Both the position numbers and the translations under genes were made by a program. Source: Crossaster papposus (Eukaryota > Echinodermata > Asteroidea > Velatida > Solasteridae). From it: a stretch of DNA of 64,000 bases. Position 1 is the first letter of the stretch. Every line of letters starts with the position of its first letter. The stretch covers positions 1 through 64,000 of the forward strand of contig JBAIAA010000882.1 of NCBI GenBank assembly GCA_037893245.1. Reading direction: 5' to 3'. The notes beneath the pieces were generated by a model. It made no database searches. It was not told the DNA's origin and worked only from the letters and a program-made list of their open reading frames with translations. Shown here piece by piece: positions 1 to 64,000 of this stretch.

Positions 1-90
1 GGGGTACAATACACAGTACTACAAAATAGTACTCAAGACCAGTCACACGCTAGTAAGAATACTGCATAATGTAGGCCCTACATAGTTTAC

Positions 91-335
91 TTAACCAGTT
101 CGCGCCGGGATTATTTTAATATCACCGAGTCGAGGTGCGAAATTATTGTAAACAAACTTGATCTGAGGCGGGTTCAGGTCGATGGTACTGGGTGGGAAGC
201 ACACCCATCCATTTCTGGCCTTGCTTTCTGCTGACAGACATTTCCCGGTCTTGCTCGTAACGTGTTTATGCTTCATCCGTATTAAATCTGGGGAAAACTT
301 AGCGTGTATAACTCCTCCAGCGCAAATTGGTTTAA
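91..335 (+). repeat. TTAA-ended MITE, copy A
   Basis: Copy of the window's main MITE family. The left end TTAACCAGTTCGCGCCGG is intact; the right end is decayed (agcgcaaattggtttaa in place of ggcgcgaactggttaa). About 245 bp. Open frames across it on both strands are shadows of the repeat. Confidence 0.8.
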
Positions 336-845
336 AAGGTTCCAACTTCACCCACCAAACTTTAGATTACGTGCACTTTCAGAAAATATTAGAGCGGGCA
401 TTAAAATTAGGGCGGGCTTAAAAAATCAGAACGGGCGGTAGGCCTAATGAAAAACTAAAAATGTATTTTAATTGGCCTTCCTGGCCTAATACGTGTAATT
501 AAAATGACATAGGCTTAGGTTTTTTTTAAATGAAGGCGGCCTAATGAGTAATGTATATTGTTACAATAATTAAAATATAAAAAAGTTAGAGTCAAACATT
601 TTTCAATGAAAAAATATAAATACGATTGAGATGAAATATTTTCAAGTGTCCTTACAATTTAAATATGAATTTCCGAGATGTTGTAATAATTTTTTTATTT
701 TCCCCATTCAATTCGAAAAAAGGAACAACATACAATTACAACAATACAACATAAACGGTCACAATAAGATTGTTGGCGATTCAAAACGAAACCACAAATA
801 ATATTTTTGGAGGACAAAAATGCACTCTGGTCGCGCAGCACTTAC
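336..845. other. AT-rich stretch with no gene seen
   Basis: Low-complexity AT-rich DNA between MITE copy A and the minus-strand signal-peptide exon. If that exon is real, this is its first intron. No splice-bounded exon, RNA gene or clear repeat was recognised. Confidence 0.5.
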
Positions 846-939
846 CTTGTTCGTTATTTATCCCAGTTGCCTGAATTTCAACTTCACTCAAACTTAATCC
901 ACACAGAAGCAAGAATATGAAAGAGTACTTCGTCGCCAT
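846..939 (-). CDS. First coding exon of a secreted or membrane protein (partial gene)
   Basis: Read on the minus strand, an ATG at 939-937 opens 31 codons beginning MATKYSFIFLLLCGLSLS, a typical signal peptide (short polar start, hydrophobic core, small residues near residue 18). The frame continues through ATGINNEQ to a consensus donor (G then gtaagt, with the GT at 845-844). The exon is 94 nt and ends in phase 1, the usual phase for an intron after a signal-peptide exon. The rest of the gene would lie beyond the left edge; no further exon is visible in 1-845. The mature protein cannot be named. A longer in-frame start upstream (near 1041) exists but gives a poor signal peptide. It could be chance, but start, hydrophobic core and donor agree. 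Confidence 0.45.
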
Positions 940-1524
940 TCTGTCGGTAATTTGTTGCCAACACAAAGTGAGAACGAGTTGTTTAACACTTGGAGATATC
1001 ACCCAAAAAATTGTCCCTCCGCCGTGCGTACTCGTACACAAAATAATTATACCGGAAATTCTGCACGCAAAAGTTCATGAAGTTTGTTTGACAAGCAGTG
1101 ATACGGGGATGATTCAGAGCGATGATGGTTGGTACCCCGCGCGTTTGTTTACGGTTGAGTAATCATTAGACTGGTACAAATGTAGTAGGGAATCAGTCAT
1201 CACACTTCCAAGAAACTCCCCTGCGCCTACCCCCCCCCCCCCCCCCCCCCCAAACAAAAAAGAGGGCGGGCTGTAACTATAGCGTGAGGTACCACATTTT
1301 AAAGTTTGGCAGCGCAAATCCCTTCAATTCCCTGAAAATACATGTAAAGAACCAACGATATACGATATACCAACGATATATTTGTCTACCCCTCCTCCTT
1401 TCCCGGGCCCCGCATTTAGTCAGTCCCTCACTATTTTGGGGGATATTTTAAACATTAATTTTTCACCCAAATTCACCCACTCCCCCTTTCCGATTTCGTC
1501 ACCGACAAATGAACATTTGTCACG

Positions 1525-2655
1525 CTTTTACCAAACCAATTTAGTCATGTTATCCTTCGATTTCAACCTTTAGTCCGCACTTTATATAGAATATTCGTCA
1601 TTACAGATCAAATTCGTTCTTCTGCTATTCTGTTGCCGAAACTAAAGCAGCACATATCAAATTCGTCTTTTATCAATCAATTTAAAGTACGTTTTCCTTC
1701 CTCCATTAAATATATAAATTTGTCTGATGCGTGCCATCCTGAGCCACGCAGAGTTTAACGTGAAAAGCGCTGCGTGGCGCTCAGGATGGATGCGTGCTTA
1801 ATTCAAGTTTTTAAACTGAATGATATCGTAACATATTCTCGACCCAAAAGCGTGACCAAACATTGAAACTGATGAATGATTATAATGACTAAAACTAGTT
1901 TGGTAAAAACCCATAACGCTTTTTTTTTTTTCGAGGACGAAATTAAATTTGAGATTCGATGAATTTTGATAGCTTTTTTGTAACGGCACAGGGTAACTAA
2001 GGCAACAAAATTAATGAATTATTCGATAGTTTATTTTTCGCACCGTATTTTTTTCATTCAATTTTAATATTTCATGTTAAAGTTCGTCTTTGGTCGCTCA
2101 TATTCACACTTTCTTGTCCAAATAATTTAATACATTTGCCATACGTTTTAGTGAAAAGAAAAAATCATTTTATTCGTCCGTATAGTTGCCGAACGTGCAA
2201 CTGTTAAAAAAGTTTAATTATTGGTTAAATATTGCCAAACCAGTATTGGGCAGTTGTTATTCTAAATAATTAGGTAATGTTTTATTTTTGTTTGACGGTT
2301 GGGATATTTGCCTTTACCCCATTTAATAAGGCTTTATAGTTCACAATTTTGTTGGTTAATATATAAGTTTAAAATTTTGTAACAAAATCACATACTCTCA
2401 CATTCAATTTATACGTAAAAAAAAATTACATCTTTTTACCAAACCAATTTAGCAATTTACCATTTAATTTCAAATTGTGGGCCCTCTCTTTCATTGTCTC
2501 AGTAATATTCGTCATTTACAGATAAAATCGTCTAAGCTGTTGCGGAAAGGCAGCACTCAGAAATTTGAATTCGCCTGAGTGCCTTCTTATTCCTCCATGG
2601 TGATATCAATCAATTTCAAACTTTTGTCAAACAAAATAAAATGTCTGATGCATGA
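1525..2655. repeat. Diverged direct repeat, about 220 bp units
   Basis: The segment 1525-1740 (starting near taccaaaccaatttag, then atattcgtcatt, then caatcaatttaaa) recurs in the same order at 2430-2655. The copies are diverged, with small indels, and about 690 bases lie between them. The rest of 940-2870 is AT-rich with a 22-base poly-C run at 1230-1251 and no gene that I can support. Confidence 0.55.
1733..1790. repeat. Inverted repeat (hairpin)
   Basis: The arm ccatcctgagccacgcag pairs with ctgcgtggcgctcaggatgg across a loop of about 18 bases, with a two-base bulge. Outside the core, gcgtgc and gcacgc extend the pairing imperfectly. Confidence 0.6.
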
Positions 2656-2873
2656 TTATCACACACATTCACGCATACATTCAAGAAGTTTAATATTGTA
2701 TGTGAGCCAACGTCAAAATCACTTGGCTATGGCTGGAAGTTACACACGGGTCTATGGGAAGTGGCTGCAGCCGCATGTATACCTAGGCGCGTGTGTAATT
2801 TGATGGAGGGTACCACACTGGTACTCTGCAGGTTTCGCAAAAACATATTATATTGAAGTGAACCAGTTACGCA

Positions 2874-2899
2874 CCCTCTTTCGTTCACCACCCGAAAAC
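2874..2899 (+). promoter_or_regulatory. RPS26 transcription start with 5' TOP-like tract
   Basis: A pyrimidine run, CCCTCTTTCG at 2874-2883, begins about 25 bases before the RPS26 start codon. Ribosomal protein mRNAs of animals start at a C followed by such a tract (TOP motif), which puts translation under growth control through mTOR and LARP1. The short 5' UTR fits. The exact start site is inferred. Confidence 0.55.
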
Positions 2900-5079
<2,180 letters not shown>

Positions 5080-5259
5080 ATGTCTCAATAGTCAAATTTG
5101 GACTTGATCACAATAGAAACTCTGGCAACACCACACCACATCAGCATCAACCATTGTTAGAGTGACAAACGGCAGTTGCTTTTTTCATCACAAGATAAGC
5201 CATTCGACATTTAAAATTCTCACTTTTTTGAAATTACAGTCACTACAAAGGGTTTGATG

Positions 5260-5265
5260 AATAAA
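5260..5265 (+). terminator. RPS26 polyadenylation signal
   Basis: An AATAAA hexamer lies 181 bases after the RPS26 stop codon, a usual 3' UTR length for a ribosomal protein gene. Cleavage would fall near 5280-5295. Confidence 0.6.
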
Positions 5266-5400
5266 TGCCAATAGCTCAGTAAATTGCTGCTTGAGTGTTT
5301 CTGTCTCATTCATTATTTTTTTGAAAAAGGGAATGTTTTTTTTTTAAATGTCTACAATCACATCTTTTGTTTTGAATCCGTGAAAAGAAAATTATCGGTA

Positions 5401-5420
5401 TACAGGGCGAGTCAAAAATA
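5401..5420 (+). repeat. Solo end of a mariner-like element
   Basis: TA followed by cagggcgagtcaaaaa matches the terminal inverted repeat of the 447-bp element at 55915-56361. No partner end was found nearby, so it is a fragment. Confidence 0.35.
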
Positions 5421-5634
5421 GCATGAGTTTATTATTTCCCCCCTGTAAAATGCAAATAAATTTGACACAGCAATGGACCAGGAATCTCCAAGGATGTTCT
5501 GTGGTTTACGCGGAAACTTATCTGCTCTTGGTATTCACATCCAGGTAACATTCAAGACTAGTCAAATGAAATACACCAAGGGTGTAATACCCACCAAACA
5601 CCTGATTATTTCCGGTATATAAATACATGTACAG

Positions 5635-5761
5635 TGTTGTAGGTCTCAAGGCTGGTTGGTCTCGTGTACTCTGTGGCTTTGGCACCTTGTAGTCTGGATA
5701 ATTTAGCAGGTCTCGAGACCAGCCAAAATATCGAGATCACATGGTAACGAGACCTACAACA
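5635..5761. repeat. Short foldback element with 13-bp perfect terminal repeats
   Basis: The ends tgttgtaggtctc and gagacctacaaca are exact inverted copies bounding 127 bp. The interior holds further ggtctcgagacc and gtctcg motifs. It looks like a small non-autonomous DNA element. Confidence 0.5.
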
Positions 5762-6199
5762 TAAAAAAACGGTTGTCTCATAACGTAGTTTTATGCACAA
5801 ACAATTTACATACGAAAGTACTTTTACACAAAATAAGTGTACAATTTGTAAAACAATACTAGAGAAACGTCCCAGAATAAACTCTTAAAATATTAAATTA
5901 TTAAACCATAGATTGACTACTACTTGAATGTAGAAGTTATTTTTATGTCGAAATTGTCAACATTTGCTCCAATCAGAAAAAAAAAGATTTCACATCGGAA
6001 CAAATACGAACAATTGATGGGTTCTTTTTTTTTAAATGCATCGTTTTAACATGCATTTTGTTTTCGGCAAAAACATAATTATAAACATTGTGAATGAGGG
6101 CAAAAAGGGGTATGGGGTTACCCAAGTTTTTAACATTTTTTGTCTGATTTAGGGCCAATGTCGTACGACAAAATAACTCCTAATCTAAAACGAAATAAT

Positions 6200-6310
6200 C
6201 ATGCTTGTGTGTCCCTCTTATGTTTGTTTGATGTACACAGTCATTTGTCTCGGAAGATATTTTTAAAGATTAAAATAATATTAGGCCCTCTTAACTTATT
6301 TGATTAAAAA
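6200..6310 (+). repeat. LINE 3' UTR fragment (gtccc...acacag family)
   Basis: The stretch gtgtgtccctcttatg, tgtttgtttgatgtacacag, then ttaggccctcttaacttatttgatt is shared with 13175-13290 and 26200-26310. The last of these lies in the 3' UTR of a recognisable LINE remnant, so this is probably a decayed LINE tail. Confidence 0.5.
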
Positions 6311-6373
6311 AAATCACTGTAAAGATAGACTAGCGCCCTCTGCAAACGGTATGCAGTTAATTTTGCGGATTTA

Positions 6374-6673
6374 TGACGTCATCGTTATTATTCTGGTTCC
6401 GAGTACCCGTTCAATTCATGCAGATATTTCGAGTGATAGTCTGTAGCTAGACTTTATTTAGTCGGGTTGCTTATGCGCTGCTATTGGAAAATACTCACAA
6501 TTCTACACGGCGTCTGGGTGTTTACAGGTTGCCACAAACGATTTATCTCCGGCAAATGACACTTGACAGAATGTTTTGAAGAAAAAATGGAAATCGTTTT
6601 AATTTACTTTGCCGTTTTGAAATTTCTGGATTCATCTTCTGCCCACAGCACAACAAAGAAACAGTGAAGCTAG
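6374..6673 (+). promoter_or_regulatory. Possible promoter and non-coding first exon of STK33
   Basis: A perfect CRE-type TGACGTCA (6374-6381) is followed about 300 bases later by a strong donor, ctag then gtaagc, with the GT at 6674. STK33's first coding exon has a plausible acceptor (ttttttccag, ending 12734) 70 bases before its ATG, so a separate 5' UTR exon is expected upstream and this is the best candidate I see. The interval also holds a 26-codon ORF (6588-6668) that begins like a signal peptide but stops just before the donor. The link to STK33 is inference. Confidence 0.25.
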
Positions 6674-6788
6674 GTAAGCTGGTTCACATTAGCCTTATTT
6701 TGATGTCCCATTGTTTCGCTACACTGTTAAGTGCAAAGTCAAAAGAAGGGGAAAGTTTGAGGGTTATAAACGCGTGTTGCTATGGTGG

Positions 6789-6886
6789 TTGCTATGGACG
6801 GCTCGCCCCTTCGTGATGTCATGCCGACGGCGAGATATTCTCGTGGTCAGCATGACGTCACGGAGGGGCGAGCCGTTCATGGCAAA
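6789..6886. repeat. 98-bp near-perfect palindrome
   Basis: The whole segment reads almost the same on both strands. Outer arms are ttgctatggacggctcgcccc and the complement of ggggcgagccgttcatggcaa. Inner arms carry gtgatgtcatgc and gcatgacgtcac, so two CRE-like sites face each other. Even the central 26 bases are roughly self-complementary. Confidence 0.75.
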
Positions 6887-6889
6887 ATG

Positions 6890-8100
6890 CTTTAAACTTG
6901 AACTTAACCCTGATATTTGTCCCTTTGCGCTTAGCCTTAGTGCATAAACAATGGGAAGATAAACGAGTTTCCCGGATGTCCGACTGCGAGAATATTGGCG
7001 TAGCCGTAGCCATAGGTCTAGACCTAATCTAAGGTCCGAGTAACTACGACCCTAGCAATAGCATGATGACATGTGGAGTTTCGGGCTGCCGGGACTAGTT
7101 CCTCCTGCGCTATCGTTAAGGCCTTACAACATTTTCCAGCTTGAATCAAATCGAATCAAGCAGACTTTTGTTTTGGATAAAGTATTCATTTAAAGAGTAC
7201 CATACACGGCACTTTTTTCCAATACAGTAAAAGTTCTCATCCGGCGATTCCCTCCTTTTTTTTCCTCCATTTCCGACTTCTTCCATCTTTTCTCTGTCTT
7301 TCAATTTCACATAATTCGTTCTCAGTTATTTAATCATTCATGTGTCTTCGTTTTGGAACCTGCGCCGTCCTGAAGACTTCAGAGAGATTTCACAGCAGAT
7401 TTGAAATTTAAACGTCATATTGAATGAAGACGAGGTCTAGAAAGATCAAATGAATATTTAAATATTTAAATATTCAGGTTGAAAGTACGTGTATTCTGAG
7501 GGGGTTCCAGTATTACATGTATCTTATTGGTTGCAACTTTTGTTAATTTTTTTAACACCTAAGCCAAAGTTTTGTTTGTCCTACCCAAAGAAAATTGTTC
7601 TTGTTCTTGTAAAGAAAATTGTATGGTAGTTAATGATGTTTTGTTTTCTTTTTTGTTTAGTTCTGAAGATCCAAGAAGACGAAATTTGCAACTCACAGAG
7701 AGAAAAATATATTATTTTTGAAGATTTGAAGCATTAAATGAACTTTTGTGACAATAATTTTCCTGTAGAATGTATTTTCATGATTAATAATAGTACGAAT
7801 GATTTACTTTTTTTATGGACATTTCAGATAACTCAGAAATATTAGCCCATCTGCCTACCAAATTCGAAGCAGACGACATTCGTCTTTTGCAACCTGAGAC
7901 TAAACAATACTGGGCATTTTTTTCCTCTAATATTTAGAATATCTAACCAACCCCTCTGGGGTCCAATACTGTGACACCTGACCTACATTTGTACTTACCG
8001 TGCAAGTAGTTTATGTAATCGCTCTTTGCGATAGAAGGCATTAACCCTAACCCCCTAGGCCTTACTTTGGGCTAAAGAACTGCGTACTACAGAATACTAC
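6890..8100. other. Non-coding stretch with an AT palindrome
   Basis: No exon was recognised. A perfect 26-bp palindrome of tgaatatttaaat and its complement lies at 7451-7476. A 45-bp segment around aacctgagactaaacaatac (7888-7934) recurs at 8800-8842. Confidence 0.45.
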
Positions 8101-8102
8101 TT

Positions 8103-8357
8103 AGTATTTTGTAGCATTGGGTCTCTCTGTGACTGATGATTGGGTGTGTACTGACAGAGTACAGATACTGCCAACTACAAAATAATAATAGTGGCAATAC
8201 AGGTCAGTAATACTTACCTGGCAAAAAATGCAGTAGTCCAGCCTTGACCCATTGTGTCCCAAGTGACATTTTTTGCTGTAGAGTTTAGAACACCTTACAC
8301 AGCATACATGGGCCATGCACACTCAGCAAGCAGAGGGACCCAATGCTAAAAAGTACT
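8103..8357. repeat. Foldback/MITE-like element, about 255 bp
   Basis: The arm agtattttgtagcattggg at 8103-8128 is the inverted copy of 8332-8357 (cccaatgctaaaaagtact) with two or three mismatches. Flanks on both sides, to about 8600, are rich in short tactac/gtagta motifs; the same motifs occur at positions 1-70 of the window. Confidence 0.55.
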
Positions 8358-9490
8358 ACAAGTGCAATAAGGGGTGAAGTACCAAATACTAAAAATTACT
8401 ACAGGCATTGCACACAAGTCAGTGAGAGTACTGCATACTACTTTTTACTACTACTAGTAAAAAGTAGCATTAGGTAGGGTTAGGGTTAAAGAATGTGTGC
8501 TGAATTAACCCTAACGTCACTTAATACTACAAAGAATCATTTGAGTAAACTGTAGTATGTAGTACTGACCTATGATAATTGTGTAGTATGTTATACTACA
8601 GTTTACTGTAAACCAAAGGAATGCCTAGGATGTTAGGGTTAAAAAATATATACATTGTACATGTATATCTTATGTCATCATAGAGAAATAGGCCCTTTTT
8701 CTTGGTCATATACATGTATATGTAACAGCAGTCCTTGAAAAAGGCACACCTGGATTTTTCTAGGCATGTAAATTTTCAAGGCGTGTAATTCTGTGGTCCA
8801 ACCTGAAACTAAACAATACTTGGCTTTTTTTTTCTAATATTTGTTTTGGTTTAGTTTACAGTCCAGCCATTTTCTCTTCAATGAAATACATTTTGTCACA
8901 AATTATGAAGTATAATTAATGCCGTAAATGTATGCCGAGGTGTGTGGTACAGTGGGATTCAGGCGTGCGATTATTAGCACTTCTCAGGAAGCTTTTAGGC
9001 ATGCGATAGTGTGGGAGAGCGATCGCACGCCTTTAAATCGAGACTGTAACGGGAACACAAAAATGGACCCCTAATTTATAGACAGTACATGAACAAGGTG
9101 AAACTACTACTACTACTACTCGGTCGCCCACAGGCGGGCTGAAAGGACACATATAACATTTACAGTAATCCTATTTTCAGTATTTCCTCTCTTTCTACAT
9201 ACATATATGTACATGGGACTTCAGCTGGCACAAATGCTGGCATGCTTTAGTGTGCCCACACTCTCTGTCATGGTGTGGTTCATCGCTATGGCAACATGTC
9301 ACACAAGCTTTGCTTTTATCCTTGTCTCGTAGCTGTAGGGTTTTCTCATGTTGGGCTAATTGTGGCTGAACTCTAGCTGTGAAGTTTGTAGGTTGTCATG
9401 GTTGTTAATCTTATGTTATGTATTAATACTGTGCACATTGTTGCACACATCGTGTATATAATCCCAGCACTAGTTCCTGTCGGACTTAGA

Positions 9491-10820
9491 GTACCGTAAA
9501 ACGAGGTGAATAGGAACACAGAGGTGAATAGGGACAAAAAGCAGAAAAGTTTTTTGATTTTTTTTCTTTTCTAAGTAATAATGCAGATCCTTTTCATTTC
9601 TTCTATTTATGTACAATAGGCCTAAAGCTGTCCAACCATGGCTCACAAGACGGGAAACAACTAACTCCTACCCCTGCATGGAAGAAATTCCGACGTCTTT
9701 AAATATGTCTCAAATCGCGATGTGGTCAAAACTTTGCATCTATCTTCGGACCCACTAGAGATAACCATCAGATTTCACATCCAAGACCTCACAAATATTG
9801 TCTTGCATGTGAAGTTGGAGAAGAAAATCATTTGCATTAGTCCTTATATTTTTTTTTCATTTTCTTTTTTATTTTCAGATTTTTGCTTAACAAGCGGGGC
9901 GAATAGGGACAGATTTATATACAGATTTATATAGAGATTGACATCTGTGGTATGATTCTACAGGGCATAGAATCACTTGCCATCGGAGAGACTCAGTCCG
10001 CCTCAGCCGGGAGAAAGTTTGGATAAATCGTCTTAGGACTATTCAATCACGTGGGCTCAACATCCAACTAGGAAATGATTAACTTCTATTTTGTTCCCCA
10101 ATTTGTCATCTGTTTCAGATTTTTTCCTTGCCAGGAGTTTGTTTGTTCTCACTCCTTTGGTTTTTCCCTAACCCCCCCCGTTACTCCTATTCATACCTTT
10201 TTGTTAGTTAACTTATTTGTATATTTCAGGTCATTCCAGCCAGTAAGCAGTTTGCAGCAGTTTTAATTTTATTCATTATATTTTTTTGTTACTTTTGTTA
10301 AAACCATTGTGCCAAAGTACCAAAGTCAGAAGTACAGAGCTGAGTTGATTTTCTATTATTTTTACCTTTAAAACCATTGTGCCAACATTCCAAAGCCAGA
10401 AGTATACTACAAAAGCTACTATAAAGTACAAAGAAGTTTTGTATTCTTTTATAAATTTATAAAGGTGGATCTTTACCATTAAAAGTTCTTATAAATTGTT
10501 AAAATGCTTCTGCAGGCATTGTGTTGTTTTTAAAAAACACCTTGGAGTCCCTATCCCCCCCTGCTAGGGGTAGACTAGGAGCAGTGACAGTGTTTCATAC
10601 TTTGTTCCTAATCACCCCCGAGTCGGGGTGAATAGGAACAGACAAATAAAAAAAAATATAAAATTAATCCAACACTGCTGAGATTTCTTCTTGCTGTCAA
10701 TGCAAAGTCAACATGAGTGGACAGTAAATAGCACAAGAATCTTTGCCACTGGCCGTGTGGTTAAAACGGTGCACTGCTTTAACTGCTAAAAGTGTCCCTA
10801 TTCACCCCGTTTTACGGTAC
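9491..10820. mobile_element. Non-autonomous DNA transposon, 1.33 kb, with gtaccgtaaaacg ends
   Basis: The left end gtaccgtaaaacgaggtgaa, continuing taggaac, is inverted at the right end as gtccctattcaccccgttttacggtac. The gaataggga motif that forms the inner part of the end recurs inside at 9525-9535, 9893-9912 and 10616-10632. Two direct copies of an aaaccattgtgcc segment lie at 10299-10345 and 10370-10410. No transposase frame is visible, so it must be mobilised in trans or is dead. The superfamily is not assigned. Confidence 0.65.
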
Positions 10821-12120
10821 TGGTAATGTTTGCCGGTAATTGTACCTCACTGTGCCACAAAATGATGGAGTAATCGTGGCTGGAATTTTCAATTGTTGTG
10901 CCACCAAAGCATGTAAGGTTGCACAAATTAATTTGTGTTTTTGCACAAAGAAAAGTAATGTGTCGTATCAACAATAGACCATTCTCCTTGTTCAGTAAAG
11001 TTGCTGTAACAATGCTATTTTCGGGGTAGCAACACCAGCAACATTTGAAGTACATTTATTGAAGTACTCGAATATTTAATATTAAAAAAAGTAATTTGTT
11101 ATTCCCCTTTTGTTTAAGGTACCAAAATGATGTACATATAGTAGTGTTCTCTTAATACAGAGTATGGCCTTTTTTTTTTTTTTTATAATATTTATTTTAT
11201 TGATTATTAAAAATTGCCAAAGATCAGACATTCCACCCTACTTGTTTATTTTATCTGCACAAATGGCTCCAGAAATAGACAATTAGCAGGGCACCTGTGA
11301 CTGATTTGTGTACCGTGAATCGGTGTCGTCTGTGTTGGTGCAGCTGTGATCAACAAAACAAGCAACACGGAACTAGTATTTTGGCACAGTGCTGTACATA
11401 TAATCCTGAATCAGATTTTGAAAGCCAAACTTTGCAAGAACTTGCGTGTAAGGTGCAGTAAATAATACAGTCTATTTGGTGTTTTTGTAATTCTAATCTT
11501 CCAGATCCGGTTTTGTTCCCATTAGGATTTACATTCTTGTCTTGCTCGGTGAACCGTAACTGAACTTGAATTGGTGAAAGCTATGAATTCTTAAGTTTTA
11601 CATTGTGTGTTCCATGCAGTGTTTCCATGAATCAACTCTACATAAATTCCTCAATGCCAGACTTAATGTTTTTTTTTTTAAAGTATTGGTCTGTATGCCT
11701 CAAACCGCATACATTGGCTGACAAAGAGCTTTGCAGATTTGTACACATCAGCAAATTTAAGTCTCCTAGCCAAAATGCCAAGCTACCCAAATCCTACCAG
11801 ACCATTTGATGCCTATTGACAAAATACTGATGGGGGATAAAAACCAACAACGGTAGTCCACCAGCGCTGCATTATTGGGCCTGTTTGTCTGCCCTAAATG
11901 CTTTGTCTGTTATTTATTGTGTTTTAACACTAGGACCACTCACTGGAGATTGTTTGGCTGTCTTTTGCAGCCTTCGTTGTCCTGTCATTAAGTACTAGTA
12001 TAATAATAGTAAACACTCATTGCAGCCCTCAACTCAATCCAGCCTTCCACTCAGTCCAGCCCCTACTGTCAGCATCAGGTAGCTATTGACATGGTGCCGG
12101 CAGCAGAGCCACTTGATCCA
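10821..12120. other. Non-coding stretch upstream of STK33
   Basis: AT-rich DNA with no recognised exon, RNA gene or long repeat. Open frames here are short and lack splice or start context. Confidence 0.45.
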
Positions 12121-12640
12121 ATTTATTTATTTATTCCATTTCTGTACCCAAGGTGTGCACAAACAGTTTAAAAACTGGTTTTCATTGGGGCCCTGCATAC
12201 ATCATTAAATAAAATAACTTGCATATAAATACAACATTTACACAAAATCACATACATAAATATTTACAGATGTACAAGGATGTTTACAGGAATACAAAAC
12301 ATTGATACACATTCTGATTTACGAGATGGGCGAAAACCCGCAAAAAAACAAAACCCTTTTGGGAGGAAAAAACAGAAGGGGAAATTCCCATCCGGCTCCA
12401 AATTATAGTGTCAACCAAGTTATGACTCTGTTGATCAGGGCAATTGGCATAATATCTAACGGATGACATGTCGTAGCTCCGATTGAAATGTGCTTAAGGA
12501 GTCCAATGTTCGCAGTTCGGGCAGATTATTCCAAATATTTGCACCACAAGCACTCACAGCGAAACTTGTGGCGTAGCACTCTTTTTTAGAGAAAGGAACT
12601 TTCAGTGCTGTGTGGGTTGATTTCCTTGTTTTGGAATAAC
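12121..12640 (-). pseudogene. 5'-truncated LINE: reverse transcriptase C-terminus and 3' UTR
   Basis: Read on the minus strand, the top of the segment encodes the typical tail of a CR1/Jockey-type RT protein: YATSFAVSACGANIWNNLP, then a short ...LDSLSTFQSEL stretch, then a stop near 12456. A 3' UTR of about 330 bases follows, ending in a (taaa)n-like tract at 12121-12135. A related copy lies on the + strand at 25680-26460. It sits about 100 bases upstream of the STK33 acceptor. Confidence 0.7.
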
Positions 12641-12765
12641 TGTAAGTGGTGTGAAAAATGGCATCACACTAAAATTCAGAATGATACGCATTCTTGTATT
12701 ATTCAAATTATTTTATTTTAACGATTTTTTCCAGGATTTTTGTAATGGTGTAAAGTACACATTGA

Positions 12766-19454
<6,689 letters not shown>

Positions 19455-19544
19455 GGCAATCTCCAGAAAACTACCATATGAACTTGCTTCAGCAGATCCC
19501 TGCAAATTCATCATCCAGGGGTCAGGTGTTTTTATATATCAAAC

Positions 19545-21153
19545 AAAATAAATCAAGCCGTAAGATTGTTCACAGCATTCACTTATTTATGAAGTAATCA
19601 AGATTTGCCTGCAAGTGTCTTGGCGATACGATTTACCTATATATGCGTATTTATATATTAGATCGCCAGTGGTCGGCATTTTAATTGTACGAGCATTCTT
19701 GGTTTGATATTGTGCCAGCTCATTTGCTGTATTTTGCTGAAGCTTAATGAGTTTTCCGTCCACTTCCCTTGAAGTATTCTGTCCACTTCCCTTGAAGTAT
19801 TCCGTCCACTTCCCTTAAAGTATTCTGTCCACTTCCAAGAACCTAAATCTCATCCTTGCTTCTGTAACCGAGAGTATTCCAGCACTTTTTGGTTCGTATT
19901 TAAATTGGATGCAAGATCTATTTGTGTGGATTATTAGTTGCCACCGTGTTTTATGGGGAAGTGTTCTTGCATTATGGAGAAGTTTTCTATCGAAAGAAGT
20001 TAGGAAACAAATAGGCATTAGATTAGTTTCCTTGCAACCAGACCTTTCAAATAAGATAAGTAAACAATCCAAGACCTGAAATGTTTTTTAGGATGGAATG
20101 CCCTTTAATTGATTGATGAGGACCAAACGCTCTTTCCAGACAAGCCATTCTTCTGTTGAGCCAAAAATAGTCTTATGGTTTTGTATAATTTTGTGGAAAT
20201 GTCCACACAAAAATTAGAGCCTGCAAATGTGGTTTAGCTGAGAAAAAATATCTGGTTTGAGGGGCGGGCGTTAGAAAACACATGTTATTGAATGCTGTTA
20301 TAGAATCAGTGCGGTGCCTATGATGCAATGATCAACTTAACACTGATCACAGTTGAAGCAGTCTGGGTGTGTGACCAAGATGGCCGAATGGAGCATGCTG
20401 TGCATACCACACCAAAAACCATATGCATAATCATTCCATTTCTTATTTTTGTCCTAATCAAGGAAATCCAGTCAATAATAAAATTTAGAAAATAAATAAA
20501 TAATGCCTGTATATACTCATTCAGATAGAAAAAAAAGTCTATGGTATATTATTCTTAAAAATCCTTCCTAAATGAATGTTTTAGATTAATTGAGTGTGTT
20601 GTAATTAATAGCTATGTATCTATTTTTGTAATAATTATGCAACATTGTTTTTCCAAGTACTAATATTGTCTTCATTTCCTTCTCTGGGGGGATAGTTTTT
20701 TATTTGGACAGACTTGATAAATTGAAATGTTATGTGAGAAAATTACTCAAAACACGTTTTGTCAGATTTTCACAATTTTTCAGATTTTCAGATTTTAGTT
20801 TCATAATTCTTGAAATATTAAGCCTGTACAATAGAAATATCACAATCATAATTATAGGGTTTAACACTGTGGGCTACTTTGGGAGTTCGCAATAAGTTGG
20901 CAGAATCGTGTTCGCTGGAAAGTTGTTTGATGCATTTTGGGCGAGATTTTTGTTGTCTGTGGCAGAATATTGATGAGGTTAAAATGATTCCAATCAGATA
21001 GTCGTATACTATGTCCACGAGCAAGGTAGTTTGCCACAATTGATCCCTTAACAAAAGTTAGGTTTACACGCAGACCTATAATAATTATGGTATCTTTGGT
21101 GAAGATAGTGACAGTATTGTATGAAATATGATTGCGAGTTTGTGCTCAATAAA
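19545..21153 (+). other. STK33 3' flank with two candidate poly(A) signals
   Basis: An AATAAA lies about 90 bases after the stop (near 19546) and another at 21148-21153. The interval is AT-rich and has no further exon. A 23-bp tandem repeat of gtccacttcccttgaagtat occupies 19758-19836 in nearly four copies. A long alternative 3' UTR is possible but unproven. Confidence 0.4.
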
Positions 21154-21539
21154 TGAATTTGAATTTAAACCAAGAGACATATATACCAAGTATGCCAGGA
21201 TAACCACAGCTTCAGAAACGAACTTTAAAAGGGATGATTTAAAATATTTTATTTCTAAGTGCCACTTGTGCCTTGTGTGTGGTAAATAAAATGCTAGAAT
21301 GTTGACTAGAAAATAAAATACAAATCTCTAAAAAAAAAACCGCCTTGTCTTTGTGTTATAAATTTTGTTTTGATATCAATGTGTTGTTTTTTTTATATTT
21401 AAGCGATCTTTAACCTGAATGTGTGCCACAGACTTATTTTAGGGGGGGGGCAATTCAAATGTACTGGGGCATAAAGGAAACGTTTCATACGCATCCATGG
21501 TTCTGAAAAACAAACAATTCATTGACTTCCACGACGGGT

Positions 21540-22010
21540 GGAGAGAACTTTTTCAATCAGAACTCGGAACCCCTTGGACGATGCTGAAGTAAAGAAACTG
21601 CCCCAAATTACGAAAAATTGAAGAGTTATATCTTGGCTTGTCGATCTAAGACGGGTAACATGATCCCGGACGTAGGGCCTATATCAATACCAAGATGAAG
21701 GTCTGCATTTCCAGCCCTGTTATATGGTTCAGAAGCTTGGACCACCATAGTCTCCACCTCAATTGACTGAAAGTATCTATCATCAGCGATGTCTCCGCCG
21801 TATACTCAACATAATCAAATGGCAAGACATCGAACCAATAGCAGTGCAGTTTGGAAGAGGCCGATGTCACCATTATCATCATCAATAACAACGTCTTAAG
21901 TTTGGGCTGGTCACATTGCGCGTATGACCTTGTTCAGGTTTTGCTAAACCAACTGGGTGGTCAGCGAAAACGTCATTTCAAGGACAACTTAAACAACGTT
22001 CTGTAAAAAC
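21540..22010 (+). pseudogene. Decayed LINE reverse-transcriptase C-terminal fragment
   Basis: Broken frames give hallmark motifs of invertebrate LINE proteins in the right order: LYGSEAWTT (21719-21745), then in another frame IYHQRCLRRILNIIKWQDIE (about 21778-21837), then WAGHIARM near 21905-21930 and GGQRKRHFKDNLN near 21955-21995. At least two frameshifts separate them, so it is not functional. It differs from the CR1-like fragments elsewhere in the window. Confidence 0.7.
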
Positions 22011-22257
22011 ACAGTGAGTTAATTATATGGTTTAACCCAAAATCTGTGCACCCCCGGCCCCTTGCTCTGTGCTTTACAGAGCTCAATGTCTGGTTAGTAG
22101 ACACTTTGAGCACCTGTCGAGATGTTTTTGTTATCTTTATTTCGGTTTCAAATACATTCACAAATACATTTACAAATGGATATTTGTTGTATTCACGCAT
22201 ATTAAAGCACTCAACCAGATGTGACTACAGGTGCAACACTAAATGATCGTAGGGTGC

Positions 22258-22427
22258 CACATCAGCTCACCCTCCCCTCCCTCCTCCAACTCCTCCCCCT
22301 CCTCCATCCCCCCACCCCCATCCCCCTCCCCCCCCCCCCCCCCCCCCCCCATCCCCTTCCTCCTCCCTCCCCCCCCCCCCCTTCCTCCCCCCTCCCCCCC
22401 CTCCTTCCTCCCCCTTCTTCCTTCTAA
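22258..22427 (+). repeat. Long polypyrimidine / poly-C tract
   Basis: About 170 bases almost wholly C and T (ccctcc units and pure C runs). It lies 420 bases upstream of the first candidate anoctamin start exon. The complementary strand is G-rich and could fold into quadruplexes. Frames read through it encode only Pro/Ser. Confidence 0.85.
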
Positions 22428-22847
22428 AAAGCACCATGACGCGCCCCTGGATAGTATTAAAATAATGTTAATTTTCCTACCAGTACCATTGTGTCAATGC
22501 TAGTTCCAGACGTCCACATGTACATGTACATAGACGCCTGCATTATTTATATTAGTTACAGAAACACAAACACAAACAGTATATATTGCATACATTACGC
22601 TGGTGGTATGTTACATGTTACACGTCACTACACAAGGCTGTATTTTTAGGCCCACCAGTCGCAACTACAAGGCCTTTCCGATTATCAGATTATTGTGCAA
22701 GGAGGCAAGTTTTACGCCACCCACACAACTTCATGGTTTGCGACACAATTTGAAAGCTTGTTTACTGATATAGTTCGCGGGTGTTTGCACACGTACATGT
22801 ACACCACAGAAGTTTACACATTGTCGCCGCAAAGTGTTTCGGTCGCC

Positions 22848-22926
22848 ATGCCTAAACCGGAACGTCAGAACTACCATAAAGTCGGGGATAACGCTGAAAC
22901 AGACCCAGCATACCAACCCAACCAAG
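22848..22926 (+). CDS. ANO5-like: Anoctamin alternative first exon a
   Basis: ATG in a good context (gccATGc) opens 26 codons beginning [15 protein letters not shown] and ending PAYQPNQ, then donor G plus gtagga. It ends in phase 1, the phase needed by the acceptors at 30873 and 38187. The segment is hydrophilic, as expected for a cytosolic anoctamin N terminus. Assignment rests on phase and order, not on similarity. Confidence 0.5.
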
Positions 22927-25900
22927 GTAGGAAGATTAAAAGATAGCAACAATAAGACAAGTTGGCCAGTTATTATCTCTCATCTCAGTCTCATGTTTCC
23001 CGCGACAGGTCCTAGATTGGATTGGACTACAAAATTACTCGTGAACTGTTGTATCTATCACAATCCATAAACCTGTATCATGATGTATTGTGTACCCACA
23101 CCCACACTCTTGATCAAACCATGGACGGTTTCCTACCTCCATGATCAAACATACAAATATTTACTGATCTGTGGATTTGCTTTGGCGCGGAATTTATGGG
23201 TGTATAAGGTTAGACCATGGAGAAATTTATCCATGGTTAGACTATGGCTGCCACAACGACGAGCTCCATGCATGTCGATGTATACAACCACATAATAATT
23301 GCATGTCTCATAATACTACCAGCTGCATCTTGTATTGTAAGGAGAGATATCGATTTGTTAGACTCTCTGAATGCATGTGACCACTCACCAGGCATATTGC
23401 ACACAGGTACTATATGTATCAAGGTCAACTGGTCAAACATAATGTTGTGTTGTTTATTCTTTTGCTGTTAAGTGTTATCCTTCTCATAACAACATTTACC
23501 ATGCATCGACTACGGATCGACAAACAAGCTTATAATGTATAATTATGTATAGAACTTACGAATGGTAATACCAACACGATGTTTTCCTACAAATTGCCAA
23601 ACAACACTTACTGACCATAAAAACCATGTTTTAAATTTCTAAGACCTAACAGTATTATGTACTAGTACACGATTCAAATGCAACTTAATAGTGGTTCCCT
23701 TTATTCTTATATTTCTTTACGACCGTATACCCTACGCCACTTTAGCTTCATAGAAAAACTGATGATCAACCGACAAAGTGAATTTTGGACTGAGAAGCAT
23801 TGCATCAAACCATGGAGGTCAAACTTGGAAAATAAGCCGAATGAAATATTTCCCCAGAGACTTTGTGTTCGTTCTTAGTATTTCCCCGCCATGTAACACA
23901 ACCAACAAGTGGAATACATTCCTTCCATACCAACGGCCAAACAACAGTCTTCGCCCACGTACGTGTACGTCTAGGCATAGAACTATTACTAGCCAGTAAT
24001 ACGAGTGAAGTAATATTAATTTTCATTTCATGCGGAAGTGTCGCCGACAACGCAAACTGTACCTCACAGACGATTGGCAAAGTTGAACTTTGCCGACGAT
24101 GGAAAACAGACTTGACTTCCGTTCCAGTCTTGTTACCGACGCATGCATCTTCTTTAAAAAACAATTTGCCTATCTGGATTGATTGGATCGTCTTTTTAGA
24201 ACCACACAACTCACTAAAAAGAATTATCACATGATGTTACCGCAAACTTTCATTGCGCAAATCTTCAAATCTCACGAGCTGGTTTGCAATAGTAAAGTGC
24301 TCCTCTTGCAGATAAAACATATAGTCACAAAAACCGAGGCAGATTGGGGAGAAGCTTGATGGACACTCTTCTAGAAGATATGCCTTCTAGCAGTGATTAT
24401 TGAGCTTGCAACCCTGATTAAAGACTGTTCTAATCTAAAAGGAAGGCTTGTCTGCTGATGACGCCTTGACGGTGGGGATGATAATGACGGGTACACCGAG
24501 TTTCATTTAAGAGTTCATGTGTGCACTACACTCATTAATTGAAGAGTGAATTTCTACGCGAGCTCATAATATAGCATGAGTCTTTATCTCGATCAGGAGA
24601 TGATTCTTTTCCTTCATTTTCCTTCATTTCATAATATCCCTTGACTTTACATACATGACCCACGTCTTCTTCCGCTCACCTAACTGGGACTGAGAAGTAT
24701 TTAACAGGTTATTGCCAAGATGCTTCTAGTATAGTGCGAGTCAGTTGTCTTTATCGAACTCTGAAATATCTACCTTCTGAAGCTATCCATCAGTCTGATA
24801 AAGATTAGTGACAATCGTCAAGGACTCCGTTCTTCTTCCGATAGAACTCGGCTTAATACTCACAACTCAAGTTTATCTTATGGCAAACACGCCTTCTCAC
24901 ACTCTGCTGCTGAACTTTGGAACAGTCTCCCAATTAGTGTCCGTGATTCTACTTGTGTTGTTACATTTAAGAGTAAACTTAAAACTTATCTTTTTCCTAA
25001 ATAGTAGATTTAAGTTTTGTTCGTGAACTCTCAAATTTGTATCTCTGTGGAGACATGTGTACATTCTCGTGTACAAACTGCTTAAAAAGTCGGACACCTT
25101 TTTCAAAATGCTCCTATTTCAACCACAATTAATTTCCTGGGTTGAAATTTCGACCCAATATACCCTATATCATACCCTAACCCAAACACTAACCCTAACC
25201 CACATCCTAAACCTAGTTTATGAGTAATTTGAGGCACACTCCAAAAATCTAATTCGTGAAATTCCCTGTGGCGACCTATTCATCTATAGAAATTTACCCT
25301 CCGGCGTCCTTTTGTCTCTATTAAGTATTATACACATTGTGTGTAGGTCTCCAGAGGGTACCGAATTTTAGATCTAGTAGACTAGTTTGTTTTAATTTAT
25401 CCTTTCTTTTGTTATGCGCTTTGATCATGTTTTGGAAAAGCGCAGTATAAATGCCTGTTTATAAACAGAAGCACCCGGCCCAGGTATGGGAAAAGTACTT
25501 AGAGAACGTGTAGCTGTCTTATAAAGGCATTGAAAGGATAATATTTAGATTTTCGGAAGAATTTTGGCGCGATATTTCTTTTTCATGCCAGCCGATTTTT
25601 TTTAATTAAAAAAAAAAAGAAATCACTGTACGATTTGTTTTAAGTCTTAACAAAAATGGCTCCTTTGTACGTGACAAATATTCTTACACCACTTACAGTG
25701 ATTCGCGAAACAAGGCAATCAACCCACACGGTACTGAAGGTTCCTTTCGCCCAAAAAGAATGCTACGCCACAAGTTTCGCTGTGTGGTGTCATTATTTTG
25801 AATAATCTGCCCGGACAATAATAGCGAACCGTGGACTCATTCTTAGGCACATTTAAACAGGAGCTCCGTAATGCCATCCGTTAGATATTCTGCCAATTGC

Positions 25901-25957
25901 GCTGATCTACGGAGTTATTATCACTGTAATGTAGAGCCGGATGGAAATTTTCCCTTC

Positions 25958-26001
<44 letters not shown>

Positions 26002-29000
26002 GGTTTTTTCCGCGGGTTTTCGCACATCCCTCAAATCAGAATTGGCCTTAAACAGGACTGTTTAAAAGTTAATGTACAGACATACCTTAGTATAAATGTT
26101 TTGTATTCCCTGTAAAATATCATTGTACGTCTGTAAATATTCTGTTTTTATTTTTGTGTAAATGTTTCTTCCTCCAGCTATGTTATGCATCATGCCTGTA
26201 TGTCCCATTTTATATATGTTTGTTTCATGTACACAGCCATTTCTTCTTCTGAAAAAGATCCTGTTAAGATCGAATTGTTGGCCCTCTTAACTTATTTAAT
26301 TATTGTTAGTTGTCAGTTCAACAGATTTACGGTTTTGTTGATGACTTTTGATGTATTTCTTTTTTAAATCCAATTATATTTAATAATGTATGTAGGGCCC
26401 CAATGGAAACCATTTTAAAAACTGTTTGGGCACACTCTGGGTACAGAAATAAATAAATCGATTAATTAATTAAAGAATTAAGGTTTCCGAAATTGGAAGT
26501 GCGCCACCAAAAGGGGTAAATGTTCAGGCTCTGATCTGTTTCATTCAATTGACAGCACCCCCTGTTGTTAATAGCGCCCTCTGGCGTCGTGGATCGTCCA
26601 AAATTAAGTTCTTGAACCAAGCGCGTTACCAGCTATGGCGGTTTAATTGCAATAATATTGGGATCTATAAATTGCAATCGATATATACAAATCAATATCA
26701 GGTATCATGTGTTTTCCAACCACAGGGGGCATACTTTGCCCCAAAACGCCATGAGCCTTGTACAGTGGTTTATTTTAAAACAAATACGGCGGTGAAGAGG
26801 AGAAATAATACTAAACAAAATATAAAATTTAATTATCACCCCGAACACAAATTCCAGCTTTTTAAACGTAACATGATTTTTGTGGGTTTTATTAATTTTG
26901 TTATTTGAACCCCAGATTAAGTAAAGCTTGATCCAGTTTTCGAATTCTTAGAAAAACAAAATACGGATGCAGCGACAGGAAATTGTACGTCGGAATTGGA
27001 AATGTAAAAAAAAAAACCTGCGTGATTGATTATGAATGATGTGAAAGGTCATCGCTGTTAATAATAACCATCTCCTGGCGACGATGTATTTTTACTCATT
27101 GTGTCAATAGTTAATAACAATGAAGTTTGCTGTCAATGAATAACATTGGGGTTTTGTTATGCAACGAAAACATCAATATTTTTCGCCTACAATAGATTGC
27201 CAAGAGTATTAATTGGATGTACTGTACGCATGCAACTCAAAAATACGAGAGTTTAATACGAAACAAAAACAATCGATTTTAATAATTAATTTAAGGCGTG
27301 TTGATCGAGACAAATAATGGGGTCGAAGTCTGTATCCAAAATGCACGCTCCGTTGTGGTGATCAAATACATTATCGATATATGTGAAAAGAGCGCACACT
27401 GCGGACCGATAAATTCAACAGAGATTCTTTACTTATCGTTATGCCAACGGATACCAAAACGGTTCTATTACGGTTGAGTATCCTGGATTTATTCTATGGA
27501 ATCTGATTCATATAAGCACCGGACGCGACATTCAGAAGAATCCCACAAGTCTCGTTCCAGTAAGGTGGGCCCAGAGCCGGCCTCTGTTGACGCTGACAAC
27601 GCCGGAAAATACAATAAAAACGAGGGTAGGTGTTGTAACTATTTCATTTGAATTTCTTTGACACCTGGTTTATTTATCTGACAAAGTCGCCATGTTTTTC
27701 TTACTTTCTTTATAGTGGAAAATATATTGGTGCACAATAGGATAGAATTGATCACTTGGTGATAAGAGCATGAAATTAGGCACACAGTCAGAAAATGTCA
27801 TGACAAAATATTTTGCTGTCGTGCCATCACAGATTCATTGTTGAGTCCACTTTTATTCACTATAGGATAATATCAATGATATCAAAATCTGAGTTTAGTT
27901 ACAATGTATAATTATTTATAATGCCTCGCCCATTGTACCAGGCACGCACACAAACATTACTTCCAGTTGCTAACCAAAACCAATCATTCTGTAAGTCAAT
28001 TAGCCAATGGAGAATAACCGAGCAATTAGAACGTGGTATATACTTACTTACGTTGCGTTTGAGCAAGCTAGCTTTCACTCACCGTTTGTACCTCCTTCAA
28101 GAAGTTGCCATAGAAACCAGTTGTGACGGGACAGTCGGAGATGGAGTTCCGTAGACAGAATTAGCATAGAATTGCTCGCCGAAACCGTATACGAGTATCC
28201 CTCTATCGCATCTTTATCGCCGTGGTTCGGTCGGTCACGGCCTCGGACTCGGAGCAGCTCGGATCCGCGGAGGAGACCTCATTATAATGGTTTTTATACA
28301 GTCAAGATGTAATTATAATCACAGCGTGGTCCGTAGTTCGCGCAGTCGACATGGCCGCTCTCGTCTTCATCTCGGGCTGAGATATTGAATTGTGAGCGGG
28401 ATGCAAAACGTGGCGTTCGGAACGAACCGCGTACGGACTTTACCGACCGTGGAGATTGTTGATAGACACGGCGATTTGACTATCACAGGTACAGGTACGC
28501 GTAATTTTGTAAGGTTTTATATCATAATTTATTTTAAAAACAAAATTCTCCATAAACTACAGACCCCCTGAGGCCAAATTAGTATAACGGATAGGGAGTC
28601 TTTCTGGAAGAAAAAGATGCCAAGATACTGGACCAAATCAAGATGTTTTGGTATCGATTGACAATTTTCTTCTACTATAGAGGATTATCTATCTATTGGT
28701 ATAAGTAGTTTGTGCTTTTGGGAGGTGTTGGTGTGCTTGTTGGTGGGCCTCCTAGACTAAAGCACAATAGAATATCGCGCAGGGGCGTAGCGTGTTATGT
28801 TTTACATACTAGATTGTTGTGACGCTGAGGTGTCGTTTTCGGCTTGATGTCTGTTTGTTTCTGAAGGTTTTTACAGTCTTGAAATTGAAATTGGCCCGAC
28901 AATTAACAATGAGAAATGATAGGGCGGTATAGATCTTACGACCAAAAACCCCTCTTGTAATAAAGCCTAACAAACCAGCCCGTTGACGTATTTATTGCAA

Positions 29001-32000
29001 ACGTTTTTATTTTACAAGAAACTTGTCATAAAAGAAAAACACGAGAAGAGCACAGGACAAGTAGAGTTGAACTAAAGCGATCACTGAACCACCGTGATCA
29101 CTTCGGCAACATCTATGCAGCAATTCTGGTATCAGCCAGGACGAGGCGTCAACGTCTCCCCAGACTACTCCCCCCCCCCCCCCCCCCCCCCCGCCCCCCA
29201 ACCACCCCCCCCCCCCCCCCCCCCCCCCGCCCCCGCAACCACCCCCCTTCTTAAAAAACCCTCAAACACCAACATTTCACATTTCATTTTATCAGAAATA
29301 TCGAAATTCATCATTAACCGTGTCCTAAAATGTATTTACAATAATGCTATTATCTTTTGTCCTGTCCGTCTCTCTCTAGGGCACAACAACATTATTGCTT
29401 CACCCAAACCTAAATGTTGTCATTTGAGTAATAATATGATATCACTTAACTTGTAATACTGTAATTCAACTTATTGTAAACACTGTGCATTTCCTTGTCT
29501 AATAAATATACTATTACAAGAAATGTACTATTAAAAAAAATAAGAAATACAAGAATCTGATAATCGACAAAGTAAACGCTTGGAGTAGTCTCTGTCACAA
29601 GCCGAATCGTTGGTCTCAATCATTTTATTGTGCAATATGCGATGTGCATCGCATACTACTATGAACGTTACGACGATTAATCGACTGCCCCTTCCACGGA
29701 GACTAGCTGGGTAAAATATCGATCTCAAACGCACACACCCAGACGTCTATTTACTAGTACTACTGTACATGTATATGGTACGCAAAAAAACGAGTAAAGT
29801 ACTGGGGGAAAGGTCGTGTGTGTGTGTACTATTTCTACAACAAGGCGTGTCCGTACTCTGGACCCTATTTTTTCACTACACAAAGTACACCCACGCATAG
29901 TTAATAAGGGCGAATTATCACGTACAAAGGCCATAGTTCACCTTTGATTGTCGGTTTATACTGGTTTGCTGTTTGAGAGATAAACGTTGTCGGTTTTTAT
30001 TAACGGGACATTGATGATCTGTTGTGTGAGTGCAGAAGAAATTAAACGGTGTCCAAGAAGCAGACCACGGTAGGTACCGTACGGTACAGTCTGGATGTCC
30101 GGCCCCCATGCTTATCTGACTCATTTATAATCTGACTGACTGATGGTAAAACCAGGCAAAGCGGAGTCGAATGATGATGGCTAATTAATTTAGTGTATAA
30201 AACGCCAGATTTCTTTCACTCAGTTTGTCATGCTCTTTTTTAAGTAAAATTATATTTTATTTTGCAAATTCTAGCCCCTATCTCTAAAATTTAGACCAAT
30301 TATTGAATTAACCATGTTGTTGTTAGTGCCATTTTCCTTAGCTTTATAAAATAAAATGTAGTTGTTTTTTCCATATTATATAAATGCATGTCGTCCAAGT
30401 TTATACTGGGCCCTGGTTATCGTTTTTTTAACATTTGGACACGATCTGCCATCTGGCGACTAAGCCAGATCATGTCCAAATGTAAAAAAACACGATAACT
30501 ATAGATAGAGGCCCCAGTATAGTACATGATAATGTGTTACACATGTTGTCAGCAGCATGTGATTTTCTTCACGGTGAATTGCAGAGATCATCCATCTTGA
30601 TTTCTATAATGTTAGTTGTTACCATGGCTACTGTTTGTCATCTTCATCCTAGTTTTACCCAATTAATTTTCCCAAGAAAATCGAAAAATATTGCCCCTTT
30701 TGCCCAGCTAGGATTTGTTCATTTTAATTTTTTTTTTTTTTTTTTTGGGGGGGTCACATGGGAGCATGATCATCTCATGGGGGCACCAGCTTTTTGCTTA
30801 GTCTCTGTTTGGCTTGGGAAGGAAACAAGGATATCATGTTTGTTGTGGTTGCTTGTTTTTTTTGTTGTACAGACATGGCAGCTCCGCCAGCCATTGGCTT
30901 TGAGGGCCTACAGGAAGACCTGCCACCCAAGAGTGAACATATCGGTAGGTACTCTACCGAGTAGGGGTTGATCTTTTTTAAAGAAAATATGTCATTTGCA
31001 AAAATCTAAAAACAAAACTACAGAATTATTATAAAATACCTTAATCAACTGAAGTCTCAAGCATCCTGTGAGATCACATCTTCTGGTGTGCTGTACTAGT
31101 TTTCAAGAAAAGTATAAGTTTTTATAAATTTTAAACGATTGCCGGCCGGCAATCGTTGGAAAAAACTGACTATTTCCAAACATTGTCCCCAGTTTATTAA
31201 ATTAATTTAGTCTATATTTTATTTGCAATACTGTTACAATCCGTTAATGGGTGCCAGCCAAACGTAGTCTGGTTTCCTAACCTGATAATTCCCTGATGTC
31301 TATAATTGCTCACTTTCATCTGAAGGGAGGCAAGAAACAAGACTACAAAAACGTCATTAATTACGGAAAAACTGTACATGTATACACGTCATTATTTGAC
31401 GCGAACTGGTTAATGTGTATACAGGTTCATGTGTATACCGGTTCGTGTGTACATGTCCATGCCCATATGGTGCAAAGTATAAAGTACGAGCAAGTGGTAC
31501 CAGTATGGCCTCCTTTTATGTTAATTGTTTCAGCGGGTACCTTTGCACAGAGCCTATAGTTTTTGTTCGCCACTTCACTGACTAATCTCTAGTCACACGA
31601 TGTTTACCCAATTGTTATCTGCAAGATCGATAAATAAGTTGAGGTCAAGAGTCAATGATAGTAATTATGGTGCAATGTGCTCGGTGTATAAACCGTAATG
31701 CTTTTTTTTCAGAGAGCCCAGTTATTTCCCTTGACTGGATCAGCCTACATGTAGTCCGGACAGAGTAAAATACATGTAGTACACATGTTCTGAATAGGGT
31801 GATTCAGATGTTTTGTAATCTTTTACAATCTTGTACACTTTGGGGGTCAACTTGCATGGTCTATTGCTTCAATAAGATGGCCTCCCCAAAACAAAAATTA
31901 GGGAACAACAACTGGGTATCTATCTGCACAGTTGAGGATTTGAAGTATTCTGGAATGTCTCTTCGTGGTCGGGCATCAGAATTGATTGTTATCAATAACA

Positions 32001-35000
32001 CAAAGTTTCCTGATACAGGAAGGTCAAGTTCAGTTTGGTCATGAGTTTCACGGTTTGACCAGAGATATACATGTGACACTACAGCTGCATGCTTTTGACC
32101 TGAAATGAGCTGCAGTGCTAACCTGCAGAAGCTGAAGTATATGTAAGATAGTGTGGCAAAAATTAAACATTGTAATACTGGTACACATAGGAGTATGAAA
32201 GTACATGTATGACGCCACTGAAGCAAACAGGAAACCATTAAAAGGACTAATGAGGTAATGATAAATGGACTGTCCAGTGGTTTACATACAAAACTACTCA
32301 AGCCTGGTGTCATTCTTGGAAGGGGGGGGGGGGGGGGGGGGGTTTCAAAACCTTTGCTTATCTTCAAATACTTGAATCTAAGAATTTCCCCAGACAACTG
32401 TATACAAATACCTAAATATTTTGTTCACGCCAGGCCTTTAAAACTAAGTTCATCAAAATCCAATAATATATTTTTTTTTTTTTTTTTTTGGGGGGGGGAT
32501 TTGGGCAGATTAGGAATGGTTAGAGTTAAGGTAAAATATGTGCCTATGTCTTCACATAGAATAGCTAATTATTAATCCTTTCCCCACTAGGTTGTTGAAA
32601 ATCTCCTTTGAGGGGTAGGTATATTTTAGAGGAATTGTACTCGTCGAAGGCGCATGTTTCCAACTTCCCTGAGTTGTTTAATCATTTAAGACAGGGTTTT
32701 GTGTTCCCCTTATGTGATACAAAAAGGTGATACACTGTGGTACAATGTACATGTAGATATCGAGGGAACTGGTACACGCGTACTTTCCCTGCAAAAGTGC
32801 AGGGAATTGTGCAATCTTACATTGCTCATATGAGGACGTGTCCACCACATGACAGTCACCACCAAACTTTATTTATCTCCAATGACTTCCGTTATGGCAT
32901 CCTGTACTTGTGCAATATGGGACTGATTCAAACAACGATCATCCGCTGGCTCTCTTAGACACATGAACACATACGTGTACAGTCACCTTCCCATTGACAA
33001 CAAAATTATTAACCAGTTCGCGCCAAGAATATTTTAACATCACAGAGCCGACGCGCGGGATTATTTTTAACTGAACTCGATCTGAGGCGTGTTCAGGCCG
33101 ATAGTACCGGGAAGCACACCCACGCATTTCCGGCCTTGCTTGCTGCTGACAGACATTTCTGGCCTTGCTCGTTGCGTGTTTATGCGTCATCCGTTTTGAA
33201 TCTAGGGAAAACTTTGCATTTATATACGTCATCCGGCGCGAACTGGTTAAAGAGCAACACAAAAGGTGATTCGTTTTCCCATAATGAGCCTTTTAACAAC
33301 AGCCAATAAAGCTATTTTCTCAATGCAATGTAAAATTACCCCATCTGTTCCATTTGTGTGAAGAAAAAAAATCCCAAACATGGGCCGCCGAGAAACACTT
33401 ATCCGAAACACTTATTATGTATTCATGATATGCGTGTGACCTCTGATACGTCACCGGGAGGAACAAAAGTAAACAGAGACGTGTTTATACACATTTACGT
33501 ACTCTACACATGTACACTTATACATGTACCGTACGTACACTCACATGACCGCGTGCAGCATGCATTTCACGATAATTTGAGAGTAAGTTTTTCTTTTCCT
33601 AAAATTACAATTTCGGGTGGGAGTGGATAGGATACATCTTTATAAGGGATAACAACATGCCCCAAGCTTGTGCTGTAGAAGGCTGCAACCGAAAAAGAAA
33701 AAAAAAATGCCGAGGACACTTATATGAACTATTTACTTGAACCCACTTCTAAGTTTTACAAATTGATGTGTCTAGGCAAACACCCTGAATTAATGTTATT
33801 ATCGACAGCGGGATAAACAAAATTAAACAGAGACGTGTGTATATATACACATTTACAAACTGCTACACATGTACACGTGTACATGATCTGAAATTCGGTA
33901 CCCTCTGGAGACCTGAACACAATGTGTATAATGGAGACAAAAGAACGCCGGAGGGTAAATTTCTATAGATGAATAGGTCGCCACAGGGAATTTCACGAAT
34001 TAGATTTTTGGAGTGTACCTCAAATTACTCAAAAACTAGGTTTAGGATGTGGGTTAGGGTTAGTGTTTGGGTTAGGGTATGATATAGGGTATATTGGGTC
34101 GAAATTTCAACCCAGGAAATTAATTGTGGTTGAAATAGGAGCATTTTGAAAAAGGTGCCCGACTTTTTAAGCAGTTTGTACACGAGAACAAAGAGATGTC
34201 TCCACTAGGATACAAATTTGGGAGCCATTGTTCAAGGTTGCAACCGAAAATGGCCTGTTACCATGGCAACAGGCTATAGAAAAACAGTTCAGTTCTATTT
34301 TGGTTAATTGCTTACCAAGTCCTTTCATATTAAAAAATTAAATGCCAAGGACACTTAGGCCAAGTTAAAAAAAATTGTTGATCGTCCGGACTTTTTAAAA
34401 AGTTGGTGAGGGAGGCCCTTATTATTGGTTATTTTTAATTTTTTTGTTATTTTTTCCAAGATGGCCGCCATGTCTAAGATGGCCGCCATAACATATTTAA
34501 AGATGGTTTTATGGTGCCGTTTAAGTTATTAAGGTGCAATGTAGATCAACAAATTATTTTATATCATACTGTCCACTTGTCAAGTAAGTTGCCAATATCA
34601 CAAACAGTATTTTGCAGCTTGAATGACAAGTGAATGACATGTGAATAAGCGAGTGACGCAAATAGAGCGTGGTCCGTTGTGTGCAAATACACGTACAAAA
34701 GTGATGCGGATGTGTATTTAGTGCATATAATAAAATTAAAAACAGAAGAAAAAAAATAAAAATTGCCAAGGACACTTATATGAACTATTTACGGTACGTG
34801 GACCCACTCTTAAGTTTTATGAATTGATGTGCAGGCATACACCCTGAATTAATGTTATTATCGACAGCGGGATAAACAAAAATAAACAGAGACTAGTCTA
34901 TACATTTACGTACCGGTACATCCACATGTACATCAATGATATCTTTCGAGTTGCTCTTTAAAAGTTATTTTTATTTACATAACATTTATAATTAACATCG

Positions 35001-38000
35001 TTTGGGGATTTTGGTAATTAGGTTCGTCTTTAGTAATGCCCAAGAAATAATATTGATTTTTTTTGTTGAAACGTTTTTATTGTCACAAAGCAGACTGGTT
35101 TAATCAAGACATCTGTTTGTGAGAAAATGCAACCCCATAAAATGTTAATAACATAAATTTAAGGATTTTAAACATCACACCAAGATAAAAGCAAATTTGT
35201 TTAACATTTTACTTTAATTGAAGAAAACTTTATGTGAAGAAAAGAAATCTATTTGCTTTCAAAGTACACCAGTAATAATTATATAGAGATGATACCTGAT
35301 GCTCTTAAAAACAGGTATTTTTTTTCTTATTTGAGTGAATATTCAATTCCAATGTTTTGTGCATTTGCAACGCTCTGAGGGAAAAGGATTTTCATTTTAA
35401 GCGTAAGAGTTATTACCGAGTTATAATTCAATTTGTATTAAGAAAGATTTTAACCAAATTCAATTTTGTAGTTGGTTGCAAGTTGCCAAAAACTGTCACA
35501 ATCAGGTACCGTACATTATGAATGTTTTAGATTACATTTTTGATCAGTTTACAGATGTTAAACTTTTGTGAATAAATACAAAGCGAAATGTGTAAATGTG
35601 TTTTTTTATGCTTAAACATTTTCATGTAACCTTACTCCCTTTTCGTTCTCCACTGTGTTGTCAAAACTCGACTCACACACTTTGTACATTCATTGTACCT
35701 GTACCATGGAGGAATATTCATATTCATCCCTGCTTGTACCAGGAGAAAAGAAATAGGAACTTCAAGACTAAATAATAGGTGGTCTAAGAGTTGCCAAATA
35801 ATAAGTTGTTGCGTGGATTTTATCCTGCTTATATTTATAGTATAATTGCAGGTATGTGTGTAAAATGATAAGTTTATGAATTGTGTTTTGTACACTAGTG
35901 TTAATAGCTAACTCATTAATTTCCCCATGGCGCTATTAAACGGAGGAAGTCTGCATGCATAAAGGCCACATGACCTTAATCTTTTTAATTCCCAGGCCAG
36001 CCCCATATTACAACCACTGTCTTTGTAAACAATAGATCACCATCATTATGTGATACAAATGCACATCTATGACAAAACTGTCATTGATTTAACCCCAACT
36101 CCCTAGTGTAAAAACCATACCCATCCTGGCAAATCCCAACACCATATGGCAAACTGTACACACAAACTGTTCTGAAGGTATGGGTGTGTCTAACCATAGG
36201 CCTAACACAGTGTAAAAGACTAGTAATTAAGATAATTCTGCTACGTATTTTCTCTATGCTTCAAGCTATGATTTTCATTTTTGGTTTTGAATTATTTTAT
36301 GAAATTGGAGCATTGAATTTGTGGTCTGTGGGTAATTATGTAGGGTGTGGGCTCGAATATTATTATTCCAGTACCGTTTCTCAAGTTAACTGTGGAGGTA
36401 TACGCATATATGTAAGCTGTGCCCCTGTCAATTGTACTCTCTTTGTTCGCTTTGAAAAGTTAAATTCCTGATGGTTTGAGCATGGAGGCATTTATTCCTC
36501 CATTGTTTGAGGTGGGCCACAATCTGTATTGTCTTTTTTGCCAGGAGTTACATGTAGATTCCTAGACATGGCTTTGCAAAACTTTTTGTTTGCTTTCTCT
36601 CTTCAAGGCAACAACAAAAAAGGTTTATGACCTCAGGGATGACATGCTTGGCTAATCCCAGGTCAGTACAGGAAAGGGAAAAAAAGAGACTTACATCCGA
36701 GGTGGATAAAGTATACTGTGTGGGTGTGTGACACTTTCAATAGGTTGTGCCTGGTGCAACACTGGAAAATTAGGAATTTGTTGCATTGCATGGGACATTG
36801 TACTTGTACATGTATTGTCTATTCATAGTCAAAACAGCTGTGTTTTGCTGGAGTTTCTGATGTACAGCACACATGTACAGTCATCAAGTACACATACATG
36901 TACAGTCCTGGTTTAGAGGCATTGAAAACTCAACTTTGTAAACTACCACTTGTTCATGTTGTGCACGGATGTAACATACTGTAGTGGCGACTATCCATGG
37001 TGTACATACCGGTACATGTACATGTAGTATCCTAATAATCAGTGCTTCCACAATTGCTGCATTGAATCCGTATAAACAAACATGTTAAAAAGCAAGGAGA
37101 AGGACGAGGATAAAAAGCCACTTGCAAATGAAGATCTTGGTGAGTATTAAAAGCAGTTTACATAAAACGTATTAAGAATTGGATTCCTACCCCTGTAATA
37201 TTTACGTGTGTATGACGTAGCTCCATGGTTCAAATACCCTGAAATTAATAGGAAGTGGAATTGAGTACATGTACTACAATGTTGTTAACGTTTTTCAGTC
37301 AAGGTTGTTAAGGGGGAGTGGCTGTGCACCGCTAGCGCTGAGCATAAAGCATGCATTGCTTTCAGTAAATTTACCTACCGTAGCCCATGTGTGACAAACC
37401 GTGACTTTCTAATAATGGACTTTCTAAAAGCTTGGGGGAGAGGTCACTGAGCATGCTCAGTCGTCACAAACTATGTGACGTCAAAATTAGGACATTGTTT
37501 ACAAACTATTCCGGTATATCTAGGCTGTATCGAATACTTGGATATATTCAAATAGTCTTTGCTGATTTAAATATTCACAAAGAAAAATAATATCCAATGT
37601 TTCGTAAAATTGTTGGTTGTTATTCCTCGATAGAAAGCCTCAATCTCACTGGCCCATTCACCATTGAATGCCAGCCGCTATTTTTGCTGTTTGCCAAGTA
37701 CGGATGCGAGTATAATTTATGCACAGGGTAATATACACATACATAGTAGACTAGCACACATGTTAATACGGTGTGCTTGTCTACTATACATGCGCTTTAC
37801 GATGGAACTAGCACACTGGTGTAGCTACACATAACAAAGATGGCAATAACCTAAATATCAATCCAAGTTTCTGAAAATGTAATGCAACAGAATATATATG
37901 AGGTACTGTATAGTAAAACAAATACAATATTTATTTTGGGTGGTTGGTCGATATTATTAGCTTCCCTCGGTATTGGAAGTTGACCAACTAGTTCCCTCTG

Positions 38001-41000
38001 CTTTTTTTTAAGGTTTTTTAAAATGACGTTTGTTATTCAGTGGCACTGCCCACAAAATGACTGGCACCTGCCCCTAGGGAAAGTCTATAGCCTCTACCGA
38101 TTTGGTTTTAAAATTCATGTTTACTGTACATTATATTTTAATCATCTACATTTTATTCCCTTCCTGTCGCTCTCTCGCTGTTGCAGGACTGGAGGCCTAT
38201 GGCGATGGTCGATCCCCGAAAAATGGAACGGCGCCAGAGAACGTAGAGCTGTCTGAGAGTAATAAAGAGGACGAGCCACTCACAGACGACAGGGTATGCC
38301 ATAATATTACCTATTATCTTGCCCTTTAGATTGTAGAGGTGCCCTAATACTCTTATAAGTAGTGCTCTTTAATTGGCTGTCAATGTGCAAAGAAGGGACT
38401 GAATTGTAATTTGCTTAACCAGTTCGCGCCGGGATTATTTTAACATCGCCGAGCCGACGGGCGGGATTATTTTTAACGAAACTTGATCCGAAGCGTGTTC
38501 AGGCTGATAGTGCCGGGAAGCACACCCACGCATTTCCGGCCTTGCGCGCTGCTGACATACATTTCCGAACTTGAACTTGGCGTGTTTATGCGTCATCCGT
38601 TTTGAATTTGGGGGAATGTTTGCGTTTATATACGTCATCCGGCGCGAACTGGTTAAAAAAATAAAATTGGTTGTCACAATTTTGGTGCGAGTACTGTATG
38701 TTTATAGACTGTATACTTATAAAATTGCTTGTTTTCAATAGTTGAGTGTAGCCTGTAAAGTAACAAAGTACACTTAACCCTTCTAGATGTAAAAGTAACC
38801 AATTGGGTCAGTTGTTCAGCAGCACACAAAAATACACACTGTGTTTTTGTGCATACTGTTTGTACACTGCTGTGTGTAGAATTGTATAAATAGGAACACC
38901 TCCTGCAAAAAGGTGGACATTTTCTGCATATTATTTTGTGATCCAAAAAAGTACTTTACGTGTACAGTGTATACATGTCCATGTAGTTGTAAAAACATGT
39001 TTACAGTTAGTGCCAAAACGTGGCTCTGACTTTTTTCACTTTATCATTTCAGTACTTCAGTACTTCCTTATTTTACACAAAATTTGTTTTTCAAAATCAG
39101 CAGCAAATACAGCAACATATTAAAATGGCTGTAACTTAAAAAAACAAACAAAAAACCCACTGAACTTAATGATTTCTGCCTTCCCCCGATTGTTAACCCC
39201 AAAAGCAACCCAAGGAAACGGAGAAGAAAGATGGCTCGGACCTGTACTTCCACGACGGTAAACGTTGCATCGACTACATCCTAGCCTACAAGAAGGGTGA
39301 CTCGGAGAAAGATGTCCGAAGGGCGGGCAAGCGTCAGGAGTTTGAGGACAACCTCCGGGAGGAGGGTATTGAGACGGAAGCGGAGGAACCTCAGGTAAAA
39401 ATATTCATGGTTACCCAAAATAAAATTGACAAGCGGACAATTTAAAACACAAGTAGGACCGCCTTAGGCATTCTGGCATGTCCTTGACATTTTCCAGACT
39501 GCTCTGCAAATTTGTTTTACTTTTTTAACATTGTTTTAAGTGCTTGTAGAATTGTGAGGCGTTCTAGAAAAATGAAATTTATTGATATGTATTGTTTGTT
39601 GTGTCTACTAACTATAATTGTGTTGCGAAGAAATATTATGAAAGCAGTGGAATAAGAGTTTTTCAGGAAAAACTATTGGCATTTTTCCATATCACATGTA
39701 CAAAACTCGAAACTTCAAAGGCCTCAACATGTTTGCGACATGTTGACAAATGCAAACTACAAACAGCCAAAACTTGTAAACAGCCATAACTTGTTAACTT
39801 GTAAACAGCCATAACTTGTAAACGACATTGAAAGGAGAATTTACAAAACCCTCACTTCAACCTCTGTCTAGTTCCGTCGCATTTAGCCAGAACCCTTCAC
39901 AATCATGTTTTCAACTAACTGCTAATATTTTCTCTGCCATATTGAAAAAAAGATGAAAAAAAAAATAGATTTATAGTTGAAAACACTGAAATTACACGTA
40001 GCATATTGTTTCTAAATATGATTTCAATTACATAGAAGTTTTATTCAATAATTTAGAATAAAAAAAATGGACCAGTAATAGTCGTGGAAGTGACAGTGAC
40101 AGAGATGTTGACTCTAATGAATAATGACCTGCCCATTCTTCTAATTTCATCATTGTTTCCCCATTGTTAGGTACATACAGAATAGCATACTATTGCCATA
40201 CATGATGCATTGCCCATTTCATTGCAGCTTAAACCATTTTATTGCAGCTTAAACCTGACTCTGGCAATTCGAATTAGAGAATTCAATTGCGAATAGTCAT
40301 TTTTATCTGCTAAATATTCTTAGTTTGTTCTTAGAAGGCAGCCACACTTTGAAGCCAGATATTGTCAATGGCTGTTGAACGTGCATGATACGTTTCCATC
40401 AGTCTATTTTGCCAAGTTAATGTGTATGATTAATTTTACACATTTTCTGATTTATTTTTATTTTGTTTCACTGAAAATTGGAAGGGCTAAATTCCAGACA
40501 AGAAAATCATTTTCAGGAAAGCTAAAGTTAACCCGTCGAACCTTTGCATTATCTGCTTGGAATTATATAAAAAAAGTAGAGGAACATAAAGCCCTAGGTG
40601 TTTAAATCATGCTAGTTAAAATCAACCTCCCCCCCCCCCCCCCCCCTCCCTCTCCCTCTCCCTCTGTATGCTCTTGAATTGTGCTGCTGTTTATAACAAA
40701 TAATTTGACTTTTCTTGCTTTTCAATGATTTTATATTCATCATGTTCATATCATCTTCATTCTTTCATGCTGCATGTTTTAATTTTTTTGCTGACGTCTT
40801 TTGCCTGCTATGAACTGACTAATTCTGCCTTCTCCCACCCACTTTCTGCCGCATGCACCCACCAACAGTCCAGTAAAGGCGTAAGTATATACCAGATAGA
40901 TGTAAATGCAGGTCAAGTTTTGAACTGTTAGCAAGGATTTCTTAGACTTAAACGAGCATGGTTTCGGAAGTATGCCTTTTTATACACTACATGATATGTT

Positions 41001-44000
41001 CATGTACATCCAATTTATGGTTCCAATCTAGAATCTAATGGGATCCAACCAGTTTACATTTTTGTTGGGCCTTGTTGGATTTAGCAGGCCAGTCATTTTC
41101 CATATTGCGGAAGGCATTTAGAATCGTATTTCTTTGGGTTACTGGTAAATAATGCCAAGTTGGACTCTGTTAGATCCAACAGCAAACAGAAAAATAAGAC
41201 AGTTGGATACTGTTGGAATTAGCAGGCAGGTAATTTGATAAGTTCAGGTGAGTTGGACTGTGTTGGATTGAGCAGAAAGTCATATGAGTCACAGTTAGAC
41301 TCTGTTGGATTTAGCAGGAAAGTCCAGAAGAACTATTGGGGGTTTATTAGGGTTAATTTTCATGTCGGGTACGTTCGAAGACTTGCAGCAGTTAGGAACT
41401 TGATGGTTTTTTGATGCACGGTACATACAGTAATAATGACGATCACATGTCTATATTCGTGTCATTAATTTTATTTGATGATGATGATGATAATAATAAT
41501 AATAAGTTAAGATTTATATAGCGCCCGTCCATAAAATAAATCGTGCTCCTAGGCACTTTACTTAAAAATTTGGAATATTAACAGTAAAAAGATTAATTAC
41601 ATGTAAATACCAAAAAAAATTAACTTAAAACAAATAATATACCATCATGGAGAAAGAAATGCAAAGAACAGGCCATAGCAAAATTACAGAAATACTATTA
41701 TAATGTCGTGTTTTTGTCACCCAGGCACAGTGAGCTATATACTATTATTTTTTATTTTTTTTAAGCCAAAGGGGAATACTGTATGTGTTAGCCTTGTCCT
41801 TCATTGTATGTATGCACTTTTAATGTCTGTATGCAATGTATAAAGCGCCATAATCATCTATGGAGACCTTGAATTTGCCTTGGTGATTAATCTAAGTGAA
41901 TGTGCTATCAACTGTGTAGCTAGCTGCCCACTCTTTGGAGATTTAAACACATTTTCAGTGGCCTTGCCGTGCTTTGTGATGTTGCAATAATGTCCAGGCA
42001 TTGTGTACGTGCTGTAAATTAACCGGTACCTTATAATGGCACTCCCTATAAACTTTTAGCAGGCAGTGGGTTTTTTGGACAGGAAACTTTGACTCATTCC
42101 CTGATTCAGAATTTCTGACCTTGGCCCGTTGAATTCAATTCCTTTAGCTTGTCATTGGGATTCCAGTGCTGGTGTACATACAGGTACATGTATGTTTAAC
42201 CATCAAATGCAACTGGTCCCCACTTACACCTGTTAATACAATTAAACCAGGCTTTCCTGTTCACTGAGCACCAGGCATTTGTTACTTAAAATTTAGGGCT
42301 TTGTACATGTACATGTACTCTACATTCTAGCTTGCATGAAGGTGCCCCTAATAGCATAGCTCCATGAGCAAACACAAGAAAACAAATATAACAGAAAAGA
42401 CACTTTGCTTTTGCAGTTATTGGAAATTAGAATGAAAATATAAAAATAATTTACAGTTTTGTTTATATCTGGATTCTGCAGAACAAGAGCTTTCTAATGC
42501 AATACAACATTTGATGGTACTGAGTTCAGTTATACAGATCCCCAACTAGATTAAAGTCGTAAAACATAATTTCGAACATTAAAGTGCATTTGAAAAATCC
42601 AGCTACATGTAAATGAACAGTCAATGAAAGAAGATAGAAAAGTTTGATAGAAAAAGAGGAAAAAGGTGGAACGAGACCTATAAATGTTCACTCAAAATAA
42701 AATCGAATCGACCATCCCCTTTAAATTCTTGCCGCTGCAGGTCACATACGCTATTCATGTAATGTGAGACTGCAAATATGTAAAACAAAAATTCAAATCT
42801 TTATAGTACCGGTACATGTAATTTTGTTAGCTGCAGGTATAATTTGCTCAGTAACTGACTACTGAAGCATATTGTAAATTAATTTACTTGAACTTGCAGA
42901 ATTCTTGTCACGGTTTTAAAGCACCGGTAGTTATTTTAGTTTTCATTATATTTTTACAGGATATGTTTTACACATGTAGCTTATCTTTTGTTTCCTGCTT
43001 TCGTACACGTCGCTTGTATAAATAAACTACCTTTTGGCCATAATACATTTGTATTTTGAGAGAACAGGACACTCGTTGTTGCAGTAAGGGTACAATGTTT
43101 GCAATTGCAGTGAATACCATAACTACCGTAATGTTATTGAAATGCCTTACTTGATTGTAACCTACATGTACAAGTAGTGTGCGGCCTTAAAAAAGAACCA
43201 CAAACAAACCAATTGTATTAATTCATAATGATTGGCTAACCATCGTTGTTTTTGTTTTATTTAACCAGGGTGGCCTAGCTTATCATCAGTAAATAAATAA
43301 TTCCAAAAGGGCCCTGCATATTACCTAAATAGTATTTAAAACAGAATTTGGAATAAAACAAGACCAGAAACAAAAAGAAAATCTAAAATTGCAACCATTC
43401 ATTATGCTCAATATACCACACACATTGCTTCTAAATGTCATCGGCACTTTGACTAAACCCATAACATTGATTAAATGAGGATTTTGAACAAATGCAAGAA
43501 ATAATCGATGATTTTTACATACTGGTAATATGAGGATTTTGGAGGATTGAGGATGGTTCCTAGCCAAAAGGGCCTAAGGGGTTATGGTTAATGGGTGCAA
43601 GCCAGCTAGTCTGGTTCCCTGAACTGAACAAGAAACTAGACTACAATAACAGCAAACATGCATGTGGGTGGCAGACATGCACTTTGTATATTACCAACAA
43701 GTTCTAATTAAAATGTCCCCCCCCGTTCTCCAGGCCTCAGCTGATGGAATTACCATCTTTGTCAAGCTACACGCACCTTGGAAGTTACTTTCCCGACAGG
43801 CTGAGGTACTGAAAGTCAAGATGCCCATCAAGGTATGATGTTACTTTAATAACTGTTTATTGGTTTGGTTGTTTAAAACGATACATGAGGTTAATATTAC
43901 GAGTGTGAATAGGACACTAAATAAAGCAGAATGCTGATGATTGGCCTATGGGCGAGGTCGAATTGGGACGCTGTTCACATGGCAACTATTCTTCCCATGG

Positions 44001-47000
44001 GGATATACCGTATGTCACTGGTGTTACGCGCTGCGTTATGTTCAGTAAATATTGTTTACCAGTGGGATTTCTTTGTCTGTTTGCTGACCCGTCACTATCA
44101 TAGCGGGAATTAGACACTTGAATTTAAGTATTGTATTTTTTCCTTTAGGTAAATGACATGGAGGAGCCACTGTCCGTTCTGAACTGCATCAAGAAGATTC
44201 CGACGCCCTTTGACCTTTCGCAAGAGTTCATCAAGCCAGAGCCCAAATACTTCACCACTGCATTTGTGCGTGAACGAGAGGATGAGTAAGTCATGTTCAA
44301 TATTATTATGTTTGTTTATTTTTCTTCAATTCTTTATTTTTATTTGGGTTATTTCTTAACGTATTTACCTGTTAAGTGTTTTAACCAGTTTGCGCCGGGA
44401 TTATTTTAACATCACCTAGCCGAGGCGCGGAATTATTTTTTACGAAACTCAATCCGAGGTGGGTTCAGGCTGATGGTACAGAGAAGCATACCCACGCATT
44501 TCTGGCCTTGCTCGCTGCTGACAGACATTTCTGGCCTTGCTCGTGACGTGCTTATGCGTCATCTGTTTTGAATCTGGGGAAAACTTTGCAGGTATCAACG
44601 TCCTTTGGCATGAACTGTTAAAGATGAAATGTATCCTAAAATGTCTGGTTTTGCGTGTTTATACAGGTTCATTATGGAGGACAGAGATACCTTCTTCAGC
44701 ATGTCACAAAGAAATCGGATGGTAAGCCCAGTATTGATTACCCTAGTAATCAATCGTAGTAATCAATCAGACGTACAATATAACCCACAGTGAGCATGCA
44801 GAAGCATGTATTTGGTTTGATATTTGTTCTCAATCTTTTAGTTAGTTGGGAATGGGGGTAGGTGATGGGGTTCTATTTATCAGCAGTATTTATTAAAGAG
44901 GACATTTTTATGATTTCCTTGAAATGAGAGAAAATAATCTTGAAAAGGTAAATATTTCGGGTTTAGAATTTATACCACGAAATGGTTCAATTAAACCACT
45001 TTAATTCATTGTGATTTTGTTTTGATTTATCTTGCAAAGAATTATTTCAGTTGAAATTGATATTTGTACATTGATTTCTCTCAGGTACATGAAATCCTGG
45101 AAAAATGCCGATATGATCAAGAAGACAAGACAAAGTTTGGTGAGTTAACCCCCCAATTTAATAGCATATTAACAATGGGGGAATGAGATTGGCTGGTTTT
45201 GAACCTAGTTGTTTAATATCTACCAAGCACACATTTATTCCTAGGGTGGTTTTGCACATGATTAACGTTCTTGTGTTTGACGTTTCTCCACAGGCATTGA
45301 TCACATGATTGCCAACGGTTCCTACATCGCTGCGTACCCGCTGCACGAGGGAGATTACAAGAGCAAACATTCCATGCTCACCCATGGCCCCATGAATGAT
45401 CGCCACGTAAGACAATACTATATCCTCGGATTGTTAGACAAATACTCTAAGAGGAACAACATGTTAATGTTAGTTTATTATGTCATGTAATTGTACAAGT
45501 ATTTAATGTCCAAATCAAAGACATGATGTGGTGAAATAGGCAGGCAGTTTGTGGCAGTACAGTGACTAAAAGTGGACTTTTAAGTATTCTTACGTTCCCC
45601 CACACTTTTCCCCCTACCTTTCCCCCTACCTTTCCCCCTACCTTTCCCCCTACCTTTCCCCCTACCTTTCCCCCTACCTTTCCCCCTACCTTTCCCCCTA
45701 CTTTATTCCTCCTACTTTGTTTCCTACTTTTTTTCCCCTACTTTTTTTCCCCTACTTTTTTTCCCCTACTTTTTTTCCCCTACTTTTTTTCCCCTACTTT
45801 TTTTCCCCTACTTTTTTTCCCCTACTTTTTTTCCCCTACTTTATTCCCTACTTTTCCCCTAGATTTTTCTGAATTTATAAATCATTATTGATGGTAACCT
45901 TGATTATTCTTTGTGTAGCTGCTGTATGAGGAGTGGGCCCGCCCAGGCCGTTGGTACAAGAAACAACCCCTCAATCTCATCAGGTATTTACTATTGTGCC
46001 ACGGCCTTTTTTAAAATTTATAATTATTGTTTCTTCAAGATAAGTTCCTGCACCATGTCTGGGCACTGCGGGTTTGAATCTCGGCGATTGTTATTGTGAT
46101 CGGGCATGAGATTTTTCAGATTGAATATCAAAGAAATACAAATCCAATTTGTGTACCTTAACAGTTCACGTCGGATGATGTGTATGCACACAGTTTGTCC
46201 AGAATTCAAAACGGGTGTTGGATAAACATGTTATAAGTAAGGCCGGAAAATATCTGTCATTGACCGGCTTCCAACGAGGGAGGCAGGAAATATCAGGGTG
46301 TGCTTCCCCTAAACCTGTCTCAGATCGAGGTTTGTGAAAAATAGTCCCGCGCCTTGGCCCAGACGATGTCAAAATGATTCCGACGCGAACTGGTTAATTA
46401 AATTGGCAGTCGCCTCTCTAATTGTGGCTTTGTTGTATGTGTGGTTTCAGCGACTACTATGGAGAGAAGATCGGCCTGTATTTCGCCTGGCTGGGTTTCT
46501 ACACTGAGATGTTGACCTATGCAGCCATTGTTGGTCTGATTGTATTCCTGTACGGTTGCATCTCTTTACCCTTTGACATACCGACGTAAGTCTGCACTCA
46601 AATTCCTCCCCGTTTATTGCCTCTTGCCATACAGTCATGTCTGTGTCACTCAACTAACCCACATTCACTATTTAACCTTTGGTCTCTCTCAGAGGCCATT
46701 GGCTCTCCAAGCAAGACACCTACGTATCGACTCTATTTGTAAATGTTGTGTAATCGGCAGCTAAACTACATTACTTTTTGCCTAATAATCTACTAAATTA
46801 TGAAAGAAAATACACATATCTAAAGATTGTATGGACTTTTTGGTTTAACTCTTGATAGGCAAGAACTCTGCGATGCCAATAAATGGGAAAACTACACCAT
46901 GTGTCCTCAGTGTAACAAGCGATGTGGGTACTGGCTCCTGGAAGCTGGGTGTTTCTACTCCAAGCTCACCTATCTCTTCGATAACGCTGGCACCGTCTTC

Positions 47001-50000
47001 TTTGCAGCCTTCATGTCTCTTTGGGGTCAGTGCCAACATTCTTTCCTTCCAGTAATTCTTCAACTTTTCATGACAGTTGCACAGATATTCATTATTTCTT
47101 CTTTACAGTAGTAATTCCATCAGTACACACATGTCCACAGTTTGTAGAAAAATGAAGGGGAACACCCAATCAACATTTGGGGTTAACAAAAATTATTATG
47201 GAAGCAAGAAAAACAAGTATTTAGCCAATGTATTTCTCACTGCAAGAATACACAGTATGTATGAAAGATACGACTACTGTGTCTGTATTTGCTTTGTTGC
47301 AGCCACTATGTTCTGTGAGTTTTGGAAGCGTCGTCAGAATGAGTTGGACTATGACTGGGACCTGTTTGGCTTTGAAGATCAGGAGGTGACACTTGCTTTT
47401 TATTTCTAAACTTATAAACAAGTTTACAGGCCTGTTTTATTCATTTCCAATTAAAACACTACTCAAATTCCAAAGAAGGTTCCAAACCTAACCAGTTGAC
47501 CTTTGGTGAAACGTACCTTTTGCAACTATTCAGAAAGTAACCAACCAAAATACTGTTGGAAAGCTTACTTGTTGTAAAGATATTAATGATTTTAAATTAC
47601 AGTTCCAAAGTTATGAAATAGTAATTTTGGTTTTAATAATTATTAATAAATTCTTTTTTCCCAGGAAAACTGCCGCCCTGAGTTTGAAGCGCTTGCCCCT
47701 GACAAGCGAGTCAACCCAATCACCAAGGTACGTCATCGTTATAATCATGTTGATCAAGAGAACATTTGAATCTTAAAGTATAATTGTGAGATATTCTGAC
47801 AAAATGAGACAGAACTGGGCAGAGATTGAATTGACGGTTTGCAGGTATTAGGAAAGAGAATAAAATACTACTTTAACCCTCATTACCCCAAGCCCATTAA
47901 ACTCCAACTGCAGGTTTTGCTAGGTTTTGGCACCAAACATTAGCAACTTGTTGTGGGACTATGTTTGACTCAGTACCAAAGGCCCAGGAAGACCCTGTTA
48001 AATGATTTGAGGTTCAGGGCAAAAAGGCATGAGACTTGTAAAAATGAACACATTGATATTTTGCTACGGCTTGTGCCCATTTCTGTCTCATTTTGCAAAA
48101 ATGCCAAGCATCTTTTGAAGTCAAATATTAAGAATGCAAAAATCCTGTTGGGAGTTTGGATAATTTATAACGATACTCCTGAATGAATGGTTAAAGGGGT
48201 ATTACAGCCTGAAATCTCGCAAACATTTCATAATTTCTATTGTTGACTTAAACTATTTCAAGCATCTGATTGAAAGGAAACTAATCTAATGTCTTATCGT
48301 TGCCGAGGAAAGATGCGGGGGAAAAAAACAGTTGTTTACATCAGACACGGTAGAGGAAGCATGTTTTTCCTGTCGTTTTAATTCAATGTACAATATACGA
48401 TGTGATTCACATAAATTGCACACAGCACCAATGCCAACAAGTTGGTTTCTCTCATGTCCGCAGAAGGCGGACACTCTGTGGCTTGAATCACGACGAGCAC
48501 TAAAGAGCCCGATTCGGTTATTTGGGTTCCCAAAAGTGGACCCTAAAATTCAGTTTCACAAGTTTTTAAAGGAATATACTGTGGATGTTTATATCCTATT
48601 TTAAATGCTCTTTCCAATTAGACATTTTGTTCAAAATGCATTTTTGTAGCCCAATTTGGTGCTTTCTAGGCCGTAATGCCCCTTTGAGTGACGGACTACT
48701 GACTGACTACTGGCCTACTGTCTTCTTACTGACTTTCTGTATGACTACCAACTGACTGACTGACTGACTGACTGACTGACTGACTGACTGACTGACTGAC
48801 TGACTGACTGACTGACTGACTGACTGACTGACTGACTGACTGACTGACTGACTGACTGACTGACTGACTGACTTGCCTTGACACTGACTGACAGACAGTT
48901 ATTTTCAATTTGCTGAAGATGTATTTTATCTGACTATTGTGACCATATTTGTGCCCTGTTTCATTTGACCATTTGAATGAATCCAATCTTTTGTTTCGTA
49001 TTAGGAAGCTAAAGTTGACTGGTCCTCTCGTCATCAACAGAACTTCATCTTATTGCATTATTGTTCACTTACGATTCTATATATCAATTTCCCCCAGTCA
49101 TTTCCCATTCAGTATCTCAGAATCAGCACAATATTTATAACAAAGCAATTCAATAGATGCAAAATTGTATTACCTAAGTAATACAGCATTCCTGGCCTTA
49201 ACTGTTTCTTTTGGTTTGCCCACGTGGAGTAATGCCTTTTTTTTTCTAGCTCTCAGAACCATATGTTAAGTTTTACCGTAAATTTCCAAGATTCATGGCA
49301 TCAGTCCTTGCAATCGTCTTCATGGTGAGAAGTTAAACGCCCGGCACTGGATGGATGTACAGTAGATGTTTGAATGTATGTGTGTAACACTTGTGTAACC
49401 GTTTTCCTTCCTTTCCCACACCTCGCTCAACTAAATAAAATACAGGGCGTCTAAAAAAAAAACAAGAAAAAAACCCGGTAACTTTTTGATTACAGCTGCC
49501 TGAGCCGTATGTGAAGTTTGCTCGCCGTTTCCCCCGCTTCGTGACGTCGATCGTGTCAATTATGTTCATGGTGAGACACATGCCGGTCGATAAATAGTCG
49601 GTGAAGAAAAGAAACTAACCACGTCTCTTTTCTCTTACACGGCATTGCCAATTTCCATATTTCTGGCCCTCGCACTTGTTAACACTGCTGGGACGCCAGG
49701 TTTCGGAGCCCTACGTCAAGCTACGCCGTCGCTTTCCTCGTATCACTGCATCTATTTTGTCCATAGTGTTCATGGTGAGAAGTATACTCATGCATAACCG
49801 CAACCCTAAACAAATAATATTAATAATAATAACGGTCCGACGGTGGAATAAAAATGACTCGCAAGAATTTCTCTGGCAGAACAGGAGCAAAGGGGCAATT
49901 AAAGTGTAGCAATTGTTTTAAAAATCTCAAAGTTAATTAGGTGTGCGGAACACTTTGATGGGACACACTGGAAAATTCCAAAATAAAAAATCTGAAATTT

Positions 50001-50195
50001 GTTGTTTATACAACTGTGCATCATAAGCACAAGCCTTTTTGATGTGGCTGAACTGAATGAATCAAATTTTTCAAGATTTAATAGCATTAAAAATCCTGAT
50101 TAAAAAAAAAAAAATTGGTTGAATTCTAACAAGCTTTTTAATCAATTGACAATTGTCCGCCAAAAGGTCATCTTCAAACATTTATTCCGAAGAAT

Positions 50196-50269
<74 letters not shown>

Positions 50270-53200
50270 GTGTTTTTTATCTCTGGTCGAGTTTACTATT
50301 GTGTAACGTGTGTTCACCATGGCTGGTGCCATTAGTGCCCGTGTTCGTCTGTTGGTGTTTTTACATCTGGTTGTTATCATACATAACTCGCAACGGGTTC
50401 AATTCTTTGCTGATGCTGAGACTGTCAGAAATGAGTATTTTGTGTCTTCAGATCAGTACATGTGTCTGACTAATTTTGTTGTGCCAATCACGCCCTGTCA
50501 TGGGGTAACATTACAGCTGTGCCGTACTGGATTTAATTTCTCAAAAGTTCCATTAGTCAAATGGTCCAAACATGGCCAAACTACTCTAGTTATTCCTGGT
50601 CACGACCCTCCACATGATATAACAATATTTATGGATATTTCTGTTAACCCAGGCCCTCGTATTGGATGCACTAGCAATGACGAGTTGCATTTTATGCATA
50701 CAGAAAATTCGCCTTCCATGTCTAATACAACTAGAATGTATTCCCGTAGTCATCTTTTTAACATCCGTAAGACTTGTTATCACTCCATTCAGCCTGAATT
50801 GTTTTCGATTCTGAAAGCGAATGGAATTTTTCGGTTCAGGGGTAGTAGAGCGGGTCATTGTAACTATAAGTGTAGAATTCCTGTTTACATTGGTCACCGG
50901 CTTGATTATGTTCATAATAGGTTAGCTTTGGGTAACCGTACTCCTGTCCTTAAACACATTGTTGTAAATCCTGCCGATTCCTCTGATGATCTATTTAAAC
51001 TTTGTTGCTTAAATACCAGATCTCTTAAAAATAAAACAGCCGATTTTGTGTCTTATGCTATTAATAGTAAGGCTGATTTGTTTGCCCTTACAGAGACTTG
51101 GTTTACAGATATAGATGTTGCTCACAAGGTTGAAGCAACTCCACCTGGTTTTAGATTACTGGATCATCCCCGGAAAAACCGTGTGGGGGGAGGCACTGCT
51201 TTGTTGTTTCGTGATAATTTTCATGTCAAGAAAATTGCTGGAGATGAATTAGATTCATTTGAGTTTTCAGAATGGTCTGTAGGAATTAATTCGTTTAAAT
51301 TACGACTTGTAATCATTTACAGGCCACCATACTCAGTTAGCCACCCTTGTACTGTTAATCGGTTTATCACTGAATTTGCCGATTATTTAGAATCCATTAT
51401 TTTATCTTCTGAACCAATTTTAATAACTGGAGATTTTAACATTCATGTTGACATATCTGACGATCCAAACACTAAACGTTTTTTAACACTTCTTGAATCC
51501 ATGGGTCTCCGGCAACATGTTAACAAACCTACGCATGAAATGGGTCACATACTAGATCTTGTTATTACCCGGAAATCGGACATAGTTCTTAACAGTACCC
51601 CGACACCTCACCACCTTTTCTCTGATCATTTCTCTGTTATTTGCAACTTGCAACAAAACAAGTCTTCTTTTCCTGCTAAACAGATTGTTTATAGGGATAT
51701 TAAATCCATTGACATTAATTGCTTGAAAAGTGACTTAGTCTCTTCTAGGCTGTGCAGGGACACTCCTCAAGGTCTTGAGGAGCTTACGAATTGTTACAAC
51801 ACTACACTAGCTGGTACCTTCAACACACATGCCCCATTAAAGTCCAAGATGGTCACCACTAGGCCCCGTCTACCTTGGTTTAATCAAGAAATCAACTCTG
51901 CCTTGAGGATGAGGAGACGTGCAGAAAAGAAATGGCGACGAACTAACATGGCCGCTGATCTTTCAGAATATAAGCTAATAAGAAATAAGGTAACCTTTCT
52001 TCTTAACAAAGCTCGCTGCAATTTCTACAAAGACTTTATCGAAAGTAATAGTTCCGACCAGAGGAAATTATTTAGAGCATCTAAAAAGCTGCTTGGGCAT
52101 AGTAATGACGTCCTCTTTCCACCTTTTAAAGATAAAATGACCCTTGCTAATGATATGGGTAGCTTTTTTGTAAAGAAAATATCTAATATTCATGCTAAAC
52201 TTGATGACTTAGAAGTTTCAACCTCTGTTGGCAGAACGTTCTCTTTTACATCTGAAACATTGTCCAGTGGTATCTTGTTTGATAGTTTCATACCATTAAC
52301 AGAGTCACAGGTAAAACAGCTTGTTGTCAATTCTTCTAAGGGATCATGCGCTCTGGATCCTATGCCTACTAACCTTGTGGGTGAGTGCCTTGATGTTTTG
52401 CTTCCAGTACTTACCAAAATTATAAACTCATCTTTAGTATCTGGCACATTTCCTACTGACTGGAAAGAAGCTTTAATTTGCCCTTTATTAAAAAAAACCA
52501 ATCTCGATATGAAATTAGAAAACTACCGGCCAATCAGTAATTTACAATTTATTTCTAAATTAACTGAGAGGGCCGCTTGTGACCAACTTTATTGTCACAT
52601 GTCAAAACATTCCATGTTTCCGGTTTTCCAATCATCTTACCGGAAGCATCACAGTACAGAGACGGCGCTTATAAAGGTTAAAAATGATTTACTGATGAGG
52701 ATGAATTCCCAACATGTTATTCTGCTTATTCTTTTAGACCTGAGTGCAGCATTCGATACTGTTGATCACGTCATTTTATTGAAACGTCTGCAGTCTAAAT
52801 TTGGAGTCACTGGCAAGGCCCTCGATTGGTTTTCGTCTTATTTGTCAGATAGAAGCCAACGCGTATCCATTCAAGGTACCTTATCAGACAAGTTTAATAT
52901 CAACTGTGGTGTTCCTCAGGGATCCTGCTTAGGACCATTTTTATTCATTGTCTACGCCTCTAAATTGTTTGACATCATTGAGCATCATCTGCCTGATGGT
53001 CATTGTTATGCCGATGACACTCAGCTGTATCTATCTTTTAGACCTGACGATATATCTTGTCAAGCTGCTGTAACTGTAATGGAAAATTGCATCAGGGACA
53101 TCAGGCAATGGATGTTGCATGACCGGCTTTTAATTAATGACGCTAAGAGTGAATTTTTGATCATCGGATCAAAGCAGCAGTTAAAGAAAATTAATATTTC

Positions 53201-56200
53201 TGATATCATGATAGGCGATGTTAAAGTTTTCCCTACAACATGTGTTCGTAATTTGGGGTCATGGTTTGATTCTGAACTTACAATGAATACCCACATCAAT
53301 AAAGCTTGCTCTGCAGCCTTTTTCCATCTTCATAACATCAAACGAATTAGTCAATTCCTGACGCAAGACTCTCTTGTAAAACTAATTCATGCATTTGTGA
53401 CCAGTCGTCTTGATTATTGTAATAGCCTTTTGTATGGTCTGCCAAAGTCACAACTAGCTAAACTGCAAAGGGTTCAAAATGCTGCAGCCAGAATTGTTAC
53501 TAACACACCCCGGTTTGAACACATTACACCTATAATTCGTCAATTACATTGGCTGCCTGTTTCGTACAGGATTAATTTTAAAATTCTTTTGTTGACCTTC
53601 AAAGCTCTTCATGGTCTTTCTCCAAAGTACTTACAGGATCTTGTTTCCATCCGGAAAGTATCTTCATATCAACTTAGGTCAGGGAATAATGGTATTTTCT
53701 TAGATTATCCCTCTGGTAAAATGTTGACTACATTTGGTGACAGGGCTTTTTCTGTGGCAGCCCCTAAGCTTTGGAATGCACTACCGTTTCATATACGTAG
53801 CGAACAGAAACTCACCTCTTTTAAATGTAACATAAAAACCCATCTTTTTAAAGCCGCTTTTTAGTGTGTTTTTGGTGTTGTTATTTTTTGTCTTTTGTTT
53901 GTCTTTCTTCTATGGTCGCCTTGCCAGTTTGTTTAGATTTTTAGTATAGATAGGGTTTGAGGCGTCTGTCTCCTGAAAAGATCAAGACATTACCGATGCC
54001 AGCAGGGATAGGCCTATGTAATTAGTAACTATTAGTTCTCTGTTGGCGGGACAGACGTATCCCCATACTTTTGTTTGGGCACTGGCCTGGTGATCAGTCT
54101 TTTTTCTTTGTCTTTTTCTTCCATTCTGTGCTTTTTAACATGTGTTCTGCGCCTTTGATCATTTTGTATGTAAGGGGCGCAAAATAAATTTTAAATATTA
54201 TTATTATTATTATTACTCCTCAATTTTGCATCTATGTGGTAAGATATCTATCTGCATTCAATTTCGTCATAAATTGCCAGAAACACTCTTGAATCGTGCG
54301 TGTTTCAACCCAAGAAACTTTGCCCTGTTTCACATCAGAGATCCTCTTTTGTTATGTCTCAATATACTTTCATTTTTTATTTTTTTTCTGGGATCATGCT
54401 ACTAATACTTCTAAGAGAATGCTTCTATAATTACTGGATGTTTACTCTCGCTATACACGACCGATATCCTGCTTACACTAGTGGCGCTGTTCTTAGTAAT
54501 ATACAAGTTTCGGTGATGATTCCTGCACTGCCTCTAGAGAGCGCTATGATGCGACAACATTCACTCTTTATCATTCTATTTTATCGCAGCGGCTTCTCCA
54601 GACTTCTTTCTCTTCATTAATAACTGATATTAACCTTTGACCTTTTGCGCAGGACTCTGGCACTGACTAAACTCCTTCCTTGACCCTTTGTGCACATGTT
54701 GGACGTGTTCTTAATAGTGTAAAGAATAATCATTTGTGGTTATCAAGCATGTTCGCTAGCATTTAAAAAATGTGTTCTTCTTTAGCCCATTTTGTTTCCT
54801 TTTACCGTATACGACTATAATTTTCTATCGACTGAAATTGTAACGTAAAAAATGGCTAGGTAACTAATGGTCAAGATTCTTCTGAAATAGAAAGGAAATG
54901 TCTAAAATTAAGGCCTAAATAAACCTGAGCAAGAACATAGTCAACTTAGCAGGCCTCTGATAACGTCATGCATGACAACCACAAATAATTATGGCATGAT
55001 TTGTCGGCGATTATCTCCTTTTATTTGAAACCCTACTAACAAGACTAACCTGTCAATCCTTCTATCATCTTTATTTCTTTCTTTCAGTGTTGCCAGTAAC
55101 AACTCCAGGATGCATATTTGAGAGTAACTGTTAAAACCTTATAATTGTGGCATATTGTGACTGGTTTGGACTGACGGGCACATTTGGAACAAAAAGCTCA
55201 AGACAAACGAGTTAAACTTGATACATTAAAAAGATATGACATGGACTTGTCAGCCAAGGCCGTTGAATAAAATTTACTCTTTTGAATTCGTTGGGTCACT
55301 AGACAAGTGGCTCCTGACAGCACTGATTACATTGTCCAATCGGGTTTTACCCTTTACAAATCGAATGCTTTTGCAGTCGGCCATATATGGCTCTGTTGTA
55401 CAAAAACCCACAATTGTCACGTTTGACAGTAATGAACCTCTCTCTGCAGATTTCAATCTGTCTGCTCGTGGAATGTTACTTTCAACTTGTCTAACCTCCT
55501 TTTTGTTTATATCAACTAACCCCTGCACCCAACCTACCTGCCTAACTCCACTACTTATCAACACCTCTCTGCATGCTTTGGTTGTTGATCTTTGTGTGCT
55601 TGGGACTTGGTAGAAAGAAGAACCGCACGTCAGCTTTAAAACTCGCTTCCCAAGGTTTATGACCGGCGTGGCTTTTGTTTTGTTCTTCGTAAGTTGGAAA
55701 CTTTATTTGGACTTCTTCTTGTCAACAAGAAAAAATTAATTTATTTGAGGCCACTATTAAATGAATTAAATTGGAAGAGAAAGATCTCAAAGCCAAAGAA
55801 AAATTAGTATTTTCAAAGTTATGAGGCGGGGAATTATTTACTGAGATTGTTGCTAAACAAAATTGAGACCTGCACATTGCTCTGAACTATATTTGAGGCA
55901 CTTGTCCATGTGTAAAGGGTGAGTCAAACACAAGTTCCCTCGTGTAGAATATTTTTGTTAAATAAATGTTAGGCAAATATACACATAGGTAGATAAATAA
56001 ATAAATGTTTTGGGCTTTTTGACTTTTTATATTTTTTATTTTTGAAATTTAGAATTTACTCGTTTGGTTTCAAAGTATATGTACAGATCTCCACAGTGCA
56101 CCATGCATTCTAACCCTATTCTAAATTGTGTCTTTTGTATTGAGTGCAAGCGAACTGTATACAATACAGATTCATTTTGCAGGCATTATATTCAATTGCA

Positions 56201-59200
56201 AAGAATTTAAAATTAGAATTTCCAAATTATGTTGTTTTTCACAGTAGACCATAAATTAGATGCACTTTCCTATAAATTTAAGGTTATTTTTACCATAATA
56301 ATTCTATAAATAATTTTACCATTTTGGTTAAGTTTAAGGGAACTTCTTTTTGACTCCCCTGTATGTCACAGGAATATATGTACCAAATACAATTTGAATT
56401 CTTACATAAAAAAATATAAATAAAATGCATTTGCAGTATCCTGTTGTAATAAGGAAATAATTATATAAAGAGAACATAAGATACTTTGTGCCAGTTTCAC
56501 CAAACAATAATTCCCGGCCTCAAAACAGATAAAATTTGTAAATTTTCCCAAGTCCCCAAGTTTAATTTCTGATTTTGTTTATTCTGAAAGCTTCTAATTC
56601 TAATTGCAAGCTATATTTAACTTTTCCTTGTTTCATAACCACTTACTAATGTTGTTTTTAAATGTGGCCATGTCGGTAAATATTTATGTATATCATCTTT
56701 GGTTAGAAAAGAATACTTTTAATTGTGGGAGAGACCACTGATGATATACTAAAATATTTTATTTTGTGTCCTATAATTTATAAATTAATTTTATTAAGAC
56801 TATAAATCTAGAAAGTAATGTTAGATGCACAATTATTAGAACAGGGTTCATCTAGCTGCTAAAATAAAATCTAATAACATTTTTAATATCTGACGTTTTG
56901 CAGATGTGCATAATGAAACTTGTTGGGTTTTGGTTTTGTGTTAAAACAATTTTTTTGTCGTAACAGACATTTTAATATATTGTGCAGCGATGATTGTGTT
57001 GTGCTAATGTGTTGGGTGGGGGGAGCAGAAATAAAATCTGATATTTTCTACGAAAACCCTTCATTATCATATGAACCCTGTTAAAAAAAAAAAACATTAA
57101 TAAATCAAGCTTAATTAAATAAGTGGGTTATATTCACATAAATATGCATTCCAGTTATACCAAAACCCTTTGGGAATCTTGTTCCAAGATGACAAACTGA
57201 TATCCTTGCATCCTCATTCAGTTTGTGATGTTGGACACAATTTACCCGGCCGTGTATTACTCTCAATATTAATCGATTCTATGCTGTTTCCTCCTCCTCC
57301 CTCCTGCGGTAACGGTCAGATATTCCTGGTGTTGGCTGCGGTAGTCGGTGTCATCATCTACCGTATTGCCATCAAGGCGGCTGTGGCAGCATCCGGTGAT
57401 GCATTCATCAGTTCTCAAGCCTCCATCATTACCTCCATCACTGCCTCCTGTATAAGCTTGGTGGTCATCATGGTCCTGCAGAACGTAAGATACAAACAAA
57501 CAACTAGCTCTATACCTTTATGCTGCGGTTCAAGCGCGTCGTGTTTATCGTGTTCACCGTGAATTTCTCCATGTTTACGAGTGGGTTGCATTCCAAACGC
57601 TACCCACCAAGATGCACGCGCACAGTCAAGTTTTGTCGTAAGGCAAGGACATTCTATATCGCGCAAGAACTCGTACGTGAAAGAACACGCATGCGCGAGT
57701 AATTCATTCGTTTATGAAGTCGTGAACATAGAGAAAAAAAATCCACCTCGAGTTCACTACTGGTGAACACGAGTTACCAGGCGATTATAACGTCATTATA
57801 TGACTCGTGAACACGATAAACACGACGCGATTGGAACGCAGCTCATGCCCTCGGGCAAGTGCAGCCAAGAGCAACTTTGATCAGGCAACTTTGATGGTTA
57901 ACTTGTGATTGGTTTGCGATGTTCCTAGCGCATGCGCCATGCGGTGTATTCGAAACCCTGTCCTCGTTTGACCCGCGAACGGTGGTGCTGAAACATACAC
58001 AGACAAAACAATATTTTACAATAACACGATATGACCGTTAATTTACACCATAATAGTGATTGAAAAGTTTAAAATATCTTGCATAACCGCCGATTTAATT
58101 GTACAAAGGTGACAAAAGTGACAGAATCACAAACTAACGTTAACAAAAATTGCCATTTTGCATTAGTTGTCTGCCACTTTTTTATTAATAGTTGGTCCCA
58201 TGCCATGACAATTCTGCTATTGATTATCAGCCCGACCAGCTTGTATCGCTTTACTATCATTCTCTTATTTATCCCAAATGATTTCATATTTGTTTTATTT
58301 ATTTTTTCAGCTGTATGACAGAATCGCAACTTGGCTGACAGATCTGGGTAATTTTGCCATTTGTTTTGCATTTCAATAAAGGCTGGGTTTTTAATGTTTG
58401 TCATCCAAGCAAACCTGTGACTTTTTTTATTATTTCTAAACTTCGTATTTTCAATAAATGTACTGGTACAATTTGGTACAGGTTCCAAAAACCATGGCCT
58501 ACATTTATTTTCTCTGAAGCCTATTTAAACAGGGTTGGTGAGGTGGGACACGAACCCACTACCTTATACTTTAGTCCCTGTACCTTATCGCTTGAGTAAA
58601 CAGCTATCCAAAAAGTAACCAACCAAAATACTGTTGAAAAGATCTTACTTGTCGTAAAGATATTAATGACTCTAACCCCCTGTGAAATTATTCCCTCTAG
58701 CATGCTGTCACCTTGAAGATTAGCATTTCTAAAAATGTGTCCTAGAGATGCATTTTTGGTTCTGTTGGTTGGTTATCCGTGAATGGTGCGCATGGCATGG
58801 CTGTGAGTTTTCTCGATGGAGAAATTGAGAATAAATTGATTAAAGATGCCGTGGTTTGTATTTCCTTCAGAGCTGCATCGCACTGAGACAGAGTACGAGG
58901 ATAGTTACACCTTCAAGATGTACTTCTTTGCCTTTGTCAACTACTACTCCTCATCCTTCTATGTGGCCTTCTTCAAAGGAAGGTAAATTCATCCACTTAC
59001 AGTATTAGGCCTCGCGTAGGGTGTATCATATCAATCTATGCACTGTGTATCATATCATTCTATGCACTGTGACAGGACCATTATCTTAACTAGAGGTAAA
59101 TATGTGACCCACTCTAAAAAATATCTCAAAGATGGTTTAATTTTCTTTCAACAAATCATTTTTTGTTAATGTTTTTTTGTCGTCCTCTTAACCAGTTCGC

Positions 59201-62200
59201 GCCGGGATTATTTTAACATCGCCGAGCCGATGGGCGGGATTATTTTTAACGAAACTCGATCCGAGGCGTGTTCAGGCTGATAGTGCTGGGTAGTACACCC
59301 ACGCATTTCCGGTCTTGCGCACTGCTGACATACATTTCCGAACTTGAACTTGGCGTGTTTATGCGTCATCCGTTTTGAATTTGGGAAAATTTTTGCGTTT
59401 ATATACGTCATCCGGCGCGAACTGGTTAATATCATAGCATGTATCCAGGTAATGGAATTCTTTCTGTTTGATGTTATTTAGTGTTGATTTTAAGCATTTT
59501 TTATTTATTTTTGTGAATTTGTAGCTTTCCTGGAAATCCCAGTGATTACGGCAAGGTCTTTGGCTTGCGTCAAGAAGAGGTGAGTACACTAGCATGTGCA
59601 TGACCAAAGCCGGCCGGGCTGAAAAGCCGGCCGGGCTGAAAAGCCGGCCGGGCTGAAAAGCCGGCCGGGCTGAAAAGCCGGCCGGGCTGAAAAGCCGGCC
59701 GGGCTGTAAAGCCGGCCGGGCTGTAAAGCCGGCCGGGCTGTAAAGCCGGCCGGGCTGTAAAGCCGGCCGGGCTGTAAAGCCGGCCGGGCTGTAAAGCCGG
59801 CCGCGCTGTAAAGCCGGCCGCGCTGTAAAGCCGGCCGCGCTGTAAAGCCGGCCGCGCTGTAAAGCCGGCCGCGCTGTAAAGCCGGCCGCGCTGTAAAGCC
59901 GGCCGCGCTGTAAAGCCGGCCGCGCTGTAAAGCCGGCTAAGGTATAGCTGCGTTCTAACTGTATTCACTTTAATGTTATATTACTTTTTAATCGATAGTG
60001 TGACCCAGCTGGATGCCTGCAGGAGTTGTTCTTCAACTTGGCCATTGTCATGTGTGGCAAGCAGTTCTTCAACAACTTCATTGAAATATTCCTGCCGTGA
60101 GTTTAACCTTCTCTAAAAGCTTCTTTCCCATGTGCTGTATCCGTTGGAACTCCTTGTCTCGTGTTTCCCTTCATTCTATGATCTAAATATGCACAAAATT
60201 TGATGTTTTACTAAACCTATTGAAATCGACTGTAGGAAAAGGCAACTCTCGCAATCCGAGGATCACTTTTTTTTTATTTCTTCTTTTGGTTTGTAGACTG
60301 ATGAAGAATTTCTGGCGTTCCCGCTCCAGCCGTAAGGAACAGAAGGAAGGCAAGGGCTCCTACGATCAGTGGGAGAAAGACTTTGACCGGGCTGAGCTAG
60401 GACCTCGTGGTCTGTTCAAGGAATACCTGGAGATGGGTGAGTAGTCCCCGGAAAAAAATGAACTTATTGCACCCGACCTTTCTCACCAAAGTGAGTAAGT
60501 TTGCCAAAACAAGTGTGCGTGATTCTGAAGGATGCATTGTGTCAAGGTCTTAGGCTAATGTTGTGCAGACTCAAAACTAAAACCGACTCGAAATTGACTT
60601 TGGGTCGAGTCGGTTTGTTTTTTTCATTTCATTTGGTTAAGTTTTTTGCTTGCAATTTGCGGGTCAAGTCAGGTCGGTTTAGCCATCTTGTGAAAAACTT
60701 GAAATAAACCCCCCAAAATGTTATAAAATTATAAAATTCACAACATGCTATAATATGGCCGAGTCACTGTGCCTGTTACTGCATTCATACTGTAGCATCA
60801 ACCCACGTGCTATTGTAAAAGTAGTTTATGGTACGACTCAGTCTGTAACATGTAGACCCACTGGTAGGCGGTGTTAAAAGTGTTCCTCATTTACTGACAA
60901 ACAGTTTTCAAAAGATTCTCTGTTTTGTCCAATGATCACCCACAGCTGTCCAGTTTGGTTTTGTGACCATCTTCGTAGCTGCCTTCCCGTTGGCTCCGTT
61001 CTTTGCACTGGTCAACAACCTGATGGAGATTCGTCTGGATGCCTACAAGTTTGTGACGCAGCTGCGACGCCCGTACGCAGCCAGAGCTCAGGACATTGGT
61101 GAGTTGGCCAACGTCTAAATCAAGGGATATGGGTTCAGGAGGGCCTTTGCGATTGGTGGTCCATGGTGAATAGCCATGGTCCCAAAAAAGCTGTAGTGTG
61201 ATATTGTAGTGTGATTGTTGGCGGTGCAGTGGCGGATCATTGGAGAGAATGAACCCCTAACAGATTTGATGATATTTGTAATTGTTGATGTGCCTACTAA
61301 CTTTATTTTGTTACGAAATAATATGGAAGTAGTGGAATAAAAGTGTTAATAAGGAAACAAACTCAAAACTTCAAAGGCCTTTTTTCTCAATTTTATTTTT
61401 GCGACATGTTCATAAATGCAAATTTTAAACAGCCTTAACAAACAAACAGCATTGTAAAGAGAATTGTACCCTCTTTTCCAATACCTGAGAACCCTCTGCC
61501 CAGTTCCATCTAATCTTGCCTAAACCCCTCACAAATGTTCCTGCTCCGAGTCGGTGCCATTAGCTGCCATGTGTAAACTAATGGGATCTCTTATCTAATA
61601 TATAAGTAGTTTAATTGACAATATCTTGTTTCATTTAAGGTGCATGGTATGCTATTCTTCTTGCCGTTGGCAACTTTGCTGTCCTGTCTAATGTAAGTAT
61701 GTTACTTGTAGCAATAAAAATAGATACAAACAAAACTAAATATTGTACCATCTATGTGTATATCAGGCATGTGAGTAACTAACACTAACAAAGTGTTAAA
61801 ATGAAGCTAGGCCAAAAATAATAAGGAAAAGATATTTTCTTGTACCTTTGTACACAGAAAGTAAACCCCAAAAAGAGGAACATCAAAACCAAAACAAAGG
61901 AAATCAGCTAAAAAGCAAATTTCACATGCCTGGTATCTCTTAAAAAATTCAATACATTAAACCCCAAAACCTTTTAGACTCTTCCTGTATATCTGGCTAA
62001 ATCCAAAAGAGCATTAGATCTGATCCACCCATCTCTCCCATTATCCCACCGAGCATTAGATCTGATCAACCCATCTCTCCCGTTATCCCACCGAGCATTA
62101 GATTCAATCCATCCATCTCTCTCGTTGCCCCACTGAGCATGAGATTCAATCCATCCATCTCTCTCGTTATCCCACAGGCCTGCGTTATAGCTTTCACATC

Positions 62201-63745
62201 CTCCTTCATCCCCCGCGAGGTTTACAAGTACCAGTTTGACAAGTTGGATGGCTACGTAGACTGGACGCTGTCCAGTTTTAACACGTCCAACTTTGAGATG
62301 GATGCTATTCCCGCCAACAACACCTACCCAGAGGCAGCTGGACCCCTGTTTGGACAGGATGTCGGAATATGCAGGTATGTAACAAGCTGAGTTTCAGGGA
62401 GTGGTTCCATGTATCTATCTGTTCTCACTTTTCAACAGGGCAGATTAACCAGTTCGCACCGGGATTATTTTGACATTGACATGTTGATATCATCGTCGAG
62501 TCGTTGCTTGCCCCGTTAGATGAAAAAATGAAACGTTGTTTTGACAATTTTGGACAAATACAATAAATAACGGAGAAGTTTAAAAGATTGAGGCTGTTTT
62601 GAATTTTGACAGGATAGCAAATCGATGATTTTGCTGAATCGAGGATGGTTCCTAGCCAAAGGAGCTAGAGGGTTAGGGTTTAATGTTGTTTCCATGGTGG
62701 ACACAGGTACTGGACGTACCCCAAGATATTTACCATTTGTGAATCTTGTTTTGTTTTTGCAGGTATCGTGGATTCGTCATGGGGCCAAATCCTCCCTACG
62801 ATCTTAAACTGGAATACTGGAAGGTCTTTGCTATGCGACTTGTCATGGTGCTTGTCTATGAGGTAGGTTTATCTTTTTCTTTTTTTAAGGTGTTTATCTG
62901 TGCTTTCATGTTGAACTTTGGTTTCACAACCAGAAACATAAATTACACAAATAAAAAAAACAAATTTGTATACTTTTTTTTTCTTCCAAATCCCTCTCTC
63001 ACACCAATCTTTGTACCCCAGCACGTGATCTTCATTATCAAGTTTACCTTGGAATACATTGTGCCAGACATGCCGGACTTTGTCAAGAATGAGATTAAGA
63101 GGGAGAACTATCTAAACCAGCAGGCCCTGGAAGAGGCTACTAGGAATGACATGGTTGCCAAACGACGCAGCAAGGCACCAGACAGTGAGAAAGGTGCCTC
63201 CGCAAGGTAAGACGGTTTTTATAACTTGAATCGTAGATTGAGAAAGCCCTTCTCATTCAAAGAAGTGGCGTCAGGATACTACATTCTTTAAGTTCACTGC
63301 GAGGCCCAAAGACATAAAAACCTTTTGTTTGAAAAAAACAACGTGAAAAGTACGAAAGGTTCTCTTTTCACAGATTACAAAAAGTAACAAAGACCCTATT
63401 GTTTACTTTTCATGTTTTTCGTTCCAACCAAAGATTTTCCTGTCTTTAGGCCTCAGTCTTTTCTGTTTTCTGTTATTTGAGGCGACATTTTAAAGAAAGG
63501 TTACGAAAACTGCAATTGTATCTTGTAATAAAAACCAGTAAGAAGTTAACATCAAAGATAGATGATTAACTACCCTTTAGCAGCTAACGTTCTGGTAAAC
63601 TATTTTACTAGTTACAAAATAGTGAAATTGTAACTGAAGAATAACGGTTACAATAATTAATTCTCTTCTTATTTCTCTTCTTGGAAATATTTTACCTGTT
63701 CGCACCTTTTTTGCTTTCTTTGTGTTTCTTAGTGGTCACAAGTAA
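22848..63745 (+). CDS. ANO5-like: Anoctamin (TMEM16 family), ANO5/ANO6-like; multi-exon gene
   Basis: Common exons: 38187-38293, 39206-39394, 40869-40880, 43734-43832, 44149-44285, 44667-44721, 45085-45139, 45294-45406, 45919-45983, 46451-46585, 46859-47025, 47303-47385, 47665-47727, one of three 75-nt exons (49250, 49496, 49700), 57320-57484, 58311-58347, 58871-58982, 59525-59579, 59999-60096, 60297-60436, 60946-61098, 61640-61692, 62178-62374, 62763-62862, 63022-63206, then a short last exon (63733). From the start at 37082 the frame gives 906 residues; other starts give about 937-954. The order is dimerisation domain, ten membrane helices and a charged tail. All six Ca2+-site residues are seen (N619, E623, E669, E672, E701, D705 in the 906-residue form). 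Anoctamins are Ca2+-activated chloride channels or phospholipid scramblases. The block [15 protein letters not shown] and FYTEML read most like ANO5, but the paralogue is uncertain. Confidence 0.93.
24811..25460 (+). pseudogene. 5'-truncated CR1-like LINE: RT C-terminus and 3' UTR
   Basis: An open frame from 24811 to the stop at 25002 encodes a typical LINE RT tail: [18 protein letters not shown], then ISVRDST and [10 protein letters not shown] before the stop. The 3' UTR ends near 25455 with ttatgcgctttgatcatgtt and agcgcagtataaatg, a common LINE tail motif. A 340-bp element found inverted at 33890-34225 is nested in it. Confidence 0.65.
25033..25375 (+). repeat. 340-bp repeat with degenerate telomere-like core (forward copy)
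   Basis: Nearly identical, in inverse orientation, to 33890-34225. Ends include tctgtggagac and gtctccagaggg, roughly inverted. The centre holds ccctatatcataccctaacc and actaaccctaaccc motifs. Confidence 0.7.
25680..26460 (+). pseudogene. LINE 3' end with expanded poly-C
   Basis: Same family as 12121-12640 but on the + strand: RT tail remnant (ctacgccacaagtttcgctg, ataatctgcccg, then a stop after gccatccgttag), a 41-base poly-C (25959-25999), the gtccc...acacag block at 26200-26310, and a gggccccaatggaaaccat to ataaataaatcg end. Frames are broken. Confidence 0.65.
27496..27625 (+). CDS. ANO5-like: Anoctamin alternative first exon b
   Basis: ATG followed by 43 codons beginning [18 protein letters not shown], basic and serine-rich, ending KYNKNE and donor G plus gtaggt. 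It ends in phase 1. No acceptor-like tract precedes it, so it is read as a start exon. Confidence 0.5.
28190..28400 (+). promoter_or_regulatory. CpG-rich candidate promoter before first exon c
   Basis: The interval holds dense CG dinucleotides (ggtcggtcacgg, cggatccgcgg, tcgcgcagtcgac), in strong contrast to its AT-rich surroundings, and ends at the ATG of candidate exon c. It was called by base composition alone. Confidence 0.35.
28401..28488 (+). CDS. ANO5-like: Anoctamin alternative first exon c
   Basis: ATG opens [20 protein letters not shown] and then DRHGDLTIT, with a donor at 28489 (acag then gtacag). A second donor six bases later keeps the same phase. It ends in phase 1. The 200 bases upstream are the most GC- and CpG-rich non-coding DNA in the window, as expected for a promoter. 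Confidence 0.45.
29170..29245 (+). repeat. Compound poly-C tract
   Basis: A pure run of 23 C (29170-29192) followed by further C runs broken by single g, a and aac. Downstream DNA to 30400 shows no exon I can support. Confidence 0.8.
30402..30521. repeat. 120-bp foldback element
   Basis: Left arm tatactgggccc then ggttatcgttttttt and acatttggacacgatctg; the right arm is its inverse with one 10-base insertion (tatctatag) and few mismatches. The loop is about 12 bases (catctggcgact). The arms could form a long, nearly complete hairpin. Confidence 0.75.
30873..30944 (+). CDS. ANO5-like: Anoctamin optional shared 5' exon, 72 nt
   Basis: A polypyrimidine tract and tgtacag precede 24 codons in phase 1-1 ([12 protein letters not shown]...LPPKSEHI), followed by the consensus donor gtaggt. 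It would join exons a, b or c to 38187 without changing frame and can be skipped freely. It also carries an internal ATG two bases from its start. Confidence 0.55.
31134..31157. repeat. Perfect 24-bp palindrome
   Basis: aacgattgccgg followed directly by its exact reverse complement ccggcaatcgtt, with no loop. Isolated in AT-rich intron DNA. Confidence 0.9.
33009..33250 (+). repeat. TTAA-ended MITE, copy C (intact ends)
   Basis: 242 bp from TTAACCAGTTCGCGCC to ggcgcgaactggttaa. Both ends keep the TTAA and inverted CCAGTTCGCGCC. Interior landmarks are cacccacgcatttccggcct and cgtgtttatgcgtcatccg. Confidence 0.85.
33700..34935 (+). repeat. Direct repeats of a 190-bp segment
   Basis: The segment 33706-33890 (gaggacacttatatgaacta, then gtttta.aaattgatgtg, then ctgaattaatgttattatcg, then gcgggataaac) recurs at 34767-34935. 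A short partial copy sits at 34340-34360. The inverted 340-bp repeat lies between them. A twice-repeated aagatggccgccat occurs at 34459-34488. Confidence 0.6.
33890..34225 (-). repeat. 340-bp repeat with degenerate telomere-like core (inverted copy)
   Basis: Reverse complement of 25033-25375 with a few percent mismatches and small indels. Both copies lie in the 5' introns of the anoctamin gene, so one pre-mRNA could pair them. Confidence 0.7.
37082..37139 (+). CDS. ANO5-like: Anoctamin alternative first exon d
   Basis: ATG opens 19 codons, [19 protein letters not shown], highly charged, with the consensus donor G plus gtgagt and phase 1. No acceptor precedes it. It is the first-exon candidate nearest the common exons and gives the 906-residue isoform. 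Confidence 0.55.
38187..45983 (+). CDS. ANO5-like: Anoctamin N-terminal cytosolic / dimerisation-domain exons
   Basis: Nine exons (38187, 39206, 40869, 43734, 44149, 44667, 45085, 45294, 45919) encode the region before TM1. The exon at 39206 starts the conserved domain with [18 protein letters not shown]. The exon at 43734 carries the anoctamin signature [21 protein letters not shown]. The exon at 45294 carries [11 protein letters not shown], and 45919 gives [18 protein letters not shown], just before the membrane. The 39206 acceptor has an alternative AG nine bases downstream that would drop three residues. Confidence 0.9.
38415..38656 (+). repeat. TTAA-ended MITE, copy D (intact ends)
   Basis: 242 bp, very close to copy G at 59188 (shared gggcgggattatttttaacg and tacatttccgaacttgaact). 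It lies 120 bases after the donor of the anoctamin exon at 38187. Confidence 0.85.
39585..39900 (+). repeat. About 300-bp dispersed repeat, copy 2
   Basis: Same landmarks as the segment at 13690-14010. This copy has an internal tandem duplication of acagccataacttgtaaac-like units (39764-39825). It lies in an anoctamin intron. Confidence 0.55.
40869..40880 (+). CDS. ANO5-like: Anoctamin 12-nt microexon (SSKG)
   Basis: Twelve bases, tccagtaaaggc, lie between a long pyrimidine-rich tract ending ccaacag and a perfect donor gtaagt. Both ends are phase 0, so it adds Ser-Ser-Lys-Gly between the exons at 39206 and 43734 without frame change. It lies in the linker just before the conserved FVKLHAPW block. 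Confidence 0.5.
41040..41320 (+). repeat. Degenerate tandem repeat built on tgttggatt.agcagg
   Basis: Four to five imperfect units spaced about 55-65 bases carry gttggactctgttggatt-like text followed by tagcaggc. It lies 160 bases after the 12-nt microexon. Confidence 0.6.
41478..41565 (+). repeat. SINE-like 3' end with (gat/aat)n and atttatatagcgc motif
   Basis: A gat/aat microsatellite followed by gatttatatagcgcccgtcc and ctaggcactttact. This microsatellite plus TATATAGCGC plus GC.CTTTAC arrangement is common in dispersed repeats of marine animals. Confidence 0.5.
43250..43450 (-). repeat. LINE 3' end, diverged
   Basis: On the minus strand a gcagggccc block is followed by aaataaat-rich DNA and aggccaccctggttaaataa, a typical LINE tail. 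It is related to the end of 12121-12640. No coding part is readable. Confidence 0.4.
44381..44621 (+). repeat. TTAA-ended MITE, copy E
   Basis: 241 bp with decayed ends (ttaaccagtttgcgcc; ggcatgaactgttaa). It occupies most of the intron between exons 44149 and 44667 and ends 45 bases before the acceptor-linked exon. Confidence 0.8.
45598..45865 (+). repeat. Two adjacent pyrimidine minisatellites
   Basis: Units of ccccctaccttt (12 bp, about eight copies, to 45700) pass into units of tacttttttt-cccc (14 bp, about nine copies, to 45845). The array is purely C/T apart from one A per unit and ends about 55 bases before the acceptor of exon 45919. Confidence 0.85.
46158..46397 (-). repeat. TTAA-ended MITE, copy F (minus)
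   Basis: 240 bp, reverse orientation, ttaacagttcacgtcgg at the left and cgacgcgaactggttaa at the right. It ends about 50 bases before exon 46451, which holds TM1. Confidence 0.8.
46451..47727 (+). CDS. ANO5-like: Anoctamin TM1-TM2 and first intracellular loop exons
   Basis: Exons 46451-46585, 46859-47025, 47303-47385 and 47665-47727. The first holds TM1 ([20 protein letters not shown]). The second holds a cysteine-rich extracellular loop ([11 protein letters not shown], with disulfide partners expected) and the start of TM2 ([14 protein letters not shown]). The third ends TM2 with [17 protein letters not shown]. The fourth gives the loop ...[18 protein letters not shown], which runs directly into the alternative triplet. 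Confidence 0.92.
48748..48872 (+). repeat. (TGAC)n microsatellite
   Basis: About 31 uninterrupted tgac units, flanked by imperfect ones. It lies in the intron before the alternative exon triplet. The minus-strand frame through it encodes Ser-Gln-Ser-Val repeats and is not a gene. Confidence 0.95.
49250..49324 (+). CDS. ANO5-like: Anoctamin alternative exon 15A (first of three tandem copies)
   Basis: Seventy-five bases, phase 0-0, after tttttctag and before gtgaga. It encodes 25 residues beginning [15 protein letters not shown] and ending VFM. It corresponds to the end of intracellular loop 1 and the first half of TM3. Copies B and C have the same length, phase and donor. Confidence 0.88.
49496..49570 (+). 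CDS. ANO5-like: Anoctamin alternative exon 15B
   Basis: Seventy-five bases, phase 0-0, after tgattacag and before gtgaga. It encodes [15 protein letters not shown] through to IMFM. It lies 171 bases after copy A ends. Lengths, EPYVK core, RFPR motif and terminal FM-gtgaga are shared with A and C. Confidence 0.88.
49700..49774 (+). CDS. ANO5-like: Anoctamin alternative exon 15C
   Basis: Seventy-five bases, phase 0-0, after gacgccag and before gtgaga. It encodes [15 protein letters not shown] through to IVFM. It lies 129 bases after copy B ends and has one more arginine than A or B before TM3. Confidence 0.87.
50198..50266 (+). repeat. 69-base poly-T run
   Basis: Uninterrupted T at the 5' border of the LINE. 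It may be the tail of an older insertion on the minus strand or part of the LINE target site. Length may be inexact in any assembly. Confidence 0.9.
50267..54216 (+). mobile_element. Near full-length non-LTR retrotransposon (CR1/L2-like LINE)
   Basis: A short 5' UTR, one long ORF (50319-53864), a 350-base 3' UTR with AATAAA near 54183, and a closing (att)n tract at 54196-54216. It is in the same sense as the anoctamin gene, in the intron after the alternative triplet. Target-site duplications were not recognised. The element could be a recent insertion because its ORF is unbroken. Confidence 0.85.
50319..53864 (+). CDS. LINE polyprotein: signal/2A-like leader, APE endonuclease, reverse transcriptase
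   Basis: The ORF encodes 1181 residues from the first true ATG (context accATGg); an open frame extends three codons further up but begins with GTG. Residues 1-33 look like a signal peptide or membrane anchor ([20 protein letters not shown]). DISVNPGP at 106-113 is a 2A-like ribosome-skipping motif. The APE-type endonuclease spans about 223-440 with LNTRSL, TETW, YRPP, GDFN (about 371) and SDHF (about 435). The reverse transcriptase spans about 690-960 with [20 protein letters not shown] (about 806), [10 protein letters not shown] and the catalytic YADD (about 897). The C-terminus has the usual [10 protein letters not shown] and a final KTHLFKAAF. All catalytic motifs are intact. The clade is CR1/L2-like within the Jockey group by motif style. 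Confidence 0.9.
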   Translation: MAGAISARVRLLVFLHLVVIIHNSQRVQFFADAETVRNEYFVSSDQYMCLTNFVVPITPCHGVTLQLCRTGFNFSKVPLVKWSKHGQTTLVIPGHDPPHDITIFMDISVNPGPRIGCTSNDELHFMHTENSPSMSNTTRMYSRSHLFNIRKTCYHSIQPELFSILKANGIFRFRGSRAGHCNYKCRIPVYIGHRLDYVHNRLALGNRTPVLKHIVVNPADSSDDLFKLCCLNTRSLKNKTADFVSYAINSKADLFALTETWFTDIDVAHKVEATPPGFRLLDHPRKNRVGGGTALLFRDNFHVKKIAGDELDSFEFSEWSVGINSFKLRLVIIYRPPYSVSHPCTVNRFITEFADYLESIILSSEPILITGDFNIHVDISDDPNTKRFLTLLESMGLRQHVNKPTHEMGHILDLVITRKSDIVLNSTPTPHHLFSDHFSVICNLQQNKSSFPAKQIVYRDIKSIDINCLKSDLVSSRLCRDTPQGLEELTNCYNTTLAGTFNTHAPLKSKMVTTRPRLPWFNQEINSALRMRRRAEKKWRRTNMAADLSEYKLIRNKVTFLLNKARCNFYKDFIESNSSDQRKLFRASKKLLGHSNDVLFPPFKDKMTLANDMGSFFVKKISNIHAKLDDLEVSTSVGRTFSFTSETLSSGILFDSFIPLTESQVKQLVVNSSKGSCALDPMPTNLVGECLDVLLPVLTKIINSSLVSGTFPTDWKEALICPLLKKTNLDMKLENYRPISNLQFISKLTERAACDQLYCHMSKHSMFPVFQSSYRKHHSTETALIKVKNDLLMRMNSQHVILLILLDLSAAFDTVDHVILLKRLQSKFGVTGKALDWFSSYLSDRSQRVSIQGTLSDKFNINCGVPQGSCLGPFLFIVYASKLFDIIEHHLPDGHCYADDTQLYLSFRPDDISCQAAVTVMENCIRDIRQWMLHDRLLINDAKSEFLIIGSKQQLKKINISDIMIGDVKVFPTTCVRNLGSWFDSELTMNTHINKACSAAFFHLHNIKRISQFLTQDSLVKLIHAFVTSRLDYCNSLLYGLPKSQLAKLQRVQNAAARIVTNTPRFEHITPIIRQLHWLPVSYRINFKILLLTFKALHGLSPKYLQDLVSIRKVSSYQLRSGNNGIFLDYPSGKMLTTFGDRAFSVAAPKLWNALPFHIRSEQKLTSFKCNIKTHLFKAAF
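54217..55914. other. Intron DNA after the LINE, no gene supported
   Basis: Two overlapping open frames on opposite strands (55236-55613) reach about 100-125 codons, but neither shows motifs, splice context or composition bias that would support a gene. The interval is part of the 7.5-kb anoctamin intron. Confidence 0.45.
55915..56361. repeat. Mariner-like non-autonomous element, 447 bp
   Basis: TA-flanked ends: aagggtgagtcaaacacaag then ttccct at the left, and agggaacttctttttgactc then ccctg at the right. The inverted ends match over about 25 bases with few differences. No transposase frame. Confidence 0.55.
57320..59579 (+). CDS. ANO5-like: Anoctamin TM3-TM5 exons
   Basis: Exons 57320-57484, 58311-58347, 58871-58982 and 59525-59579. 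The first completes TM3 ([15 protein letters not shown]) and includes TM4 ([20 protein letters not shown]). The third includes [20 protein letters not shown], the TM5 signature shared by all anoctamins. The fourth begins the loop ahead of CDPAGCL. Frames join without breaks. Confidence 0.92.
57521..57845. repeat. MITE with long terminal inverted repeats, 325 bp
   Basis: Left end tgctgcggttcaagcgcgtc then gtgtttatcgtgttcacc; the right end is the inverse, with 22 bases (gcgtcgtgtttatcgtgttcac, split across the 20-base limit here) matching exactly. It begins 36 bases after the donor of anoctamin exon 57320. Confidence 0.75.
58140..58260 (+). repeat. Dispersed repeat also found at 16265-16350
   Basis: The landmarks ttgtctgcca, tagttggtcc and gctattgat.a.cagc occur in the same order in both places. 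Each lies about 60-70 bases before an exon (58311 and STK33 16416). Confidence 0.45.
58614..58670 (+). repeat. Dispersed repeat also found at 47536-47600
   Basis: aaagtaaccaaccaaaatac then tgttg.aaag.tcttacttg and gtaaagatattaatga are shared. Both are intronic in the anoctamin gene. Confidence 0.5.
59188..59429 (+). repeat. TTAA-ended MITE, copy G (intact ends)
   Basis: 242 bp with perfect outer ends, very close to copy D. It lies 95 bases before exon 59525. Confidence 0.85.
59609..59937 (+). repeat. 17-bp minisatellite, 19 copies in three variant blocks
   Basis: Exactly 19 full units of 17 bases (59609-59931) plus a partial gccggc. Units 1-5 are gccggccgggctgaaaa, units 6-11 are gccggccgggctgtaaa and units 12-19 are gccggccgcgctgtaaa. 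It is nearly perfect within blocks and lies 30 bases after the donor of exon 59525. Open frames through it are an artefact of 51-base periodicity. Confidence 0.95.
59999..61098 (+). CDS. ANO5-like: Anoctamin TM6-TM8 exons with complete Ca2+ site
   Basis: Exons 59999-60096, 60297-60436 and 60946-61098. TM6 gives [12 protein letters not shown] (N619, E623), TM7 gives FKEYLEMAVQFGF (E669, E672) and TM8 gives [12 protein letters not shown] (E701, D705). Spacings within pairs (4, 3 and 4) equal those of mouse TMEM16A N650/E654, E702/E705 and E734/D738. The protein should therefore bind Ca2+ in the membrane like active family members. Confidence 0.93.
60580..60617. repeat. Short hairpin
   Basis: aaaccgactcgaaa pairs with tgggtcgagtcggttt across about seven bases, with one mismatch. 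A diverged third copy of the arm follows at 60661-60680. Confidence 0.5.
61275..61530 (+). repeat. About 300-bp dispersed repeat, copy 3
   Basis: Same landmarks as the segments at 13690 and 39585, including gcgacatgttcataaatgca and a closing ctctgcccagttccat. It lies in an anoctamin intron. Confidence 0.55.
61640..63206 (+). CDS. ANO5-like: Anoctamin TM9-TM10 and C-terminal exons
   Basis: Exons 61640-61692, 62178-62374, 62763-62862 and 63022-63206. TM9 runs across the first two exons ([17 protein letters not shown] then [16 protein letters not shown]). An extracellular loop follows with two N-glycosylation sequons (NTS, NNT) and the conserved C.YRGF. TM10 spans the last two ([10 protein letters not shown] then [18 protein letters not shown]). 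The tail is basic and charged ([16 protein letters not shown]) and ends in phase 2. Confidence 0.92.
62008..62177 (+). repeat. Four 42-bp tandem units ending in a splice acceptor
   Basis: Units begin gagcattagat and contain tccatccatctctctcgttatcccac. The last unit's ccacag is the acceptor of exon 62178, so the array repeats the pyrimidine tract and near-acceptor sequence. Confidence 0.8.
62445..62480 (+). repeat. TTAA-ended MITE, copy H (left-end fragment)
   Basis: ttaaccagttcgcaccggga followed by ttattttgacat matches the left end of the family, then similarity stops. Downstream, 62600-62670 matches 43500-43570 over gatggttcctagccaaa. Confidence 0.6.
63733..63745 (+). CDS. ANO5-like: Anoctamin last coding exon (SGHK, stop)
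   Basis: After ttctttgtgtttcttag, tggtcacaagtaa continues the phase-2 frame as Ser-Gly-His-Lys-stop. The same bases hold a donor (caa then gtaagc), so a 9-nt microexon spliced to gttgtagat at the window edge (after aaacag, 63991) would give ...SGHKL-stop; skipping it would give ...ARL-stop. All three end within a few residues. Confidence 0.5.
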
Positions 63746-64000
63746 GCTTCAAATATTCACCCTGGTTGCACCAAGACCAAATCCTGTCATCTTGAGAATT
63801 TGTAGCTACTAGTATTATAATTTGTATACTCTTGGGGGAAAAAAACAGGGAAAAAAACCAACTTACTATTCAGGAATTTTTATCTGTATGTAATCCAGCT
63901 TTGATGACGGTGTCGGGGGTGTGGGATAACCGTAGGATATTTGTTGATATATGCAGTTATATTTATATTGCATGATTTGGTTTCTAAACAGGTTGTAGAT

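Follow-up and report, generated by a model that had tools for sequence, protein, structure and literature searches.

Four tandem homologous exons for the start of TM3, apparently used one at a time, in a starfish anoctamin gene

In an anoctamin gene of the starfish Crossaster papposus, four homologous exons stand in tandem; they share one length and one phase, and each has its own splice sites. Every copy codes for the end of the loop between TM2 and TM3 together with the first 18 residues of the TM3 helix. This cluster lies in a 64,000-nucleotide stretch of genomic DNA, here called the window. Taken as a whole, the evidence is probably best explained by a four-exon cluster of which one member is used at a time; less certainly, the choice among members would tune lipid dependence. 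In the proposed pathway, the exon at 47665-47727 would be joined in the pre-mRNA to one of the four copies, and that copy then to the exon starting at 57320. The candidate alternatives A, B and C lie close together, with D 5.8 kb further on, beyond a retroelement. The splicing choice would set the lipid dependence of gating.

Host gene and locus

The first-pass annotation, made from the letters of the window, had taken the host gene for an anoctamin, and homology searches bear this out. The best matches of the joined 584-residue core, among 120 matches listed of 4912, are starfish proteins that carry the annotated name anoctamin-4-like, from Patiria miniata (84% identical), Acanthaster planci (82%) and Asterias rubens (80%). 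Homologues 80-84% identical over 99-100% of the query carry PF04547 and PF16178 (precomputed assignments), and the query also matches ANO1, ANO6 and ANO10 chains. When an AlphaFold2 model of the Patiria homologue (P0001) was submitted to Foldseek, the top matches were TMEM16A (E 1.5e-49) and TMEM16F (E 4.5e-49). The acidic Ca2+-site residues in TM6-TM8 point the same way: E652, E698, E730 and D734 of P0001 are invariant in 52 homologues, and E701 is conserved in at least 90% of them. Matched by eye, these are E654, E702, E705, E734 and D738 of TMEM16A, which are given as its Ca2+-site residues in the text available of PMC8480199. By sequence, then, the gene in the window is a member of the anoctamin/TMEM16 family.

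Full-length starfish homologues match a gene span of 30872..63204 on the + strand, besides which alternative first exons are likely further 5' of 30872. The starfish proteins differ in where their N-termini match: Patiria, Acanthaster and Asterias point to three separate upstream places (22848-22922, 27520-27618 and 28425-28487), the Asterias match being weak (E 0.07 with the whole protein, 2e-4 as a tile), which suggests alternative first exons of the anoctamin gene. Inside the gene span, a tandem repeat can be read as a long repetitive ORF at 59570-59980 on the - strand. A second allele or close copy of the cluster was considered and rejected, as a DNA search of the starfish's own genome (1.02 Gb in 1841 contigs) with 49200-49800 returned this place and no second one.

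The exon cluster

The cluster is flanked by two constitutive exons of the + strand. The upstream one (47665..47727) encodes 21 residues and ends in phase 0 before GTACGT; the downstream one (57320..57484) starts in phase 0 and encodes the rest of TM3 and what follows. Between them, on the same strand, lie exons A (49250..49324), B (49496..49570), C (49700..49774) and D (55614..55688), each of 75 nt and phase 0-0. The acceptor of A ends in tttttttttctag, B is preceded by AG, and C has a pyrimidine-poor acceptor, also with AG; all three have the donor GTGAGA. Exon D has an acceptor ending in gacttggtag and the donor GTAAGT. Frames and splice consensus are intact in all four copies. At the protein level A and B share 16/25 residues, A and C 17/25, and B and C 16/25.

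A profile made from 95 distinct homologous 25-residue segments and run over the six-frame translation of the whole window scores A at 43.2 bits, B at 40.1, C at 36.5 and D at 31.5. The next, unrelated match in the window reaches 9.9 bits, and 200 Markov-1 shuffles of 47728-57319 reach at most 13.4 bits. The first-pass annotation had placed three such exons at 49250, 49496 and 49700, each with its own acceptor and the GTGAGA donor; these positions are exact, with scores of 36.5-43.2 bits, and the count of three falls short by one, D having been overlooked. D first came to light through weak additional matches to three starfish proteins (E 0.04-0.27), and it is also matched by the exon peptides of A and B (E 5e-5 and 7e-6, respectively).

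The introns within the cluster measure 171 nt (A-B), 129 nt (B-C) and 5839 nt (C-D). The last of these holds a retroelement ORF of LINE type (50307..53864, + strand, 1185 aa; PF00078, PF03372, PF14529) with endonuclease and reverse transcriptase, oriented like the host gene. A long CTGA tetranucleotide array occupies 48751-48873, in the intron that precedes exon A. When five homologues were tiled over the window at E 0.01, no duplication of other exons of the gene was found, the exception being two isolated matches on the opposite strand (E 0.002-0.009).

Age of the copies and selection on them

Among A, B and C, pS is 0.87-0.95 against a pN of 0.20-0.23 (Fisher 1.4e-6, 7.6e-7 and 5.6e-9). With synonymous differences saturated and non-synonymous ones not, the duplications appear to be of long standing, and selection on the protein seems to have preserved A, B and C at least. 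These three copies look like old, maintained alternatives. Compared with A, B and C in turn, D gives pS of 0.77, 0.82 and 0.84 and pN of 0.44, 0.42 and 0.49 (Fisher 0.027, 0.003 and 0.009); it is intact and less conserved, and could be decaying.

There is an appreciable, if less than even, chance that A, B and C are the alternatives in use, D being silent or a relic. D stands 5.8 kb away, has the lowest profile score and ends in F and not M, and no counterpart of it turned up in the proteins returned; all 14 echinoderm proteins scored are nearest to one of the other copies. A short-query search (83 aa) for D-bearing fragments gave 10 candidates, none below E 0.001, and in a region search that used D as the query and took in 50 candidates as far as E 10, the segments of P0001-P0003 were not D, the fourth match being a nematode protein (P0121). 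Set against these observations are the consensus donor GTAAGT, the length of exactly 75 nt and the open frame, together with a pN below pS in comparison with A, B and C, and a nearest homologue among the matches listed that is a hemichordate segment (Saccoglossus, 13/25). The idea that D is the ancestral copy was also examined and set aside: 81 distinct non-echinoderm segments best-match A in 36 cases, D in 20, B in 20 and C in 5, which gives no clear answer.

Forms of the segment in other echinoderms

The homologues compared are one representative per 90% cluster and mostly predicted isoforms ('isoform X...'); the clusters of P0001-P0003 and P0005-P0007 have 12, 12, 24, 52, 35 and 15 members, respectively. 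Within starfish, the three representatives differ in the copy to which they are nearest. The segment of Patiria miniata P0001 is nearest C (23/25, with 17 to B and 15 to A), and that of Asterias rubens P0003 is nearest B (20/25, with 17 to C and 15 to A). Acanthaster planci P0002 is nearest A by BLOSUM score (95 versus 86 and 82), an assignment that rests on this score and on residue 9, since plain identity ties A and B at 17/25. Residue 9 is Y, A and R in A, B and C, and likewise in Acanthaster, Asterias and Patiria. Between pairs of these starfish the flanks, taken as 150 query residues on each side, are 86-89% identical and the segment 64-68% (Fisher 0.002, 0.010 and 0.038); with flanks of 60 residues the same test gives 0.0003, 0.005 and 0.03.

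A similar conflict is found in sea urchins. Lytechinus and S. purpuratus agree at 348/366 flank positions (95%) versus 18/25 in the segment (72%; p = 4e-4), and Diadema and S. purpuratus at 342/377 versus 18/25 (p 0.009). For Lytechinus and Diadema the figures are 334/366 and 23/25. This conflict between flank and segment implies that at least two forms are present among the urchin representatives. The best-scoring copy is B for S. purpuratus (92 versus 78 for A), A for Diadema (92 versus 82) and, narrowly, A for Lytechinus (90 versus 87 for B), so that nearest-copy calls in urchins are not sharp. For the two crinoids the best-scoring copy is A, and for the sea cucumbers P0008 and P0009 it is C, but a stretch of 25 residues is too short to carry much weight; in neither of these two pairs do flank and segment disagree. 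The segment is divergent, yet not uniquely so, within the protein: 43, 99 and 96 of the 557-559 blocks of 25 aa are less conserved in the starfish pairs, and 25/551 in the Lytechinus-S. purpuratus pair.

Four further ophiuroid and sea cucumber proteins (P0004, P0010, P0012 and P0020) have clearly different TM3 segments, with low net charges of 0, +1, 0 and +1. Among the matches listed there are several anoctamin-4-like entries from the brittle star Amphiura filiformis (P0004, P0010 and P0012). A 2010 study counted one anoctamin gene in S. purpuratus, according to the part of the paper available (PMC2974728). The anoctamin family may be larger in some echinoderms than this published count.

One copy at a time

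The first-pass annotation had expected the copies to be used one at a time, on the ground that two together would duplicate half of TM3. The annotated proteins of other species are in keeping with this expectation, whereas the reading frame gives it no backing, as exons of 75 nt preserve frame and so bar neither joint inclusion nor skipping. A single gap-free segment of 25 residues is present in 119 of the 120 homologues listed (of 4912), and the remaining one, P0118, does not extend to the place. Among the matches listed, the echinoderm homologues have exactly one copy in 14/14 cases. Four homologues (P0063, P0107, P0116 and P0117) have extra residues just upstream of the segment, and these bear no resemblance to it.

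These observations bear on the reading in which the copies are cassette exons, also joined together or skipped to give longer or shorter loops and changes of TM3 register, with no strict choice of one among four. This is an unlikely arrangement. It gains from the common length and 0-0 phase, which would keep the frame in either event, and from introns of 171 and 129 nt, a length judged not to be what forbids joint inclusion, as these introns are not very short. Nor did RNA structure give a clear signal for exclusion. A scan for a shared RNA docking site gave nothing beyond shuffled sequence, 18/20 shuffles being as good for the upstream intron and 4/20 for the downstream intron; a single pairing, between the upstream intron and the sequence preceding D, was matched by 1/20 shuffles. 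Against this arrangement stand the homologues, every one of the 119 listed that reach the segment having exactly one copy, the 14 echinoderm proteins included, and the upstream extra residues of four of them being unlike the segment. Moreover, two copies would insert a second pre-helix and half helix into TM3.

The splice sites offer a hint of regulation. The donors of all four copies are of the ordinary GT type. Pyrimidines number 15 of 22 in the acceptor of A, 12 in B, 12 in C and 13 in D, compared with 14-18 in 14 other acceptors of the gene (exon starts that form a subset of its exons, three starts set 1-2 bases off being excluded). The pyrimidine-poor acceptors of B, C and D would fit regulated use. 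The same figures could be read to mean that a single copy is used, for example A with the strongest acceptor, and that the rest are decaying duplicates. Only A has an acceptor as pyrimidine-rich as those of constitutive exons, and D is diverged and unseen among the proteins returned; for all that, such a state of affairs is very improbable, as protein is conserved over DNA among A, B and C, segments nearest to each of these three occur in an annotated starfish protein, and all four frames and splice consensus sequences are intact. The preferred reading is that the choice among copies is mutually exclusive and regulated in cells, which we infer from sequence comparison.

The segment and PIP2

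The segment spans residues 476-500 of P0001, where the AlphaFold2 model (mean pLDDT 82.7, 52 sequences) has a strand at 477-480 followed by the TM3 helix at 483-523. It thus takes in the final strand of the loop between TM2 and TM3 and, on the cytosolic side, the 18 residues with which TM3 begins, and the earlier proposal that it joins the loop to TM3 is upheld. When the segment is aligned with mouse TMEM16A, numbered without segment c, its position 11 falls on R482, part of a PIP2 site. The R482A mutation is reported to speed desensitisation of TMEM16A and to make added PIP2 less effective (Le et al. 2019, PMC6704070). The part of that paper available reports the same phenotype for R451A, K461A, K567A, R575A and K579A, and states that D481, beside R482, also matters (PMC6704070).

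Position 11 is basic in all four copies, K in A and R in B, C and D. Positions 8-11 read FYRK in A, FARR in B, LRRR in C and FKTR in D, and the net charge of the segment is +2 in D, +3 in A and B and +4 in C. Further differences among the copies fall at TM3 positions 15-23. Because the segment holds the R482 counterpart and a basic cluster, and the copies differ next to R482, the variants can be read as tuning a lipid contact. The isoforms may, with less certainty than the exon cluster itself, differ in the dependence of the open state on PIP2 or other acidic lipids, and perhaps also in lipid transport or the groove. This reading is borrowed from TMEM16A, a different paralogue, and the difference among isoforms may be small, as position 11 is always basic. 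The variants might instead act on the protein in other ways, for instance on its assembly, its trafficking or the binding of partners at the loop. To that suggestion we would give somewhat less than an even chance; the differences at TM3 positions 15-23 could change helix packing or the groove, as it would allow, whereas the mutations at this spot in the published text available concern PIP2 (PMC6704070).

Returning to the lipid-tuning reading, its fullest form is a four-way switch at least as old as the ancestor of starfish and sea urchins. By swapping the lipid-facing cytosolic mouth of the anoctamin, made up of the basic pre-TM3 cluster and the first part of TM3, this switch would give one gene a graded range of PIP2 dependence and possibly different proportions of ion and lipid transport, with cell type or stage deciding the choice. 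In this extended form it is put forward tentatively.

Comparison with known systems

Tandem clusters of mutually exclusive exons are of a well-known kind in channel genes. Exons 8/8a of CaV1.2, for example, are homologous, mutually exclusive tandem exons that encode part of a transmembrane segment; CaV1.2 belongs to another protein family, and the starfish cluster has four copies. The mutually exclusive exons of chordate G alpha likewise stem from local exon duplication giving deuterostome alternatives, in an unrelated protein, as described in the accessible text of PMC5896119.

Within the family, the comparison that the first-pass annotation had drawn was with TMEM16A (ANO1), which has optional segments in the TM2-TM3 loop: c (exon 13, EAVK, 4 aa) and d (exon 15, 26 aa) (PMC3170211, PMC8480199). 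According to the available text of the same sources, omission of exon 15 speeds both activation and deactivation (PMC3170211, PMC8480199). From the published exon lengths of 12, 72 and 78 bp (PMC3170211), counted by hand on the mouse sequence, the counterpart of the starfish segment begins with TMEM16A exon 16, after c and d. The parallel therefore holds for the loop and fails for the exon. Like c and d, the starfish copies appear to be alternative exons of an anoctamin TM2-TM3 loop that would alter gating, this effect being established for TMEM16A and proposed for the starfish. Unlike c and d, which are single optional cassettes, the starfish alternatives correspond to the exon that follows (pre-TM3 and part of TM3), in four versions that are apparently swapped and not skipped. 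A relic of the same duplication was sought in cassette d and rejected. In comparisons with A, B, C, D and the mouse segment, its score was reached by 696, 1400, 812, 54 and 863 of 5000 shuffles, and even the lowest of these counts, that for D, amounts to about 1% over five comparisons, which is too weak; the sequence used was what we take to be that of human segment d.

Vertebrate ANO4 (TMEM16D) is a relative by annotated name, with a cation conductance and a disease variant in TM3, Val528Met (PMC11179416). Unlike the starfish gene, it has no alternative TM3 exon described in the available portion of that paper (PMC11179416). A review of TMEM16 splice variants names none at this exon in the text available (PMC8835819). 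The 2010 anoctamin phylogeny left alternatively spliced isoforms aside, and the word exon does not occur in its main text as available (PMC2974728). Literature searches on mutually exclusive exons or exon duplication in anoctamins/TMEM16 proteins, and on mutually exclusive exons in starfish, found no such cluster described, in a coverage that lies outside most subscription journals; the first-pass statement that none was known at this place in an anoctamin agrees with this result. A cluster of the mutually exclusive type in an anoctamin, at TM3 and with four members, appears to be new.

Significance

The cluster bears on the way in which ion conduction, lipid scrambling and dependence on lipids are divided in anoctamins. 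Three or four versions of a short segment in an otherwise identical protein, seemingly kept for a very long time, amount to a natural mutagenesis set for the mouth of TM3 and the PIP2 contact. One starfish gene probably makes several versions of a lipid-contacting region, and this suggests that the diversity of invertebrate anoctamins is underestimated when genes are counted instead of exons.
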